A stretch of 64,000 nucleotides of DNA from Candidatus Zhuqueibacterota bacterium (GTDB lineage: Bacteria > Zhuqueibacterota > Zhuqueibacteria > Zhuqueibacterales > Geothermadaptataceae). A program made the position numbers and the translations under genes. Below the pieces are notes generated by a model. The model was not told where the DNA came from, ran no database searches, and worked only from the letters and a program-made list of their open reading frames with translations. The stretch is from positions 1 through 64,000 of the forward strand of contig JAUZRQ010000077.1 of the NCBI GenBank assembly GCA_030950365.1, written 5' to 3'. Shown one piece after another: positions 1 through 64,000 of the stretch. Positions within the stretch are counted from its first letter, which is position 1. The number at the start of each line of letters is the position of its first letter.

Positions 1-3000
1 GAAACCACCAGCCAGCTCTGGTTTCATTTCCTGTCCGGATCGGGCGGTAGCTCTACGCCGCCGCCCGCACCGGCGATCACCAGCTTCACACCGACCAGCG
101 GGCCGGAAGGCACCGAAGTCTCGATCGTCGGCAGCAACTTCACCGGCGCCACAGCCGTCGAGTTCAACGGCGCCGCCGCAGCCACATTCATCGTCGATGC
201 CGACACCCTCATCCGAGCCAACGTACCCGCCGGCGCCACCAGCGGGCCCATCGCCGTCACCACGCCCAACGGCACCGCCACAAGCGCCGATTCATTCACC
301 GTGACACAGCCAACGCCGCCGCCAGCACCGGCGATCACCAGCTTCACACCGACCAGTGGGCCCGAAGGCACCGAAGTCTCGATCGTCGGAAGCAGCTTCA
401 CCGGCGCCACAGCCGTCGAGTTCAACGGCGTCGCCGCGGCCACATTCATCGTCGATGCCGACACCCTCATCCGAGCCAACGTGCCCACCGCCGCTACCAG
501 CGGACCCATCGCCGTCACCACGCCCAACGGCACCGCCACAAGCGCGGACTCGTTCACCGTGACGCAACCCACGCCGGCCACGCCAACGGTGGCCGAAATT
601 GCAACCACCACCGGCGGAACCAGCGACTTGTATCCGAATCAGAGCCGGGTGTTTTATCACGCGGGCTCGTGGTGGATGATCGCGCGCGCCGCCGCCGATG
701 GCGACTGGTATTTGTGGCAGTTTCAGAACAATGCCTGGCAGCAATTGACGCTGCTGGAAACGCGCTCGTCCAGCCGTCTAGACCTGCAGCTCGACCCGAC
801 GAGCGGCCGACTATACGTGCTGTTCAGTCACCGTTCCACTCCCAAACTGCTGCGCATGACCTACGATATTTCCGGCTGGGTCATTGACAGTGGTTATCCG
901 AAAACCATATCCAGCTTTGCGGCCGACAAAAACTATCCCATGTCGTTCGTGCGCGACAGCCGCGGTGAGATCTGGGTATTCCAGATCAAAAGTGGTGAAT
1001 TGCGCATGAACCACTCCGCTGATGAAGGCCAGACCTGGGACGGCCTGCAGGTGCTGGCTACTGGCCTCGGCAAAGGTCTGGCGGACTGCGGTGAATTTTA
1101 TCAGAACGGGGTAGCCTACGTGGGCGTTGGTTTCGCCGATGGCGGCACCCGTGGCATCGGCTTTCTCAGCCATCGTCTGGGGGATCCGATCACAAGCTGG
1201 ACCGACGAATCCGGCCAGCTCGGGTTCATTGGTAGTGAGCAGCCGCGCAAGGAAGTGGCCCTGGCCGTGGCCAGCGATCAGAGCGTGTACCTGTTTTTCA
1301 GCACCCGATCGTCACAGGCCAGCGATCCCGGCAACGTGCTGTACCGTCGCGATCCCGCCACCGGGCAGTGGCAGGCCTATGAAGTCAACGGCAGCGCCGA
1401 TGCCTGGATGAGTCCGGGCGTGATGGTGGATGAGACCAATGCCCGGCTTTATGTACTGGGCGCTAGCGGGGCCGGCACGGTGCAGTACAAATCCGTGCTG
1501 CTCGGTCAGGAAGCCGATCTGCGCCAGCAAACGGCCAGTACTCTGTTTGAAGCCGCCGGACACAGCTTGGCCAGCGTCGGCACGCCGCGCAACGGCGTGG
1601 AAAGCGTGGCGCAAATTCTTTTCCTGGCGGGCGATGAAACCGGCGGTTCGCTGTGGCACGGTTTTCTACCGATCTCCGGCGGTGGTTCGGCGCCACCGCC
1701 TGCCAACAAGCCAAGCATCACCGGATTCAGTCCGGACAGCGGTATGGTGGGCACCGAAGTAACCATCACCGGCACCAACTTCAGCGGCGCCACTCAGGTG
1801 CGATTCAACAACACCATCGCCGTGACCTATTTTGTTGATTCAGACAGTGTCATCCGCGCAACGGTCCCGAACTCCGCCACCACTGGCAAAATCACCGTGG
1901 TGACGCCCAATGGTTCCGCCACCAGTGCCAGTGATTTTACCGTGATCCAGCCGGCACCGGTTCTGGCTTCCTTCACGCCTAGCACGGGCAACACCGATAC
2001 CGAAGTGCGAATCAGCGGCCAGCACTTTTCCGATGCCACCGAGGTGACCTTCAACGGTACGCCGGCCGTCACCTACAGCGTGGATGCGGATACGCTGATC
2101 CGCGCCAATGTGCCGCCGGGCGCCACCACCGGCTTCATTTCCGTCACCACGCCGTGGGGCACGGCCACCAGCGCGGATACGTTCACGGTCACGCAGATTC
2201 CGATTATTGCCAGCTTCACGCCAACATCCGGTACGCCGGGCACGCAGGTTACCCTGATCGGTCACAATTTCACTGGCGCTACCTCGGTGATGTTCAATGG
2301 TACGCCGGTCACGGTATACACAGTGGATGCCGACACCATGATCACGGCCACCCTGCCGGACAGCGCCACCACCGGCCTGATCAGCGTGACCACGGCTTTT
2401 GGCACAGGCTACAGCGGCAGCAACTTTACCGTGACGCCCCAGGGCGCCCTCGGCACCTCCATTGCCGGTACCATGGACGGCAGCGAAAAGCCCAACCAGA
2501 GCAAGGTGTTCTATTACGATGGCACCTGGTGGATCGCGGCGCGCTCGAGAGCGGATTCCGACTGGTATCTGTGGAAATATGAGAATAATACGTGGGTCCA
2601 GGATGCGTTCATTCACGGTAGCTCATCGGCTCGGCCGGATTGTTTTATCGAGCCGGATTCAGCGAAGCTGTACGTGTTTGTCACGCATAAATCCAAAACC
2701 CGGTTCAATCGCTACAGCTACGTGAACGGAAGCTGGCAGATGGATTCTGGCTATCCGGTTTCGCTGGATTTCAACACCAATAATGATGACCCGGCGAGTT
2801 TCTGCCGTGCGCAGGATGGCACCCTCTGGGCCTTCCGTATCAATAGAGGAAACCTCGAAGCGGTGTACTCCATTGATGAAGGTCAGAGCTGGTCGGCGCC
2901 CGTGGTTCTCAAAAATAGCTTGAATGCCAGCAGCGGAGTCACCAGCGCTGTTCGGTTTGCCGCTGCCGGGCAGACGTATGTTGGCGTGGCCTACGGTGAA

Positions 3001-3873
3001 AATACCACTTCTAGTAGCACATTCGGTTTCCTGTATCATCAAGACGGTGCAGCTCCGCTCCTATGGACCGACGAGAGCGATTCGCTAACCGCCTTTATAG
3101 ATGAAAAAGGCGACGATCACATCGCTATCGCGGCCAGCGATTCCGGCGAGGTGTTTATCATTGGCAAAACGGGCGGGGGCGGGCAGGATGCACCTGCCAA
3201 TCCGCTCTACAAGCGCAATCCCGATGGCGCCTGGGAACGGTTCGTCGTCAATTACTACGCTGATGAACAATGGACACGTCCCTCGCTCGTCATCGATCGC
3301 AGCACCGATCGGTTGTACCTTTTTGGGACTCTACAACGTGGCGTAGGCAAATACAAGGTTTGTCAAATTGGGCAAGAAGGCACTCTTGCCATGCAGACCG
3401 GCGAAATCCTGTACCAGAACAATCTGGATGAGTTCTGGAATTTGAACACGCCGAAGCACAGCGTGGAACAGAGCTGGGGCCTCATGACCATCGCCGACAA
3501 TCTCATCGATGGCACGGTCTGGTACAACCACCTCGACATCACCGGTGCGGTGGCCAAACGCGGCCTGGTGCAGGCGGACGCCGGGGAAGCGGTCAGGACC
3601 TTTGCCCTGCTCGGCAATTTCCCGAATCCGTTCAACATCCAGACCAAAATCGCCTTTCAGTTGCCGGAAACGGCCATAGTGCGCATCAGTGTGTTCGACA
3701 TCCTGGGCCGGCGCGTGAAACTGTTGCACGACGGTGAACTGAAACGCGGACGGCATGTGGTCACCTGGGACGGCACCAATGCCTCGGGACAGGTGGTGGC
3801 CAGTGGCATGTACTTGCTGCAGATCGAAACCCCGCGGCACCGGGTGGCTAAACCCATGACCTTGCTCAAATGA
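1..3873 (+). CDS. Large cell-surface protein with IPT/TIG repeats, propeller-like regions and a C-terminal sorting domain (5' end missing)
   Basis: The frame is open from base 1, so the N-terminus and any signal peptide lie outside the window. Seen in order: IPT/TIG domains at about nt 73-297 and 331-555, a region rich in aromatic and Asp-box-like turns at 600-1680, three more IPT domains at about 1711-1947, 1966-2190 and 2203-2433, a second propeller-like region at 2449-3540, and a terminal domain at 3600-3873 with LLGNFPNPFN, ISVFDILGRRV and ASGMYLLQIET. That last domain matches the FlgD-Ig/Por-secretion sorting type, so export and surface anchoring are inferred. The two propeller-like regions resemble each other (NQSKVFYYDGTWW against NQSRVFYHAGSWW), so half of the protein is an internal duplication. 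The ligand is unknown; adhesion or glycan binding is a guess. A GTG at 301 is only an internal codon. A terminator follows the stop codon. Confidence 0.85.
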   Translation, partial: ETTSQLWFHFLSGSGGSSTPPPAPAITSFTPTSGPEGTEVSIVGSNFTGATAVEFNGAAAATFIVDADTLIRANVPAGATSGPIAVTTPNGTATSADSFTVTQPTPPPAPAITSFTPTSGPEGTEVSIVGSSFTGATAVEFNGVAAATFIVDADTLIRANVPTAATSGPIAVTTPNGTATSADSFTVTQPTPATPTVAEIATTTGGTSDLYPNQSRVFYHAGSWWMIARAAADGDWYLWQFQNNAWQQLTLLETRSSSRLDLQLDPTSGRLYVLFSHRSTPKLLRMTYDISGWVIDSGYPKTISSFAADKNYPMSFVRDSRGEIWVFQIKSGELRMNHSADEGQTWDGLQVLATGLGKGLADCGEFYQNGVAYVGVGFADGGTRGIGFLSHRLGDPITSWTDESGQLGFIGSEQPRKEVALAVASDQSVYLFFSTRSSQASDPGNVLYRRDPATGQWQAYEVNGSADAWMSPGVMVDETNARLYVLGASGAGTVQYKSVLLGQEADLRQQTASTLFEAAGHSLASVGTPRNGVESVAQILFLAGDETGGSLWHGFLPISGGGSAPPPANKPSITGFSPDSGMVGTEVTITGTNFSGATQVRFNNTIAVTYFVDSDSVIRATVPNSATTGKITVVTPNGSATSASDFTVIQPAPVLASFTPSTGNTDTEVRISGQHFSDATEVTFNGTPAVTYSVDADTLIRANVPPGATTGFISVTTPWGTATSADTFTVTQIPIIASFTPTSGTPGTQVTLIGHNFTGATSVMFNGTPVTVYTVDADTMITATLPDSATTGLISVTTAFGTGYSGSNFTVTPQGALGTSIAGTMDGSEKPNQSKVFYYDGTWWIAARSRADSDWYLWKYENNTWVQDAFIHGSSSARPDCFIEPDSAKLYVFVTHKSKTRFNRYSYVNGSWQMDSGYPVSLDFNTNNDDPASFCRAQDGTLWAFRINRGNLEAVYSIDEGQSWSAPVVLKNSLNASSGVTSAVRFAAAGQTYVGVAYGENTTSSSTFGFLYHQDGAAPLLWTDESDSLTAFIDEKGDDHIAIAASDSGEVFIIGKTGGGGQDAPANPLYKRNPDGAWERFVVNYYADEQWTRPSLVIDRSTDRLYLFGTLQRGVGKYKVCQIGQEGTLAMQTGEILYQNNLDEFWNLNTPKHSVEQSWGLMTIADNLIDGTVWYNHLDITGAVAKRGLVQADAGEAVRTFALLGNFPNPFNIQTKIAFQLPETAIVRISVFDILGRRVKLLHDGELKRGRHVVTWDGTNASGQVVASGMYLLQIETPRHRVAKPMTLLK
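73..555 (+). repeat. Near-identical tandem IPT-encoding repeat, 258-bp period
   Basis: The segments at about 73-297 and 331-555 are almost identical at the DNA level and in frame. Both encode an IPT domain with the motifs ITSFTPTSGPEGTEVSIVGS and VDADTLIRANVP. The offset is 258 bp, exactly 86 codons. The later IPT domains of the same gene (1711-2433) are clearly diverged, so this pair is a recent in-frame duplication, and more units may lie upstream of the window edge. Confidence 0.9.
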
Positions 3874-3888
3874 CCGATGGCAAAGCCA

Positions 3889-3920
3889 TAAAAAAGGCGG
3901 CTCTCAGGCCGCCTTTTTTA
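3889..3920 (+). terminator. Rho-independent terminator after the surface-protein gene
   Basis: A perfect 11-bp stem (AAAAAGGCGGC at 3891-3901, GCCGCCTTTTT at 3908-3918) with a 6-nt loop and a T-rich tail starts about 18 bp after the stop codon. The A run on the left arm would let it work in both directions. Confidence 0.85.
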
Positions 3921-4468
3921 TTTTTACAGGTCAACATATCATTTCTCGCCAGCCAAATACTAAACACAGGATTCATCCGCAGCGGAGGCAGGATAGATGA
4001 TGGCTGGCGAACGGCCAGCGCTGATTTTGAGCAACCACAAACTTGCCGGACGGGCGCCGAATTGCGAAAGACTCCGAATAAATGCACCTGAATTGAAACA
4101 CCGATGTTGGCCCGGTTGGCGTGGCGATCCATCAGTAAAACCGCGGAGCAGCATACCAGGCCACACAGGGATTTCTCCGGATTCGTAACTATTCAGCCGT
4201 ATCAACCCTTTCGATATTGAACCGTAATCTTTTTCTTTAAAACAAAAGGAGATGAGATTCCGGCACTTCAGCGTCTCCCTTACGGTCGCCCCTGAAGGCC
4301 GGAATGACAAATCACGGCACATGCTGAACAGTTACTTTTCGGAGATATCTTTTAAATTCGGCAGGGAATGTTCGCCTTGCCTGAACCGTTGAAAAAGCCC
4401 AATTCTGCAACGATTCAGTAGTTATCTTGCCAGGGCGTAAATGCGGGCAAAAAATGAGGGAGTACCTT
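3921..4468. other. Intergenic region without a recognisable gene
   Basis: No ORF here has a convincing start, ribosome site or recognisable product. The region holds one copy of the dispersed inverted-repeat element (4185-4335). A further half-end-like sequence, CAACGATTCAG, lies near 4408. Confidence 0.6.
4185..4335. repeat. MITE-like intergenic element, copy A
   Basis: The ends form an inverted repeat, GTAACTATTCAGC (4185-4197) against GCTGAACAGTTAC (4323-4335), matching at 12 of 13 positions. Inside, ATTCCGG and CCGGAAT flank a TTCAG/CTGAA stem. The right 85-90 bp, read on the minus strand, matches copy B at 56818-56905 at roughly 90% identity by eye. There is no ORF inside. Confidence 0.75.
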
Positions 4469-5164
4469 CTATTTTCCCGCCAACTGGCGCATTTCCCAAA
4501 ACTTCTTTTCCAGAAGGTCCGGCCGGTTGATCACCTTGCGGATCCAATTGAGCTTGATGTCCAGCCGCTCTACCGGGGTGAGGCGCCAGGGGAGGTCGGA
4601 TTTGTGCAGCGCTGTGATGATGTGGTACAGGCAAAGCGCCACACTCACTGAAATATTGAAGCTCTCGGTAAACCCGAACATGGGGATGCGTACGTACTCA
4701 TCGGCCATGGACAGAGCGGTATCGGACAGGCCCAGTTCCTCGGTGCCGAACAGTAGCGCCATTTTGCCATCCAGCGGCAGATCTTCCAGCATGCAATCAT
4801 CGCGATGGGGCGTGGTTGCCACCAGCCGGTAGCCACGTTTTTTCAATTCGGTCAAACAGGCCACGGTATTATCTATATTGGTGTGGTTGAAGCGGTGGAT
4901 ATCCACCCACTTTGACGCGCCGAGCACCACCCCGGCTTTCACCTCAAAAATATTGCGGTTTTCGATGACATACAGGTCCTGCACGCCGAAGCAATCGCAC
5001 GAGCGCACCACGGCGCTGGCATTCTGTGGTTGATAGATGTCTTCCAGCACCACCGTGACATAGCGCGTGCGATGATCCAGCACCTGTTCAATCTTACGCC
5101 GTTTGTTTTCCGTGGCAAATCCGGACAGGTAATCGTACAATGCAGCTTTCACGTCGGGAGTCAT
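4469..5164 (-). CDS. trmH: SpoU/TrmH-family tRNA (guanosine-2'-O-)-methyltransferase
   Basis: A 231-residue SPOUT methyltransferase that would transfer a methyl group from S-adenosylmethionine to a ribose 2'-OH in RNA; TrmH modifies G18 of tRNA. All three SpoU motifs are visible: NASAVVRSCDCFGV near residue 48, LFGTEELGLSD near residue 140, and FTESFNISVSVAL near residue 160, which together form the knotted SAM site. The short N-terminal helix and C-terminal extension (LDIKLNWIRKVINRPDLLEK) are as in TrmH proper. The start at 5164 is preceded by AGGAAGG; the in-frame extension upstream to 5296 lacks family similarity. It is monocistronic. An rRNA or other tRNA target cannot be excluded. Confidence 0.88.
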   Translation of the reverse strand: MTPDVKAALYDYLSGFATENKRRKIEQVLDHRTRYVTVVLEDIYQPQNASAVVRSCDCFGVQDLYVIENRNIFEVKAGVVLGASKWVDIHRFNHTNIDNTVACLTELKKRGYRLVATTPHRDDCMLEDLPLDGKMALLFGTEELGLSDTALSMADEYVRIPMFGFTESFNISVSVALCLYHIITALHKSDLPWRLTPVERLDIKLNWIRKVINRPDLLEKKFWEMRQLAGK

Positions 5165-5830
5165 GGCACCTTCCTGTGGGTTTCCATGCAAAAATAGCCA
5201 ACATTTGCAAAATGTCAAGCGATTATTCGCTTTCGAACGGCGGGGGCTTTTGCAGACAAGGAAACCGCACAGCAAAGGCAATGGAAATGAGGCCAAAAAT
5301 CAGGTAGGCGTCCCCCCAAAAAAATGAATCCCATTCATTTTTTCTTGCTTTTAACAGATAATTTTTTATCATTAAAAACACTGGCGAACCGCACTTCACG
5401 ATGATTCCGGACGTCCACTCGCGCACTTCCGACACGCCAGGTTTTCCCCGGTACGCGCCATCTCCCGATTTACCTGAGGACCGCATTCGCATGCCCGACT
5501 TGGATTCGCAACCTGGAAAGCAATGTAACCCAGGAGGGGAAAACTGCACTACCTTTTGCTCCGGTTTCCGCGGCATTTGCTTTTCTTATAACATACGACT
5601 GGCAAATCACCGCGGCCGTCCCGCTAATCGGTGCCACACACCGGCCGTTTCTCGACATGAACGCCTCCCGAAGCACGTGAACCCGCGGGCACTTCAGGGA
5701 GGATCGGTCGCAACCATTGCGCCGTTTCCTGGCAGAACGGCTGCATGAAATCAGGACAACCTTTGGGTCCATTCTGGCCCAATCCTTAACTTCAAATATA
5801 TTCTGGCTTCAAAAGAAGGGGAACCGATCC
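5165..5830. other. Intergenic region, no supported gene
   Basis: Two overlapping ORFs of about 100-115 codons occur on opposite strands here (around 5401-5772). Both have Pro/Arg/Cys-rich, unprotein-like composition and no ribosome site, so neither is called. No clear repeat or terminator was seen. Confidence 0.5.
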
Positions 5831-6058
5831 ATGAATGACAAAAAATCCATGCGCCGCAAGTACTATCTTAAAAACCGAGAAAAAATCCTCGCCCGCTTGA
5901 AGCGGAAATATGAAGAAAACGCTGCCTATCGCGAGGCCATCAAGCAACGGGCCAAAAAACGCTATCACGAAGATCCGAAGTACCGCGAACGGACCCTCCG
6001 CAGGGCCAAAGAGCGCTACCGCCGCCTGAAAGCCGCCCGAACGGACAAGGCGGCGTAA
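5831..6058 (+). CDS. Small Lys/Arg/Tyr-rich repeat protein of unknown function
   Basis: A 75-residue, strongly basic protein. The ATG at 5831 follows AAGGGGAA at a suitable distance; the longer frame back to 5717 has no such support. The chain consists of about three helical repeats of roughly 17-20 residues with the pattern KRYxEDPxYRExxxRRAKxRY (for example YYLKNREKI, KYEENAAYRE, RYHEDPKYRE). Tyr and Arg recur at fixed spacing, which suggests a charged single helix or a nucleic-acid-binding segment; this is inference. I do not recognise a named family. It is isolated between the trmH-like gene and the end of the convergent OmpA-fusion gene. Confidence 0.6.
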   Translation: MNDKKSMRRKYYLKNREKILARLKRKYEENAAYREAIKQRAKKRYHEDPKYRERTLRRAKERYRRLKAARTDKAA

Positions 6059-6203
6059 CCGCTCCTCTTCCAGGAGTCCGCATGATTCTGTTCCATTCGC
6101 TGGCACAGAATGAAGCGGCCACCCCGGGCCGGCAGAACGGATTCCACCCGGTTGATCCGGTTCATCCGGCCTATCGAGGCTTAAACAAACCTTTCCATTG
6201 GCT

Positions 6204-9164
6204 TCAATTCGACGCTTTCGCGGCCAGGGCACAGCGGCCGTTCACGAACGCGCGCGCCGTGAGCACCACGCGGCGGTTTTCCGCCCGCCCCTCCACGGTG
6301 TCGTTGCTGGCAATGGGGCGGCTTTCGCCGTATCCGCGCGCATGCAGCCGTTCCGGCCACACGCACCGGTCAATCAAATACGCGATCACGCTGCGCGCAC
6401 GATTGCGTGACAGGATCAGGTTGTCCGCGTCCTTGCCCACGCTGTCTGTATGGCCTTCGACCTCAAAACAAAGGGAATCGCTGCTAGCCAGCATATCCAC
6501 GAGCTGGCTGGCCACTCCATTCAAAATGGTCTGGCTCGCCGTCGTAAGCTGTGCGCTGCCAGTTTCGAAGGTAACGCCCTGCAGGATATTCGGTTCTGGC
6601 TGCCGCCTGGCCTTTGCCAGAGCCGTGGCCGTGGCGGAATTGTTGTCCGGCCGCGGATCGTCCTGCCATTGCACATACGCCCGGTTCACCAGCCGGCGCC
6701 CTTCCTCGCGGTTCTGTGAGGCCAGCAGATTGATCTCGACGCGCCGATTCAAACGCATGCAGCGCGGACCGCGGTTGGGCACCATCGGAGAGGATTCGCC
6801 ATATCCTGCGGCGACCAGTTGATCCGCCAGCTCGGGCGCCTGCTCCACCAGATATTGCCGAACCCGGCGCGCCCGTCGCATGGACAGGTCCTGGTTGTAC
6901 GCCTCCCCACCCGCGCTATCGGTATGGCCGGCAATTTCGATTCTCACGTCCGGATTGGCCCGCGCCGATAGTAGCAGCTCTGGCAAATAGACATCCAGAG
7001 ACCGGCGGGCAAATTCCGTGAGCTCATCCTGATTGGTGTTGAAAACCACGCTGTCCAGTTTCAGCAATTGATGCCGTCCGATGGGAATATTTCCCACCCG
7101 GGCCGTGTAGGTCACTTCGAAAGCCGCTTCCGGTGGGCCGCTGCCATGCCCCGGCTTCAGCTCGGATACATTCCAGTACAGCATCCTCCCCTGGTGCGAA
7201 ACCGAATCAGGCGCCGGATACGCCTGCAGTAGGGTCAAATGCGCCGGCAGCGAATCCACGATCACGGCGTTCCGGGCCACCGCCGGGCCGAGATTGCTCA
7301 CGCGCAACGCGTATTTCAGCGTATCGCCGGAAAGCGCCTGATCGGGATCGACCAGTTTCGCAATGGCGAGATCGGCGCCAGGCGGTCGCACGTCGATGGA
7401 GACCAGATCGGCCGCGGGATCGCATTGTTCGGCCGCGTAGGCCTTATCCAGGCCAACCTGCAAGGTTGCCAGCCGTTCATCCAGGCCTTCCAGCTTCACG
7501 GAAACGGTCGTGACCGCACCGGGCGCTAGGGCGCCGATGCTCGGATGCAGGATCAGCGAACGTTGCAGCGAATCCCTGGCCACGGGAGCCAAACCGGCCC
7601 ACCGCGCCGCCTGCACGCCCCAAACCGTCAGAGCGGTCGGCGGGCTATGGCCGTTCCCCTGATTTTCGAGGGTTACCAGCAACCTTTGCGGCTCGTCCGG
7701 GCTTTCCGGTTGCTGAATTTGCAAGTCCGTGATCCGCATGGATGGCATGGCAATGGTGAACATGCCGATGCGCCGATCCTTGCGGCCGATCAGCCGGAAA
7801 TGTGAATCGGCATCATAGGCCACCACCGTCCAGTAATACGTTCCGCATTCGAGATTCGCCAGGGTCGCTTGAGTTTGCCCGGTGCGCTGTAGCCGTACGA
7901 CTTCGACCGGCGGTTCGGCCATCAGCCGAATCAAATCCTGCCGGTGGTTGCTGGCCAGCGGCTCGATGAACTGCGCCACGTTATCTCGCTCGTGATCCAT
8001 GATGATCCAGTAGCTCACCGTATCGTACAAATCCGGGTCCCATGCGCGTTCCCAGCGCAACACAACCTCGGAGCTGGCCAGCGAATCGCCCATCTGCGGT
8101 GCGATGCGCTCAAAATGCTCCGGCCCGGTGGGAAAGGCGCTGATGCTACCCTGATAGGGCGCGCGGAAGAATTCACTGCTCTGCTGCGTAGCAAAATCCA
8201 CTCGCAGAGTGCGATTCTGCAGCGCCGGCATCTCAGCCCCGGGCGAGAAGACATCATTCAGGCCAAAGCTCACGCCCACGGCCAGGCTTCGCATCAGGTT
8301 CTGTTTTTCGAAATTATAGCCGCCCCGCACGGTGAGAATCTGCGCCAGGGAAATTTCCGTGCCCAGGGTCACATAATCATCCTCGTGCCGGATGTTGAGA
8401 TAATCCGCGCTCAGGCTGATTTGCAGCCCGTGGTGGGTTCCCATATGCACGGCCATGCCGGCGCGCACGGTGCGCGGCAACGGCGTCAGCCGGTCTTCGA
8501 ACGTGAGCCCCCTGCCGATCTGAGTCACCGCCACGCCGGCGGAAAAAATAAAGCTATCCAGAAAACCGCCCGGTTCGCTCAAAAACCGCATGCGCTGGGT
8601 GCGGAACAACAATCCGGCATCGAAAACAAACGTGTGGTCGTTTACCGAATTGAGATTGCTGCGCAAGAATTTGGCACTCACGCCCAGCGACAGCCGGCGA
8701 TTGATGCCCGTCAATGGCTGCCCGAGGCTGGCGGAGATCAGCAGGTCGCCGCCGGAAGCGGCCGCGGTCCGGCCATTCGAGCTATCGAAATCCGGGATGC
8801 CCAGATAGGTACCACTCAGGCTCAAGCGCGTGTGCGCGCTCCAGGGGGTTCGTATCCGGCTGCCCCAGAATACGCTGGACACGAACATGTCCGGGATCCA
8901 GCGCGTGTAACTCAGCGACCACTGCCATTCGCGCAACAACCCGGTAGCTCCGGGGTTGGCGTAAACGGCATACATGTTGTCGAGATTGCCAGTGAGGCTG
9001 CTATGAATTCCCTGCTGTCGGGCACCGGGGATCAGCTTCAGAAAGCCGCCCCCGGCACGAATTTGCGCTCCGGCGTCATCGCTGGCCCATAGAACCAGGC
9101 CAGCCGCAAGCGTAACGGCCGCCAGTCGCTTGCTCTGTATGATGATGGACTTCTGCGCATTCAC
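6204..9164 (-). CDS. PorV-like barrel / CARDB-DUF11 / double OmpA-domain outer-membrane protein
   Basis: A 986-residue envelope protein. The GTG start at 9164 overlaps the upstream stop (GTGA), and a signal peptide follows (LAAVTLAAGLVLWASDDAGA). Residues of about 35-310 are barrel-like, with the PorV/PorQ-type motif YAVYANPGATGL and alternating amphipathic strands. A fibronectin-like stretch and a CARDB/DUF11 region follow (DLAIAKLVDPDQALSGDTLK). Two OmpA C-terminal domains complete the chain, each with the peptidoglycan-binding signature (IEIAGHTDSAGGEAYN and EVEGHTDSVGKDADN, each followed by an RR or NR helix). The protein would span the outer membrane and grip peptidoglycan twice. The fusion of a PorV-like barrel with two OmpA domains is unusual. 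It is translationally coupled to the secreted DUF11 protein before it, so the pair probably acts together at the cell surface. Confidence 0.85.
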   Translation of the reverse strand: MNAQKSIIIQSKRLAAVTLAAGLVLWASDDAGAQIRAGGGFLKLIPGARQQGIHSSLTGNLDNMYAVYANPGATGLLREWQWSLSYTRWIPDMFVSSVFWGSRIRTPWSAHTRLSLSGTYLGIPDFDSSNGRTAAASGGDLLISASLGQPLTGINRRLSLGVSAKFLRSNLNSVNDHTFVFDAGLLFRTQRMRFLSEPGGFLDSFIFSAGVAVTQIGRGLTFEDRLTPLPRTVRAGMAVHMGTHHGLQISLSADYLNIRHEDDYVTLGTEISLAQILTVRGGYNFEKQNLMRSLAVGVSFGLNDVFSPGAEMPALQNRTLRVDFATQQSSEFFRAPYQGSISAFPTGPEHFERIAPQMGDSLASSEVVLRWERAWDPDLYDTVSYWIIMDHERDNVAQFIEPLASNHRQDLIRLMAEPPVEVVRLQRTGQTQATLANLECGTYYWTVVAYDADSHFRLIGRKDRRIGMFTIAMPSMRITDLQIQQPESPDEPQRLLVTLENQGNGHSPPTALTVWGVQAARWAGLAPVARDSLQRSLILHPSIGALAPGAVTTVSVKLEGLDERLATLQVGLDKAYAAEQCDPAADLVSIDVRPPGADLAIAKLVDPDQALSGDTLKYALRVSNLGPAVARNAVIVDSLPAHLTLLQAYPAPDSVSHQGRMLYWNVSELKPGHGSGPPEAAFEVTYTARVGNIPIGRHQLLKLDSVVFNTNQDELTEFARRSLDVYLPELLLSARANPDVRIEIAGHTDSAGGEAYNQDLSMRRARRVRQYLVEQAPELADQLVAAGYGESSPMVPNRGPRCMRLNRRVEINLLASQNREEGRRLVNRAYVQWQDDPRPDNNSATATALAKARRQPEPNILQGVTFETGSAQLTTASQTILNGVASQLVDMLASSDSLCFEVEGHTDSVGKDADNLILSRNRARSVIAYLIDRCVWPERLHARGYGESRPIASNDTVEGRAENRRVVLTARAFVNGRCALAAKASN

Positions 9165-10867
9165 TTTATCACCATGAATTTTTTCCAGCATTTGAATTTC
9201 GGGCCCTTGAGGGTCACCACATACATGCCGGCGCCGATCCTCCGCCCACCTTCGACCCGTCCGTTCCATTCCACCCGGTGCGCTCCGATGCTGAAATCGC
9301 GCTCGGCGATGCGCGCCAGGTGGGTGCCGGCGATGTCGTACACGTCGATCTGAACCGATTGCGCCTCGGTGAGGCCGAAATGAATGCCCAGCATGGGCTC
9401 AATTTCCGGCCGATACACATTGCGATCCAGATAACAGGCCTCGCTGGCCTGGACCAACACCCGGGCGCTGGCCAGATTGTTGCCGGGCAGCGTGTCGTTC
9501 TCTGCATGCACGCCGCTGCGATTGTCCAGCGTGAGCTGAAAGGCCGGCAGTGATGGCGCGACCACCGCCCGGTAACGGAATTCAAGCGCTTCATCGACGC
9601 CGATTTGATCCACATTCCAGACCAGCACCTGGCCTTCGCGTGCGGCCACCTGCGGCGAGAAATCGGACACTTCGATGAAACCGGGAAGAGTATCGCGCAC
9701 CGTCACTGCGGTAGCGGCAAGCGGGCCGTGATTGGTTACGTGCAACCGATATTCGAAAGCCATTCCCGGCTCTGCCCGGCCAAGGCTCGCCGTTTTAGTG
9801 ATGGACAGATCGTAGTTTTTGCGCACCGGCTTCATCAATGCAAAAACAAGGGTGCTGGCGAAATTGTTGTCCGGCAGGGTATCCCCGCTGGCGGCAATTT
9901 CCGCGCCGCTGTACAGTGGGACCACCGTCGAATCGATGGGCGTGGGCACGGACACGCGCATCCGGATGGAATCGCCTGCGCCGGCGGCCAGAGAATCGAT
10001 GAACCAGAACAGCACCCGTCCGAACTGTGAATCCGGAGGCACCGGCGAAAATGCTTCGATACCAACGAGCTCGGGAAGGGTGTCTCGGAGGACCGCGTTC
10101 AGGGCGGGGAATGGACCGGCATTGTGATAGCGCAGCACATAATCGTAGGACGACCCGGTCAGCGTGGCCGGATAGGTTCGCCCCTCCAAAACGTGCTGTG
10201 AATCGGCAATGGCTTCCTGGGTCAATTGCAGATCGTTGCAGGCAAGGGTGAGCACAAAAATGGTGATGCGCACACTCTGCGGCCCGGCGATCTGCAATTG
10301 GCCATTCACATCACGGCAGTTGATGCCGGTCGGCAAGTCGGGACAATTCATGAATTGCGGAAATTGATCCGCGATTTCGGCATAATGATGCAGCTCGATG
10401 GTATTGACTCCCTCGCTGAAATAAAATATACCGGCATCACGCATCATGATATGCTTGCCATCGATGGAATCATCTTCCACGATTTTGTAGCTCGCGTCCG
10501 GGCCTCGCACATTGGCGTCGCGCGGAAAAGACAACCGATCCTGCGCATCGCGAACCAACAAAAAAAAGCTCTCATTGATCTGATCGTTGCCGCTGTTGTA
10601 ACCGACCAGTGTCTCAATTCGGTAAAATCCGGCCTTCTGAATGGTGACACTGAACGCATTGCGCTGTTTCTCGCTGGGTCCAGCAAGGACAGTAACGGAC
10701 GGCGTAAAAAACGAATCGGCAGGGCAGTCTGCGGGCTGCACGAACGGCTCCGCAGCGGCGTTTCCGGAACCTGGCTCCTGCCCCCATACCGACAGGGGCA
10801 ACCGGACCATCAGCATCAGAGACGCCGGAATGCCGCGCTTCCAAAACCAGGCGGGACAATTGAGCAT
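9161..10867 (-). CDS. Secreted DUF11/CARDB-repeat protein with a C-terminal sorting domain
   Basis: A 568-residue exported protein. The ATG at 10867 begins a signal peptide (MLNCPAWFWKRGIPASLMLM, cleavage after about VWG); the longer frame upstream is not signal-like and is rejected. An N-terminal beta-rich domain (residues of about 60-200) contains a calcium-like NSGNDQINE segment. Two DUF11-type repeats follow, each with the characteristic DTLPELV or DTLPGFI and a NNxAS ending. The last 75 residues (VQIDVYDIAGTHLARI, GAGMYVVTLKG) are a FlgD/Por-type sorting domain lacking the usual NPFNP. It ends in GTGA, shared with the next gene, so the two form one operon on the minus strand. Function unknown; a surface partner of the downstream OmpA fusion is inferred. 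Confidence 0.82.
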   Translation of the reverse strand: MLNCPAWFWKRGIPASLMLMVRLPLSVWGQEPGSGNAAAEPFVQPADCPADSFFTPSVTVLAGPSEKQRNAFSVTIQKAGFYRIETLVGYNSGNDQINESFFLLVRDAQDRLSFPRDANVRGPDASYKIVEDDSIDGKHIMMRDAGIFYFSEGVNTIELHHYAEIADQFPQFMNCPDLPTGINCRDVNGQLQIAGPQSVRITIFVLTLACNDLQLTQEAIADSQHVLEGRTYPATLTGSSYDYVLRYHNAGPFPALNAVLRDTLPELVGIEAFSPVPPDSQFGRVLFWFIDSLAAGAGDSIRMRVSVPTPIDSTVVPLYSGAEIAASGDTLPDNNFASTLVFALMKPVRKNYDLSITKTASLGRAEPGMAFEYRLHVTNHGPLAATAVTVRDTLPGFIEVSDFSPQVAAREGQVLVWNVDQIGVDEALEFRYRAVVAPSLPAFQLTLDNRSGVHAENDTLPGNNLASARVLVQASEACYLDRNVYRPEIEPMLGIHFGLTEAQSVQIDVYDIAGTHLARIAERDFSIGAHRVEWNGRVEGGRRIGAGMYVVTLKGPKFKCWKKFMVIK

Positions 10868-11760
10868 GGTTATCTTCGCGTTAAAGGTGAAGAGACAGGC
10901 CCGTGAACGCGAATTGATGCAAGATGGCATTTGTGGACGCAAAGCAGCATCCCGGGGTGAGTCGCCATTTATAACAGGTTGGCGCCCAATGGCATCACTC
11001 CAGACGCATGTACCGTCTCGAACTCCATATTGCACCGGGTTAACGAGAAAGCTGTCTCAATGGCAGAACTCAAAGAATGCGTAAGGAGGAATGTGAATAG
11101 GAGCGATGCGGATGACTGGCGAGCTGGAAGTGCAATGACGTGAGGCAATCGGTCCCTTTGAAGGACCATCGAGCAAACAGGAATTGGAGGCCAATGTGCT
11201 GAATGCAACAAGTTGCAAAAGGATAGGAAGAGATGCCCCAAAGGTCCTAATTGCTGATTTCCTCCCTCACAAACATGAAACAAGATAAGAATTAATTCAG
11301 GTATGTCAAAGATTTTTATTGTTAATTTGAAAATATTTCATCCAATCAAACATATATGCAGTTTCAATGACCAATGTTGCCATGGCCCTGCCACGGCCGC
11401 GAATCGGACGCGGATGATCGCTTTTTCGTAATTATTTGGCCTTTCCAGAAATTTAGCCTGCCGGCTGGCTTCACAAAAAGAGAGTCCTGCATTTTTTTTG
11501 CTCATCCCCATTCGCAGAATGTCGATAAAACGGGATTGACAAAGGGATTTTCGAAATCCGGGCATGGTTGAATAGCTACGCATAGTCAGTCAAGCATTCA
11601 TTGAGCACCATCTGTACGGGGATAGAGGCCATGCAGAACGGCATCAGCCGTTTCCGCTTCGTTTGCGCCATTGAATCGTCTGCAGACTCGTAAACGTTCG
11701 TTTACTAATGCGGTTCTTCCCATTGAGTCGGCGTTTTGCATGCTCTTTGAAAGGTTTCTC

Positions 11761-11790
11761 TTGTTTTTCTCAAAAAAGTTAATAACTTTG
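11761..11790 (+). promoter_or_regulatory. Candidate Bacteroidetes-type promoter upstream of the PP2C phosphatase gene
   Basis: TTG at 11761 and TAACTTTG at 11783-11790 are 19 bp apart, fitting the TTG-N19-TAnnTTTG consensus known from Bacteroidetes. It lies about 350 bp before the phosphatase start. Whether this lineage uses that consensus is unknown. Confidence 0.3.
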
Positions 11791-11873
11791 TTTAAGATTT
11801 CTGTAATATCTCAGTCATACCAGCATTTACAAGAATTGCGTCAAAACTCCCTGGAAAACAGGCGGAGCATGAA

Positions 11874-11942
11874 ATTCCGGCGTTCCGGTGCCCGTCCTTA
11901 AGACGCCGGAATAACCATATCGGCGTATGGCTGAAACGTTGC
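11874..11942. repeat. Dispersed inverted-repeat element, partial copy G
   Basis: ATTCCGGCGT (11874-11883) and ACGCCGGAAT (11903-11912) are perfect 10-bp arms. They are followed by an end-like sequence, GGCTGAAACGTTGC (11929-11942), similar to the GCTGAATNGTTAC ends of the other copies. The left end is not clear. Confidence 0.5.
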
Positions 11943-12140
11943 AGATTTTTGCACATCCAAATAAACTTGTTGGTTGCGCCCGGACAATCGGCTATCTTTT
12001 GCCACTCGGGAATCCCTATCCATTCCTACTCAGCTCGTCCACTCCACTTCGCCCCCACTTTCCCGACCGTCCCTGCACCTATCCGATTTTTCACGCACGG
12101 CAAGCGATATCGCTTGTTGTCTCACTCGAATTGGAGAAAA

Positions 12141-13439
12141 ATGCCTGAAAGCCAGCAACAAAGGCTTGCCGCCCTGAAAGCCGAGAACCTTCGGTTACAG
12201 CGCGCCGTAAAGGAACTCTCCGTCCTCAATGAGCTGACCGGCGCCATTAGCGCATCCCTTGATCCGCAAAAAATCATGCAGACGATCATCCAGCGCTCCA
12301 TTCAGGCGGTGCGCGCACGTCAGGGAGACATCACCCTACTCAATCACCAATCGCCGGCCATGACGCAAACCCTCGTCCGCACCATGGACAGTTCGGTTAC
12401 CGATGATCCCTTCCACTTCAATCAAAGCCTTTTGGGATGGATGCTAAAGAACCGGCAACCCCTGAACGTGGCCCATCCGCAACAGGACCCACGATTCCGG
12501 CATGTCATCTGGGATGCCAATATTCAAAGCATGCTGTGCACACCGCTGCTGGTCAAATCCGATCTCATCGGCATTTTAACGGTGTACAACAAAATCGATG
12601 ACGAGGCGTTCACCAGAGACGACCAGCGTCTGCTGTCAATCATTGCCGGACAGTCAGCACAGGTCATCGAAACAGCACGGCTGTATGAAGAGGAGAAAAA
12701 GCTATTGCGCATCCACGAAGAGCTGCGGCTGGCCAACGAAATTCAAACCCGGCTATTGCCCAAAGCCTCCCCGGTACTGAATGGCTACGACATCGCGGCC
12801 AAAAGCGTTCCTGCACATAATGTCGGCGGTGACTATTTCGATTTCATTGCCAAAAGCGCCAACCAATTGGTCTTCTGTCTCGGCGACATTACCGGTAAAG
12901 GGATTCCCGCTGCGCTGCTGATGGCCAACTTGCAGGCAACTATCCGCGGCATCACGCTGTCGAACACCTCCTGCTGCGAATGCATCGACAAAGCCAATTC
13001 CATTCTGTTCCATAACACCGAAAGCGATAAATTTGCCACCTTGTTTTTTGGCATGATCGACGCCGAGACGCAACGCCTGCACTTCTGCAACGCCGGTCAT
13101 AACGCGCCGATCTTGCTGCGAAACACCGGCCAATCGGAACGGCTGAAAACCGGCGGTCTCATGATCGGGGTTTTCGAAGAATCGGAATATGAAGAGGAGG
13201 CCGTATCCATGCATCCGGGAGACATGCTCGTGGTCTTTTCCGATGGCATTTCCGAGGTATTGAATACCGCCGAAGAAGAGTACAGCGAGCAACGGCTGCT
13301 GGAATTCGTGCGGACGCATCCGGCGCAAACGGCCGCGGAGCTCATTGAAAGCATCCTGGCGGATGCCAGGAGCTTTGCCGGGCCCATTCCGCCATCCGAT
13401 GACATGACGCTTCTGGTGATCCGACGGCTTATGAATTAG
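12141..13439 (+). CDS. GAF-domain PP2C (RsbU/SpoIIE-like) serine phosphatase
   Basis: A 432-residue cytoplasmic protein. The ATG at 12141 follows TTGGAG; upstream codons look non-coding. A short N-terminal coiled coil (LAALKAENLRLQRAVKELSV) leads into a GAF sensor domain at about residues 30-185. A PP2C/SpoIIE phosphatase domain occupies about 215-430, with the metal-binding motifs VGGDYFDF, GDITGKGIPAALLMA, FCNAGHNAPIL and FSDGISEVLN all present. Such enzymes dephosphorylate STAS anti-anti-sigma factors in partner-switching. A STAS protein is encoded at 38544-38885, a possible but unproven substrate. The next gene is a broken Ser/Thr kinase, so the pair may once have been a kinase/phosphatase module. 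Confidence 0.88.
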   Translation: MPESQQQRLAALKAENLRLQRAVKELSVLNELTGAISASLDPQKIMQTIIQRSIQAVRARQGDITLLNHQSPAMTQTLVRTMDSSVTDDPFHFNQSLLGWMLKNRQPLNVAHPQQDPRFRHVIWDANIQSMLCTPLLVKSDLIGILTVYNKIDDEAFTRDDQRLLSIIAGQSAQVIETARLYEEEKKLLRIHEELRLANEIQTRLLPKASPVLNGYDIAAKSVPAHNVGGDYFDFIAKSANQLVFCLGDITGKGIPAALLMANLQATIRGITLSNTSCCECIDKANSILFHNTESDKFATLFFGMIDAETQRLHFCNAGHNAPILLRNTGQSERLKTGGLMIGVFEESEYEEEAVSMHPGDMLVVFSDGISEVLNTAEEEYSEQRLLEFVRTHPAQTAAELIESILADARSFAGPIPPSDDMTLLVIRRLMN

Positions 13440-13460
13440 CGAAATTCCTTGAGGGAATTC

Positions 13461-14769
13461 ATGATTGGAACCACGTTTTTGCACTACCGAACACACGGGG
13501 AATTGGGACAGGGCGGCATGGGCATTGTTTACGAGGCCGAGGACACCCGGTTGCACCGCGTGGTTGCCCTGAAGTGCGTTAACGCGGTTGCGGCGCACGA
13601 TTCAGGACAACAGGAACGGCTGCGCCGCGAAGCCAGGACCGCAGCCGCCCTGAACCATCCCAATATCGCGACCGTTTATGGTCTCGAGGAATGCGACGGC
13701 CAGCTCTTTCTCGTGATGGAATACATCGAAGGACAAACGCTTTACGATCTGGTGCGCAGCACGCCTGATCTGGCCATTGAAACCGTGCTTGCCATCGCAC
13801 GGCAAAGCGCAAGCGGTCTGGCCGCAGCCCACGGCATGGGCATTGTGCACCGGGACATCAAATCGCAAAATATCATGATTACCGCCGACGGTCAGATCAA
13901 AATCGAGGCCATCGAGCAATTGCGCAAGGCGCTGGCGGTCGATCCACTCAATGCCGTGGCGTACCGCGAAATGGCCGCGGCCTTTGCCCGTCTCGGCCAA
14001 ATCGGCCAGGCCGAGGTCACCTATCTCCAGGCCATCGAACTCAAGCCCAATTACTGGGCCAACTATTACCGCCTGGCCCTGTTTTACCACCGCCGCAGCG
14101 AGTATGTGAAAGCCGAGAAAAATTATCCGATCGTTACCCAGTTGACGCCGCTGAATCACATCGTTTACCCGGAACCTGGGGGCCCCGTACGCGGCGCAGG
14201 AGCGGTTTAACCAGGCGCAGGTCATGTGCGAAAAATCGCTCCAGATCAAGCCGAATTACGGCGCCTATGCCAACCTGGGCTATCTATATTTTTACGCCGG
14301 CCGCTACGCCAATGCCGCAGCCATGTATGAAAAAGCGCTGACCTTTCAAAATCGCTACTATTTGAATTTTGGTAATCTGGCCAGCAGCTACAAATTCATC
14401 GGCAAGGGGACCGAGGCGCGGATCCATTTTGAAAAAGCCATCGAGCTGGCGGAAAAGCAATTGCGGGTCAATCCCAAAGATGCCCGTGTGCTCTGGGGGC
14501 TGGCCGGATTTTGCGCCAACCTGACCAACAAACAGAAGGCGCTGCACTATCTGAATCGCGCGCTCAAAATCGATCCCGATAACCAGGATTTGCAATTCAA
14601 GGCGGCTGAAGTTTACGCGATTTTTGGGGATGCGCCGCATGCGCTGCGTTTTGTCAGAAAGGCGCTCGAAAACGGCTATTCCCTGAAAAGGCTGATGAAA
14701 TCCCCGGACCAGGCTACGCTGAAAACTCATCCGGATTTCATCAAGCTATTGCAGCAATTCAAAACATAA
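13461..14769 (+). pseudogene. Decayed Ser/Thr protein kinase-TPR gene (C-lobe deleted, frameshifted)
   Basis: The frame opens at ATG 13461 after GAGGG. The kinase N-lobe is intact: glycine loop GELGQGGMGIVYEA, Lys38 in VVALK, and catalytic loop HRDIKSQN at 130-137. The sequence then jumps at about nt 13905 straight from GQIKI to TPR repeats (EAIEQLRKALAVDP), so DFG, the activation loop and the whole C-lobe are absent. Near nt 14171 one extra base shifts the frame. The first frame stops at 14210, while the next frame continues the TPRs from AACCTGGG at 14173 (NLGAPYAAQERFNQAQ) to 14769. Functional family members run kinase, then DFG/APE, then many TPRs. Two independent lesions argue for a pseudogene, although the TPR part could still be made from ATG 14224. 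Confidence 0.8.
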
Positions 14770-14921
14770 GTTCTCTGTGCAGCAAGGCGACCTGCTGCGC
14801 GGGGGAATTAAATCGACGGCAGAACAGCCTTTGATAAGCGGTTCATCTTTTGACGTAGGATTCGCACCATTGTCTCAGTCTGTTTTGCTTTGAATAAAAC
14901 CCTTCATTGGAGGCATGAAAC

Positions 14922-15263
14922 ATGGCGAACCATCAGGTCATGGTCATCACATCGGATGAAACCTCCGGGACGGTTTTTGCTCCGCCGTCTCTGGAGGCCG
15001 CACCGGGCGATATTATCACGTTCCAGGCATCGCATCGGGGGAGTATGCCGCCCGCTTCCATCCGCGTGGTGTTCACAAGCCAGAACGTTTGTGAGCCCAA
15101 TAATGCCAGCCGGGCAATTTCGGAAATCATGCTGAGCGCCAATGGTTCCGGCCAGGCGCAGGTGATGCCGAACGCACGGAAGGGCATGGTTACGTATCAG
15201 TCTAATGCCGGCGCAAGCTCCATCCAATCATCGCCCGAACTGATCTATGACGACGATGATTGA
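14922..15263 (+). CDS. Small beta-rich acidic-tailed protein of unknown function
   Basis: A 113-residue protein with a good ribosome site (GGAGG at 14909-14913, 8 nt before ATG) and no signal peptide. Alternating hydrophobic residues (VMVITSDET, GDIITFQAS, ASIRVVFTS, KGMVTYQSN) suggest a beta-sandwich. The GDIITFQ segment recalls cupredoxin-like or Ig-like folds, but no copper ligand set (His-Cys-His-Met) is visible. The tail is DDDD. It is followed by a terminator and is probably monocistronic. Not recognised. Confidence 0.65.
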   Translation: MANHQVMVITSDETSGTVFAPPSLEAAPGDIITFQASHRGSMPPASIRVVFTSQNVCEPNNASRAISEIMLSANGSGQAQVMPNARKGMVTYQSNAGASSIQSSPELIYDDDD

Positions 15264-15383
15264 CCGAAACCGGCTTTTAGCAAGACACTATGAGAGCCAA
15301 CAGCGCCAATGCGCAAAGATGCATGCTCCGCCCTGGCAACCATCCTGCGGCATCGGCTGAGGGGAATCCGTATTCGGACTGGA

Positions 15384-15432
15384 GAATCCGGGGGGCGCTT
15401 CATCAGGGGGGCCTCTTCCCGGATTCTTTTTT
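15384..15432 (+). terminator. Rho-independent terminator
   Basis: GAATCCGGG (15384-15392) pairs with CCCGGATTC (15418-15426) and is followed by six T. It lies about 120 bp after the small beta-rich gene. Confidence 0.75.
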
Positions 15433-15762
15433 AATTTCATGACGTAATTGACGGATTCAGCGCCTATATATTGCCCCCATGCACCATCCACGCAATAGCG
15501 ATTATCGCATTTTGCTTCCATCCGGCCTGCCGCGCATGAAGTCCGGCAGGCGGCCGTCCGTTCCGCGTTTGGTTTGTTCCATTCAGATTGACTTTCCTGC
15601 CTGCATCAAGCATATTAAAAACATGTTCTCAATCAGCGGAATCCAGGATCCGCGTCAATCCGTGGCTAAAAAAATACAATTATTCAGCCTGTGTAGCCAT
15701 ATGTCATTCCGCCTTTTCGAAATAATCGTTTCATCCTCAACCTGAATGAATGCGAGGACACG
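15433..15762. other. Intergenic region before the M28 peptidase gene
   Basis: No gene was recognised. It holds a short dispersed repeat, ATCCGCGTCAATCCGTGGCT, at 15648-15667. Confidence 0.5.
15648..15667 (+). repeat. Short dispersed repeat (CGTCAATCCGTGGCT type)
   Basis: ATCCGCGTCAATCCGTGGCT occurs here. It matches 18 of 20 bases in reverse orientation at 17911-17930, and its first 17 bases recur exactly at 35353-35369. All three sites are intergenic. Confidence 0.7.
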
Positions 15763-17817
15763 ATGCAAACCAGAGCCATCATCCTTTGTCTCGGATTTTT
15801 TCTGATATGGGGCGGACAGGCGCAACCGCAGACCGCCTATCGTCTGCTTCCCCAACCCATTCTGAAAGTCATTGCCGAGGAACTTTCCGGCGAAACCGCG
15901 CACCGGCACCTGGAGTTTCTCGCCCAACACCACCGGATGCGCGGCAGCCGCCAGTTCCACCGTGTGGCGCAGTACATCGCCGAACGGCTGCGCGAATACG
16001 GACTGGAACAGGTGGAAATTCTGCAATTTCCGGCGGACGGCAAGACGTTCTACGGCACGCAAAAAGCGCGGCTGGCCTGGGATGCCGAATTTGCCGAGCT
16101 GTGGGAGTTGAAACAAACCGATACCGGCTGGCAGCGTCACAAACGCATCGCCAGTTGGGAGGCGATGCCCATCACCCTGGCGCAGGACAGCGAGTCCGGC
16201 GAGGCCACGGCCGATCTGGTGGATGTCGGCACAGGGCTGAGCGAGGCGGATTATCGCGACAAACCGGTTCGCGGCAATTTGGTGCTAACCTCATCCCAGC
16301 CAGGCGCGATCCAGCATCTGGCCGTGGATCGCTTCGGCGCGGCCGGCATCCTCAGCTATGCGCAGAACCAGCGCACCGCCTGGTGGAAGGAAAACGACAA
16401 CTTCGTGCGCTGGGGCCATCTCGACAGCTTCACCGAGCGCCCCACTTTTGCGTTCATGATTTCACTCAAGCAGGCGCGCGAGTACCGCCAGCGGCTTGAG
16501 CGCGGAGAGCGTATCCGCTTCTACGCCGTGGTCAAGGCGCAGCGGCATCCCGGTTATTACGACGTCATCACGGCGGTGATCCCCGGCAGCGATCCCCGGC
16601 TGCGGGACGAGGAGATTGCCTTCAGTTGCCACCTCGACCATCAGCGCCCGGGCGCCAATGACAACGCCAGCGGCAGCGTGGCCATTCTGGAAGTGGCGCG
16701 CACGTTTGCGAAATTGATCCGCGAAGGTCAGTTGCCGAAGCCGCGCCGCACGCTGCGGTTCATCTGGCCGCCGGAAATTGAAGGCACCCTGGCGCTGCTG
16801 AACGGCCGGCCGGAGTTCGCTCAGCGAATCAAGGCCGTGATCCACATGGACATGGTTGGCGGCGGACCGGTGACCAGGGCCATCTTTCACGTCACGCGCG
16901 GCCCGGGCAGCTTGCCGTCGTTTATTTACGATGTGGCCGAGGTGTTTGGTAAATTTGTAAATGCGCAAACCGACGCCTTTGCCTCCGGCCGCGATACGCC
17001 GTTTCCGCTGCACTCGCCGGAAGGCGGCAAGGAAGCCCTGCAGGCGGTGATGGCCAGTTTTTCTATGGGCAGCGATCATCAGGTGTACACTGACGGCTCG
17101 TTTCGTATCCCGGCCATCTACCTGAACGACTGGCCCGACCGGTTCATCCACACCAATTTCGACGTCCCGGCCAATGTCGATCCCACCAAGCTGAAACGCG
17201 CCGGGTTCATTGGCGCGGCCAGCGCGTATTTCCTGGCCAACGTCACCGAAAACGAAGCGCCGGTTCTGTGGGATGTGCTGCGGATGCAGGCCCTGGAGCG
17301 CATGGCGCGCACCCTGGCACGGCAGTCCGTCCTGCCCACCGACGAAGCGCGGTTGCTGGCCGGCTACCGCATCTGGTACGAAACACAGACGTTCGAATCC
17401 ATGCAGCGGTTTTTCGCCATTCCCGAATCGCTGCGGCGGGCGTTTACAGAATTTGAACAGCGCATGCGGCAGATATTGAAATACGAGGGCCCTTTCCCAC
17501 CGCGTTCGCGCGCGTCCGGCGCCGTGTACCGCCGCTCTCCGAAGGTGAAAGGACCGATGTCGGTGTTCGGGTATGACTATTTTCGCGATCATCTCGGCAG
17601 AGAAAAAGCATCCAGGATGAGGCTATTGACGTACCGCGGGCTCTGGGGCGCTGGCAGCGAATATGCCTACGAAGCGCTGAATTTCGTGGATGGCCGGCGC
17701 ACGGTGACCGAAATCCGCGATCTGGTCTCCGCCGAGTACGGCCCCATTCCGACGGAGCTGGTGGAGGAATACCTGCAGGCGCTGGCGTCCATCGGCGTGG
17801 TGCAGAAGGTGAAATAG
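15763..17817 (+). CDS. Secreted M28-family zinc peptidase with a PqqD-like C-terminal domain
   Basis: A 684-residue protein. ATG 15763 follows GCGAGGACAC, and residues 1-22 form a signal peptide (IILCLGFFLIWGGQAQ). A PA-like insert lies at about 130-270, and the peptidase domain at about 275-500. Zinc ligands typical of M28 are visible: His and Asp in SCHLDHQRPGANDNASGS, Glu in FIWPPEIEGT, Asp in IHMDMVGGG, and the final His in DRFIHTNFD. The active-site Glu expected of di-zinc aminopeptidases fits PEIEGT. The last 60 residues (FVDGRRTVTEIRDLVSAEYG) look like a PqqD/winged-helix domain, unusual in an exported peptidase. It may cleave peptides in the periplasm or outside the cell. Alone in its unit. 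Confidence 0.85.
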   Translation: MQTRAIILCLGFFLIWGGQAQPQTAYRLLPQPILKVIAEELSGETAHRHLEFLAQHHRMRGSRQFHRVAQYIAERLREYGLEQVEILQFPADGKTFYGTQKARLAWDAEFAELWELKQTDTGWQRHKRIASWEAMPITLAQDSESGEATADLVDVGTGLSEADYRDKPVRGNLVLTSSQPGAIQHLAVDRFGAAGILSYAQNQRTAWWKENDNFVRWGHLDSFTERPTFAFMISLKQAREYRQRLERGERIRFYAVVKAQRHPGYYDVITAVIPGSDPRLRDEEIAFSCHLDHQRPGANDNASGSVAILEVARTFAKLIREGQLPKPRRTLRFIWPPEIEGTLALLNGRPEFAQRIKAVIHMDMVGGGPVTRAIFHVTRGPGSLPSFIYDVAEVFGKFVNAQTDAFASGRDTPFPLHSPEGGKEALQAVMASFSMGSDHQVYTDGSFRIPAIYLNDWPDRFIHTNFDVPANVDPTKLKRAGFIGAASAYFLANVTENEAPVLWDVLRMQALERMARTLARQSVLPTDEARLLAGYRIWYETQTFESMQRFFAIPESLRRAFTEFEQRMRQILKYEGPFPPRSRASGAVYRRSPKVKGPMSVFGYDYFRDHLGREKASRMRLLTYRGLWGAGSEYAYEALNFVDGRRTVTEIRDLVSAEYGPIPTELVEEYLQALASIGVVQKVK

Positions 17818-17910
17818 AGCGACGTTCGTTACCACAGGGCAACCTTTCGCCGAGTCGCAGGGCAAGCTGAGCTGATTTGGATGGATATCGCAAGATTGTG
17901 TTTTTTTAAA

Positions 17911-17930
17911 AGCCACGGATTGGTGCGGAT
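17911..17930 (-). repeat. Short dispersed repeat, inverted copy
   Basis: The reverse complement of this site reads ATCCGCACCAATCCGTGGCT, 18 of 20 identical to the copy at 15648-15667. Confidence 0.65.
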
Positions 17931-17997
17931 GAAACACGGTTGATCACTCTCTCCCTTCTCTCCTCCCCACGTTAAGCGTACGTAAGGAGAGAAAATA

Positions 17998-18142
17998 GTA
18001 ATGATTCAGCCGCATTAACGATTTCGAGCATTCCATTGTCATTCCGAGAAAGTGGAATGGCGAAACAAACCGGAATCTCTATTCCCTCCTTCCCAAGTTG
18101 AACTTGGGAAGGAGGGAATAACGATACATGCTGAATCATGCA
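17998..18142. repeat. MITE-like intergenic element, copy E, containing a 41-bp palindrome
   Basis: The left end is GTAATGATTCAGCCGCATT (17998-18016). The right end, GCTGAATCAT (18130-18139), matches the other end type when read in reverse (TTCAGCATGTATCGTTATT). Between them lie GTCATTCCG and ACCGGAATCTC, as in the other copies, and a perfect palindrome at 18080-18120. The element sits just upstream of the GH127 start. Confidence 0.7.
18080..18120. repeat. Perfect 20-bp-arm palindrome
   Basis: TATTCCCTCCTTCCCAAGTT (18080-18099), one central G, then its exact reverse complement (18101-18120). It could form a very stable hairpin. No T run follows, so it is not a standard terminator. Confidence 0.9.
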
Positions 18143-18204
18143 CAGAAATGAATAGTAAATTTCAAACGCATTCGCTCACTTTTTTACGAAACAGGCTGCC
18201 CACC

Positions 18205-20088
18205 ATGCGTCTGACAAAACTCAAAACCGTTCCGCTGCAGAAGGTCACCATTCGGGATGCGTTCTGGTCGCCGCGGCTGGAGAGCAACCGCACGGTGACC
18301 ATTCCGGCCATATACCAGCGTTGCGAGGAGACCGGCCGCATCGATGCCTGGAAACTGAACTGGAAACCGGGCATGCCCAACGAGCCGCACGTCTTCTGGG
18401 ATTCCGATGTGGCCAAATGGCTGGAAGCCGCCTGCTACAGCCTCATCACCCATCCTGATCCCGAACTGCGCAAAACGGTTGACACGCTGACGGATTGGAT
18501 CATCCGCGCGCAACAACCGGACGGCTATATTAACACGCATTTTACGGTGGTGCGGCCACACATGCGGTGGAAAAATCTGCGCGACTGGCATGAGCTGTAC
18601 TGCGCCGGGCATCTCATCGAGGCGGCGATTGCCCACCGCCAGGCCACGGGCGATACCCGCCTGCTCGACGCCCTGTGCCGGTACGCCGATCACATCGGCC
18701 GCGTGTTTGGCCGCGCTCCCGGTCAGAAACGCGGTTATCCCGGTCACGAAGAAATCGAACTGGCACTGATCAGGCTGTACCACGTCACCGGGCAGGAGCG
18801 CTACCGCGAGCTGGCCAAATATTTCGTGGATGAACGGGGCCGTCAGCCGCACTATTTCGACCTTGAAGCGCGGGAACGCGGCGAAGATCCGGCCGATTAC
18901 TGGGCCGGCTCGCACGAGTACACGCAATCGCACCTTCCGGTCCGCCAGCAGCGCGAACCCGTGGGCCATGCGGTGCGCGGCGCGTACCTGTACTGCGCCA
19001 TGGCCGATCTGGCGGCGGAGTATCAGGACCGGGACTTGTGGCAGGCCTGCCAGGCCATCTGGAAGCACCTGGTGCGGCGACGCCTGTACGTTCATGGCGG
19101 GGTGGGCAGCTCGGCCGCCAACGAAGGTTACACGCAGGATTACGATTTGCCCAACGAAACCGCCTATGCCGAAACCTGCGCGGCCATTGCACTGTTTTTA
19201 TGGGCCCACCGCATGCTGCAGATCGCGCGCCGCGGTCACTATGCTGATGTGATGGAGCGGGCGCTGTACAACAACATCCTTGCCGGCGTTTCGCTGCGCG
19301 GCGACACGTTTTTTTATGAAAATCCCCTATTCAGCCGCGGGCAGCACCACCGCTGGACCTGGCACCGCTGCTCATGCTGTCCGCCCAACCTGGCGCGGCT
19401 GCTGGCGTCGCTTGGCCAGTACATTTACAGCGCCGATCGCGAGGCTCTGTACCTGCAATTGTACATCGGCAGTGAAGCGCAGGTACGAATCGCCGGCGTG
19501 CCGGTGCAGGTGCGAACCGCTGTTGCCCTACCGCAGGAGGGCCGGGCGGAACTGCAACTGCAACCGCAAAAACCGTGTGAATTCACCCTGGCGCTGCGGC
19601 GGCCGGAATGGTGCCGCAACATGGAGGTGAGCATTAACGGCAGGCGCGCTGCAATTGAGCCCCTGTTGCGGGAAGGGTTTGTGCACCTGCGGCAGGCATG
19701 GCGGCCCGGCGACCGCATCGAAATCGAATTCGACATGCCGGTGCTGCGCTTGCAGGCGCATCCGGCGGTGCGTGAAAATTGCAGCCGCGTCGCGCTTCAG
19801 CGGGGCCCCTGGCTGTATTGCTTCGAAGAAGCGGATAATGGCGGCCCGTTGCACGATTTGCGGCTGCCTGCCCGCGCCCACCTGCAGCCACGCTTCGAAA
19901 GCAACCTTCTGGGGGGGTTGATGACCCTCACCGGCACCGCCCTGCGCCGCGATCTGGATGCCTGGCGCGACGCGCTGTACCGCCATGTCCCCCCGGAGCT
20001 CATCGAAACGCCGATCAAGGCCATCCCCTATTACGCCTGGGACAACCGCGCCCCCGGGGAAATGCTGGTGTGGGTACTGTCTAAATAG
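18205..20088 (+). CDS. Glycoside hydrolase family 127 (DUF1680; beta-L-arabinofuranosidase-like)
   Basis: A 627-residue protein, close to the usual 620-660. The ATG at 18205 begins the conserved TVPLQKVTIRDAFWSPRLE; upstream codons in the same frame fall in a repeat. Residues of about 10-430 form the (alpha/alpha)6 barrel and the rest is beta-sandwich. Known GH127 catalytic elements are present: Glu and Cys in NETAYAETCA (near residue 325) and the paired Cys in WHRCSCCPPN (near residue 392). These are the zinc ligands and the nucleophile in characterised beta-L-arabinofuranosidases. No signal peptide is seen, so cytosolic action on imported oligosaccharides is likely. Substrate is inferred from family only. 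A sugar isomerase lies far away at 60587, with no direct linkage. Confidence 0.87.
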   Translation: MRLTKLKTVPLQKVTIRDAFWSPRLESNRTVTIPAIYQRCEETGRIDAWKLNWKPGMPNEPHVFWDSDVAKWLEAACYSLITHPDPELRKTVDTLTDWIIRAQQPDGYINTHFTVVRPHMRWKNLRDWHELYCAGHLIEAAIAHRQATGDTRLLDALCRYADHIGRVFGRAPGQKRGYPGHEEIELALIRLYHVTGQERYRELAKYFVDERGRQPHYFDLEARERGEDPADYWAGSHEYTQSHLPVRQQREPVGHAVRGAYLYCAMADLAAEYQDRDLWQACQAIWKHLVRRRLYVHGGVGSSAANEGYTQDYDLPNETAYAETCAAIALFLWAHRMLQIARRGHYADVMERALYNNILAGVSLRGDTFFYENPLFSRGQHHRWTWHRCSCCPPNLARLLASLGQYIYSADREALYLQLYIGSEAQVRIAGVPVQVRTAVALPQEGRAELQLQPQKPCEFTLALRRPEWCRNMEVSINGRRAAIEPLLREGFVHLRQAWRPGDRIEIEFDMPVLRLQAHPAVRENCSRVALQRGPWLYCFEEADNGGPLHDLRLPARAHLQPRFESNLLGGLMTLTGTALRRDLDAWRDALYRHVPPELIETPIKAIPYYAWDNRAPGEMLVWVLSK

Positions 20089-20400
20089 TGTTTTTTAAAG
20101 CTCCTCAACACCTTTTCTTATCTGTAAATTTCTCCTATCTTAATCATTCCAAGCAATTCACTGAATCTAAACCACTTATAATAGCCAAACAATCCGTTGT
20201 GTTTCCCCAAATAGGTCATATTTGTCCTAGACCATCATAGGGGATTCCCTGAATTTGTTTCAGTTGCATAAAGTGAAACATGTCCAAGGCGATATCTTCT
20301 ACAAAATTACAGAAAAGCATTTTTTGACAAATTCATTCATAGAGTCAAATAGAACAACAAATAATTTTAGCATGGAGATGCCGCAAACAGGAGTTTCAGA
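20089..20400. other. AT-rich leader region of the chemotaxis block
   Basis: No gene. Base composition drops sharply in GC relative to the gene before it. A small inverted repeat, GTTTCA/TGAAAC, lies at about 20256-20278 and could be regulatory; no convincing promoter pair was identified. Confidence 0.45.
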
Positions 20401-23100
20401 ATGGATTTTGCAGCCGAATTTATTCAATCCTTTCTTGAAGAGGCCCAAGAAAGTATCGAATTGTTGGATAGAGAGTTGGTCCACCTTGAAGAGACTCCAG
20501 ACGACAAAACCATCCTGGACGAAATCTTCCGGGTTTTTCATACCCTAAAAGGCAATGCCGGGATGTTGGGCTTTCAAAGGCTGGAAAAGGTAGCCCATGT
20601 GACGGAAGAGGTGTTAACAGAAATACGGAATGGGAAGCGACACATTGATGAAGACTTAATTACATTCCTATTGGAAGCAACGGATCTTCTTAAGGAATTT
20701 TTGATCATTATTGAAGCCGATGGTTCGGACGCTGAAGGGCCAACAAAATTGCCATCCCCATTGGCTTCAATAGCTTCTGAGGCTGCCCCTTCAGAATCCC
20801 AACAACCTAAAAAGCAAGCAGTTGCACGAGCTGAGACGCGAAGTAATGCCCAAGTGGACCAGTCCCAAGACGAAGGTGAGTCTGGCAAGGACTCCCAACA
20901 CAACGAGCATACGATACCAGCCAAACAGCCTGAGAATATTTCAGCGCCAGCGGATAAAGGCTCCATTTCAGGGGAGGAAAGTCCTGCTTTAGATGCCAAA
21001 CGACCTCATGGAGAACACGAACCCGTCGATAGAAATGCACATCGTCTCAAAGCGGATTCGGCTATTCGGGTGGATGTCACCCTATTAGACAACCTTATGA
21101 ACATGGTAGGAGAGTTGGTTCTGGCGCGAAACCAAATTATCCAATTTGCTTCCAAGGAAGAAAACCCCGCCTATCTGACCGCTGCCCAGCGTTTGAATGT
21201 GGTAACAAGCGAATTGCAAGAAGGCATCATGAAAACCCGCATGCAACCAATTGGTAATGTATTTAATCGGTTTCCTAGAGTGGTTCGAGACATAGCCAAA
21301 TCTTTAAACAAAAAAGTAACCCTGAAATTGGATGGAGAAGAAACCGAACTGGATAAAACCATCATCGAAGCAATTCGGGATCCGCTTGTACATTTGATCC
21401 GCAATTCCATCGATCATGGCATTGAACCCCCTGACCAGCGGAAAGCATTGGGGAAAGATCCCCGTGGGCAGGTTTTATTACGCGCCTACCATGAAGGCGG
21501 TCAAGTCATTATTGAAATCATTGATGACGGCGCCGGGATCAATAGCGAGCACATACGGCAAAAAGCGCTCGAGAAAGGTTTAATTACGCAACAGCAGGCG
21601 CAATCGATGAACGATCGGGATGCGCTCCAGCTCATCTTTCAACCAGGTTTTTCGACTAAAGAACAGGTGACCGCCATTTCCGGGCGCGGTGTCGGCATGG
21701 ATGTGGTTAAAACAGACATAGAAAAAATTGGGGGGACAGTGGAAATACACAGCGAAGTCAGCCATGGCACTACTATAACGATCAAAATTCCTTTGACATT
21801 GGCGATCATACCGGCGTTGATTGTGACCTCCGGTCAACAACGGTTTGCCATTCCTCAAGTTAACCTGATTGAATTGGTCTGCCTCGATTCTGAAGATAAT
21901 CCGGGCATTGAAAAGCTTGGGGATGCGGAAATTTACCGGTTGCGCGGTCATCTTCTTCCATTAATTCGACTCAGCAAAGTACTGCAGCTATCCGGTCGGC
22001 AATTAGAAAAAGCGGCATCCACCAACATTGTAGTACTATCTACCGGAGGATGGCAATTTGGTCTTATTGTGGATCAAATTCATGATACTGAAGAAATTGT
22101 TGTCAAACCTCTTGGTAAACATCTCAAAAACATTGATTGTTTTGCTGGTGCCTCTGTCATGGGTGATGGTAAAGTAGCGCTCATTTTGGATGTTGTAGGC
22201 CTTTCAAAAATTGCCAAATTGGTTTTGGACGATGTGGCTGAACATAGTGAAACCGAACAAGTTGCCCTGACTTTTGATGATAATGTGCATTCTTTACTTC
22301 TTTTCCGCATTCATCCGGACAGTCAGTTTGCCATTCCATCGTCCTTGGTTTCCAGATTAGAAACATGTTCTGCCAATCACGTTCAACACACAGGAAAACA
22401 TGAGGTTATTCAGTATCGCGATCGAATCTTGCCACTCATTCGTTTGGAAACCATTTTACCCATAGAGTCGCCTCTAACCTTGGAGGTTTTTTCGGTGGTC
22501 GTCTTTCAAATTGAAGACCACATCGTCGGATTTGTGGTTGCAGAGATTCTGGACATTTTTACCACAGATCAGAAAATCGACGCCTCCGGGATTGAATATG
22601 ATGGCGTATTGGGGACCTGCATTATCCATGGGAAAGTCACGCAAGTAATTGATGTCTATAAAATCATATCCAACCAGTTTCCAGAATGGTTCATTAAAAA
22701 GGAGGTTCTCTACGGACTTACTGAACCCGAAGAAAAACGCATTTTATTGGTGGACGACTCCCCTTTTATCCGATCCATTGAACGCTCCTATCTGGAATCG
22801 GAGGGATATTCTGTAATTGAAGCCCAGGATGGGCAGGAGGCCTTGGATTTATTAAACACCCATCCTTTTGATATTATCGTAACCGATATCGATATGCCAC
22901 GAATGAACGGCCTGGAGTTAGTTCGAGCTATCCGCAATAGCGATCGCTACTCCAATATTCCTGTGGTTGCTGTTTCAAGCTTAGCCGAGCCCGAGAATAT
23001 TGCAGAAGGGAAAAAAGCGGGGATGGATGCTTATTTACAAAAACTCAGTCGCGATGAATTGATCATGACATTAAAAAACTTTGGCCAACAATTAAGCTGA
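20401..23100 (+). CDS. cheA: Hybrid chemotaxis histidine kinase CheA (Hpt-kinase-CheW-CheW-REC)
   Basis: An 899-residue kinase. AGGAG at 20389 precedes ATG 20401. An Hpt domain with phospho-accepting His47 (FHTLKGNAG) is followed by a charged linker (about 110-215). The dimerisation and ATPase domains show HLIRNSIDHGIEPP (N box), EIIDDGAGI (G1) and GRGVGMDVVK (G2). Two CheW-like modules lie at about 470-610 and 620-765. A C-terminal receiver at about 778-895 has LLVDDS and the acceptor Asp in VTDIDMPRMNG. Such CheA-REC fusions with two CheW units are typical of chemosensory systems that control non-flagellar outputs, but that link is inference. It heads a six-gene chemosensory cluster. Confidence 0.93.
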   Translation: MDFAAEFIQSFLEEAQESIELLDRELVHLEETPDDKTILDEIFRVFHTLKGNAGMLGFQRLEKVAHVTEEVLTEIRNGKRHIDEDLITFLLEATDLLKEFLIIIEADGSDAEGPTKLPSPLASIASEAAPSESQQPKKQAVARAETRSNAQVDQSQDEGESGKDSQHNEHTIPAKQPENISAPADKGSISGEESPALDAKRPHGEHEPVDRNAHRLKADSAIRVDVTLLDNLMNMVGELVLARNQIIQFASKEENPAYLTAAQRLNVVTSELQEGIMKTRMQPIGNVFNRFPRVVRDIAKSLNKKVTLKLDGEETELDKTIIEAIRDPLVHLIRNSIDHGIEPPDQRKALGKDPRGQVLLRAYHEGGQVIIEIIDDGAGINSEHIRQKALEKGLITQQQAQSMNDRDALQLIFQPGFSTKEQVTAISGRGVGMDVVKTDIEKIGGTVEIHSEVSHGTTITIKIPLTLAIIPALIVTSGQQRFAIPQVNLIELVCLDSEDNPGIEKLGDAEIYRLRGHLLPLIRLSKVLQLSGRQLEKAASTNIVVLSTGGWQFGLIVDQIHDTEEIVVKPLGKHLKNIDCFAGASVMGDGKVALILDVVGLSKIAKLVLDDVAEHSETEQVALTFDDNVHSLLLFRIHPDSQFAIPSSLVSRLETCSANHVQHTGKHEVIQYRDRILPLIRLETILPIESPLTLEVFSVVVFQIEDHIVGFVVAEILDIFTTDQKIDASGIEYDGVLGTCIIHGKVTQVIDVYKIISNQFPEWFIKKEVLYGLTEPEEKRILLVDDSPFIRSIERSYLESEGYSVIEAQDGQEALDLLNTHPFDIIVTDIDMPRMNGLELVRAIRNSDRYSNIPVVAVSSLAEPENIAEGKKAGMDAYLQKLSRDELIMTLKNFGQQLS

Positions 23101-23145
23101 ATTGGATTCAAAAAATAAGATTCATAAACAAAATGGAGCGCCTTC

Positions 23146-23613
23146 ATGCAATCCACCGTCATACAGAAACATTTTCAAAATCGGAGATCCAACGAATCAA
23201 CAAAGCCCTTTGCCACATTTTATCTTCAAAACGAATTTTTTGGGATTGATGTTGAATGGGTACAAGAAATATTGAAATACCAGGAGATGACTCCTGTACC
23301 GTTAGCTCCCGAATATGTTTGTGGATTAATCAATCTGCGTGGCCAAATCGTCATGGCCATGGACCTGAAGGCAAGATTGCATGGTAAGCCAAACCATATC
23401 AATGCGAGCAGTATGAACCTTATTGTCAAAGACGGTGATGAAATCATCAGCCTTCTTGTAGATGATATTGGCGATGTGTTGGAGTTGGATGAAAACGACA
23501 TGCATCCGGTTCCCCTCACCATGACTTCTATGAACACTGAATATTTTGACGGGGTTTACAGACTCGAAAATCAACTATTGCTTATTCTAAATGTAAAAAA
23601 TGTCCTTTCGTAA
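23146..23613 (+). CDS. cheW: Chemotaxis coupling protein CheW
   Basis: A 155-residue protein comprising one CheW domain, linking receptors to CheA. Typical features are [15 protein letters not shown], the [12 protein letters not shown] core near residue 65 and [13 protein letters not shown]. The ATG at 23146 follows GGAG by 9 nt. A roughly 20-residue polar N-terminal tail precedes the domain. It lies 45 bp after cheA in the same operon. Confidence 0.92.
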
Positions 23614-23752
23614 AAAACCACAATTTACCTATGAGGAAAAAAGATCCATGATGTCTATGTTTTCATTTTTCAAATCCACATCCAGAGAGAAAGAAAAACC
23701 ATGTTCTCAAAGTAATTTAGACAAAAACCCTGCCAATTTAATTACAGCGAAA

Positions 23753-23762
23753 GAAGGAGGTG
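23753..23762 (+). promoter_or_regulatory. Strong Shine-Dalgarno inside the longest MCP reading frame
   Basis: GAAGGAGGTG lies 5 nt before ATG 23768 within an already open frame. It matches the GGAG-N6-9-ATG pattern of cheW and cheY, and it either fixes the true start or allows a second, shorter receptor form. Confidence 0.6.
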
Positions 23763-23767
23763 TTAAC

Positions 23768-25426
23768 ATGAAGGATGTGCAAATAAACCCTGCCCATAGC
23801 GTTCAGGTTGTTTCTGAAGAAGAGACAAACCCAGGGCTTGTCCCACTTGAAGTCTCTTCCTCAGTCCAGTCGATGTCTTCTGAAATTGAGGCAATGTCCA
23901 GAATGGCAAAATCCACCTTGGATGTGCTGCCTGTGAATATTTGTATTTCGGATCGGAATTTTCGTTTGACGTATGCGAATGATCAGGCAAAAAAGGATTT
24001 AACCTGGCTGGCGCCCAAACTTAATCTAAACCTGAGCGAGGACGGAACCATATCGGGGTCGCTATTGCAATTTCATAAAAATCCTCATGAGCTGGAAAAT
24101 TTACTCAAACATTCGAAACAGGATGCCTCCTATGAAGCCGAGTTGCTTCTCGGTGATCTGCGTCTTCAAACTCACTTTCGCGCGATTCAGGATAAGCAAG
24201 GAACTCCAATCGGCTACGTAGTGCAATGGGCCACCTTTGAACCGACAAACGAAAAAGATCAACAAATTTCCAGATTATCGGCGGCGTTTGAATTAGCCAC
24301 AACGGCATTGATGCAGGTGGATCAGGAAATGGTTGTACAAAATCTGAACCCGGCGGTACGCAACCTTTTTAAGAAACACACCGAAGAAATACTTCAGCAA
24401 ATGCCCGCGTTTGATGTTGAACAAATCCAAGGAAAACGATTGGACGCCTATTTTTCATTTCAGGCCAGCGAAGTCATGAAACTAAACCACTCACAGCCCC
24501 GTCCAGTATCGATAATTTTATCCATCGGACAAGTCCATTTTAAATTAATTAGCAGCGCTATATTACGTGATGGCAAACATTTAGGTAATATTATTGAATG
24601 GATAGATTTAACGGATTTTTTTAAAATGCGTGAATCTGCTTTAGCGACATCCGCTGATTTAAATCAATCGGCGAAGGCACTACAGACGATAAGTCAGCAT
24701 TTGGCTGATAACGCAGAAGAAACGTCGATACAGTCAACACACGTTTCCCAGGCCAGCGAAGGTGTGAGTCGCAACATGAGCAACGTAGCCAGTTCGATCG
24801 AAGAAATGAATGCAAGCATTAAAGAAATAGCGGAACGGGGTGCTGAAGCCGCACGAATAGCCCAACAGGCAGTGGGAGTGGCGGACGATACCAATGAAAC
24901 GATTTCGAATTTGGGACAAAGTTCCATGGAAATCAGCAAAGTTATCAAAGTCATTCATTCGATCGCTCAGCAAACCAATTTATTAGCCCTAAATGCAACC
25001 ATAGAAGCTGCGCGAGCAGGTGAAGCCGGTAAAGGATTCGCCGTGGTGGCCAACGAGGTGAAAGAATTGGCCAAAGAAACGGCTAGAGCCACAGAAGACA
25101 TTACACGGCGAATTGAGAAAATTCAGGAAGACACGCAAAAATCCATCGAATCCACCCAGGCCGTTACGGAAATCATTCAAAAAATCAATGAGATTGCCAA
25201 TACCATTGCAGCAGCGGTTGAGGAGCAAGCAGCAGCCTCACAAGAAATAGCACGCAATGTTTCAGAAGCCGCTGACGGCAGTTCAACCATTGTTCAAAAT
25301 ATAAACAACGTAGCCCAAATGGCACAGGAAACCGCGAAAGGGGCAACAAACACGCGAGAACATGCAGATCAACTGTTAGCACTCTCTGAGGAACTCAAAC
25401 AACTCCTCGAAAATTTTGAAATATAA
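23768..25426 (+). CDS. Soluble methyl-accepting chemotaxis protein with PAS domains
   Basis: About 552 residues from ATG 23768. There are no transmembrane segments, so it is a cytoplasmic receptor. Two PAS-like domains lie at about 45-155 and 165-280 ([20 protein letters not shown] in the first), and a long signalling coiled coil occupies 300-550. The conserved CheA/CheW-binding tip is [20 protein letters not shown], continuing [15 protein letters not shown]. Gln/Glu methylation-type helices flank it ([15 protein letters not shown]). Start choice: AAGGAGGTG at 23754-23762 points to 23768, but the frame is open back to 23600, overlapping cheW, and an ATG cluster at 23648-23657 would give a plausible MFSFFK N-terminus. 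Ligand unknown; redox or small-molecule sensing through PAS is inferred. Confidence 0.88.
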
Positions 25427-25467
25427 TCCATTATCCAAATAAATAATGAACATTAACGGAGCTTGCC

Positions 25468-25827
25468 ATGAAAATTCTGACTGTGGATGATTCTGGACTG
25501 GTTCGTCTGATGCTGAAAAATATACTGGAAGAGCAAGGTCATTCGGTTTATGAAGCACCTAACGGGAAAGAGGCGCTGGATATGCTTGCAAAACATGATC
25601 ATTTCGACCTTATCTTCCTTGATTGGGAGATGCCGGTAATGAATGGGTACCATTTTTTAACTCGGGTCCGATCTGAGAACCAAGCACCAAACACCAAAAT
25701 CATTATGGTTACCAGCTTAAATAAAATGAGCAATGTGCTACAAGCCTTGAAAGCAGGTGCGGATGAATATATTATGAAACCCTTCACTGCAGAAATGATC
25801 ACGGAAAAAATGGACAATGTATTGTAA
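25468..25827 (+). CDS. cheY: Single-domain response regulator CheY
   Basis: A 119-residue receiver. VDDS at 6-9, acceptor Asp52 in FLDWEMPVMNG, Thr/Ser in IIMVTS and the conserved Lys in IMKPF are all present. GGAG lies 6 nt before ATG. It would carry phosphate from the CheA kinase to an output motor. No flagellar switch genes occur in the window, so its target could be a pilus, a gliding machine or other regulators. Confidence 0.92.
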   Translation: MKILTVDDSGLVRLMLKNILEEQGHSVYEAPNGKEALDMLAKHDHFDLIFLDWEMPVMNGYHFLTRVRSENQAPNTKIIMVTSLNKMSNVLQALKAGADEYIMKPFTAEMITEKMDNVL

Positions 25828-26068
25828 ACGAATTTCTACAGAGAAGCATCGGTATCTTGTCTGAATTTCACGATGAAAGATTCAATTATTAAGATGCGAA
25901 AATTCACGCTGCCTGGTCTCTCGGTATAAATAGAGACGTGCCCAGGAGGCATTAGTGACGTTTGTTCCGCTCATTTTTCGTCAACCGGAAGACGGAGAAA
26001 AGGCGCCCTTTTATAGGCAATACCGTCGAGAATATGGATATAGAACCCAACGGCTCTTGGAGAGGCGA

Positions 26069-27133
26069 ATGAATTCACTTTTTAAAATTTTAGTTGTCGA
26101 TGATTCCGCACTTTACCAGCAAGCAATCAGTCGCTTATTAAATGAAATAGATGGAGTGCAGGTAGTTAGCACGGCAAGCAATGGAAAAGAGGCCTTAGAA
26201 AAAATCGTTCACTTTCAACCACACCTATTAACTCTGGATATGGAAATGCCGGTCATGGATGGTTTGGCCACTTTAAAAGTCGTGCGTGAACAGTATCCTG
26301 CTCTCATGTGCCTGGTATTCAGCCATCATACCGAAGCAGGGGCAGAAATCACGTTAAAAGCACTTAAGTTCGGCGCCACCGATTTTGTGACCAAGCCAGC
26401 CTATGGGGGGGCTTTTCAAAAAAATTACCAAGCCATGCGGGATGAACTAATCCCAAGAATACGATCCCTGGTGGCCGAGTGGAGATCCTCCCATTCCCGC
26501 TCGTCTTCACAGAACATTAAAAATCGGTTGGGACAAAGTTTGAACGCATTGTTTAAGAAAGCTCCTCGAGATGCCATAGCCATTGGCTCAAGTACTGGAG
26601 GGCCGAATTGTTTGATGAACTTTTTCGGACAGCTTTCGAAAAATTTTAACAAATCCATTTTAATCGTGCAACACATGCCCCCTATTTTTACCCAAAAATT
26701 GGCGGAACAACTCAGCCGAATTGGCACGGTGCCTGTTAAAGAGGCCGTGCATGGAGAGATCGTGAAGCCAGGTATGGCCTATCTCGCTCCTGGGGACTAT
26801 CACATGGAGGTAGTCCCCAAAGGGAACGATGTCATGATACGCTTGCATCAAGGAGAAAAAGAAAATTTTTGCAGACCAGCGGTTGATGTGTTGTTTCGAT
26901 CGGTGGCCAGGGCATATGGCAAGAAGGCAATTGGTATGATTTTAACAGGAATGGGCAGTGACGGCCTTAAGGGCAGTATTGCAATGAAAGAGGCAGGAGC
27001 CCCAATTATAGCACAGGACAAGGAAACCAGTGTTGTATGGGGAATGCCGGGGTTTGTCGTCTCGCAAAACCTCGCGGATGCTGTTGTCCCGGACCATCAA
27101 CTTTATGCAACAATAAAAGAATTTATGCGATAA
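26069..27133 (+). CDS. cheB: Chemotaxis-specific protein-glutamate methylesterase CheB
   Basis: 354 residues. An N-terminal receiver (VVDDSA; Asp57 in TLDMEMPVMDG) is joined by a polar Ser-rich linker (about 140-165) to a CheB methylesterase domain with the Ser-His-Asp triad motifs IGSSTGGPN, IVQHMPP and TGMGSDGLKG. It removes methyl groups from, or deamidates, receptor Glu/Gln. Start ATG 26069 has TTGGAG 6 nt upstream and lies directly before the receiver. A second candidate, GTG 25955 after AGGAGG, would add a 38-residue tail without family support. Confidence 0.92.
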   Translation: MNSLFKILVVDDSALYQQAISRLLNEIDGVQVVSTASNGKEALEKIVHFQPHLLTLDMEMPVMDGLATLKVVREQYPALMCLVFSHHTEAGAEITLKALKFGATDFVTKPAYGGAFQKNYQAMRDELIPRIRSLVAEWRSSHSRSSSQNIKNRLGQSLNALFKKAPRDAIAIGSSTGGPNCLMNFFGQLSKNFNKSILIVQHMPPIFTQKLAEQLSRIGTVPVKEAVHGEIVKPGMAYLAPGDYHMEVVPKGNDVMIRLHQGEKENFCRPAVDVLFRSVARAYGKKAIGMILTGMGSDGLKGSIAMKEAGAPIIAQDKETSVVWGMPGFVVSQNLADAVVPDHQLYATIKEFMR

Positions 27134-27249
27134 AGATGATTAAAACAGTATCTCTTTTAAAAAGCATCTTTTGTGCCTCACGGCAATTTGATCGCAAATA
27201 TGATGAACAAAAAATCATCATCTCTGTAAATTGAGGAGAAACCATTTCT

Positions 27250-28125
27250 ATGAATTGCTTCGGACTGACAGTAGCGGACCTAAATTACATTCGTTCATTC
27301 ATACATAAAAAAGCAGGGATCGTTTTGAGCCAGGATAAAGATTACCTGGTAGAGAGTCGGTTAGCTGAAGTAGCGAGAGTACTAGGCCAACCTACGCTAT
27401 CAACACTTATTCACCTGTTGAAAAACAGGCCAACCCACCAATTAGAAGTAATGGTTGTGGACGCTTTGACCACCAATGAGACGCTTTGGTTTAGAGACAA
27501 ACGGCCGTTTTTAGCATTGCAAAAGCAAATATTACCACAAATACACAAAACCAAGACAGAGCGCAAGCTCACGATTTGGTCGGCAGCATGTTCAACCGGA
27601 CAAGAGCCCTACAGCCTGGCTATGCTCATTCTTGATTTGCATATCTTCCATCAATGGGATACCACAATCTATGCCACGGACATATCGCAAAAAGTCATTC
27701 AAAAAGCAAAGACCGGAATTTATAGCCAGTTTGAAATCAATCGAGGCTTACCGGCGAAATATCTTATCCAATATTTTCGTCAAATTGATAAAGATCAATG
27801 GGTACTTAAAGAACCTGTTAAGCGGCTGGTGCGTTTTTCTCAACATAACTTACTAAACGATCCGCCGCCAGTATATCAAGTCGATTTAATTCTATGTAGA
27901 AACGTTTTGATTTATTTTGACGTAGAGGCCCGAACCCATATTTTACAGCAATTGTATAAAGCCTTAGCCCCAGAGGGTTTTTTAATGTTGGGGGCTTCAG
28001 AGAGTACACTTGGTTTAACTGATCAATTTATAGCCCAGCAATATGATAGTTCGATTTTTTACAAACCTGTCACCAAGCATGGCTTCAAGGATCATCGCGC
28101 TTCCTCTATGGCTCTGGCAAAATAG
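27250..28125 (+). CDS. cheR: Chemotaxis protein methyltransferase CheR
   Basis: A 291-residue SAM-dependent methyltransferase with an N-terminal helical domain (about 1-75) and a Rossmann domain. Motifs seen are TTNETLWFRD, SAACSTGQEPYSL (SAM site), YATDISQKVI and LILCRNVLIYFD, all typical of CheR. It methylates the receptor glutamates. GGAG precedes ATG 27250 by about 11 nt. It is last in the cluster, after a 116-bp gap. Confidence 0.93.
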   Translation: MNCFGLTVADLNYIRSFIHKKAGIVLSQDKDYLVESRLAEVARVLGQPTLSTLIHLLKNRPTHQLEVMVVDALTTNETLWFRDKRPFLALQKQILPQIHKTKTERKLTIWSAACSTGQEPYSLAMLILDLHIFHQWDTTIYATDISQKVIQKAKTGIYSQFEINRGLPAKYLIQYFRQIDKDQWVLKEPVKRLVRFSQHNLLNDPPPVYQVDLILCRNVLIYFDVEARTHILQQLYKALAPEGFLMLGASESTLGLTDQFIAQQYDSSIFYKPVTKHGFKDHRASSMALAK

Positions 28126-29221
28126 AAACTACTTTCCACTACAACAAGGCTGCCTTCGTGCGGTCGTTCATGGAGGATACGGATAAACAGGGGGACTTGT
28201 TTGGCAATCGGAAACAACAGACGGGCTCTATAGGTTGCGAGCGCAATTGGGGTTTCTCCATTCTTCATATATCAGCCATAATGGTGAAAATATTGGCAAA
28301 ATGCTTTGAGGAGTTGCATGGGAACCTCCATGTGCAAGCCATATTTATCTTTAGAATCGATATTTTGATGAATGAAAGGTTTTTGCAAATTTTTTTGACA
28401 GTGATGATTTCCGCCATTAAACAAATAATATGAATGACCACCTGGAAAACTTGATTCATTGTTTTTCAAGAATTTACAAAGAATTGCGATTTCATATTCT
28501 TCTGAAGCATGCAAATTTCGTGCTAAAATTTTCAACTGGTCATTCGCATAATTAGTTAAAATATTCTTGACTATAGCAAAAGGAATACATAATTTCGGTT
28601 AATTCTAGTAGCCTATTATAGCGGTTCTGTCACTGCCCGCTCTGTCCCGTGATGATTCCGTGGACTAAAAATGCTAACGCACTATCATGCTGCGTGAAAA
28701 TGCTTTGCTGACTTTAGCAGACAAACGTTTCAATAAACTCTTTGCAATCGAGCAATAGCGTTGCAAATGGTCACCCATGAAATATGCATATGCTCTTGTT
28801 TTTCGATAGTGAATTTCATCTTTAAATTTGAAAGGAATATGTCTCATTTCAATAGTATTTAATGTTTTCAACAACTCAAGCAATATCCCATAGTAAGTAC
28901 GATCGACCCCAAAAATCATAAGGGGATAAAGTTTGTTTATCTAAAACGTCAATGAGGTCATCTTTTTGAAAGCTGCGGTGGTTCCCGAAATGTGATTGAT
29001 CGGCTGAGCTTGGACACAACATACCTGCAAGAATAGCGTTAAGTTGAACCCGCTTGAAAAAATCGACTACCTCACGCAGTCCATCCCACTATTTGACAAT
29101 CGATGTTTTTATAGTATGCTAACGAGGTTCTTAAGCTAATATACCTCAGTATCACTTTTGGAAATTTCCAAACGATTGAAATGTTATATTCAAAACAAAC
29201 TTCAACCAATACACATTGCCA
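28126..29221. other. AT-rich 1.1-kb intergenic region with ORF remnants
   Basis: Minus-strand frames at about 28272-28535 and 28674-28919, and a 57-codon frame at about 28096-28257, have fairly protein-like composition. None has a good ribosome site or recognisable family. They may be fragments of one decayed minus-strand gene, or chance in AT-rich DNA. Confidence 0.4.
29093..29120 (+). promoter_or_regulatory. Candidate sigma-70-type promoter for the two-component genes
   Basis: TTGACA (29093-29098), a 16-bp spacer and TATGCT (29115-29120) lie about 100 bp before the histidine kinase start. Confidence 0.45.
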
Positions 29222-31186
29222 ATGAATTTAAAAGACCAAATCATGTTTTTTCGGCTTTTAGCCCGACGGCGATCAAGTAGCCAATCGTATAAAAGCCCTC
29301 GACAGGACGAAACAACTATTCAGCCCTCCATTTTATCCGAGCAATTGCTCAAAAATCTGAACGATATTATTTACATTGTTCAATATCAAAAAGAAACCGT
29401 CATGGGTGGGAGAATTAAATTTCTTACCAAACATCAAATTAAAGAGATTACCGGTTTTTCTGCAGAAGATTTCGAAAACGATCCTTTCCTGTGGGAACGG
29501 ATCATTCATCCGGACGATATAGGGGTGGTACTTGAGCATACGCTCGAAATCATTGCCAATCACAAAGCCGGTATTCGTACTTATCGTTTACAGCACAAAA
29601 CGACTGGCCGCTGGATTTGGATAGAAGATAAAATCGTACCGAATGTTAATGAACAGGGCGAAATTACAGCCTTTCTTGGCATAGCTCGCGACATTACCGA
29701 ACAAAAGCAAAAAGAAGAACTTTATGTTCAAATTGCAAATAATATCTCTTCCCTCACCGGCAATGATTTTTTTAAATCGTTTGTTCGTTTTTTTAGCAAT
29801 CATTTTGCACTGTATTGTGCGCTGCTTTTGGAGTTCACGGACTACCAAGAAAAATCGATCCGACCGATCGCAATTTTTTGGGACAATCAATGGTTATCCC
29901 ATCTGGATTACTCCTTAGAGCATTCACCAGCTCGGCTTGCTTTGCAATCGGGAATGGTTATTTACACACAAGGAATCCAACAGTTTTTTCCCAAAGATCG
30001 TTTCCTCGCGGGCCATGGCATTGACAGTTTTGCGGCCATCACGTTAAAAGATGCTCAACATAACATTATCGGCCTACTTATTGGCATGGATCGCAAACCT
30101 ATCAAAGATCCGGCCGGCATCGAACATTTCTTGAAAATCTTCTCGGGCCGTTTAAGTGCTGAAATGATTCGGAAACGGACTGAAGAAGCACTACATGGTA
30201 GCGAGAAACGCCTACGCGCCATTTTTGAAAATGCACAAAATGCCATCTTGCTCCTCAATGATGAAGGTCTGATCCTTGACGCGAATCCGGCAGCATCCAA
30301 ATTGACGGGACACGAATTGTTTGAACTACGCCAACAAAACATCCAGCAATGGGTTCCACCGCCGGATTTGCGGTTTTTCAAGCGAGGTTGGAAACTATTC
30401 AAACAAAACGGCTATGCCCAAGGGAGTCTTACTTTAAATTTAAAAAATAACGAACCTCTGGTTGTGGAATACAAAGCCATTGCCGAAATCATCCCGGGGA
30501 TTCATTTGGTGTTGGTAGGGGATGTCACTGAACGAAATCTTCAAGAAAAAGCGATTCTGGAATTTACCGATCGTGAGAGGATAAACATCGGTAGGGAAAT
30601 TCATGATGGTCTGGGCCAATATTTAACTGGAATGGAACTTTTGGCCAAAGCTTTGGCCAAAAAGCTGGAACGAAAAGGCCTGATGGAGGAACAAAAAAAT
30701 GCCACGGAGTTGCTGGCATTAGCTGAAAAGGTTTCACATCAAGTTTCGATCATCGCAAGCGGATTGCCAGAGGCATTGATTGAAAGTACAGATATTCATC
30801 AAATATTTTCAGATTATTCCAAATTTATTGAAGATACTTTTCATGTAAAGTGCGACTTCACCTGTACAGAACCTTTTGTTATTAAAAATACGTTGTTGAT
30901 CACACAATTGTTCCGTATTGCGCAGGAAGCCATACACAATGCGATCAAACATGGACAAGCAAACCAAATTAGTATAGAATTAAAAAGAAAAAATGGAAAT
31001 TATTTACTAGAAATTAGTGATGATGGGGTGGGAATTCCTTCCAATATCGAGGAAGCGATGGGGGTTGGCATACGCAGCATGATATACCGTGCAAGAACGC
31101 TCCACGGCACTATCAATTTTCTTAAAAATACATCTGGAGGAACGCTCATTCAGTGTACCTTTCCTCCTAAAATATTAAACCATTAA
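29222..31186 (+). CDS. PAS-GAF-PAS NarL-type sensor histidine kinase
   Basis: About 654 residues, soluble, without transmembrane segments. A PAS/PAC domain lies at about 45-160 (EITGFSAEDFENDPFLWERI; GRWIWIEDKI), a GAF-like region at 165-325 and a second PAS at 335-445. A HisKA_3 dimerisation domain follows, with phosphorylation site His in GREIHDGLGQYL (near residue 460), then an HATPase with IAQEAIHNAIKHG and ISDDGVGIP. No ribosome site is evident; ATG 29222 is taken over the TTG two codons earlier. The adjacent gene is its likely cognate NarL-type regulator. The signal is cytoplasmic and unknown. Confidence 0.88.
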   Translation: MNLKDQIMFFRLLARRRSSSQSYKSPRQDETTIQPSILSEQLLKNLNDIIYIVQYQKETVMGGRIKFLTKHQIKEITGFSAEDFENDPFLWERIIHPDDIGVVLEHTLEIIANHKAGIRTYRLQHKTTGRWIWIEDKIVPNVNEQGEITAFLGIARDITEQKQKEELYVQIANNISSLTGNDFFKSFVRFFSNHFALYCALLLEFTDYQEKSIRPIAIFWDNQWLSHLDYSLEHSPARLALQSGMVIYTQGIQQFFPKDRFLAGHGIDSFAAITLKDAQHNIIGLLIGMDRKPIKDPAGIEHFLKIFSGRLSAEMIRKRTEEALHGSEKRLRAIFENAQNAILLLNDEGLILDANPAASKLTGHELFELRQQNIQQWVPPPDLRFFKRGWKLFKQNGYAQGSLTLNLKNNEPLVVEYKAIAEIIPGIHLVLVGDVTERNLQEKAILEFTDRERINIGREIHDGLGQYLTGMELLAKALAKKLERKGLMEEQKNATELLALAEKVSHQVSIIASGLPEALIESTDIHQIFSDYSKFIEDTFHVKCDFTCTEPFVIKNTLLITQLFRIAQEAIHNAIKHGQANQISIELKRKNGNYLLEISDDGVGIPSNIEEAMGVGIRSMIYRARTLHGTINFLKNTSGGTLIQCTFPPKILNH

Positions 31187-31235
31187 TTCATGTACTCATT
31201 GCACTTTCAAGAAAGCTGTAACTGAGTTGGGAAAA

Positions 31236-31889
31236 ATGCAAACCTCAGCACGTATTTTGGTTATCGATGACCATCCCATAGTCCGTTTTGGACTCCAGGA
31301 ATTGCTTAGTCAGGAAATTCGGATGGCATCTTACCACGAAGCATCCGGTGTTGACGATGCACGGCAACTTCTTGAAACACAACAGTTCGATCTAATTATC
31401 CTCGACCTTTCTTTAAAAAAAGGTAGCGCTCTGGATTTTATTAAGTTCATCCGCAAACACTACGGGAATATCCCGGTGCTGGTGCTTAGTATGTATAACG
31501 AAATCTACTATGCCGAACGAGCACTTCGTGTCGGAGCCAATGGTTACATTATGAAAGAAGTGATAACAACGCATCTTATGGACGCGATTCATACAGTAAT
31601 GAGTGGAGAAATCTATCTTAGTGAGCGCATGAAAAAGAAACTTCTTAAATCATTTTCGGGACAACCCGCCAGGGAAAAAGGAAATTTTATAGCGCAACTG
31701 ACGGACCGTGAACTGGAAGTTTATCAATTAATTGGTCAGGGACTGACCACCCGGGAAATTGCGGAAAAACTCTTTCTCAGCATAAAAACGATCGAAACAT
31801 ACAAAGATAATATTAAGAAAAAACTCAAGCTCAGCAACTCTAACGAATTGTTCAAACACGCTGCACACTGGCACTTCAAAAATATTTGA
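31236..31889 (+). CDS. NarL/FixJ-family response regulator
   Basis: 217 residues. The receiver has IDDHPIVRFG, Asp57 in IILDLSLKKG, and Lys in GYIMKE. A LuxR-type helix-turn-helix lies at about 150-212 (LTDRELEVYQLIGQGLTTRE, then IAEKLFLSIKTIETYKDNI). GGGA lies just before ATG 31236; the TTG at 31227 is an alternative. It follows the kinase by 49 bp and is the expected transcriptional output of that pair. Targets unknown. Confidence 0.92.
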   Translation: MQTSARILVIDDHPIVRFGLQELLSQEIRMASYHEASGVDDARQLLETQQFDLIILDLSLKKGSALDFIKFIRKHYGNIPVLVLSMYNEIYYAERALRVGANGYIMKEVITTHLMDAIHTVMSGEIYLSERMKKKLLKSFSGQPAREKGNFIAQLTDRELEVYQLIGQGLTTREIAEKLFLSIKTIETYKDNIKKKLKLSNSNELFKHAAHWHFKNI

Positions 31890-32347
31890 CGGTATCCGTT
31901 TAGTAAACAAGGTGTTGTTTTTCATGGGACATTTCGCATGCGCGGTTTTAAAGCAAGACATCAAACCGACTTTTGTCCAGATGACTGAAGCAAACTTATC
32001 ACGGAGCCAGACGATCGGTTCGTCCCCACGCCTGAATTCATGGTCAAAAAATTCAACGCTGTGATCCTGGGAAGTGACGTGTGCCACCCTGGACTGGAGA
32101 AGACTCCGTTGTTCATTGCTGGCCAACCTAAACACATAAACATAAAATGAGAAAGGCGCATCCGCAGGCAACCTCCTTTATGACCACTGCCAGCACCTGT
32201 AGAAAGCCCTGGGCCCCTACCGACCTGGAACATCATATGAAAGGAGCAATGGCCAATATTCCTATCGGATAAGCGGATTTTTCCGCAAGATCTGCTTCTC
32301 CAGCGATGACTTCATTGAATAATAATCGGAGCCATCTTTGTTTCTGC
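31890..32347. other. Convergent intergenic region, no supported gene
   Basis: A minus-strand frame at about 31728-32171 has a protein-like stretch (FSFYVYVFRLASNEQRSLL) but overlaps the regulator antisense and has no clear start. It may be a gene remnant. Confidence 0.4.
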
Positions 32348-32815
32348 TTATACACTCGCTCCTCTCGTTCGCCAGATCAAATCTTTGTAATCAAACGCAA
32401 AATTTGGCTTTTCGTTTTCGATATCCACCCAGCGGCATTCGCCCTCGAGAGAACCTTTAAGCTGGCCGGCGATCGGCCGGGCCGCATAGACGATTTCCAC
32501 GCTGCGGATGGCCGTGCCTGCGCGTCGACCGGACAACACCCCCAGAATCCCGGTCACTTCAATTTCAAGACCGGTTTCTTCTCGCGTTTCCCGTTTCACC
32601 GCTTCGATGGTGGTTTCGTGCATGCGCATAAAGCCACCGGGTAGTGACCAGCCTTTACCATCCACACGATCGATCAGCAGCACTTTTCCATTGTACCGCA
32701 CCACCACTGAAACCGTGGCAAACGGCGGCAACTGCCCGACTGTAAAAATGTAAAGCACGCGCTGGAAAAGAACCACCAACAAGCGCAGGAACAGAAAGAG
32801 CCATTTCTTTGCCAA
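32348..32815 (-). CDS. Nudix hydrolase with an N-terminal hydrophobic segment
   Basis: 155 residues. The Nudix box is complete: GGFMRMHETTIEAVKRETRE followed by ETGLEI, fitting GX5EX7REUXEEXGU, so it hydrolyses a nucleoside diphosphate linked to X. The first 25 residues (WLFLFLRLLVVLFQRVLYI) are hydrophobic and may tether it to the membrane. The TTG at 32815 is preceded by AGGAGGGAGA, a near-perfect ribosome site, and is preferred to the upstream TTG at 32857. It is downstream of the 2H phosphoesterase gene on the same strand, 47 bp away, so co-transcription is likely. Substrate not predictable. Confidence 0.85.
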   Translation of the reverse strand: MAKKWLFLFLRLLVVLFQRVLYIFTVGQLPPFATVSVVVRYNGKVLLIDRVDGKGWSLPGGFMRMHETTIEAVKRETREETGLEIEVTGILGVLSGRRAGTAIRSVEIVYAARPIAGQLKGSLEGECRWVDIENEKPNFAFDYKDLIWRTRGASV

Positions 32816-32862
32816 CGTTCTCCCTCCTGCTCTATGAATTGGATCCGGGATTTCCAAACCAC

Positions 32863-33402
32863 TTAAAATGGAATGACCCGATCGACGCGGAACACGTCGT
32901 CAGGGGGATCGTTGCGCCAGATAAGCGCAATAGATTGCACACGAAATCGCAATTCACGCCAATCCCGTTGCAGCGCTTGCAGCACATCCTGCAACCGCGA
33001 ACGCCGCGACACCTGCCCGATGCTCAAATGCGGCACAAAGCCGCCCGGAAACTTGCGCGTTTCATCGCATTCCGGCACCGCCTGCCAGAGTCGCTCCTGC
33101 AGCGCTGCCACCGCTTCCGCCGGCTCGGGTGCCAACCAGAGGGTAAAACGCTCCCGGCCATGCTTGAAATACCGAATGTCCGATAGCTGCAGCTCGAACG
33201 GCTCAAAGGATCGCAGCCGCCCTTGGAATTGTTCGGTGACGCGATCGAATTGCACGACTGGCAGGAACGGGTAGAGCAACGTGATGTGCGGCATCCACCG
33301 CCGCAGATTGCGGTCATATGCCCGGCGAATTCGTTGAATCGGCTCCCAGATGGTTTCCGGCGGTAGGATCACCACGGCGGTTTTATGGGTTTTGTTAGGC
33401 AT
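32863..33402 (-). CDS. 2H phosphoesterase (2'-5' RNA ligase / ThpR-like)
   Basis: 179 residues. Both HxT/S signature motifs are present: PHITLLYPF near residue 38 and PHLSIGQ near residue 124, about 85 residues apart as in the LigT/2H family. Members hydrolyse 2',3'-cyclic phosphates or join RNA ends with 2'-5' bonds. This one is closest in layout to the short bacterial 2'-5' RNA ligase-like proteins, although the second motif carries Ser rather than Thr. Its pairing with a Nudix enzyme suggests nucleotide or RNA end processing; that is inference. Confidence 0.8.
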   Translation of the reverse strand: MPNKTHKTAVVILPPETIWEPIQRIRRAYDRNLRRWMPHITLLYPFLPVVQFDRVTEQFQGRLRSFEPFELQLSDIRYFKHGRERFTLWLAPEPAEAVAALQERLWQAVPECDETRKFPGGFVPHLSIGQVSRRSRLQDVLQALQRDWRELRFRVQSIALIWRNDPPDDVFRVDRVIPF

Positions 33403-33794
33403 TTTGCAAATCTTTCTTTATCGCCTCTCTATTCGAGAACTTCGTTTACCCGGCTACAGAAATACAACTATGTGTTGCTCATGAAGGAAAATGACTATTC
33501 AGTCTGTCACCACTATAAGTTGGCAATTTTTAATTCCGAATGCAATATATTCTGCTCGACAACGAGGGCATCGAATGTTACATTAATTTAATTAGCATAT
33601 TCTATCAATTTATTTTAATTTGTTAATAATGATACTAGTACAGTTTTTGCTAAACGTGCTTTCTCCAAGCCGGTTTGAACAACAGCTCCGAAAAGTTTCC
33701 ATCTGTTCATAGCAGGCCTCTCCATAACACCAATCCACTGGTGTCTAAAGTGATCCAATCAACGCCTTTTCATAAACTTATACAGGAGGTTGTC
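33403..33794. other. AT-rich divergent intergenic region
   Basis: Strongly AT-rich around 33590-33650, the likely promoter zone for the secreted protein at 33795. The frame upstream to 33675 is open but precedes the signal peptide and is not called. Confidence 0.5.
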
Positions 33795-34943
33795 ATGCGT
33801 ACGTGGCTACGGGGATTTATAGTTGCATTTGGGCTGGCTGCAATTTCCGGAACGGCTTTCGCACAGTTCCAGCTCACTCTAAATTTTCAGAATATGAATC
33901 CGCATTTGAACCAGGCATTTCATTTGCGGGTCGTTAATCAAGCCTCAGGCCTGGAGGTCGGTCGCTATACTATCGGCGCCTTGAGCGATGCGAATTTCAC
34001 CATTGAAATGTTAGTATTGCTGCAAGATGAAAGTTACTGGATCGATTTCTATGCCGATCTTAATCAGAATGGCCAATATGATGCGCCACCTCTGGATCAC
34101 GCCTGGCGCATGGAGCTCAACAACGCCGCCAGCGATACCGCGCTGACGTTCAGTCACAACACCAGCTTTACCGACATCCAGTGGCCCGGCGATATCGATC
34201 CTTACCAATTCACGGGCGAGTGGAGCGGCACCTGGAAAAACCTCACGTACCAGACCACCGGACCGATTTTCGGCACGATTACCTTTGATACCGACAGCAT
34301 GAAAGTTAGCGGCGAATTCAAGACCACGGGCGCGTTCGGGAATCCGGATACCACGGTGTTCGCTTTCGAGGGCAAAATCGATTCAACCTCCGGCGATACA
34401 ATGAGGGTACAGCTTCCCGCGCCCTGGACCGGATCGATTGCGCTATTTAATGGCACTATCTCCGGTACCATTACGGATCCGTATCTGTTCGGCACCGGAC
34501 TCTCCATGACTTTCACAGGAAACTTCGGCCTGGCGCAGACCATCTTTCGCTATAGAATGAGTGGCACGTTTCAGGCCGATGGCATCGTGGTAATGAGCCA
34601 TCCTGACATTCCCACCGGGATCGTTTCGCCTGTTGCTGCATCGCAGCCAGAGGATTTTGCCATTTTGCAAAATTATCCCAATCCCTTCAATCCGGAAACC
34701 CGCATCCGGCTGCAGTTGAAATCACAGGCGCACGTGGTGGTGGCCATTTATGATGTACGGGGAGGCCTGGTACGGCAATATGCACCGGGGGCGGTGCCGG
34801 CTGGCGTTTATGAAATTGCCTGGGATGCACGCGATTCGCGCGGACTTCAGGTACCCGGTGGTATGTATCTGGCCAGAGTAACGATTGCTCCGGCCGATCA
34901 ACCAGCCAAAACGCAAACATTGAAAATGCTGCTTTTGAAATAA
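33795..34943 (+). CDS. Secreted protein with a Por/FlgD-type C-terminal sorting domain
   Basis: 382 residues. AGGAGGT lies 4 nt before ATG 33795, and residues 1-23 form a signal peptide (RGFIVAFGLAAISGTAFA). The mature part begins with a beta-rich domain (about 25-140, aromatic- and Asp-rich, with DLNQNGQYD resembling a calcium loop). A second beta domain (about 150-290) with repeated GTITFDTD and GTISGTITDP strands follows. The C-terminus carries the full sorting signature NYPNPFNPETRIRLQL, VVVAIYDVRGGLVR, PGGMYLARV. Known role of that tail: export by the type IX system, or surface attachment, in FCB bacteria. Activity of the mature region is not recognised. Confidence 0.85.
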   Translation: MRTWLRGFIVAFGLAAISGTAFAQFQLTLNFQNMNPHLNQAFHLRVVNQASGLEVGRYTIGALSDANFTIEMLVLLQDESYWIDFYADLNQNGQYDAPPLDHAWRMELNNAASDTALTFSHNTSFTDIQWPGDIDPYQFTGEWSGTWKNLTYQTTGPIFGTITFDTDSMKVSGEFKTTGAFGNPDTTVFAFEGKIDSTSGDTMRVQLPAPWTGSIALFNGTISGTITDPYLFGTGLSMTFTGNFGLAQTIFRYRMSGTFQADGIVVMSHPDIPTGIVSPVAASQPEDFAILQNYPNPFNPETRIRLQLKSQAHVVVAIYDVRGGLVRQYAPGAVPAGVYEIAWDARDSRGLQVPGGMYLARVTIAPADQPAKTQTLKMLLLK

Positions 34944-35065
34944 TTTGATTGCATACTTAGCTCAATCTTAGCAACCAGCTCCGCTAAAGCTGTCCTTCGC
35001 GAGGATCGGCCAGTTGGCGCAGATATAGCGATCTCGATGCCTGCGCCAGAGGTGTCACGGGGTTT

Positions 35066-35086
35066 GCCCCGCACCTGATGCGGGGC
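35066..35086. repeat. GC-rich hairpin
   Basis: GCCCCGC and GCGGGGC form perfect 7-bp arms around ACCTGAT. No T run follows. Confidence 0.6.
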
Positions 35087-35219
35087 TCCTCGCATTGGCA
35101 GGCTGTTGGCGGAGTTGGGTCTTTACACGCAGTCAAAGTTGATCGATTTTGCGATTTTCACAAAATTGACCTGCTTTGTCATGCCGGCCCCGGTCCCCTT
35201 GTGTAATGTGTCAGCAGGC

Positions 35220-35503
35220 GTAACGATTCAGCGAATGGTAAAAAACTCGTAAGGAAGAAAAGCGAACCTCTCGCAGTGGCGCTGAAATCGCTGAGGTTTA
35301 ATTTCAAGGATTTCGGAATCGCGAATGCATCATTTCAAAGTTTCAGGGAAACCATCCGCGTCAATCCGTGTGCATCCGTGGCTCCCCGAAAATCAGCGCC
35401 AATCTGTGAAATCTGCGGCCTTTTTGGTCGATATCCCAATTCATTCGAAATGCGTTTCATGACGATTCAAAATGGATGTAGCCGATGCGTGCTGAATCGT
35501 TAC
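35220..35503. repeat. MITE-like intergenic element, copy F, with perfect 13-bp terminal inverted repeats
   Basis: GTAACGATTCAGC (35220-35232) and its exact reverse complement GCTGAATCGTTAC (35491-35503) bound 284 bp. It includes the ATCCGCGTCAATCCGTG repeat at 35353. No intact ORF suggests a transposase. Confidence 0.7.
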
Positions 35504-35557
35504 CAACAGGCTGACGGGCGGCCGGAATCGATTTATCCCGATCGATCCGTGGAAAAA

Positions 35558-35612
35558 TATTCCGGCCTTTTTCATCCTTTCGCTATCGCAAAAGGATGAA
35601 AAAGCCGGAATA
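35558..35612. repeat. Long ATTCCGG hairpin
   Basis: TATTCCGGCC...CATCCTTT pairs with AAAGGATG...GCCGGAATA over about 24 bp with one bulge and one mismatch. The same ATTCCGG/CCGGAAT core appears in the dispersed elements. Confidence 0.7.
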
Positions 35613-35800
35613 ACAAAACATCCCATTGATATTGATCAATGCCACAAAGAGATTCATGCTATGAACTTTTCAGCTCAAACTGCACAAGGAGATGCAATTT
35701 TTTGATTTTAGCAATGACGGTCCCGCCTCATTTTTTTATGCTTTCCTGAGCTGTACTGGCTAAGCCCCTTCCAAACCTTTTCAATTTTTTAAAATTTTTG

Positions 35801-35829
35801 TTGCTTTTCAGCTATTGATTGCTTATTAT
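35801..35829 (+). promoter_or_regulatory. Candidate promoter for the 51-residue gene
   Basis: TTGCTT (35801-35806), a 17-bp spacer and TATTAT (35824-35829), about 70 bp before the start codon. Confidence 0.4.
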
Positions 35830-35897
35830 AAACGCTGTTTTGAGCGCCTAAATTAGAGAAATTAATATTTAAACCGTTTCAGGAGTAGGAGTAGCGA

Positions 35898-36053
35898 ATG
35901 GCTCAGATTATTGAAGCATTGTTTCAGAAGTACGGTATTCGTGAGGAAGCCGTCCGCAATCGTGAAGTTCGCCTTTCGACATTAAGAAATATCGTGATCA
36001 GCGAAGGCTATACGGTGGAGGTCTTTAAGGCCATCTGCAGCCTTCGGGGTTAA
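35898..36053 (+). CDS. Small 51-residue protein of unknown function
   Basis: ATG 35898 is preceded by two AGGAG repeats (35881-35892 region) and the frame ends at TAA 36053, with a strong terminator 30 bp later and a candidate promoter upstream. This complete expression unit is why the short frame is called. The product is predicted helical: MAQIIEALFQKYGIREEAVR at the N-terminus, then LSTLRNIVISEGYTVEVF. It has no signal peptide or transmembrane segment. The N-terminal half resembles nothing I can name. A small regulator or adaptor is only a guess. Confidence 0.65.
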   Translation: MAQIIEALFQKYGIREEAVRNREVRLSTLRNIVISEGYTVEVFKAICSLRG

Positions 36054-36082
36054 TTTTTTAGAGCGGTGACTTTACATAGATC

Positions 36083-36114
36083 GGCGCCGGTTCGATTGAA
36101 CCGGCGCCTTTTTT
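36083..36114. terminator. Strong rho-independent terminator
   Basis: GGCGCCGGTTC (36083-36093), loop GATT, GAACCGGCGCC (36098-36108), then six T. The perfect 11-bp stem ends the 51-residue gene and also lies just beyond the convergent lipoprotein gene. Confidence 0.9.
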
Positions 36115-36127
36115 ATTGCCAGCATGG

Positions 36128-36610
36128 TTAACTCGTTTTCTGAATGCGCTGTCGGGATGCGCGCAGCATATAGGTTTTGCCCCCATATTCCAGCCGCACC
36201 ACCACATCCACATACACCCCCGGCCCCCATTTGGGTCCATTCCGCGCGACTTTTTCGAGCCGGTATGGCGGTTGCGTTAAATCCGGATTCTCATTTAACC
36301 AGGCTTTCCATACCTGGCCTTCATAAATCACATACACCGCATCGGCATCGAGTCCTTCGGGAAGGGCTGTGGAATCGGCCGCTTGCACCGCAATGACCAC
36401 GACCAGTGGCCGGCCATCCGGGGGACTTATCGGCATGAAATCGCGCCACAGACTGCAGCTCAAAATCAGCGATTTGCCAGCAACGGTCAGCTTCTCGGGG
36501 GCCGCCTGCAGGCTTCGGATGTCGATATCCGGCGGAGCAACCGGATTCTCACTGCAGGCGCCAACCAGCAGGACCGCTGCAAGCCAGAGGGTTCGCTTCA
36601 ACTTGTGCAT
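36128..36610 (-). CDS. Small lipoprotein of unknown function
   Basis: 160 residues. ATG 36610 follows GAGGTAGCC. The signal sequence ends in a lipobox, LVGAC, giving a lipidated Cys at about residue 19 (LWLAAVLLVGACSENPVAPP). The mature protein is beta-rich with a conserved-looking EGQVWKAWLNE and a C-terminal VVVRLEYGGKTYMLRAS strand pair. Residue +2 is Ser, which in many Gram-negatives favours the outer membrane. No family recognised. It is downstream of the ybjQ-like gene in the same direction. Confidence 0.75.
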   Translation of the reverse strand: MHKLKRTLWLAAVLLVGACSENPVAPPDIDIRSLQAAPEKLTVAGKSLILSCSLWRDFMPISPPDGRPLVVVIAVQAADSTALPEGLDADAVYVIYEGQVWKAWLNENPDLTQPPYRLEKVARNGPKWGPGVYVDVVVRLEYGGKTYMLRASRQRIQKTS

Positions 36611-36670
36611 GGCTACCTCGAACAGGTTGATGTGAGATGAAGTGGCCGATGGATCCGGGCGCGGCCGCAT

Positions 36671-36982
36671 TCAAAACCGCACGGCCGTGCCGCTGGCACT
36701 GACCATCAGCATGCCTTCGCGGATGACCTCATAATCCAGGTCGATGCCAACAACAGCATCGGCGCCGAGTTCCGCGGCCTTCTGCGCCATTTCTTCCAGG
36801 GCGATCTGCCGGGCCCGGTTCAGCTCTTTCTCATAAGCCGCCGAACGTCCGCCGACGATATCGGTGATGGACGCGAAAAAATCGCGAAAGATATTGGCGC
36901 CCATGATGGCTTCGCCGGTAACGATGCCGAGATAGTCGCGAATGGTTTTGCCCTCAACCCCGGGCGTGGTGGTCATAATCAT
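36671..36982 (-). CDS. YbjQ/UPF0145-family protein
   Basis: 103 residues with the family features: [20 protein letters not shown] at the N-terminus, REL/NRAR helix ([16 protein letters not shown]), [14 protein letters not shown] and the final glycine/serine-rich SASGTAVRF strand. Members form pentameric rings; their cellular role is not settled. GGAGGAG precedes ATG 36982. Confidence 0.88.
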
Positions 36983-37028
36983 GGTCTCCTCCGCAATTGG
37001 ATTTCAGGGTTCGATTATTAAACGGAGC

Positions 37029-38354
<1,326 letters not shown>

Positions 38355-38477
38355 TCAACGTAGAAAATTTCCTCAAATGCAGATGGTGCCTGCTCTGGCC
38401 GTTGCCTATTTTTGCAAACGCATACAATGACAAATTCAGGCTGAAAGAAGCGCTCTGCAAAGCCATGCTTATTGTTC

Positions 38478-38522
38478 AAAAAAAAACTCCGAAGTCCGGA
38501 GATACACCGAGGCTTCGGAGTC
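38478..38522 (-). terminator. Rho-independent terminator after the STAS gene
   Basis: On the minus strand ACTCCGAAG and CTTCGGAGT form the stem (38486-38494 with 38513-38521), followed by a run of nine T. It ends the secD-secF-STAS unit. Confidence 0.8.
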
Positions 38523-38543
38523 AGATGATTGCCGTCAAAACCG

Positions 38544-38885
38544 TCAATTGGAATAGCTTGCCACTGCCGCTTCAACATCGTCAAAAATCTCGAATACGGT
38601 GTTCAGCTTCGAAATCGTCAGCAGCGTGCGCAGGCGATCGCTCAGGCTGGCCAGCTTGAGGTCACCACCATGATTTTGCATGATGGTTCGCCCACCGATG
38701 AGCAGGCCAAGACCGGTGCTGTTCATCATATCCACTTCAGACAAATCCACTACTACTTTATATTTGCCGCTATCACTTAGCTGGTGCAGCTTGTCATTCA
38801 GCAAGGCGGCATCGGGGCCCCCCATCAGTTTGCCGGAAATCCTGAGTACGATAACGTCCGAGATTTCCCTTTGCATTAACTTCAT
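38544..38885 (-). CDS. STAS-domain anti-anti-sigma factor
   Basis: 113 residues, a single STAS domain like SpoIIAA/RsbV. The expected phosphorylated Ser is in VDMMNSTGLGLLI near residue 57. GGAG lies 7 nt before ATG 38885. Such proteins sequester an anti-sigma kinase when dephosphorylated. The RsbU-like phosphatase at 12141 is a plausible partner, and no anti-sigma kinase is in the window. It lies 39 bp downstream of secF. Confidence 0.88.
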   Translation of the reverse strand: MKLMQREISDVIVLRISGKLMGGPDAALLNDKLHQLSDSGKYKVVVDLSEVDMMNSTGLGLLIGGRTIMQNHGGDLKLASLSDRLRTLLTISKLNTVFEIFDDVEAAVASYSN

Positions 38886-38924
38886 ACCATACTCCAATGC
38901 CTAGTAACTCCCCGCCGGAGCTTT

Positions 38925-39845
38925 TTACCGACGCCGACGATTGGTTTTGCCAGATTTTTGCAATTGGCGCATTTCCCATTCCGCCACGACCGGCGTTGCG
39001 ATGAAAATGGAGGAATAGGTTCCGACAATGATGCCGATCAGTAGCGCGAAGGAGAAGGTGCGCAGGACCTCACCTCCATTGATGTACAGCACAAACACCA
39101 CAATCAGGGTCGTCAGCGATGTTACAATGGTGCGGCTTAACGATTGATTGATGCTCATATTCAGGATTGAAAAAAAGCTTTCGCGGCGCATGCTTTTCAG
39201 GTTTTCACGGATCCGATCGAACACCACGATGGTATCGTTCAACGAATAACCGACAATGGTTAGAAAGGCGGCTACCACTGACAGGCTAATTTCCATGCGC
39301 AGGATCGAGAAAATGCCGAGGGTGATCAGCACGTCATGAAACAGCGCCACAATCGCACCTACGCCGAACACGAATTCGAACCGAATCCAAATATACAATA
39401 GAATCAGCGCCAACGATACGAGGACCGCCCACACGGCGGCCGAACGCAACTCCTTCCCGATCTTCGGCCCCACGCTTTCAACACTGAGCATGGTCGGATT
39501 CATGTCGGCAAATTTTTCGGATAGGGTGTTCAGAATCGTAGAAGTGGCCTGATCGTTGTTTTGCTGCACTTCGATTCGAATGAGCACGTCATTCGGAGAG
39601 CCAAAGTTTTTGATTTCGGCTTTGGCGAAACCCACTTCACCGAGAGCCTTGCGGATTTCTGCAATCGGCGCCGGCTTTTCAAAGTGCACGTGTATTTCCG
39701 TCCCGCCGAGAAAATCAATGCTGTAATCGGGGCCGCCGTGAATCAGAAGCGTGATCAAACCCACGGCGATCAGAAAAAGCGAAAAGGAAATGGCAATTTT
39801 TCGTTTACTTAAAAAATCGATGTTGGTTTGTTTTAAAAACTGCAT
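38925..39845 (-). CDS. secF: Protein translocase subunit SecF
   Basis: 306 residues. N-terminal transmembrane helix (IAISFSLFLIAVGLITLLI), the SecF signature DFLGGTEIHVHF, a small periplasmic domain, then five membrane helices including VGYSLNDTIVVFDRIREN, which carries the conserved motif of SecD/F/RND proteins. It uses the proton gradient to assist Sec export together with SecD, encoded 38 bp upstream. Confidence 0.96.
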   Translation of the reverse strand: MQFLKQTNIDFLSKRKIAISFSLFLIAVGLITLLIHGGPDYSIDFLGGTEIHVHFEKPAPIAEIRKALGEVGFAKAEIKNFGSPNDVLIRIEVQQNNDQATSTILNTLSEKFADMNPTMLSVESVGPKIGKELRSAAVWAVLVSLALILLYIWIRFEFVFGVGAIVALFHDVLITLGIFSILRMEISLSVVAAFLTIVGYSLNDTIVVFDRIRENLKSMRRESFFSILNMSINQSLSRTIVTSLTTLIVVFVLYINGGEVLRTFSFALLIGIIVGTYSSIFIATPVVAEWEMRQLQKSGKTNRRRR

Positions 39846-39883
39846 AGCCCGTCGTCTCTCCAGTCAAAGGTTCAGCAACCTCA

Positions 39884-41923
39884 TTAAATGCTGAGTTTGG
39901 TCAACGTTCGTTTCTGGGTGATGGTATCGAAAATCACACGCGTCACCACGATGGCGGTGAACATACTGGCCAGGATGCCCACAGACAGCGTGACCGCAAA
40001 ACCGCGGATCGGGCCAGTACCGAACTGGTACAGCACCAGCGCGGTCAGGAAGGTGGTCACGTTGGCATCAAAAATCGTCCAGAAAGCACGACTGTAGCCG
40101 GCATCGATGGCGGCACGGACGGTTTTGCCCGTACGCAGCTCTTCGCGGATGCGTTCGAAAATGAGCACGTTGGCATCCACGGCCATGCCCATGGTCAAGA
40201 TGAGGCCAGCAACCCCCGGCAGCGTAAGGGTCGCGCCAAACGCAGCCAGCGCGGCCATGATCAAAATCAAGTTCAAAATCAGTGCAATGTCGGCAATAAG
40301 TCCCGACATCCGATAGTAAATCATCATGAACACCACCACCAGAATGATGCCGATGGCGATGGATATCTGTCCGCGTCGCACCGAGTCACGCCCCAGCGAT
40401 GGTCCAATGGTGCGCTCTTCGATCGGCACCACCGGAGCCGGCAGCGCACCGGCACGCAGCACGATGGCCAGCTCTTTGGCTTCTTCCATGCTGAAATTGC
40501 CTTCAATGATGGCGTTGCCACTGGGGATTTTATCCTTGATATTGGGGGCGGAGGCCACTTTGCCATCCAGAACAATCGCCAGCCGTTTGCCCACATTGGC
40601 GCCGGTTACGCGGGCAAAAATCCGTGCGCCTTCTCGATTCATATTCAGGGTCACAATGGGCTGTCCCTGCGTAAAACTTTGGCTGCCGCTGCCAATGGTC
40701 ACGCCCGCTTCAGTGATGTATTTCCCCGTCATCTCAGGCTGCTTTTTCAAGAAAAACAAGGTATAAAATTCTTGCCCATCATGGATGACTGGCTTGGAAG
40801 AAAATAGAAATTCCGCATCGTCGGGGATGACATTCTTCACTTCCGGCATATTCAAAATGCGCTGCACCGCGCGCAGATTCTTCGCAGGCACCATCACCTC
40901 ATTGCCAATCGGCCACAGCAGCGAGAAAAACGGATTCTGTTCGAACAACTCTTCTTCCACCACCACGGTGGTATCGTTGGCCTTTTTCGCGGCCGAATCG
41001 CCGATGACCGTGGACTCGCCAAACAACGCGCTCACGCCCACTTCCTTCGTCCCCGTGCCCGCGGCCTTGCTGGTGTCTGCACCCGTAATGGCCTTGCCAC
41101 TGGCCTTGATCTTCTTTTTCACCACATCATCGATTTGCTTCAGCACGGCGGAAAATACAGCCGGATCCTTGAGCAGCTTGAATTCCAAGACCGCTGTTTT
41201 GCCGATAAGCGATTTAGCGCGCTTGATGTCGGTGATGCCGGCCAGCTCGATCACGATACGGCGGCTACCCTGTTTGGTAATGGTGGGCTCGGACACGCCG
41301 AACTGGTCAATACGGTTGCGCAGCACTTCGAGGGTGCGATCGACGGCATCTTCGGCCTGTTTTTTCAGCTCATCAATAATCTGGTCATCGGTTTGCACGC
41401 GGCGGCCGAAATAGCGATTGAGCCGGATGCCTTTTTCCTGAAAAGTGGCCAGCAGAACATTGAAAAAGTCTTCGTCGGTTTGCTGGGAGCGGCGCGTCAC
41501 TTCGGTCATAAGGCTGTCAAACCGGGCATCTGGATTTTTGGACAGACTGCGCAACAGCTCCGGCAGGTCCACTTCATAGACCAGATATGTGCCGCCCAGA
41601 AGGTCCAATCCCTGTTTGATCGATTTGGGCTCGTTTTCGTCGATTTTTTCCTGCAGTTCGTTCAGTTTTTCGGCGATGTTCAGGGCACGGTTCAACTTGT
41701 CCTGATCCTGTATCGACTCGCGCAGGCGGGCTTCCAGCAGGCCCACGCGCAGGGCTTCGTGAATTTCGTCAACATTCAGGTTGGCGAAGGTTTGCAATTC
41801 CTGAACAAGTTTTTCAGACTGTTGGCGATACTGCCACAGGCTATATGTCGGATAGAGTTGGTAAACGGCCCAGATGATCACCGCGAAAATGATGATCGTT
41901 CGCATCAAATTGTTTCGGCGCAT
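39884..41923 (-). CDS. secD: Protein translocase subunit SecD
   Basis: 679 residues, longer than the E. coli protein because of Lys/Thr-rich insertions in the periplasmic part. An N-terminal membrane anchor (TIIIFAVIIWAVYQLYP) is followed by LDLLGGTYLVYEVD, a P1 domain (RIDQFGVSEPTITKQG; RIVIELAGI), the P1-head region and six membrane helices near the end (GMAVDANVLIFERIREEL). ATG 41923 has GGAGG 8 nt upstream. It forms an operon with secF and the STAS gene. Confidence 0.96.
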   Translation of the reverse strand: MRRNNLMRTIIIFAVIIWAVYQLYPTYSLWQYRQQSEKLVQELQTFANLNVDEIHEALRVGLLEARLRESIQDQDKLNRALNIAEKLNELQEKIDENEPKSIKQGLDLLGGTYLVYEVDLPELLRSLSKNPDARFDSLMTEVTRRSQQTDEDFFNVLLATFQEKGIRLNRYFGRRVQTDDQIIDELKKQAEDAVDRTLEVLRNRIDQFGVSEPTITKQGSRRIVIELAGITDIKRAKSLIGKTAVLEFKLLKDPAVFSAVLKQIDDVVKKKIKASGKAITGADTSKAAGTGTKEVGVSALFGESTVIGDSAAKKANDTTVVVEEELFEQNPFFSLLWPIGNEVMVPAKNLRAVQRILNMPEVKNVIPDDAEFLFSSKPVIHDGQEFYTLFFLKKQPEMTGKYITEAGVTIGSGSQSFTQGQPIVTLNMNREGARIFARVTGANVGKRLAIVLDGKVASAPNIKDKIPSGNAIIEGNFSMEEAKELAIVLRAGALPAPVVPIEERTIGPSLGRDSVRRGQISIAIGIILVVVFMMIYYRMSGLIADIALILNLILIMAALAAFGATLTLPGVAGLILTMGMAVDANVLIFERIREELRTGKTVRAAIDAGYSRAFWTIFDANVTTFLTALVLYQFGTGPIRGFAVTLSVGILASMFTAIVVTRVIFDTITQKRTLTKLSI

Positions 41924-42188
41924 GTGCGCTTCCTCCAAGGTTCAATTCGTCATCAAACAAACAGCTTGCAATATAATTTTTTTCGCCCTAAAAGTCAAGA
42001 ATTACAACGCTGGACGGACGCCCACATTCACGGGCGATTCACCCATTTACCATGCGCCCTGTTATATGGTTGCAGGCAAGCTACTGGTTCTGGCCTGGAC
42101 TGCAAACACTGTAAAATCCACTATCAAACGGGGAGGAATGCATTCTAACGGCTTTTGTAGAGTTCATCTGGCGCACGGACGGTTTGGA
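41924..42188. other. Intergenic region between gdhA-like gene and secD
   Basis: No gene and no clear terminator. It must contain the secD promoter, which I could not place. Confidence 0.4.
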
Positions 42189-43469
42189 TTAGCCGTATAT
42201 GCCACGCAGCTTCAGAGTTTTGGCCACGCGATCAATAGCCAGCACATACGCACCGATGCGCATGCTTACGCTGTGCTTTTGGGCCGTATGGTCCACTGCC
42301 TGGAATGCTTCGCGCAGGATGCGGGTCAACCGTTCATGTACCACATCCACTGGCCAGAAAAAGCCCATACGGTCCTGCACCCATTCGAAATATGACACAG
42401 TCACCCCGCCAGCATTGGCGAGAATATCCGGAATAACCAGAATGCCTTTATCATTCAGAATGGGGTCTGCCTTGGCTGTGGTGGGCCCGTTGGCTCCTTC
42501 CACGATAATTTTGGCCTGGATGCGATCCGCATTCCGCCTGTTGATCTGATCCTCCAGCGCGCACGGCGCCAGAATGTCGCACGGCAGTTCGAGCAACTCC
42601 TCGTTACTGATAAGATCGGCGCCTTTAAAATCGGTAAGCAGGCCGTCATGCCTTTCCTTGTGCTCAAGCGCCTTTTGAATATCAATGCCGTTGGGATTGT
42701 AGTAACCACCGGTCACATCGCTGATGGCCACCACTTTGCAGCCGAGCTCGGCAAACTCCTTGGCCGCAATGGAGCCAACATTGCCAAAGCCCTGAACCAC
42801 CACGCGTGTGTCTTCCGGCTCCATGTTGAATTTTTCCATGGCCGCCTCGGCCACGATGCGCACGCCGCGGCCGGTGGCCTCCACCCGGCCCATGGAACCG
42901 CCCAAAAAGCGCGGCTTTCCGGTGACGACCGCTGTCTCGGTATGACGCACGTGCATGCTGTAGGTATCCATGATCCAGCCCATGATCTGCTCGTTGGTAT
43001 TCACGTCCGGCGCCGGGATATCGCGCTCTGGGCCGAGAATATCGAGCAGATTGGCGGTATATCGCCGGGTGATTTTCTCGAGCTCCACTCTGGTCAGGCT
43101 ACGCGGATCGCATTTCACGCCGCCCTTGGCCCCGCCGAACGGGATGTTCACCACCGCGCATTTCCAGGTCATCCAGGCGGCCAATGCCTTTACTTCGGAT
43201 AGCGTCAAGTTTGGGCTGTATCGGATTCCCCCCTTGGACGGCCCACGCACACTGGAGTGAATCACCCGATAGCCTTCGAACACCTCGATGGTGCCATCGT
43301 CCATCTGAATCGGAATCGAAGTAATGATTTGCATCTGGGGGGTTTTCAAATAATCATACACGCCGGCTTCCAGGTTTAATATTTCAGCAGCCACGTCAAA
43401 GCGCGACATCATCGATTCAAACGGGTCCTCGGCATCCGGCTTGATGGGTGCTGGCTCGACGTAACTCAT
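42189..43469 (-). CDS. gdhA: Glutamate dehydrogenase (Glu/Leu/Phe/Val family)
   Basis: 426 residues, typical of the hexameric short form. It interconverts glutamate and 2-oxoglutarate plus ammonia. The N-terminal dehydrogenase domain has GGIRYSP, the catalytic-Lys region VVNIPFGGAKGGVKCDP and PAPDVNT. The Rossmann domain begins at VVVQGFGNVGS, and AIDRVAKTLKLRGIYG ends the chain. NAD or NADP preference cannot be read safely. The start ATG overlaps the nitrilase stop by four bases (ATGA), so it is translationally coupled to the amidohydrolase upstream, a sensible pairing for nitrogen metabolism: the amidase may release ammonia. Confidence 0.94.
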   Translation of the reverse strand: MSYVEPAPIKPDAEDPFESMMSRFDVAAEILNLEAGVYDYLKTPQMQIITSIPIQMDDGTIEVFEGYRVIHSSVRGPSKGGIRYSPNLTLSEVKALAAWMTWKCAVVNIPFGGAKGGVKCDPRSLTRVELEKITRRYTANLLDILGPERDIPAPDVNTNEQIMGWIMDTYSMHVRHTETAVVTGKPRFLGGSMGRVEATGRGVRIVAEAAMEKFNMEPEDTRVVVQGFGNVGSIAAKEFAELGCKVVAISDVTGGYYNPNGIDIQKALEHKERHDGLLTDFKGADLISNEELLELPCDILAPCALEDQINRRNADRIQAKIIVEGANGPTTAKADPILNDKGILVIPDILANAGGVTVSYFEWVQDRMGFFWPVDVVHERLTRILREAFQAVDHTAQKHSVSMRIGAYVLAIDRVAKTLKLRGIYG

Positions 43470-44341
43470 TTCTTCTCTCCCTCAATAGTATTTAAAGATT
43501 CATTTTGAATCAGCCAATTGATGTTTTGCAAGGCTAAATGCAAATCTTCGTCGCGGCGCAGCGGCGTGTGGATACGCTGCTCACGCAACGCCGCTGCATC
43601 GACCTCGAAATACAGCAATTGTTCACCATCCCCGGCGCGGCCCAGCAACCGGCCATCCGGCGCAATCGCTTCACTACCGCCCCAATAGCGCCGTCCGTTT
43701 TCCTCCCCGGCGCGGTTCACAAAAAATACATAAGCTTGTAGCATACGGGCATAAAAGTTGTTCTGCGTGCGACAAGCACAGGCCGGTGAAACGGGATCGT
43801 CCAGATTTGGCGTGGTCTGCATGGAATTGGTCAAAATGAACAGCACATCTACGCCGCGCAAGAACAAAATATAAGCCGGCAGCAGGTGCCAGCTTTCTTC
43901 GCAAATCAAAATTCCGGTGCGATAACCGCTGTTCTCGAAAGTCCGCCAGGTATTCCCACGCGCGAACCATTTGCCCTCTTCAAAAATACGATAGGTGGGC
44001 AAATACACCTTGCGGTGCACGAACTGAACCTGCCCCCCGGCCAGAACCACGGCCGCGTTATAAAAAAATGGGCCGCGCTCTTCGAGAACACAGCCTGTGA
44101 TAATGGTGATGTGCCGGGAGATTTCTTTGAGACTGTCCCAGAAGGCGTCGTTGGCCTGCAAGGCCAGCTCCGAGGTCTGTTCTTGGAAGTGATAGCCGGT
44201 GAGTGCGAGTTCCGGAAATGCGATGGTCATCGCCCCCTGTTCGATCGCCTGCTCGCAGAATTCGAGATGCTTTTCCTTATTACGCTGCAGATTGCCCAAC
44301 ACCGGTGCTGTCTGGGCGAGACAGATTTTATGCGAATTCAT
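43466..44341 (-). CDS. Carbon-nitrogen hydrolase (nitrilase superfamily)
   Basis: 291 residues. The Glu-Lys-Cys triad is present: Glu in AFPELALTGY (near 43), Lys in HRKVYLPTY (near 110), Cys in ILICEESWH (near 149). Family members hydrolyse amides or nitriles, or transfer acyl groups. The sequence fits the amidase branch better than true nitrilases, but substrate is unknown. Start and stop both overlap neighbours by 4 bp (ATGA), forming a tight three-gene operon with a 55-residue gene and the glutamate dehydrogenase. The second catalytic Glu region is not obvious by eye. Confidence 0.9.
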   Translation of the reverse strand: MNSHKICLAQTAPVLGNLQRNKEKHLEFCEQAIEQGAMTIAFPELALTGYHFQEQTSELALQANDAFWDSLKEISRHITIITGCVLEERGPFFYNAAVVLAGGQVQFVHRKVYLPTYRIFEEGKWFARGNTWRTFENSGYRTGILICEESWHLLPAYILFLRGVDVLFILTNSMQTTPNLDDPVSPACACRTQNNFYARMLQAYVFFVNRAGEENGRRYWGGSEAIAPDGRLLGRAGDGEQLLYFEVDAAALREQRIHTPLRRDEDLHLALQNINWLIQNESLNTIEGEKK

Positions 44342-44505
44342 GATGGCTGCTTGCCCCCGGCTGTTGACGATTCTGCGGCATCTCGGGCCAGGCGACGCAG
44401 CACTTCCCGGGTAATGCGCACCAGCAATTCATAATCGCAATCGTCTCCCAGGCGTTCCTTGACCGCCCGTACCACCCGACGAATTTGTTCTTCAGTGAAT
44501 TGCAC
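44338..44505 (-). CDS. Small 55-residue helical protein in the nitrilase operon
   Basis: GTG 44505 follows AAAGGATC, and the stop TGA overlaps the nitrilase ATG (ATGA), which is the main reason for the call. The product begins VQFTEEQIRRVVRAVKERLG, continues DDCDYELLVRITREVLRRLA and ends in a Ser/Gly/Lys-rich tail. It is amphipathic and helical, perhaps a two-helix hairpin. No family recognised. Its fixed place ahead of two nitrogen-metabolism genes suggests a regulatory or adaptor subunit; that is inference. Confidence 0.65.
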   Translation of the reverse strand: MQFTEEQIRRVVRAVKERLGDDCDYELLVRITREVLRRLARDAAESSTAGGKQPS

Positions 44506-44842
44506 GATCCTTTCCCTTTACCTCCCCATGCCTGCAAAAGTGCCGAAATATAGAGACTTCAGTATTTAGTTGCAAGCGGAATTTCTTGCGGAGTTGAAAA
44601 GATAATCAAGTAGCACGACTCACCAGAGTCGTTCCTGCCCAATCCTCAGCCATCACCCTAAGCTTCACAAATCTAGCATGGATTCCTAAATCGGACCTTT
44701 TAACACCACCAATTAGAGATACGCAAAGGCGGCGCATCATCCACGATAAAGCAATCCCCCACCACAAAACAAAGCATTTCCCGGGAACCAGACTCCTTAG
44801 AGGCGGGCTACATAAAAACGCAAAAACCCATTCAGGCCTCGC
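44506..44842. other. Intergenic region with a hairpin
   Basis: No gene. ACGACTC (44615-44621), ACCA, GAGTCGT (44626-44632) make a perfect short hairpin without a T run. Likely promoter region of the nitrilase operon. Confidence 0.45.
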
Positions 44843-46483
44843 CTACATTTCTTTTTCGTATTTTCGCTTGAATTTGAGGATGCTTTCGCAGATGGCTTCG
44901 GCGATCTTTTTCTGAAAGGTAGGTGATTTGAGGAGTCGCTCTTCTTTGCGATTGGAAATGAACGCCACTTCAATCAGAATGTTCGGCATCGATGCGCCGA
45001 TCAGCACATAATAGCCGGCCTGTTTCACACCCCGATTTTGGATGTTCACGCGTTTGGTAACTTCCGACTGCACCAGCGCGGCCAGTTCCTGACTCTGCTG
45101 CATGAAATCGTTTTGCGCAATGGTCAACAGAATGAAGTTTTCGGCATCAAAATCGGCGTAGGCGGTATGGTCTTCCTCGAAATGGATCACGGCATTTTCT
45201 CGCCGGGCCACTTCCAGCGCTTCCTCGGTTTTGGCCGGTCCCAGAATGTAAGTAGTGATGCCACGCACACGTGGACTGCGATTGGAGTTGGCATGAATAC
45301 TAATGAACAGTTTGCCCTGCTCCTGATTGGCCAGCCGTGTACGGTCGGTCAGGCGGATAAAACGGTCATCCTCGCGCGTCAGTACGACCCGCACATCGCT
45401 TTTTTTCTTCAGCGCCTTTTTCAGGTACCGGGCGATGGCCAGGGTCACGTCTTTTTCTTTCACCCCGGTCGGGCCGATCGCTCCCGGATCGCGGCCGCCG
45501 TGCCCCGGATCGATCACGATGGTATCGATGAGCCACTTTTGCTTTTCACGCTCCAGGGTTTTAAGAATATCTTCAGAGACCTTTTCCTTGGTGATGAGCG
45601 AAATCAGAATTTCCTGGCTTTGCGGGTTGGTGTAAATTTTGCGTTTGCTGACTTCGGCATTTAAAAGGAAAGAGATCTGCGCCATTTGGGGCAGTTGCAC
45701 CGGAACGATTTCCTTGATCACGCCGTTGCCGGACGGCATTGGGAAATCGGTGGTATCCACCCGGCCCCCGTAAATATCGATATACAACCAGCCGCGCGTG
45801 TATCGGGAATTGATCTGTGAACGCTCGAATGGCCGCGCCGTTTTGATGCGCAGCAAAATACCGTTGGTCTTTTGCTCGACATTCACTCCGAGGATGTTCG
45901 GCACCAGCGAGGCCGAATGCGCATCGGCATCCGTCTTCGGCGCCGCTTTCTCCTCACGTCCGGGCTCGCGATCGCGCTCGCCTTCATCCGCTTTCACCGA
46001 TGGTTTTATGGCCTCGGACTCGTCCAGCTCCAGCACTGGCTTGACCGGCCGGGTATCCCGTTTGAGGATGCGAATGCGCCCGTGGTACAACGGCTCAATG
46101 ATGGATAGAAACATGTCCAGCGGTACGAAGATGTCGCCGTCCGCATAGCGCGGCTCGATGGGCATTTGCACGATGCGGTTTCCCACCACCACAAACGGGT
46201 TCAGCGCCGTCACTTTAACTTCCAGATCGCCGAAATACAGAATGACCTTACGCGCCTTCTCACTGTAAAAAGTTCTCAGGTTCAACGCTTCGGCCAGATC
46301 ATGAATCCCGACAAACGGGAATTTTTCAATGTCCGGCAATTGCACCACCGGCAACGGATGACGATGACCATCGACCAGAGCCGTGAAGGTGTGCGTTTGA
46401 GCGAGAGCTTGAGAACTGAAAAGCAGGAAAGCGATGAATAGGTTCAGCGTGAATGGCAGTCGAAATGAACGCAGGCTAATCAT
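44843..46483 (-). CDS. N-acetylmuramoyl-L-alanine amidase (AMIN plus Amidase_3)
   Basis: 546 residues. Signal peptide 1-28 (LFIAFLLFSSQALA). A copper-amine-oxidase-like N-domain (about 30-150) precedes a charged linker, an AMIN domain (about 190-300) for wall targeting and the catalytic domain at about 320-540. Zinc ligands: His in DPGHGGRDPG, Glu in PTGVKEKDVT, His in FISIHANS, and the catalytic Glu in NILIEVAFISN. It cleaves the amide bond between muramic acid and L-Ala in peptidoglycan during division. The next gene on this strand, 11 bp beyond it upstream, is a rhomboid protease. Confidence 0.93.
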   Translation of the reverse strand: MISLRSFRLPFTLNLFIAFLLFSSQALAQTHTFTALVDGHRHPLPVVQLPDIEKFPFVGIHDLAEALNLRTFYSEKARKVILYFGDLEVKVTALNPFVVVGNRIVQMPIEPRYADGDIFVPLDMFLSIIEPLYHGRIRILKRDTRPVKPVLELDESEAIKPSVKADEGERDREPGREEKAAPKTDADAHSASLVPNILGVNVEQKTNGILLRIKTARPFERSQINSRYTRGWLYIDIYGGRVDTTDFPMPSGNGVIKEIVPVQLPQMAQISFLLNAEVSKRKIYTNPQSQEILISLITKEKVSEDILKTLEREKQKWLIDTIVIDPGHGGRDPGAIGPTGVKEKDVTLAIARYLKKALKKKSDVRVVLTREDDRFIRLTDRTRLANQEQGKLFISIHANSNRSPRVRGITTYILGPAKTEEALEVARRENAVIHFEEDHTAYADFDAENFILLTIAQNDFMQQSQELAALVQSEVTKRVNIQNRGVKQAGYYVLIGASMPNILIEVAFISNRKEERLLKSPTFQKKIAEAICESILKFKRKYEKEM

Positions 46484-46494
46484 AATCTTCCTGA

Positions 46495-47340
46495 TTAAGG
46501 CTCCTCTTTGCTTAAAAATTGGCTGGCTCGACGAAGAACTTCCTTTTCTTCATCGGTCAAATTTTCATAGCCGACTTCGTTGATTTTATCAAGGATGGCA
46601 TCCACATGCTCGCGCAAATGCATCTCCTCCTGACGCCGGCGAGCCTGCCGCACAATTTCTCGTGAAGCCCGCCGCTGTTGAATCCAGTTGGAAAAGGCAC
46701 TTAGTCGCCAATCCAGTTTCAGATATACTAACCCTACAAGCATTCCGCCCAGATGCGCAAAGTGGGCCACGCCATTGTTGCTGCCGAAGATGCCGGAGAA
46801 CAGCGAGATACCGGCAAAAATCATCACCAGATACTTGGCCTGGATGCGAACCGGCAGCACAAAAAACAACAGCAGAAAAATTTCGCGGTTCGGAAAAAGC
46901 AGCGCGAAGGCCAGCAGCAAACCGTAAATGGCACCCGAAGCGCCCACCACCGGGATCATACCGTTGACCGGAAAGATCCATGCATTGAAAATGACCTGAA
47001 TCAGCCCGGCGCCTATGCCGCAAATGAAGTAGTACTTCAAAAACTCTTTGGAACCCCAGGTACGCTCAACCTCCGCCCCGAACATCCACAGGACAAGCAT
47101 ATTGATGAGCAGGTGAAAAATGCCACCATGCAAAAACATGTATGTAAACAACTGCCAGATGGCAAAGCTATACAAGAGCCGGTTGGGAACCAGACCGAAA
47201 TAGGGCTCGAGGGTACCGGAAAAAATGTTCTGCAGCAGGAAGATAGCGATATTGGCGATGATTAAATATTTCACCGCCGGCGGGAACATGCCGCCACCCA
47301 GCCCAAAGCTGAATCGTTCTTCGCGATAGCTATATCCCAT
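46495..47340 (-). CDS. Rhomboid-family intramembrane serine protease
   Basis: 281 residues with about six membrane helices. The catalytic Ser is in GASGAIYGLLLAF and the catalytic His in HFAHLGGMLVGLVY, and the typical HLLINMLVLWMFG loop is present. The C-terminus is a charged cytosolic helix (RREIVRQARRR-like, then LTDEEKEVLRRASQF). It cleaves transmembrane substrates. It probably shares a transcript with the amidase 11 bp downstream. Confidence 0.93.
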   Translation of the reverse strand: MGYSYREERFSFGLGGGMFPPAVKYLIIANIAIFLLQNIFSGTLEPYFGLVPNRLLYSFAIWQLFTYMFLHGGIFHLLINMLVLWMFGAEVERTWGSKEFLKYYFICGIGAGLIQVIFNAWIFPVNGMIPVVGASGAIYGLLLAFALLFPNREIFLLLFFVLPVRIQAKYLVMIFAGISLFSGIFGSNNGVAHFAHLGGMLVGLVYLKLDWRLSAFSNWIQQRRASREIVRQARRRQEEMHLREHVDAILDKINEVGYENLTDEEKEVLRRASQFLSKEEP

Positions 47341-47378
47341 GACGCCGTTCGGTTTGTGTCAAATACGACAATTTCTAA

Positions 47379-47548
47379 GCAGCCATTCAGAACCATGCCG
47401 TTTGGTGTCATTCCGGCTTGCTCCGAGGAAAGAGATTCCGGCATCCGCCAGTAGTCGGACCGGTCCGCCAGTGGCCGGACACGTCCACACGCTGGCGGAA
47501 CCGGAATGACAAGGTATACACCGAAATGCTGGCACGACTGAGCAGCTA
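47379..47548. repeat. MITE-like intergenic element, copy D
   Basis: Begins AGCCATTCAGAACCATGCCG and contains GTGTCATTCCGG, AGAGATTCCGG, TCCGCCAGTAGTCGG and CCGGAATGACAA, ending near CTGAGCAGCTAC. TCCGCCAGTAGT and the CCGGAATGACAA tail are shared with copy C at 57020-57175. Confidence 0.65.
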
Positions 47549-47716
47549 CATTTCTACTTGTAAATACCCATAAAAAACAGCGAATGGTGAAATAATTTTA
47601 TGCGAAATTGTTGTTTGTTCATCTGTAGGCAACCGGACTCCATCGGATATCGGCTTTGAAACGCATTCGGATTGCGGCTGCACGTTCAATAGGTTATCGA
47701 CACCCGCGTGCAATCC

Positions 47717-48358
47717 CTACAATTCATGGAACCGCAGGCCAAACCGGAAGCCAAAACCGGACAGGTTGACTTCATTCCAGATGGGCAGTCCTTCGGGGGT
47801 TTCGGTCCGGTTGCGTGTCACATGCGCGGAATGATACAGAATTTCACCTGTAATGGCGGAACGGCTACCGATTTGGTAGTGAAATCCGGCGCTGACGATC
47901 CAGGACAGGCCCTTGTAAAACCGCCGCTCGGACTTCTGTTCCACGTAATTGTTTTCCTTATTGAAAAGAAACTCGTATCCCAGGCCGCCATGAATTTGAT
48001 AGCCAAAATAGCGGCTGGTTGGAATCACGAAATTAAAAATCGCGTAAACGGGAATGGACAGCGTGGTGTATTCGAGTTCTTTTTGTTGTGTGGTCTCGTT
48101 GATGCCGGCGGAATACCCCGGGGCAGCCACGGTGCTGAGCTTTTTGTAGTTGCGATAATATAAATTGGTGGAAATGCCGATTTCCGTGGTTTCATCAATC
48201 GGCAAGGTAAAATCGCTGCTGAGGAACAAACCTGGCTGGGCATCCTTCGGGTTGAGATAGCCAATTTTTAAAGCCGAAATTCGAAATTGCGCCATGAGAG
48301 CAGCAGGAATGAGAGAAAAAATCACAGCGGCAACAATCCAATGCTTCCTGACATTCAT
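47717..48358 (-). CDS. Outer-membrane beta-barrel protein
   Basis: 213 residues. Signal peptide 1-23 (IVAAVIFSLIPAALMAQ). The rest alternates hydrophobic and polar residues in about eight strands with aromatic girdles (TNLYYRNYKK, FGYQIHGGLGYEFLF, GFGFRFGLRFHEL), the last ending in a hydrophobic strand suited to barrel assembly. Most like the generic outer-membrane beta-barrel (OmpW/porin-like) families of FCB bacteria. Function unknown. Confidence 0.78.
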   Translation of the reverse strand: MNVRKHWIVAAVIFSLIPAALMAQFRISALKIGYLNPKDAQPGLFLSSDFTLPIDETTEIGISTNLYYRNYKKLSTVAAPGYSAGINETTQQKELEYTTLSIPVYAIFNFVIPTSRYFGYQIHGGLGYEFLFNKENNYVEQKSERRFYKGLSWIVSAGFHYQIGSRSAITGEILYHSAHVTRNRTETPEGLPIWNEVNLSGFGFRFGLRFHEL

Positions 48359-48918
48359 TTTGTTTTCCCTAACTGATTGATTGCTGAGTAAACGAGAATT
48401 TAGGACTCACACCATGTTCGCGGCGAGAACAATTTGGCATGCCATTTCGGTTCGTAACTGTCGGTGTAACGATCGGGCCGCGCAACGCCCAAACCACAAG
48501 GTGCTTCATGCATTAGATGGTTGAATTATCAAACATTTCCTTGCAAAGGGTGGGAATTCGTCTTGAACGCCGTTGCAAACTCGAAACCTGCAACCAAAGC
48601 GGTTTCCCTGCACATAAACGTCGGGGCCCTGAACCGTTACTCGATAACAACACTAAAACTTTACAATATATGCCCTTAAAAGTCAAGCAAAAATATCGAC
48701 GGTGCAAGGAGTCGGATTGCCTCACACGCGACCGCCAATGCCGAAATTTAGATTCCTCCCGCATTAAGCTTGATTCGAATTCAGAAAAAGTTTATCTTCT
48801 GTTACACTTTGGAGAAAATTCAACCAATTCGGCTATTTGAAGAAACTCCCGCGCTTTATTTTCGTTCCATTTGAAAGAAATTAGCACAAAATGTGACAGA
48901 GACGAGAAAGCCACACGA
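48359..48918. other. Intergenic region, no supported gene
   Basis: About 560 bp. The frame at 48517-48840 has an unprotein-like composition (Cys/Arg/Lys-rich) and no ribosome site. Nothing else recognised. Confidence 0.45.
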
Positions 48919-49845
48919 ATGAAACCGATGCAAAAGTATTATGACCAGATCCGCACACAACTTTCGCTATACGAAAAATCCGTTCTAACCTATCTGGGCA
49001 TCTCCGCCGCTTTTGCTCTGATGTTTCATCAAAACATCGAGAAATGGGACTACATTGTCGGCTATCACTTCGCCCTCATTACCAGCATTCTGGCAATCAA
49101 CGCCATCCGAATCGATGAAAAAGGATGGCTGCGCTTTTTGAAGAACTGGTACATCTTTCTCGTTTTCCCGGTGCTGTTTAAAGAGCTTACCTTCCTGTCG
49201 CAGGCACTTTTTCCTTATTATTTAGAACCGTTGATCGTGTCCAGTGAGGAGCGGCTGTTCGGCCTTTTCGCAAAATATCTGTTCCAGCCGGAAAACAAGT
49301 GGCTCACCGAACTGATGGCTTTTTCGTACAGCTTCTACTATTTCCTGGTTCCGCTGGTGGGCATTTACATTTATCGCAAACGCTCCTTCAGCGAGTTTGA
49401 AATCTTTGCCTTCCGTTTTTGCACCACCATGTTTATCTGTTATGGCCTGTTCGTGCTCATTCCGGTTCGCGGTCCTCATCACAGCGTGCTGGCTGCCGAT
49501 CCCAACGCGCTCGAAGGCTACTTTTTTTTAAAACTCATTCACTGGATGCAATCGTACGGCTCGGCCGTGGGCGCGGCCTTCCCCAGTTCCCACGTGGCCG
49601 CCACATGGATTGCCGCGTTTTCGCTCAAACGTGTACGGCCAGAGTGGTACCGCCTTGCGCTACCCTTCTTGATTCTGCTGACCATCTCCGTGTTTTATCT
49701 TCGCTATCATTATATTGTGGATGCCATTGCCGGATACGCCCTGGCTCTGGTGCTGGATCGCTACTTCGAACGCAAGTTGCAGCCGCACGCAGAAATGGTT
49801 ATCAAGCCTGCCCTTCCCAAGGCAACCTCTGGAGTCAAGCCATAG
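48919..49845 (+). CDS. PAP2-superfamily membrane phosphatase
   Basis: About 308 residues with six membrane helices. Acid-phosphatase motifs: AAFPSSHVAAT (Pro-Ser-Ser-His, near residue 225) and RYHYIVDAIAGYAL (His/Asp). These act on lipid or isoprenoid phosphates at the membrane surface. The first motif region (IPVRGPHHSV) is degenerate but in place. ATG 48919 is chosen over the TTG at 48871, whose extra residues are polar. It may work in undecaprenyl pyrophosphate recycling or lipid-A/phospholipid turnover. Confidence 0.82.
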   Translation: MKPMQKYYDQIRTQLSLYEKSVLTYLGISAAFALMFHQNIEKWDYIVGYHFALITSILAINAIRIDEKGWLRFLKNWYIFLVFPVLFKELTFLSQALFPYYLEPLIVSSEERLFGLFAKYLFQPENKWLTELMAFSYSFYYFLVPLVGIYIYRKRSFSEFEIFAFRFCTTMFICYGLFVLIPVRGPHHSVLAADPNALEGYFFLKLIHWMQSYGSAVGAAFPSSHVAATWIAAFSLKRVRPEWYRLALPFLILLTISVFYLRYHYIVDAIAGYALALVLDRYFERKLQPHAEMVIKPALPKATSGVKP

Positions 49846-50499
49846 CGCAGAGTGTTTTTTAAATCCGTTGCCACCCGAACGCGAATTTCTGATAGGCGCA
49901 CGATCCCACACCTGGTCTGCACTCTGGCGAAGGCCTGGCGCCTCGAAATCAGGCAGATATTTTGGGATCTACCGTCTGCAATGGCTAAAGGTTTCGGAAA
50001 ATTTGCCGAAATTACATTTTTGCAATCCCCGTAACCGCCATGTCTCATCCTGAGGCACATGTCCTATTTAATATTAAATTTTTTTGCATTTTATTAGCCA
50101 GACTCCCGACCTCGCAAGCCATCTTCGATGCATGGAAATAAGCACTTAGGTATAATTAATGCATTCCTACCGAGAGTTTCTGGCTTTCACTGCCTTTGGC
50201 ACATAAATTGTTACTTTTTTTCGGGTTCGATTATGCATGCATTCATCATGGAAAATTGGCCAAAATTCGCCAGGTTCCGGGAGATTTTTACGCAGGAAAA
50301 TTCGCTTGCAATTATGTATAGTCGCTATTAAATTGCGATACGCAAATTTTGGCCTTGTAATCGAAGCCGGATGCTGCGAAAGCCTTGAAATGCGCTTATT
50401 TTTAATCAAACCGCGCATTCGGCGTAAATGAGTTGAGCACTGCAACGCCGACAACTGCAACGGTAACTCGTTTTGAAACGACATCCGGGGATTTGCGCC
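49846..50499. other. Intergenic region, no supported gene
   Basis: AT-rich in its middle (50040-50340). Short frames on both strands lack ribosome sites and recognisable products. Confidence 0.45.
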
Positions 50500-51552
50500 G
50501 TGAAAAAATTACATACAAAGGCCGCTATTTTTGCTTTGTTAGTAGGGCTGGTGTGGAGTGGTGAAAGCATGCTCGCGCAAACCACCATCTGGGGTGGGCG
50601 CGGGCTGCTGCGCGTGCAATCCGCTGAAACCATAGGCCGACGCACGTTCTATCTCAATTCCTACTTTGGCACGTTTCTGCAAGCCAAACCTCAGCAAACC
50701 ACGCTCGGTAAAGATCATACACTCACCATCGGGCTTACCTATGGTTTCAGCCCACTGCTGGAAATTACAGCACTGCTGACGCCGTACCAGGATGACCAGC
50801 AGCACGTGTGGGGGCCTCCCGGTGATTCCCAGCTTGGCTTGAAATTCCGGACGCCGTTTTCCGGTAGTTCGATTATCACCTCGGTGTGGCTGTTCACGCG
50901 TATTCCTACCGCCAAAGTAGCCAATGTGCCGTTTGAGCCGTATTCGTCTGGGAAGCTGGGTGCCGGTGCCATGGCTATCATGACCCTGGATATGACGGAG
51001 AGCTTCCCTCTGTTTCCGCTCAAGGCTCATTTGAATTTCGGCTACATGGACCACAACCTGAAAGACGCATTGTTCAACGACCCCGAAGATCAATTTTTGT
51101 TGGGCGCGGGCTTCAAGTTTCCCATTCGCTCGACCATCGTTTACACAGAATACACCGCAGAAGTTTTTGCGAACAATCCCGTGATTACGCAGTTTAATCA
51201 AAATTCGCAGCGAATCACGCAAGGCTTGAAATTCCTGGGCCCCAAGAATTTGATTTTTGATATTGCTGTGGATTTTTCTCTCTCCAAGAAGCCAGACAAC
51301 CCGGATCGGGTCTTCCTCAAGGAGTATGCGTCTTGGAAATTTTACGTTGGCATCAATTATCAGTTCTTTTTCGATCGTTCGGAACGGGGTTTGGTCACGC
51401 GCCATCGTTCCCGCAATGACAAAGCCCAAAAGCTGGAATTGCCGCCGGAAGTCAATGAGCGTCGGCAGCAGATTCAGGATGAATTAAAGAAGATGGAAAA
51501 AACCTTAAAAAAAGAAAAAGATAAGAAAAACAAGTCAGAACACGAAAACTAA
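50500..51552 (+). CDS. Exported barrel-like outer-membrane protein
   Basis: 350 residues from GTG 50500, preceded by CCGGGGA; a TTG at 50473 is an alternative. Signal peptide about 1-26 (AAIFALLVGLVWSGESMLA). The next roughly 270 residues alternate as amphipathic strands (HTLTIGLTYGFSP, IITSVWLFTRIPT, KFYVGINYQFFF), suggesting a large barrel or beta-sheet protein. The last 50 residues are a charged coiled coil (RRQQIQDELKKMEKTLKKEK), unusual behind a barrel and probably periplasmic. No family recognised. It precedes the TPR-motor cluster and may be its outer-membrane partner; that is inference. Confidence 0.7.
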   Translation: MKKLHTKAAIFALLVGLVWSGESMLAQTTIWGGRGLLRVQSAETIGRRTFYLNSYFGTFLQAKPQQTTLGKDHTLTIGLTYGFSPLLEITALLTPYQDDQQHVWGPPGDSQLGLKFRTPFSGSSIITSVWLFTRIPTAKVANVPFEPYSSGKLGAGAMAIMTLDMTESFPLFPLKAHLNFGYMDHNLKDALFNDPEDQFLLGAGFKFPIRSTIVYTEYTAEVFANNPVITQFNQNSQRITQGLKFLGPKNLIFDIAVDFSLSKKPDNPDRVFLKEYASWKFYVGINYQFFFDRSERGLVTRHRSRNDKAQKLELPPEVNERRQQIQDELKKMEKTLKKEKDKKNKSEHEN

Positions 51553-51749
51553 GGCAAGTTGTTGCGGTGTGTAATTGATCTGCCTCTCGGCCGATCGGGA
51601 ACGGAATCTGAATCGGTATATAGAAACATCATTTCGGCAACGGCCGAAAGTACATCCGCCATTTTTTTGCATTTTGAATCAACCGTCCCGACGCGTCAGG
51701 ACGGAACGAGTTGGCCTTAACAGGGACGTGAAAGCATAGTGGATTGTCA

Positions 51750-53137
51750 ATGAAAGAAAATGTATTTCGTTTGGTTCTGGTAGTTAGCCTTTTTGCGATT
51801 ACAACATCAACGTTCGCTACGAGTTTTCTCCAGATGGCCGCTGGCCCCGTGACCGAAGCCGCCGTGCAATCCAAACGCCAGAAAAAAGCGCTGGAAAAGG
51901 CGGCCATGCGGCTGTATAAAAATGCCTTGCGCCAGTATGAAGTCGGGGACTACTGGAATGCCACACGTGAACTCATTCTCATTCTCGATTATTACACCGA
52001 TTTCAGCGCGATCGACGGCGTTCTGTATTATCTGGGCGAAAGCCTGTATGAAATGAAAATGTTTCGCTCCAGCGATAAAATCTTTCGCTATTTAATGAAC
52101 AACTATCCGGCGAGCGAATACGTGCCGCGCGCCCTGTTTGGCCTGCAGCGGATTTATTACAACATTCAGAAATTCGACAAAAGCCTGCAATTTTACAGCG
52201 GCCTGACGACTCGCTATCGCGACAGCGATATCATCGATGGCGCCTATTATTACGGCGGCATGGCGTATTACCATCAGAAAAAATATGACGATGCCATTCG
52301 TGCGCTCAGCAAAATCCGCACGCGCAGCGAATATTTTGAATATGGCCTGTACACCGTCGGCCTCGCTTTCTTAAAAAAAAAAGTATTTCCCAATCCGTCA
52401 AAGCGCTGCTTAAGCTGACCACCCTGCCGATCATCCGTCCCGAACGCCAGGACGTGGTGATCGCGGCGCATCTGACTCTGGGATATTTGTACTATGAGCT
52501 GGGCTTTTACCCCGAGGCTATGAAGCACTTTGCCAAGATTCCCTCTGACGATGCCGTTTATAATGACGCTCTTTTAGGGCAGAGCTGGGCGGCCATCAAA
52601 CTCAGCGACTATCAGCAGGCCATCATCACCCTCAATGCGCTTTTAAAAAATACGGACGAGGACAAATACACCGAGGAAGCTCATTTTCTTTTGGGGCAAT
52701 GTTATCTGGAACTCGGTTTGTACGACTTTGCTGTCAACGAATTTGATTTTATCGTCAGGCAATACCCCGGCACCAACAACATAGAGGCCCGCCTCGAGCA
52801 CGTGGAAGCCGGATTGGTCGAACAGTCCAAGCGCGCGGAAAAGCTGGGGCTGGATTTATTGGTTCTAGAAAGCAAACTCCTGGATATGCTCCCGTTGGCC
52901 ACCAACGGAGACGTGCCAAAATACATTCTTGAGGAAAAGAAACGCCTCGAAAAAACGCGCGAAAAACTGATGAAAAACATCCTGAGAGAACGCGAAATTT
53001 TCGAGGAATTCCAGTGGAGTATTCTTAAAATCCGGGAAGAGATGGAACTCAAGCGCCGGCGCAAGCACTGGCGCGCCTATGCTGAATACGGTAAGGCCCG
53101 GGCCTACTTTTTAAAGTCCATGCAACGTACCCGATAG
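51750..53137 (+). CDS. Exported TPR protein, reading frame interrupted at an A10 run
   Basis: The first frame (ATG 51750, signal peptide LVLVVSLFAITTSTFA) carries TPR repeats (YYLGESLYEMKMFRSSDKIF and on) and stops at 52418. At 52373-52382 there is a run of ten A. The -1 frame continues the same TPR protein across it (SISQSVKALLKLTTLPIIRP) to 53137. It ends in a long charged coiled coil (residues rich in EKKRLEKTREKLMKN and ELKRRRKHWRAYA). One additional A would restore a single frame, giving about 460 residues. The break may be a real mutation, a homopolymer error, or a slippery site with transcriptional or ribosomal slippage. Position and content fit an AglT/GltE-type TPR scaffold in the following motor operon. 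Confidence 0.72.
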
Positions 53138-53255
53138 CCGGGCCGACCAATCGTATTGAAGCAGGGGGATGATATGCGGTTTAACCCCGCTTGCACTTGG
53201 AACCAGGGTAAACAACCTGGGGTTACAACAGCTTTAGCAGGTGAAAGGTGGACAA

Positions 53256-56207
53256 ATGGAAAAACGGTTTCAGTGGCTCCCTCTGATTTGCATTTCGGGT
53301 CTCGTAACACTGAGCGTGATTTTTTGGCAACCGTCGAATTCCGGTTTGCTGCAGGCACAGACGACCGACTCCGCGGCACAGGCCGTCACGAACCTCCCGA
53401 TCAACAATATGAGCGATATCGATCGGGCCATCCGGGAATGCGAATCCCTTATCGAAAAATATCCGCAAAGCGATTTTACGCCCACGGTCATGTTCCAGTT
53501 GATGGAACTCTACTATCGCAAGGCGAGCGAGGAATATCAAACGCGCATGGAAGCCTACGAAGCGGAACTGGCGCGTTTTGAAAAAGGTGAAATCAGCATC
53601 GAGCCGACTATTCCGCGCATTTCCTACAACAAAGTCTTTCAGATTGGGAATCGCCTGCTTGAGGAATTCCCCACCGCTGATTTCATCGATAAGGTGATTT
53701 ACCGGATGGGTATCTCCTATTTGCAGGAGCGAAATTACGACCGCGCTATCGAGTACTTCACCAAACTGGCCGAAGAATACACCTACAGCGCTTACTACGA
53801 TGAGGCCAATTTCCGCCTCGGCGAGCAGTACTTCGATCAGCGCAATTACGATGAAGCGATCAAGTATTACAGCCGCCTCATGGATCGCTGGAACAGTCCC
53901 TTTTTCGACATGGCCCTGTATAAACTGGGCTGGGCCTACTACAATCAGGACAATTACTCCAAATCCATCTCTACTTTCATTTTCCTCATCGACGATTTGA
54001 ACCGGCTCGACAAATCCGAGCAAAATCTGCTGGGCAAAACCACGGCCGATCTGCGTAAAGACGCGATGGCGTACGTAGCCGAATGCTTCGCAGAGCTCGG
54101 CGGCGCGAAACAACTGGAGAAATTTCTCCAAGAAATCGGTGAAAAGGAATATGCGCAGTCGCTATTCCTCAAAATGGCCGAGATTTTTCAGAAGCGTAAT
54201 TTCTACGACGAGTCCAACGAAACCTACGCCACGATTTTAAAGCTATGGCCTCTGTATGAAAAAGCGCCGGAAGTGCAGGCGCAAATCATCGAAAATTACA
54301 TGAAGATCGAGGATTTTGCGGCGGCCGAAAAGGCGCGCGAAACGCTAGTGCAGAAATACGGACCCGGTAGCGAGTGGCTGCGGCGGTATCCCGAGGGCGA
54401 GGCCCGGGAAAAAGCCCTGGAGCTAGCAGAGACCAATCTGTATATTCTGGCCACCGATGCCCAGGCCCGCGCCATGGAAAACAAGTCGGCGCGTGATTTT
54501 TCACTGGCCATTGCGCGCTACCAGGATTTTCTGGAGAAATTCTCGGAAAGCGAGTTAGCACCGAAGGTACAGTTCTACCAGGCCGAATGCTATTTTGAAA
54601 TGGGCGACTACCTGAATGCCAGCAAGGCCTATGAACAGGTAGTGCTGAACCATCCGGATCACGAATTTGCCGTCAAGGCGGCGTACAACCGCGTGGTGGC
54701 GGCATTGAATTTGATTCAGGCGGCCAATGGCACAGCCACCGACTCGGCTACCATCTACATCAAAGATTTTCTCGGCACCGGCGAAATGAAAGCCGTGCGC
54801 ATTCCCAACAAGCATTATGAGGAGTTCTTCAGCGCTTGCAATGATTTTGCTCGCTTCTATCCGGATGCTGAAAAGCTTCCAGAAGTGCTGATGAAGTTCG
54901 GCGAGACCCTGTTCAGTCTGGATTACTTCGACCTGGCGCAGAATGCTTATCTCGAGGTCATCAATCAACGGCCGAGCTCCAGTTACACGCTGCGAGCATA
55001 CAGCATGGTAGCGCAGAGCGCTTTCAAGCAGGAAGATTTCGTTTCGGCGGAAAAGTGGTACAGCCGCATCATCGAAGAGTTTCCGGATTCGACCCGCTAT
55101 GTTCAGAAAGCCGAGACCATGATTGCTTCGGCCAAATTCAAGCTGGCCGAACAGCTCAAATCCAAAGGCCAGCTCGATTACGCGGCCAAAGCCTTTGAAA
55201 ACATTGCGGTCAGCACCCGCAACAAAGGCATTGCCGAACGCGCGCTTCTGGAAGCCGCCTTGCAGTACGAAAAGGCCGGCGAGAAGACCAAAGCCATTAT
55301 CCTGTATGAAAATATGTACGATCGCTTCCCCAAATCCAATAAAGTGGACGAAGCGCTGTTCAAGGCGGCGGTGCTTTCCGAAGAGTTGCCCGATTACAAC
55401 CGGGCGGCGGAAAATTACCTGCGCCTGGTGGAGCTACGGCCGACGTCCATTTACGCGCCCAAGGCGCTGTACAATGCCGCAGTTTGCTATGAAAATCTGC
55501 AGGATTACGACCGCGCCGCGCAGGTGTACGAGCGCTATGTGGCCACCTACCGCGACGATCCGAACCGGCATATCGATGCTCTGAGCAAGATCGGCCTGTT
55601 TGCCTTCGACAAAAAAGATTACGGCCGGGCGCAAAAATATTTTCTGCGCGTGCTGGAAACCTACCACGCGTTCATCAAAGAAGGCAAGTCGGTGGATGAA
55701 TACCCGGTGGCCGAAGCGCAGTTCAAAATCGCCGAGATTTACTTTGACGAATACAAACAGATCGAGCTGGTGGAGCCGCTGGCGAAAAACCTGAAACGCA
55801 AGCGCAAGCTGTTCGAACAGGTGGTGCTGGCCTGTCAAAATGCGGCCAAATACAAAGTGGCCGACTGGACCACCGCTGCGCTGTACCGCATCGGGGCGGC
55901 TTACGAGGAGTTCAGCCGCGCGTTTCTCGATTCACCACGGCCCCAAGGCCTGGCCCCGGACATGCTGGCCAAGTATGAAGAAAATCTGCAGAAAAAGGTG
56001 TTGCCGCTAAAGAAAAAAGCGCTTGAGACGTACCGCCAGAATTTGAAACTGGCCGAAGAAAACAATTTGCAAAACAACTGGATTCAACTGACGCGTGAAC
56101 GCGCCGAAAAGCTCACGCTGGAGCTGGGGCTGGTGAAGGCCGAACCAGCCGAACCGCCTCATGTGAAAGCGGAAATGACCGAAAAATCCAGACCGGATGA
56201 AGAATAA
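53256..56207 (+). CDS. Large exported TPR protein (Agl/Glt-like scaffold)
   Basis: 983 residues. ATG 53256 follows AGGTGGACAA; N-terminal hydrophobic segment (WLPLICISGLVTLSVIFW) acts as signal peptide or anchor. Almost the whole chain is tetratricopeptide-like repeats, many with the pattern A..Y..ILxxYPxSxxVPxALY, ending in a charged helix (LVKAEPAEPPHVKAEM). Such long periplasmic TPR proteins (GltE/AglT group) scaffold the energised gliding or Tol-like machines. It follows the frameshifted TPR gene and precedes a small secreted protein, ExbB and ExbD genes. Confidence 0.85.
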   Translation: MEKRFQWLPLICISGLVTLSVIFWQPSNSGLLQAQTTDSAAQAVTNLPINNMSDIDRAIRECESLIEKYPQSDFTPTVMFQLMELYYRKASEEYQTRMEAYEAELARFEKGEISIEPTIPRISYNKVFQIGNRLLEEFPTADFIDKVIYRMGISYLQERNYDRAIEYFTKLAEEYTYSAYYDEANFRLGEQYFDQRNYDEAIKYYSRLMDRWNSPFFDMALYKLGWAYYNQDNYSKSISTFIFLIDDLNRLDKSEQNLLGKTTADLRKDAMAYVAECFAELGGAKQLEKFLQEIGEKEYAQSLFLKMAEIFQKRNFYDESNETYATILKLWPLYEKAPEVQAQIIENYMKIEDFAAAEKARETLVQKYGPGSEWLRRYPEGEAREKALELAETNLYILATDAQARAMENKSARDFSLAIARYQDFLEKFSESELAPKVQFYQAECYFEMGDYLNASKAYEQVVLNHPDHEFAVKAAYNRVVAALNLIQAANGTATDSATIYIKDFLGTGEMKAVRIPNKHYEEFFSACNDFARFYPDAEKLPEVLMKFGETLFSLDYFDLAQNAYLEVINQRPSSSYTLRAYSMVAQSAFKQEDFVSAEKWYSRIIEEFPDSTRYVQKAETMIASAKFKLAEQLKSKGQLDYAAKAFENIAVSTRNKGIAERALLEAALQYEKAGEKTKAIILYENMYDRFPKSNKVDEALFKAAVLSEELPDYNRAAENYLRLVELRPTSIYAPKALYNAAVCYENLQDYDRAAQVYERYVATYRDDPNRHIDALSKIGLFAFDKKDYGRAQKYFLRVLETYHAFIKEGKSVDEYPVAEAQFKIAEIYFDEYKQIELVEPLAKNLKRKRKLFEQVVLACQNAAKYKVADWTTAALYRIGAAYEEFSRAFLDSPRPQGLAPDMLAKYEENLQKKVLPLKKKALETYRQNLKLAEENNLQNNWIQLTRERAEKLTLELGLVKAEPAEPPHVKAEMTEKSRPDEE

Positions 56208-56220
56208 CGTGTGAGTTGTG

Positions 56221-56607
56221 ATGATGAATCGCAGGGCATTTCTACCGATTGGCACGTGCATCATTGCGGGATTGCTCATCGCCGCCCCCGTTTTCTCGCA
56301 GGGAAAATCGGGGCAGGAACCCAAAAAAACCGACAAACCATCCCAACTTTCTCCGGATCAGCTTTCGAAAATTCCGGAGCCGGATGTGAGCGAGGCCGGC
56401 GAGAAGGCCCGGATTTTGCTGGATAAAATCGAAATTCTCGGTACCGTGGCCAAACCGCAGGCCATCTTCATCATTCCCGGCAGCGACCCCCAGGTCGATG
56501 GTATCCGAATCGATCGGTCGTTTTTCCTGGAAATTTTCCGGCCGGTGGAAAAGGACTTCTTTCCGCAACGCGGCCGGCGCAAGTTCCAGGTTACCATTCC
56601 ATGGTAA
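56221..56607 (+). CDS. Small secreted protein between TPR and TolQ genes
   Basis: 128 residues from ATG 56221 (GTG 56218 and ATG 56224 also possible). Signal peptide (IGTCIIAGLLIAAPVFS), a Lys/Pro-rich linker, then a short domain AIFIIPGSDPQVDGIRIDRS that looks like a beta-hairpin plus helix, and FQVTIPW at the end. Not recognised. Located 13 bp after the TPR gene, so co-transcribed with it; a small partner of the TPR scaffold is likely. Confidence 0.65.
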   Translation: MMNRRAFLPIGTCIIAGLLIAAPVFSQGKSGQEPKKTDKPSQLSPDQLSKIPEPDVSEAGEKARILLDKIEILGTVAKPQAIFIIPGSDPQVDGIRIDRSFFLEIFRPVEKDFFPQRGRRKFQVTIPW

Positions 56608-56817
56608 GCTGTCAAACAGCCGATTCCGCCAGTTGGTCCTGATGTTTCCCATTCCCGTCCGAAATGCATAGGTGGTTCTTCAGGGATGAACCTGGCTCGA
56701 TACGGACATCGATTGAATAGGCTTGCTCTGCCATGAGGTGGGAGTGGTTTGTGTTTTATGGCATATAGCTATTTGGATTTGATGATACGAATGGCATCGG
56801 TTTCTTTGTTACGATTC

Positions 56818-57019
56818 GAAACTGTTCAGCATGTGCCGTTATTTGTCATTCTGGCTTTCAGCCGCGACCGCAAGGGAGACGCTGAAATGCCGGAATCTCA
56901 TATCCGCTTATTCAGGGAAAGAGATTCCGGGATTTTTCGCCATTCCTCTTTCGTGGAATAGCGAAAAAACCGGAAGGACAATTTAAATGTTGAAATTATG
57001 AATGCGGCTGAATAGTTAC
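56818..57019. repeat. MITE-like intergenic element, copy B
   Basis: Ends GAAACTGTTCAGC (56818-56830) and GCTGAATAGTTAC (57007-57019). The left 88 bp matches the reverse complement of copy A at roughly 90%, and the right end read in reverse (GTAACTATTCAGCCGCATTC) matches the left end of copy E. Two ATTCCGG/CCGGAA stems lie between. Confidence 0.75.
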
Positions 57020-57175
57020 AATGATTCAAACTGAGCTGCCATTTGTCCTTCCGGATTTCAGTGGCGAGCCAAAGGGAGCCATTGAAATCCGGAATTTCGT
57101 TCCATGGGACGATACTCCGGTGTCCGCCAGTAGTTGGCCCCTTCCGACAGCGGCAAAACCGGAATGACAAAGTGG
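57020..57175. repeat. MITE-like intergenic element, copy C (abuts copy B)
   Basis: CTGAGCTGCCATTTGTCCTT then TTCCGGATTTCAG and CATTGAAATCCGGAAT inverted arms, a TCCGCCAGTAGTTGG segment shared with copy D, and CCGGAATGACAA. It sits immediately after copy B, and a half end, GTAGCTATTCAGC, occurs at about 57256. Boundaries are approximate. Confidence 0.5.
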
Positions 57176-57450
57176 ATTTCAAACAATCCGGCAGGAGGAC
57201 ATGCCACCGCTACGCGGTTTTCGGTCGGCCATGGGGGCACGGATTTGTTTTTTGTAGCTATTCAGCCCAGAAAATGCCTGGGATTGCGAACAGCCGCCAT
57301 TTGGCGGATGCGAAGCAATCACCGTGGACCGGCTATTTTACGAATTGGTCTTCGACAAAATTCGGATTTTGTCGGTATTCTATGTTGATCGGCAAAAAAT
57401 CGTTCATGATAAACGCAGGATGAAACAACCAAAAATGGGAGGTTTTAGGC

Positions 57451-58080
57451 TTGTTAGACACGATTGTTCGATTCTTTCAGCAGGGTGGCGGCTTCATGTT
57501 CGCCATTTTGGGCGTGCTGGTCATCAGCATCGCCATTATGATCGAGCGATTCATCTATCTCAGCGTCAAAAATCGCATCGATGAAGTCGCATTCGTCAAC
57601 CGCATTCTGGATTTCATTCAGAAAGGGCAGGTTTCCAGCGCCATTGAGTATTGCAACATGTCCAAAGCGGCCCTGCCGCAAATCACCAAAGCCGGCCTCG
57701 AGGAATTCGGCAAAAGCCCGGCGGACATCCAGAATGCCTTGGAGCTGGCCGCCATGTCCGAAATTCCAAAGCTGGAAAAGCGCACGCCGTACCTGAGCAT
57801 GTTCGCCAACGTGGCCACGCTGCTCGGCCTGTTGGGCACCATCTTCGGCCTCATCAACTCTTTCGAAGCGGTGGCCTCGGCCGATGCGTCGCAAAAAGCC
57901 ACGCTGCTGTCGGCCGGTATTTCGGTAGCCATGAACACCACGGCCTTCGGCCTGATTGCCGCCATTCCGGCGCTCATTGGCTATTCCTATTTGCAGGAAA
58001 AGACCAATGAGCTGATCGACAGCATCAATGAAAACGTGGCGCGAATCTATCGTCGTATGGTTTCTGCGGGCAGGAATTAA
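57451..58080 (+). CDS. MotA/TolQ/ExbB-family proton-channel subunit
   Basis: 209 residues starting at TTG 57451, which has GGGAGG 8 nt upstream, a good site that decides this unusual start. Three membrane helices: GGGFMFAILGVLVISIAIMI, then LSMFANVATLLGLLGTIFGL and ISVAMNTTAFGLIAAIPALI, the canonical TolQ/ExbB helices. It would form the pentameric proton-driven motor with the ExbD/TolR dimer encoded next, two bases later. It is AglR-like in context. Confidence 0.92.
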   Translation: MLDTIVRFFQQGGGFMFAILGVLVISIAIMIERFIYLSVKNRIDEVAFVNRILDFIQKGQVSSAIEYCNMSKAALPQITKAGLEEFGKSPADIQNALELAAMSEIPKLEKRTPYLSMFANVATLLGLLGTIFGLINSFEAVASADASQKATLLSAGISVAMNTTAFGLIAAIPALIGYSYLQEKTNELIDSINENVARIYRRMVSAGRN

Positions 58081-58082
58081 CC

Positions 58083-58538
58083 ATGAACCTGAAAAAAGCG
58101 AGTCGGAGAGATCGCGGCACCGGCGATGATGTGAACATCACCCCGGTGATGAACCTGTTTCTGGTGCTGGTGCCGTTTCTGCTGCTCACCGCGGTTTTTG
58201 TGCGCATCGCCGTACTGGAGCTGAGCCTCCCGTCGCTCAGTCAACAGAGCCAGGCGGCCCCCAAGCCGGATAAGCCGGTCGTCATCATTCTACTAGCGAT
58301 CAACAAAGACGGCTTTGAGCTCAAGGCGCCGGCCATGAAGTTTCGGCCAATTCCGTTGAAAAACGATCAGTATCAGTTTGAAATTTTGCGCAAAAACCTC
58401 GAACGTATCAAAGCAAAATATCCGGATACGGAAGAAATCACCATTCAGCCGGGCGATGACGTCCTGTACGAGATCATCGTGAAAGTGATGGACGCCTGTC
58501 GCGAAAGCGGTTTTCCGAACATTTCCATCTCCGGTTAA
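58083..58538 (+). CDS. ExbD/TolR-family protein with Asn in place of the motor Asp
   Basis: 151 residues, 2-bp gap after the TolQ gene, so coupled. One N-terminal transmembrane helix (ITPVMNLFLVLVPFLLLTAV), then a periplasmic TolR-like domain. In TolR/ExbD the helix normally reads TPLIDVFLVLL, with Asp conducting protons. Here the aligned residue is Asn (PVMNLF), while the next paralog has Asp. It is therefore likely non-conducting on its own and may serve in a heterodimer. Confidence 0.88.
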   Translation: MNLKKASRRDRGTGDDVNITPVMNLFLVLVPFLLLTAVFVRIAVLELSLPSLSQQSQAAPKPDKPVVIILLAINKDGFELKAPAMKFRPIPLKNDQYQFEILRKNLERIKAKYPDTEEITIQPGDDVLYEIIVKVMDACRESGFPNISISG

Positions 58539-58555
58539 AAGAACAGGAAAGAGCC

Positions 58556-59065
58556 ATGTTGAATTTAGGTTCGAACAAGTTTTCGCTGGTCGCACGCGTG
58601 TCTCGCCGCAACCACGGCGATTTGCGGCTGCGGTTGACCTCCATGATCGACATGTTCACGATTCTATTGGTATTTTTGCTCAAGAGCTATTCCGCAGAGG
58701 GGCAAATCATCACGCTGTCCAAAGATCTGCGGCTGCCGGATTCGACGGCAGAAAAACCGCCCATATCGTCGCCGATCATCATGGCCACGCAGGAATGGCT
58801 GTTGTTGGATGACGAACAAATTGTGCCCATCGATGAAATCGTGAACGGCAAAAGCCTCACCATCCGCCCGCTGCAGGCCAAACTGGCCGAAAAGAAGGCT
58901 ATCGCCGAACGACTGGGGCAGATGGATCCGTTGCTCGGGTTCAAGGGCAACATAACCATCCAGGGCGATAAAGAGATTCCCTTTAAAATCTTGAAAAAAA
59001 TCATGTTCACCTGCGGCCAGGTCGGATACAACAACATTCTTTTGGCCGTGAACAAGCAGGAATAA
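58556..59065 (+). CDS. ExbD/TolR-family protein retaining the Asp
   Basis: 169 residues. GGAAAG-type site 8-10 nt before ATG 58556. N-terminal basic segment, transmembrane helix with the conserved Asp (RLTSMIDMFTILLVFLLKSY), then a periplasmic domain ending in ITIQGDKEIPFKILKKIM, typical of ExbD. Together with the Asn-bearing paralog it would form the rotor of a TolQ-type motor. The two paralogs are clearly diverged. Confidence 0.9.
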   Translation: MLNLGSNKFSLVARVSRRNHGDLRLRLTSMIDMFTILLVFLLKSYSAEGQIITLSKDLRLPDSTAEKPPISSPIIMATQEWLLLDDEQIVPIDEIVNGKSLTIRPLQAKLAEKKAIAERLGQMDPLLGFKGNITIQGDKEIPFKILKKIMFTCGQVGYNNILLAVNKQE

Positions 59066-59076
59066 AGACAGGAAAT

Positions 59077-60414
59077 ATGGCTAAGCAGAAACAAGTACTA
59101 CACCTTCGGATCGAACAGGATGGAAAGGTTCTGCATCGCTATTTGCAGGGAAAGGACGCTTTCTATATCGGGAAAAGCCATAAAAATGACGTCATTCTGA
59201 TTGGCGAGCAGTTCCCCAAGCGGCACCCGCTGTTCGTGCGCAAGGGCGACCGCTACGTGATGCAACTGCCCCCCATGGCGGATGGCGAGATCCTGGCCAA
59301 AAATTCCCGCCTGCGGTATGCAGACCTGATTGAACATGATCTGCTGCCGCGGGGAAAGGGCTATTTCGAGCTCGAGATCAAGCCCGGGCGCATGGGCTAT
59401 GTATTTCTGAACAGCACGCGCATCGACTACGTGTACGAGAGCAAGCCCGTGCCGACGCTCGATACCAGCGCATTTTCGCCCCTGCACGTGTTTCTCAAAG
59501 GGCTTAAAGAAGACCTACTGTTCAAGACCATCGCGGTGTTTTTATTTATCATCAATGCGGGCATGCTGTATGCCCTGCGCGATTATATGCCCGAAGTCAA
59601 AATTCAGCCCATCGAAAAAGCCACGCAACGCCTGGCGCGGTTCGTGCTCAAGGCGCCCGAGCCCCCCAAGCCCGTGACCACCTCAGTCGCCAGCAATGAA
59701 CCGACTACGGAAGAATCGGCTTCTACCGAACCCAAAGAACCCAAGAAGAAAGAATCGGCTAAAAAGGACGCCTCTCCCGAGCCAAAGAAGAAGGTGGATC
59801 CGGCCAATCTGGGTGTGCTGGCGCTGCTCGGCGGAACCGGTGAAAGCAGCAGCTCCAATTCGGTGGTGGATTTCCTGCTGAACAAGGACCTGGCCACCGG
59901 TCTGGGCGAGGTGACCAAATCGCGCAAGCTGACCGTGGGCAAAAGCGGCACCGGCACCGGTGGGGATGAGATCGACGAGCTGCTCACCAGCATCAGCACC
60001 GGCGGCATCGATGACATTCTCGGCGGCATGGACGAGGAAGTCGAAACGGTGTCGCTGTCGAAAAAAGGAGAGGTGCAGATTGAGCGGCTCGGCGGCGTTT
60101 CGGGTTCGGAAGAAGCCGTGGGCGCCCGCAACGAGCAGTCGCTTTACGAGGTGCTGCGCGCCAACATGGGCCGGCTGACGTATATTTACAACAAGTACCT
60201 GAAGCGCAACCCGGATTTCCGTGGCGAGATGCGCGTGGAGGTGACCATTGCCGCGAACGGACGCGTGGTGGACGTGAAGCTGATTTCATCCACCATGGGC
60301 AACAGCGAGTTCGAGCGCGAGATTCTCGCCGCCATTCGCCGATTCCGCTACGATCCCATTGCGTCAGGAACGGTCAAGGTGGTGTATCCCATTCTGTTCA
60401 ATCGCATTCAATAA
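59077..60414 (+). CDS. FHA-like/TonB (AgmX/PglI-type) energy-transducing protein
   Basis: 445 residues, starting 11 bp after the second ExbD gene. Cytosolic N-terminal beta-sandwich (about 5-125) with FHA-like features (FYIGKSHKNDVIL, RHPLFV), then one membrane helix near 147-170 (KTIAVFLFIINAGMLYALRD). A Pro/Lys/Glu-rich periplasmic stalk (about 190-250) precedes a GG/Ser-rich linker and a C-terminal TonB/AgmX-type domain (about 355-445) with FRGEMRVEVTIAANGRVVDV and FRYDPIASGTVKVVYP. This order is that of GltG (FHA-TM-TonB) in gliding machines and of similar proteins in other lineages. The coupling of a cytosolic sensor domain to an energised periplasmic arm is inferred. It ends the operon at a terminator. 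Confidence 0.85.
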   Translation: MAKQKQVLHLRIEQDGKVLHRYLQGKDAFYIGKSHKNDVILIGEQFPKRHPLFVRKGDRYVMQLPPMADGEILAKNSRLRYADLIEHDLLPRGKGYFELEIKPGRMGYVFLNSTRIDYVYESKPVPTLDTSAFSPLHVFLKGLKEDLLFKTIAVFLFIINAGMLYALRDYMPEVKIQPIEKATQRLARFVLKAPEPPKPVTTSVASNEPTTEESASTEPKEPKKKESAKKDASPEPKKKVDPANLGVLALLGGTGESSSSNSVVDFLLNKDLATGLGEVTKSRKLTVGKSGTGTGGDEIDELLTSISTGGIDDILGGMDEEVETVSLSKKGEVQIERLGGVSGSEEAVGARNEQSLYEVLRANMGRLTYIYNKYLKRNPDFRGEMRVEVTIAANGRVVDVKLISSTMGNSEFEREILAAIRRFRYDPIASGTVKVVYPILFNRIQ

Positions 60415-60439
60415 AAAACGAATTTGCGGCCATCTCTGG

Positions 60440-60473
60440 AACCCGTCTGCTTGCCAAAAGCGACGGGTTTTTT
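60440..60473 (+). terminator. Rho-independent terminator of the TolQ/TolR/TonB operon
   Basis: AACCCGTC (60440-60447) pairs with GACGGGTT (60462-60469), extended by GCTT/AAGC inside, and is followed by a T run. It starts 26 bp after the stop codon. Confidence 0.85.
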
Positions 60474-60479
60474 TATTTT

Positions 60480-60534
60480 GTAGCACAAGCTTCCAGCTTG
60501 TGGATTTTATCGTAACATAAGTTTCCAGTTTGTG
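60480..60534. repeat. Tandem CAAGCTTCCAGCTTGTG-type repeat
   Basis: Two units, 60480-60502 and 60512-60534, 32 bp apart and 18 of 23 bases alike. The first contains perfect 8-bp arms, CACAAGCT and AGCTTGTG, around TCC. A third weaker unit may follow at about 60542. Confidence 0.7.
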
Positions 60535-60586
60535 CATTGTCTTGTAAACTCCCTGCTTGCCAACGATCCACTCAGGAGCGCTTGCC

Positions 60587-61387
60587 ATGCGAATCGGCTT
60601 CATTACTGACGAAATCTCGCCGGACCTCCGCGAGGCCATCAAAACCGGGCTGGCCTGGGGCGTACACGATTTCGAACTGCGCATGATCGGCGAACGCCGT
60701 GTGCCGGACATTGCACCCGAGAATGTAACGCTGCTGCGAGACCTGCTGCGGACCCGGGACATCCGCTTCACGGCCATTTCCCCCGGCGTGTTCAAAGGTC
60801 CGCTGAGCGACCGCGATCGCATCCGCCGGGAGCTTGCGGACACGCTGCCGCGCACCCTGGCCCTGGCCGACACCCTTGCTATTCCCACGATCATCGTGTT
60901 CAGCTTTCAGAAATCAGAACAGCCCACCCTGGAGCAGAAAAATGTCGTCATGGAGTATCTGGCCGCAACCGCTGAACTCGCCGCCCGGGCCGGCAGACAC
61001 ATTGCCGTGGAAAACGAACCTGGCTATTGGTGTGATTGCGGATCGGCCACCGCAGCGCTGCTGCGCGACATCGATCATCCGCACCTGCGCGCCAACTGGG
61101 ACCCGGCCAATGCCGTCTCCACAGGAGAGCCGCCCTACCCGGACGGCTACGAGGCCCTGAAACCGTGGATCATTAACGTGCACATCAAGGATACACCGGA
61201 GCATGCGCTCAAGCGGTGCGTGCCGGTGGGCGAGGGCCGGGTGGACTGGCGCGGCCAGTTGCGGGCCATCCGGCAAGACCGGCTGGTGGGAGTGGTCACC
61301 ATTGAAACCCACTGCCTGCCGCTGAAAGAAAAGTCGCGCCTCAATTTACAGCGCGTGCGGGAAATGCTGGGGGATGAAATGAATTAG
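60587..61387 (+). CDS. Sugar phosphate isomerase/epimerase (xylose isomerase-like TIM barrel)
   Basis: 266 residues. AGGAG 9 nt before ATG 60587. TIM-barrel of the AP_endonuc_2 superfamily: GFITDEISPDLREAI at the start, metal ligands at AVENEPGYWCDCGS, NWDPANAVSTGE, NVHIKDTPEHALKRCVPVGE and VTIETHCLPL. Members include 2-keto-myo-inositol dehydratase-like and sugar-phosphate isomerases; the substrate is unknown. It is monocistronic, ending at a bidirectional hairpin. Confidence 0.85.
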   Translation: MRIGFITDEISPDLREAIKTGLAWGVHDFELRMIGERRVPDIAPENVTLLRDLLRTRDIRFTAISPGVFKGPLSDRDRIRRELADTLPRTLALADTLAIPTIIVFSFQKSEQPTLEQKNVVMEYLAATAELAARAGRHIAVENEPGYWCDCGSATAALLRDIDHPHLRANWDPANAVSTGEPPYPDGYEALKPWIINVHIKDTPEHALKRCVPVGEGRVDWRGQLRAIRQDRLVGVVTIETHCLPLKEKSRLNLQRVREMLGDEMN

Positions 61388-61418
61388 ACACCAGACACTT
61401 TTAAAGTGCCTGGTGTCT
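61386..61418. terminator. Palindrome at the convergent gene ends
   Basis: AGACACCAGACACTT (61386-61400) pairs with AAGTGCCTGGTGTCT (61404-61418), 14 of 15 bases complementary, overlapping the isomerase stop. A short T run lies in the loop side (TTTTA); it probably stops transcription from both directions. Similar ACACCAGGCAC palindromes recur in other environmental genomes (known, not checked here). Confidence 0.6.
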
Positions 61419-61443
61419 GGCTGTAACAGTACACTCCAAGTCA

Positions 61444-62568
61444 TCATTTTATCGCCACCATTTCCCTGCCACGGCGCTCGCTGACGCGTTCCACCTCAAA
61501 ATCGATCCGGCCCAGCACCTGGCCGGTCTCGGTTTCAATATCCACGCGCCAGTTGCCCTCCCGCACGTTGCGCTTGTATGTGTAGCCCCGGTACCCGCCT
61601 TCCCGTCCCCCGCTGATGCGATATTTCAGCAGGTCCGTCATCACATACGCCTCTTTCTTCGGGTCGTACCATTGCCAACGGTAAAACACATCCGCGCGCA
61701 TTTCAAACGGCGCAAATACGGACGCGTAGCAAAACACGGTGTCGCCCGGCATGTAGCGGAAATGAGAATCATCCTTCACCCAGAATTGGAACCCATAGCG
61801 GCGGTAGAATTTCACCACATAGTCGTTGTTTTGTTTGTGCACGTGATGATACATTCCCACCTCTTTCAGCGCCAGCGGCACCGGTGGAATCCAGTTGGCC
61901 AGATAGAAATAACTCATCACCCCGAACAATGCCAGCATGGGCGATGTGGTCTGAACGATTTTTTTAGGAACTTCCCGAAAGATGCGGCGGTAGATGGCGG
62001 TGACGATAAATCCTGTGACAAAAAATGCTGTGGCGCCACTGGAGAAAAACTGCGCCCGGCTGATTTTGTGCGTGACAACCGGAATGAAAAACGTGAGAAA
62101 GGCAAACACCACGAAAAAGTACAGTGTGCACAGCAGGGTGATGTTCAGCAGCCGGTGGTGCAGGAATTCATTGATGATCAGCATGCCCACCAGAATGCCG
62201 ACAAACATCAACGATTTGCTGAGCGCCGCGCTTTTGAAGTAAAAAATCACGTAGGCCGAAAATAGTCCGCCGAGCAGGAATTGCAGGGCATTGGGATACC
62301 ACTTTGCATATTGCAAAATCCGCTGGCTGGCAATCTGCCCGGTGTCGATCAGCCCAATGAGCAAAATGAGTCCTCCAGCCAGCACCACATAAGCCAAAAG
62401 AATGAGGTTGTCGGATAACTGATCGATGCGGGTGAGCGTGAGGCTGTCATAGGCGAAACCACCGAGAAAAAACAGGATCGGGAAAAAGCGCTCGTAACGC
62501 CGGTAAAATTGTAACAGGGTTTCGCGGGCCGCCTGTATGCGCGCTTTCGCTACGTGCATGAGTTTCAT
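61444..62568 (-). CDS. Multi-span membrane protein with a C-terminal DUF2914 domain
   Basis: 374 residues. About seven or eight membrane helices (for example LILLAYVVLAGGLILLIGLI and FVGILVGMLIINEFL), then a roughly 110-residue beta-rich domain (VFCYASVFAPFEMRADVFYR, WRVDIETETGQVLGRIDFEV) matching DUF2914. GGAGG precedes ATG 62568. Function unknown; the paired soluble domain may face the periplasm. It is convergent with the isomerase gene. Confidence 0.75.
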   Translation of the reverse strand: MKLMHVAKARIQAARETLLQFYRRYERFFPILFFLGGFAYDSLTLTRIDQLSDNLILLAYVVLAGGLILLIGLIDTGQIASQRILQYAKWYPNALQFLLGGLFSAYVIFYFKSAALSKSLMFVGILVGMLIINEFLHHRLLNITLLCTLYFFVVFAFLTFFIPVVTHKISRAQFFSSGATAFFVTGFIVTAIYRRIFREVPKKIVQTTSPMLALFGVMSYFYLANWIPPVPLALKEVGMYHHVHKQNNDYVVKFYRRYGFQFWVKDDSHFRYMPGDTVFCYASVFAPFEMRADVFYRWQWYDPKKEAYVMTDLLKYRISGGREGGYRGYTYKRNVREGNWRVDIETETGQVLGRIDFEVERVSERRGREMVAIK

Positions 62569-62862
62569 ATTATGGTCCTCCTCCGATATGCATCCAATAA
62601 AATACCTCTATATCCGGAATGCAAGCCGTTCCGGATCAACGTGGCGGAAGGCCGCAAAGCGGGAATCGTTTCCACGGGCGGTGAGATGATCCGTAGCCGT
62701 GTACTCGATAATCGCGCCCTTTTAAATTGACTTTTTGCGCAAATGTATTATTTTATAAACGCTTCGTGAAACGGAATTGTCATCTATCTTTCTCTCCAAC
62801 GGCATGCTGATGGCATGCAACAAAAAGCCTGTGAATGTGGACGCGAAACCTGGGAGCATGAT
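62569..62862. other. Divergent intergenic region
   Basis: No gene; contains promoters for the genes on each side, not placed. A 16-codon in-frame extension of the following gene up to 62815 is open, but its start lacks a ribosome site. Confidence 0.4.
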
Positions 62863-63255
62863 ATGCAACCCCCTGCACCCGTGGCCGTGGCCGACACCAC
62901 CAACGGTCTGAATACCAATCTTGGCGACATCATCACTAAGATTGAATCCATTCCTGACATGGCGTTTTATGTTGCGATTGCCGTAGGGTTAACCCTATAC
63001 ATTGTTGGATGGTTTGGCGGAATCCGAGATAATCGGTGGCAGGCCACGGTTAGTACGCTGGTTGCCATGCTCGTTGGTTTTTTTGGCCTGCCCGTTCCCG
63101 CATTTCTAATAAAGGTCATGACGCCGTTTTTGGGCGTAACATTGACCTTAGGCTTTGTCTATCTTTTATGGACCTTGCTCATCGTTTTGATTGGTATCTC
63201 TCTGTACGAGACCTGGGTCGTGACAGCCAAAGAGCAATTTTTTAACCGATCCTGA
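62863..63255 (+). CDS. Small four-span membrane protein of unknown function
   Basis: 130 residues. GGGAG lies 6 nt before ATG 62863. Membrane helices at about 34-53 (MAFYVAIAVGLTLYIVGWFG), 60-80, 84-104 and 106-124 (LLWTLLIVLIGISLYETWVV). The N-terminus is acidic and short. No family recognised. It is 11 bp upstream of the next gene in the same direction, so they probably share a transcript. Confidence 0.65.
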   Translation: MQPPAPVAVADTTNGLNTNLGDIITKIESIPDMAFYVAIAVGLTLYIVGWFGGIRDNRWQATVSTLVAMLVGFFGLPVPAFLIKVMTPFLGVTLTLGFVYLLWTLLIVLIGISLYETWVVTAKEQFFNRS

Positions 63256-63266
63256 AGTCATCCGGC

Positions 63267-64000
63267 ATGAAAAAAGCATTGCTGTTTCTGCTGGCCTTGG
63301 CGCTGTGTGGCCTGCTATCGTTGCGCTTTCTCCCCCTCCCCTGGCTTGAGCCAGCGGTAAACGTCCTGCCGGAACGTCTCGTCCTGATGCTACGCCCCGA
63401 GCTAATGCCTCCCGAAACGGTGGATATTCCGCCCCCCGAACCACGCATTCTCGAAGAGCCCCAGCCACTTTGGTTAGGCGTGAAAGAAAAACTCAAGCAA
63501 ATGGTCAGCGTGTATAAATTCGACAGCAACGACGCGCTCAAAGCCGATTTGAAGATCAATCAATTCAACTATCTGGCTGCCGGCGCCGATTTCATCGCCA
63601 CGGCAGATGTGTACGATAGCGAAATGATCATTTTCTCGCCGAAACTGCAATTTGTGCGGCGCTGGCCCATGCTCACCGGCATCGCGAAGAAAATGGCACG
63701 CCCATTTTCTTTGGCGGCCTTCGAGGACCGTATAGCGGCGCTGAATCGCAGCGGTGAAATCGCCATCTGGGATATGCATGGCAGGCGGCTTGGCCGCTTT
63801 CGGGTCAAAGACAAAGCACGCGATCTGGCGTTCCTCGATCGCGACCGGCTGCTGGTGGTGCAAACCCAACCATATCCGCATGTGCTGGCCGTGTACACCC
63901 TGAACGGCCGCAAACTGAAACAGTTTTGCCCCATCGACTATCCGAATCCGGACGAGGCCGAATTTCTCAATGAGGCCTATGTTTCCATCAGCCGCCGAGG
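63267..64000 (+). CDS. Propeller-like exported protein (3' end beyond the window)
   Basis: An open frame from ATG 63267 runs off the right edge (more than 244 residues). N-terminal hydrophobic segment (LLFLLALALCGLLSLRFLPL) is a signal peptide or anchor, then a Pro-rich linker. Repeated beta-strand units with the pattern IAIWDMHGRRLGRF and VLAVYTLNGRKLKQF, about 40-45 residues apart, resemble a WD/6-bladed propeller fold. Function unknown. It follows the small membrane protein. Confidence 0.7.
   Translation, partial: MKKALLFLLALALCGLLSLRFLPLPWLEPAVNVLPERLVLMLRPELMPPETVDIPPPEPRILEEPQPLWLGVKEKLKQMVSVYKFDSNDALKADLKINQFNYLAAGADFIATADVYDSEMIIFSPKLQFVRRWPMLTGIAKKMARPFSLAAFEDRIAALNRSGEIAIWDMHGRRLGRFRVKDKARDLAFLDRDRLLVVQTQPYPHVLAVYTLNGRKLKQFCPIDYPNPDEAEFLNEAYVSISRR

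Follow-up and report, generated by a model that had tools for sequence, protein, structure and literature searches.

Luciano et al. (2011, PMC3169522) described an Agl/Glt 'core complex' (Group B) made up of AglRQS, GltD, GltE, GltG and GltC. Agl/Glt genes are already known beyond the myxobacteria, in gamma-, beta- and other deltaproteobacteria and in Fibrobacter, and the core complex is reported to occur in bacteria without documented gliding and to be insufficient for motility by itself (PMC3169522). Myxococcus xanthus has an Agl-Glt machine for gliding and an Agl-Nfs machine for the spore coat (PMC3169522, PMC3858216). The function of the stand-alone core complex has been a question since 2011.

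Here, we analyzed a 64,000-nucleotide stretch of DNA from a Candidatus Zhuqueibacterota bacterium (the whole stretch is referred to as the window), in which the initial annotation had proposed an Agl/Glt-like envelope machine outside the myxobacteria at positions 50500-60414. The placement outside the myxobacteria is correct for this locus, but it had been anticipated by the reports from other groups (PMC3169522). The locus is assigned to the Agl/Glt core complex type, and not to Tol-Pal or TonB, as detailed below.

Gene content and conservation of the cluster

Every part listed in the initial annotation was found in 50500-60414, collinear and on the plus strand. The first gene (50500-51552) encodes a predicted 12-stranded outer-membrane beta-barrel with a signal peptide and a C-terminal helix, as judged by AlphaFold2 and fold search. 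It is followed by the genes for a GltE-like exported TPR protein (51750-53137), a GltD-like giant exported TPR protein of about 983 aa (53256-56207) and a small exported protein, probably GltF-like, with the motif I-x-G-x-x-x-K-P-Q (56221-56607). The TolQ-like gene, which has a TTG start, encodes an AglR-type MotA/TolQ/ExbB motor subunit (57451-58080), and the two TolR-like genes encode ExbD/TolR subunits of the AglQ type (58083-58538) and the AglS type (58556-59065). The FHA/TM/TonB protein at the end of the cluster (59077-60414) is a GltG-like transducer with a degenerate FHA fold (about residues 1-123), a transmembrane segment (about 147-167), a disordered linker and a TonB-like C-terminus. 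Both exported TPR proteins are present as annotated, but the gene for the first consists of two ORFs (51744-52418, then the -1 frame to 53137).

When the window proteins were searched by tblastn against 20 class-level loci, the order barrel, GltE, GltD, small protein, AglR, AglQ, AglS, GltG was common to the relatives; the exceptions were L036 and L037, which are cut by contig ends, and L046, in which no barrel was detected. This conserved gene order argues that the cluster is not a product of chance. The barrel was detected in 17 of the 20 loci, with two of the absences being contig ends. GltG was matched in all 40 near relatives (40/40, E up to 1e-10) and, at 1e-15, in 73 of the 82 genomes of the phylum, including nearly all of the class. 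Outside the class, the full-length FHA form of GltG is found in some genomes only, and the rest match via the C-terminal part alone, like the paralogue from a second cluster (C77) of the window's own genome.

Several other features were observed in and around the cluster. A PAP2-family membrane protein is encoded upstream (48871-49845), at a position kept in several relatives. The small gene and aglR are separated by an 843-bp gap (56608-57450; 433 bp in a congener) with several inverted repeats, possibly a small mobile element. In two relatives, the core cluster is immediately followed by an additional AglR/AglQ/GltG-like set (L041:1710-4195; L044:1396-4139). The second Agl/Glt-like cluster of the own genome (C77, L063:8365-19509) encodes TPR proteins of 969 and 1547 aa, a small protein, AglR, AglQ (with Asn), AglS and a GltG-like protein without FHA, and has no barrel. 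Elsewhere in the window, a Ser/Thr kinase-TPR gene (13449-14769) seems shortened and is split in two ORFs, possibly decaying, and secreted proteins at 301-3873 and 33675-34943 carry C-terminal sorting-like ends (PNPFN...), which suggests type IX-like secretion.

Assignment to the Agl/Glt family

The family named in the initial annotation was borne out by profiles and phylogeny. The NCBIfam GltG model (NF033760) matched the protein at 59077-60414 with E=1.5e-30. Its score of 106 bits is below the equivalog cut-off, which is 650, and we therefore classify it as GltG-like rather than GltG proper. The AgmX/PglI tail domain (NF033768) scored above its cut-off; generic Tol-Pal or TonB families were not favoured. 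A tree of 53 AglR, TolQ and ExbB rows contained an Agl clade of 26 rows with a support of 100/99. This clade takes in the window's family, the C77 cluster and the Agl motors of Myxococcus, Bdellovibrio and Citrifermentans, with poorly supported branching within it, and leaves out TolQ, ExbB and the other paralogues of the own genome. In Myxococcus, the window AglR matched two aglRQS-type triads (C55, C185) at 1e-41 and 3e-38, and a TolQ-like gene at 5e-19. Two distinct ExbD/TolR subunits adjoin AglR in the window as well as in the class loci. GltD and GltE are both exported TPR proteins, whose matches are weak and, outside the class, partly driven by the TPR repeats, which align widely. For GltC, there was a marginal match only (NF033756, E=0.0014), located in the second half of gltE.

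Pfam recognized TonB_C alone in the GltG-like protein and left the FHA domain unmatched. In the AlphaFold2 model, the N-terminal beta sandwich matches the FHA domains 6ccd, 5a8i and 2lc1 (probability 1.00; E 0.004-0.01, best 3.6e-3), and the C-terminal end is TonB-like. The FHA identity was accepted on this structural match, Pfam having given none. An alignment of the FHA region demonstrated that G32, N37 and P47 are kept and that IG[RK]xxxND is present, with FPK at the position where FHA domains usually have SRxH. The domain thus appears degenerate, and the FPK makes phosphothreonine binding doubtful.

At the position of the membrane Asp, AglQ has an Asn in the window (Asn24) and in 20 relatives (21/21), and also in the C77 paralogue, whereas TolR, ExbD and the AglQ of Myxococcus, Bdellovibrio and Citrifermentans have Asp at this position, the equivalence being read from the motif. 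AglS has kept its membrane Asp (Asp32). The substitution D28N in M. xanthus AglQ abolished motility and sporulation (PMC3858216), so the AglRQS motor here would either run on a single Asp or couple differently.

Profiles built from the class were also searched against the clusters of two outgroups. Bdellovibrio (L198) encodes, on one strand, GltD, another TPR protein, a GltF-like protein, AglR, AglQ, AglS and GltG, and Citrifermentans (L199) has the order GltE, GltD, AglR, AglQ, AglS, GltG. By hhalign, the small protein of the window was linked to GltF through two intermediates found in Myxococcus (L185) and Bdellovibrio (L198). It matched these with 98% probability (2.3e-13), and they in turn matched the GltF encoded at the Myxococcus gltG locus, together with its relatives, with 97% (5.4e-11). 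Compared with GltF alone, the small protein gave a weak match (75%), which was used only together with the intermediates. These linked comparisons suggest that the small protein is GltF-like, which would extend the range of GltF beyond the Myxococcales and Bdellovibrionales, the only groups in which Luciano et al. had placed it (PMC3169522). An identity of the small protein with the extra Citrifermentans gene was unsupported (9.6%). No profile match to the barrel was found beside the Myxococcus, Bdellovibrio or Citrifermentans clusters. In its AlphaFold2 model (pLDDT 78.7), the 12 strands and C-terminal helix have FapF, NanC and KdgM as best PDB folds, and we regard the barrel as a candidate output part of the machine.

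A recurrent frame break in gltE

The two ORFs of gltE meet at an A10 run (CTTAAAAAAAAAAG, 52373-52382, plus strand), which is the longest homopolymer of the window and the proposed recoding site. Frame 0 reads TTC TTA AAA AAA AAA GTA at the run and then reaches a stop, giving 222 aa. Joined via the -1 frame, the halves give 462 aa, as in intact relatives; GltE of M. xanthus has 471 aa. In a census of the phylum, gltE was broken in 17 of the 51 genomes whose site was read, every time by -1 at the same LKKK codons (17/17; 14 on A10 and 3 on A11). In-frame genes have runs of 11 or 12 in four genomes and of at most eight in the others, so that among runs of at least ten the out-of-frame state prevails by 17 to 4. 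Broken genes belong to the families f1, f2, f7 and f11 within the class and to f15 and f16 elsewhere in the phylum, that is, to at least two classes. Within the order, the run is A10 without exception in the nine broken genomes, and genomes of the same genus agree in their gltE state. A tree of the GltE C-terminal half implied six state changes, of which five are forced by well-supported branches.

Both halves of gltE are under selection. In the second half, the codon changes between the window and a congener are silent in 83 cases and replacing in 13, and 84 of the 110 base differences fall on third positions. In five broken relatives, the KKK triplets listed from other places in the cluster genes contain AAG in every case. 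Judged from ORF lengths in the fetched loci, none of the other seven cluster genes has a comparable split.

A sequencing or assembly error might be suspected at a homopolymer in draft genomes, but 17 genomes share the codon, the direction and a run of A10 or A11 only, and relatives have A11 and A12 in frame. Moreover, two relatives at 57-58% GC encode the Leu preceding the run by CTA, a rare codon that lengthens the run (TTA and CTA together account for about 1% of Leu codons there). We hold an error to be extremely unlikely. The run could also be a phase-variation switch, at which DNA slippage flips full-length GltE on and off between cells. Such a switch would agree with the different run lengths among species (A10, A11, A12) and the occurrence of both frame states; the uniform A10 of the order, the excess of out-of-frame genes among long runs and the agreement within genera speak against it, and we find it unlikely, though worth keeping in mind.

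Proposed recoding and its probable mechanism

Programmed slippage at the gltE run is the likely reading. The pattern YTWA9B occurs twice in the 4.98 Mb genome, in gltE and in dnaX, which share an identical 13-mer (TTAAAAAAAAAAG). A reversed-pattern control was equally frequent, with two occurrences. The count of sites therefore does not exceed chance, and the argument rests on the location in dnaX, a classical recoding gene (PMC1088944). In dnaX of the own genome (C77, L292:833-2638), the A10 run is identical to the gltE site and lies just past domain III: this domain ends at residue 368 of the 602-aa protein, and the run is at residues 376-379. A shift in either direction reaches a stop within nine codons, an early end that would be as expected for a gamma product, and tau/gamma recoding at this run is likely.

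For gltE, transcriptional slippage is favoured over a -1 ribosomal frameshift, which appears less likely, because the broken runs all have at least ten A's, whereas a ribosomal -1 shift needs seven, and because no stimulatory RNA structure was found near the run in the window (z = -0.05). The constant -1 direction is compatible with slippage and with a ribosomal shift on A-AAA-AAA alike. In Citrobacter rodentium tssM, slippage at A11 yields 20-25% full-length protein, and the ratio is essential to function (PMC4256274). By analogy, most of the GltE made here may be the truncated form, which is exported and comprises the N-terminal TPR half.

Cellular role

A variant Tol-Pal system serving envelope integrity would account for the matches to TolQ, TolR and YbgF models, and the window's family shows no TolB above cut-off, in a search made noisy by generic propellers. 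We nevertheless consider it very unlikely, as the tree places AglR outside the TolQ clade, TolA, TolB and Pal are all missing from the cluster, an FHA domain is present, and the complex also occurs in relatives that have TolB. The least probable reading is a TonB-ExbB-ExbD energiser of nutrient uptake: the C-terminal fold of the transducer is TonB-like, but AglR falls outside the ExbB clade too, the ExbD-type subunits number two, and an FHA domain, giant TPR proteins and an operon without a receptor do not fit uptake. In favour of a genuine Myxococcus-like gliding machine, with MglA and the chemosensory cluster giving direction, one can cite the core parts, the chemosensory genes and the proteins recovered by a search of the genome, namely an MglA scoring 222 bits against that of M. 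xanthus and roadblock/MglB-like proteins. A roadblock-MglA-roadblock operon was observed there (C108, L067:8481-10021). Thermus has MglA as well, which makes it no marker of gliding. The motility-specific GltA/B/H/I/J/K are not encoded in the cluster, and the core complex is reported to be present in bacteria without documented gliding and not to suffice for movement (PMC3169522). The initial annotation had argued for surface motility from a chemosensory cluster lacking flagella; this lack is true within the window, but matches to FliG_C (148 bits) and PilT (492 bits) were found in the genome at large. With flagellar, pilus and MglA/B-like genes in the genome, the 50500-60414 locus is not singled out by the chemosensory genes or by MglA, the motility proposal is not upheld, and gliding seems improbable.

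The complex is carried by relatives irrespective of whether they have FliG, PilT or TolB. This favours surface transport or anchoring via the barrel, and the near-universal presence of the complex in a class outside the lineages of first description argues for a general envelope role. We consider it probable that the locus encodes an Agl/Glt-type core complex passed down vertically within the class, with the barrel as output and GltE dosage set by recoding. AglRQS would act in the inner membrane as a 5:2-type motor driven by protons and move GltG, whose cytoplasmic FHA-like domain may dock or sense and whose TonB-like end would enter the periplasm. The GltF-like, GltD and GltE (TPR) proteins would assemble with these and pass the motion to the outer membrane, with the 12-strand barrel as its likely output. 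Such a complex would most likely serve to move, export or anchor a polymer or protein of the cell surface, and not to make the cell glide. In the window's species and 16 others, in which gltE is out of frame at A10 or A11, some full-length GltE would arise by slippage of RNA polymerase or, with lower probability, by a -1 shift of the ribosome, the other product being the N-terminal TPR half. Against this joint reading stand the in-frame A11 or A12 of some relatives, which is compatible with DNA-level phase variation, the absence from AglQ of an Asp that its M. xanthus counterpart cannot do without, and a cluster with no linked cargo or polymer gene. A bolder version, to which we give an even chance, is that in an old machine shared by a whole phylum the proportion of two GltE lengths is determined by programmed slippage during transcription, that the A run predates the class split, and that the ExbD-like pair works with one proton-binding Asp.

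Comparison with known systems

The locus resembles the core complex of Luciano et al. in having a motor triad, an FHA-TM-TonB GltG and exported TPR proteins in one cluster. It differs in belonging to another phylum, in having a GltF-like protein and a 12-strand barrel of its own, in the Asn of AglQ, in the predicted recoding of gltE and in a GltC that is a marginal match only. The motor and transducer are homologous to those of the gliding and spore-coat machines of M. xanthus, whereas the cluster is without their motility-specific Glt proteins and without a known cargo polymer. Similar to C. rodentium tssM (A11, PMC4256274) and Thermus dnaX (A9, PMC1088944), gltE has a long A run near an out-of-frame stop, and two protein lengths are expected; in contrast to those cases, the run belongs to a gene of the Agl/Glt type and is found repeatedly within a phylum. 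New in this locus are the -1 break of gltE at A10, the Asn of AglQ and the barrel as a candidate output part. The gltE site bears on whether the ratio of two protein lengths matters, as it does for TssM, and the Asn on whether one Asp is enough for a 5:2 motor.
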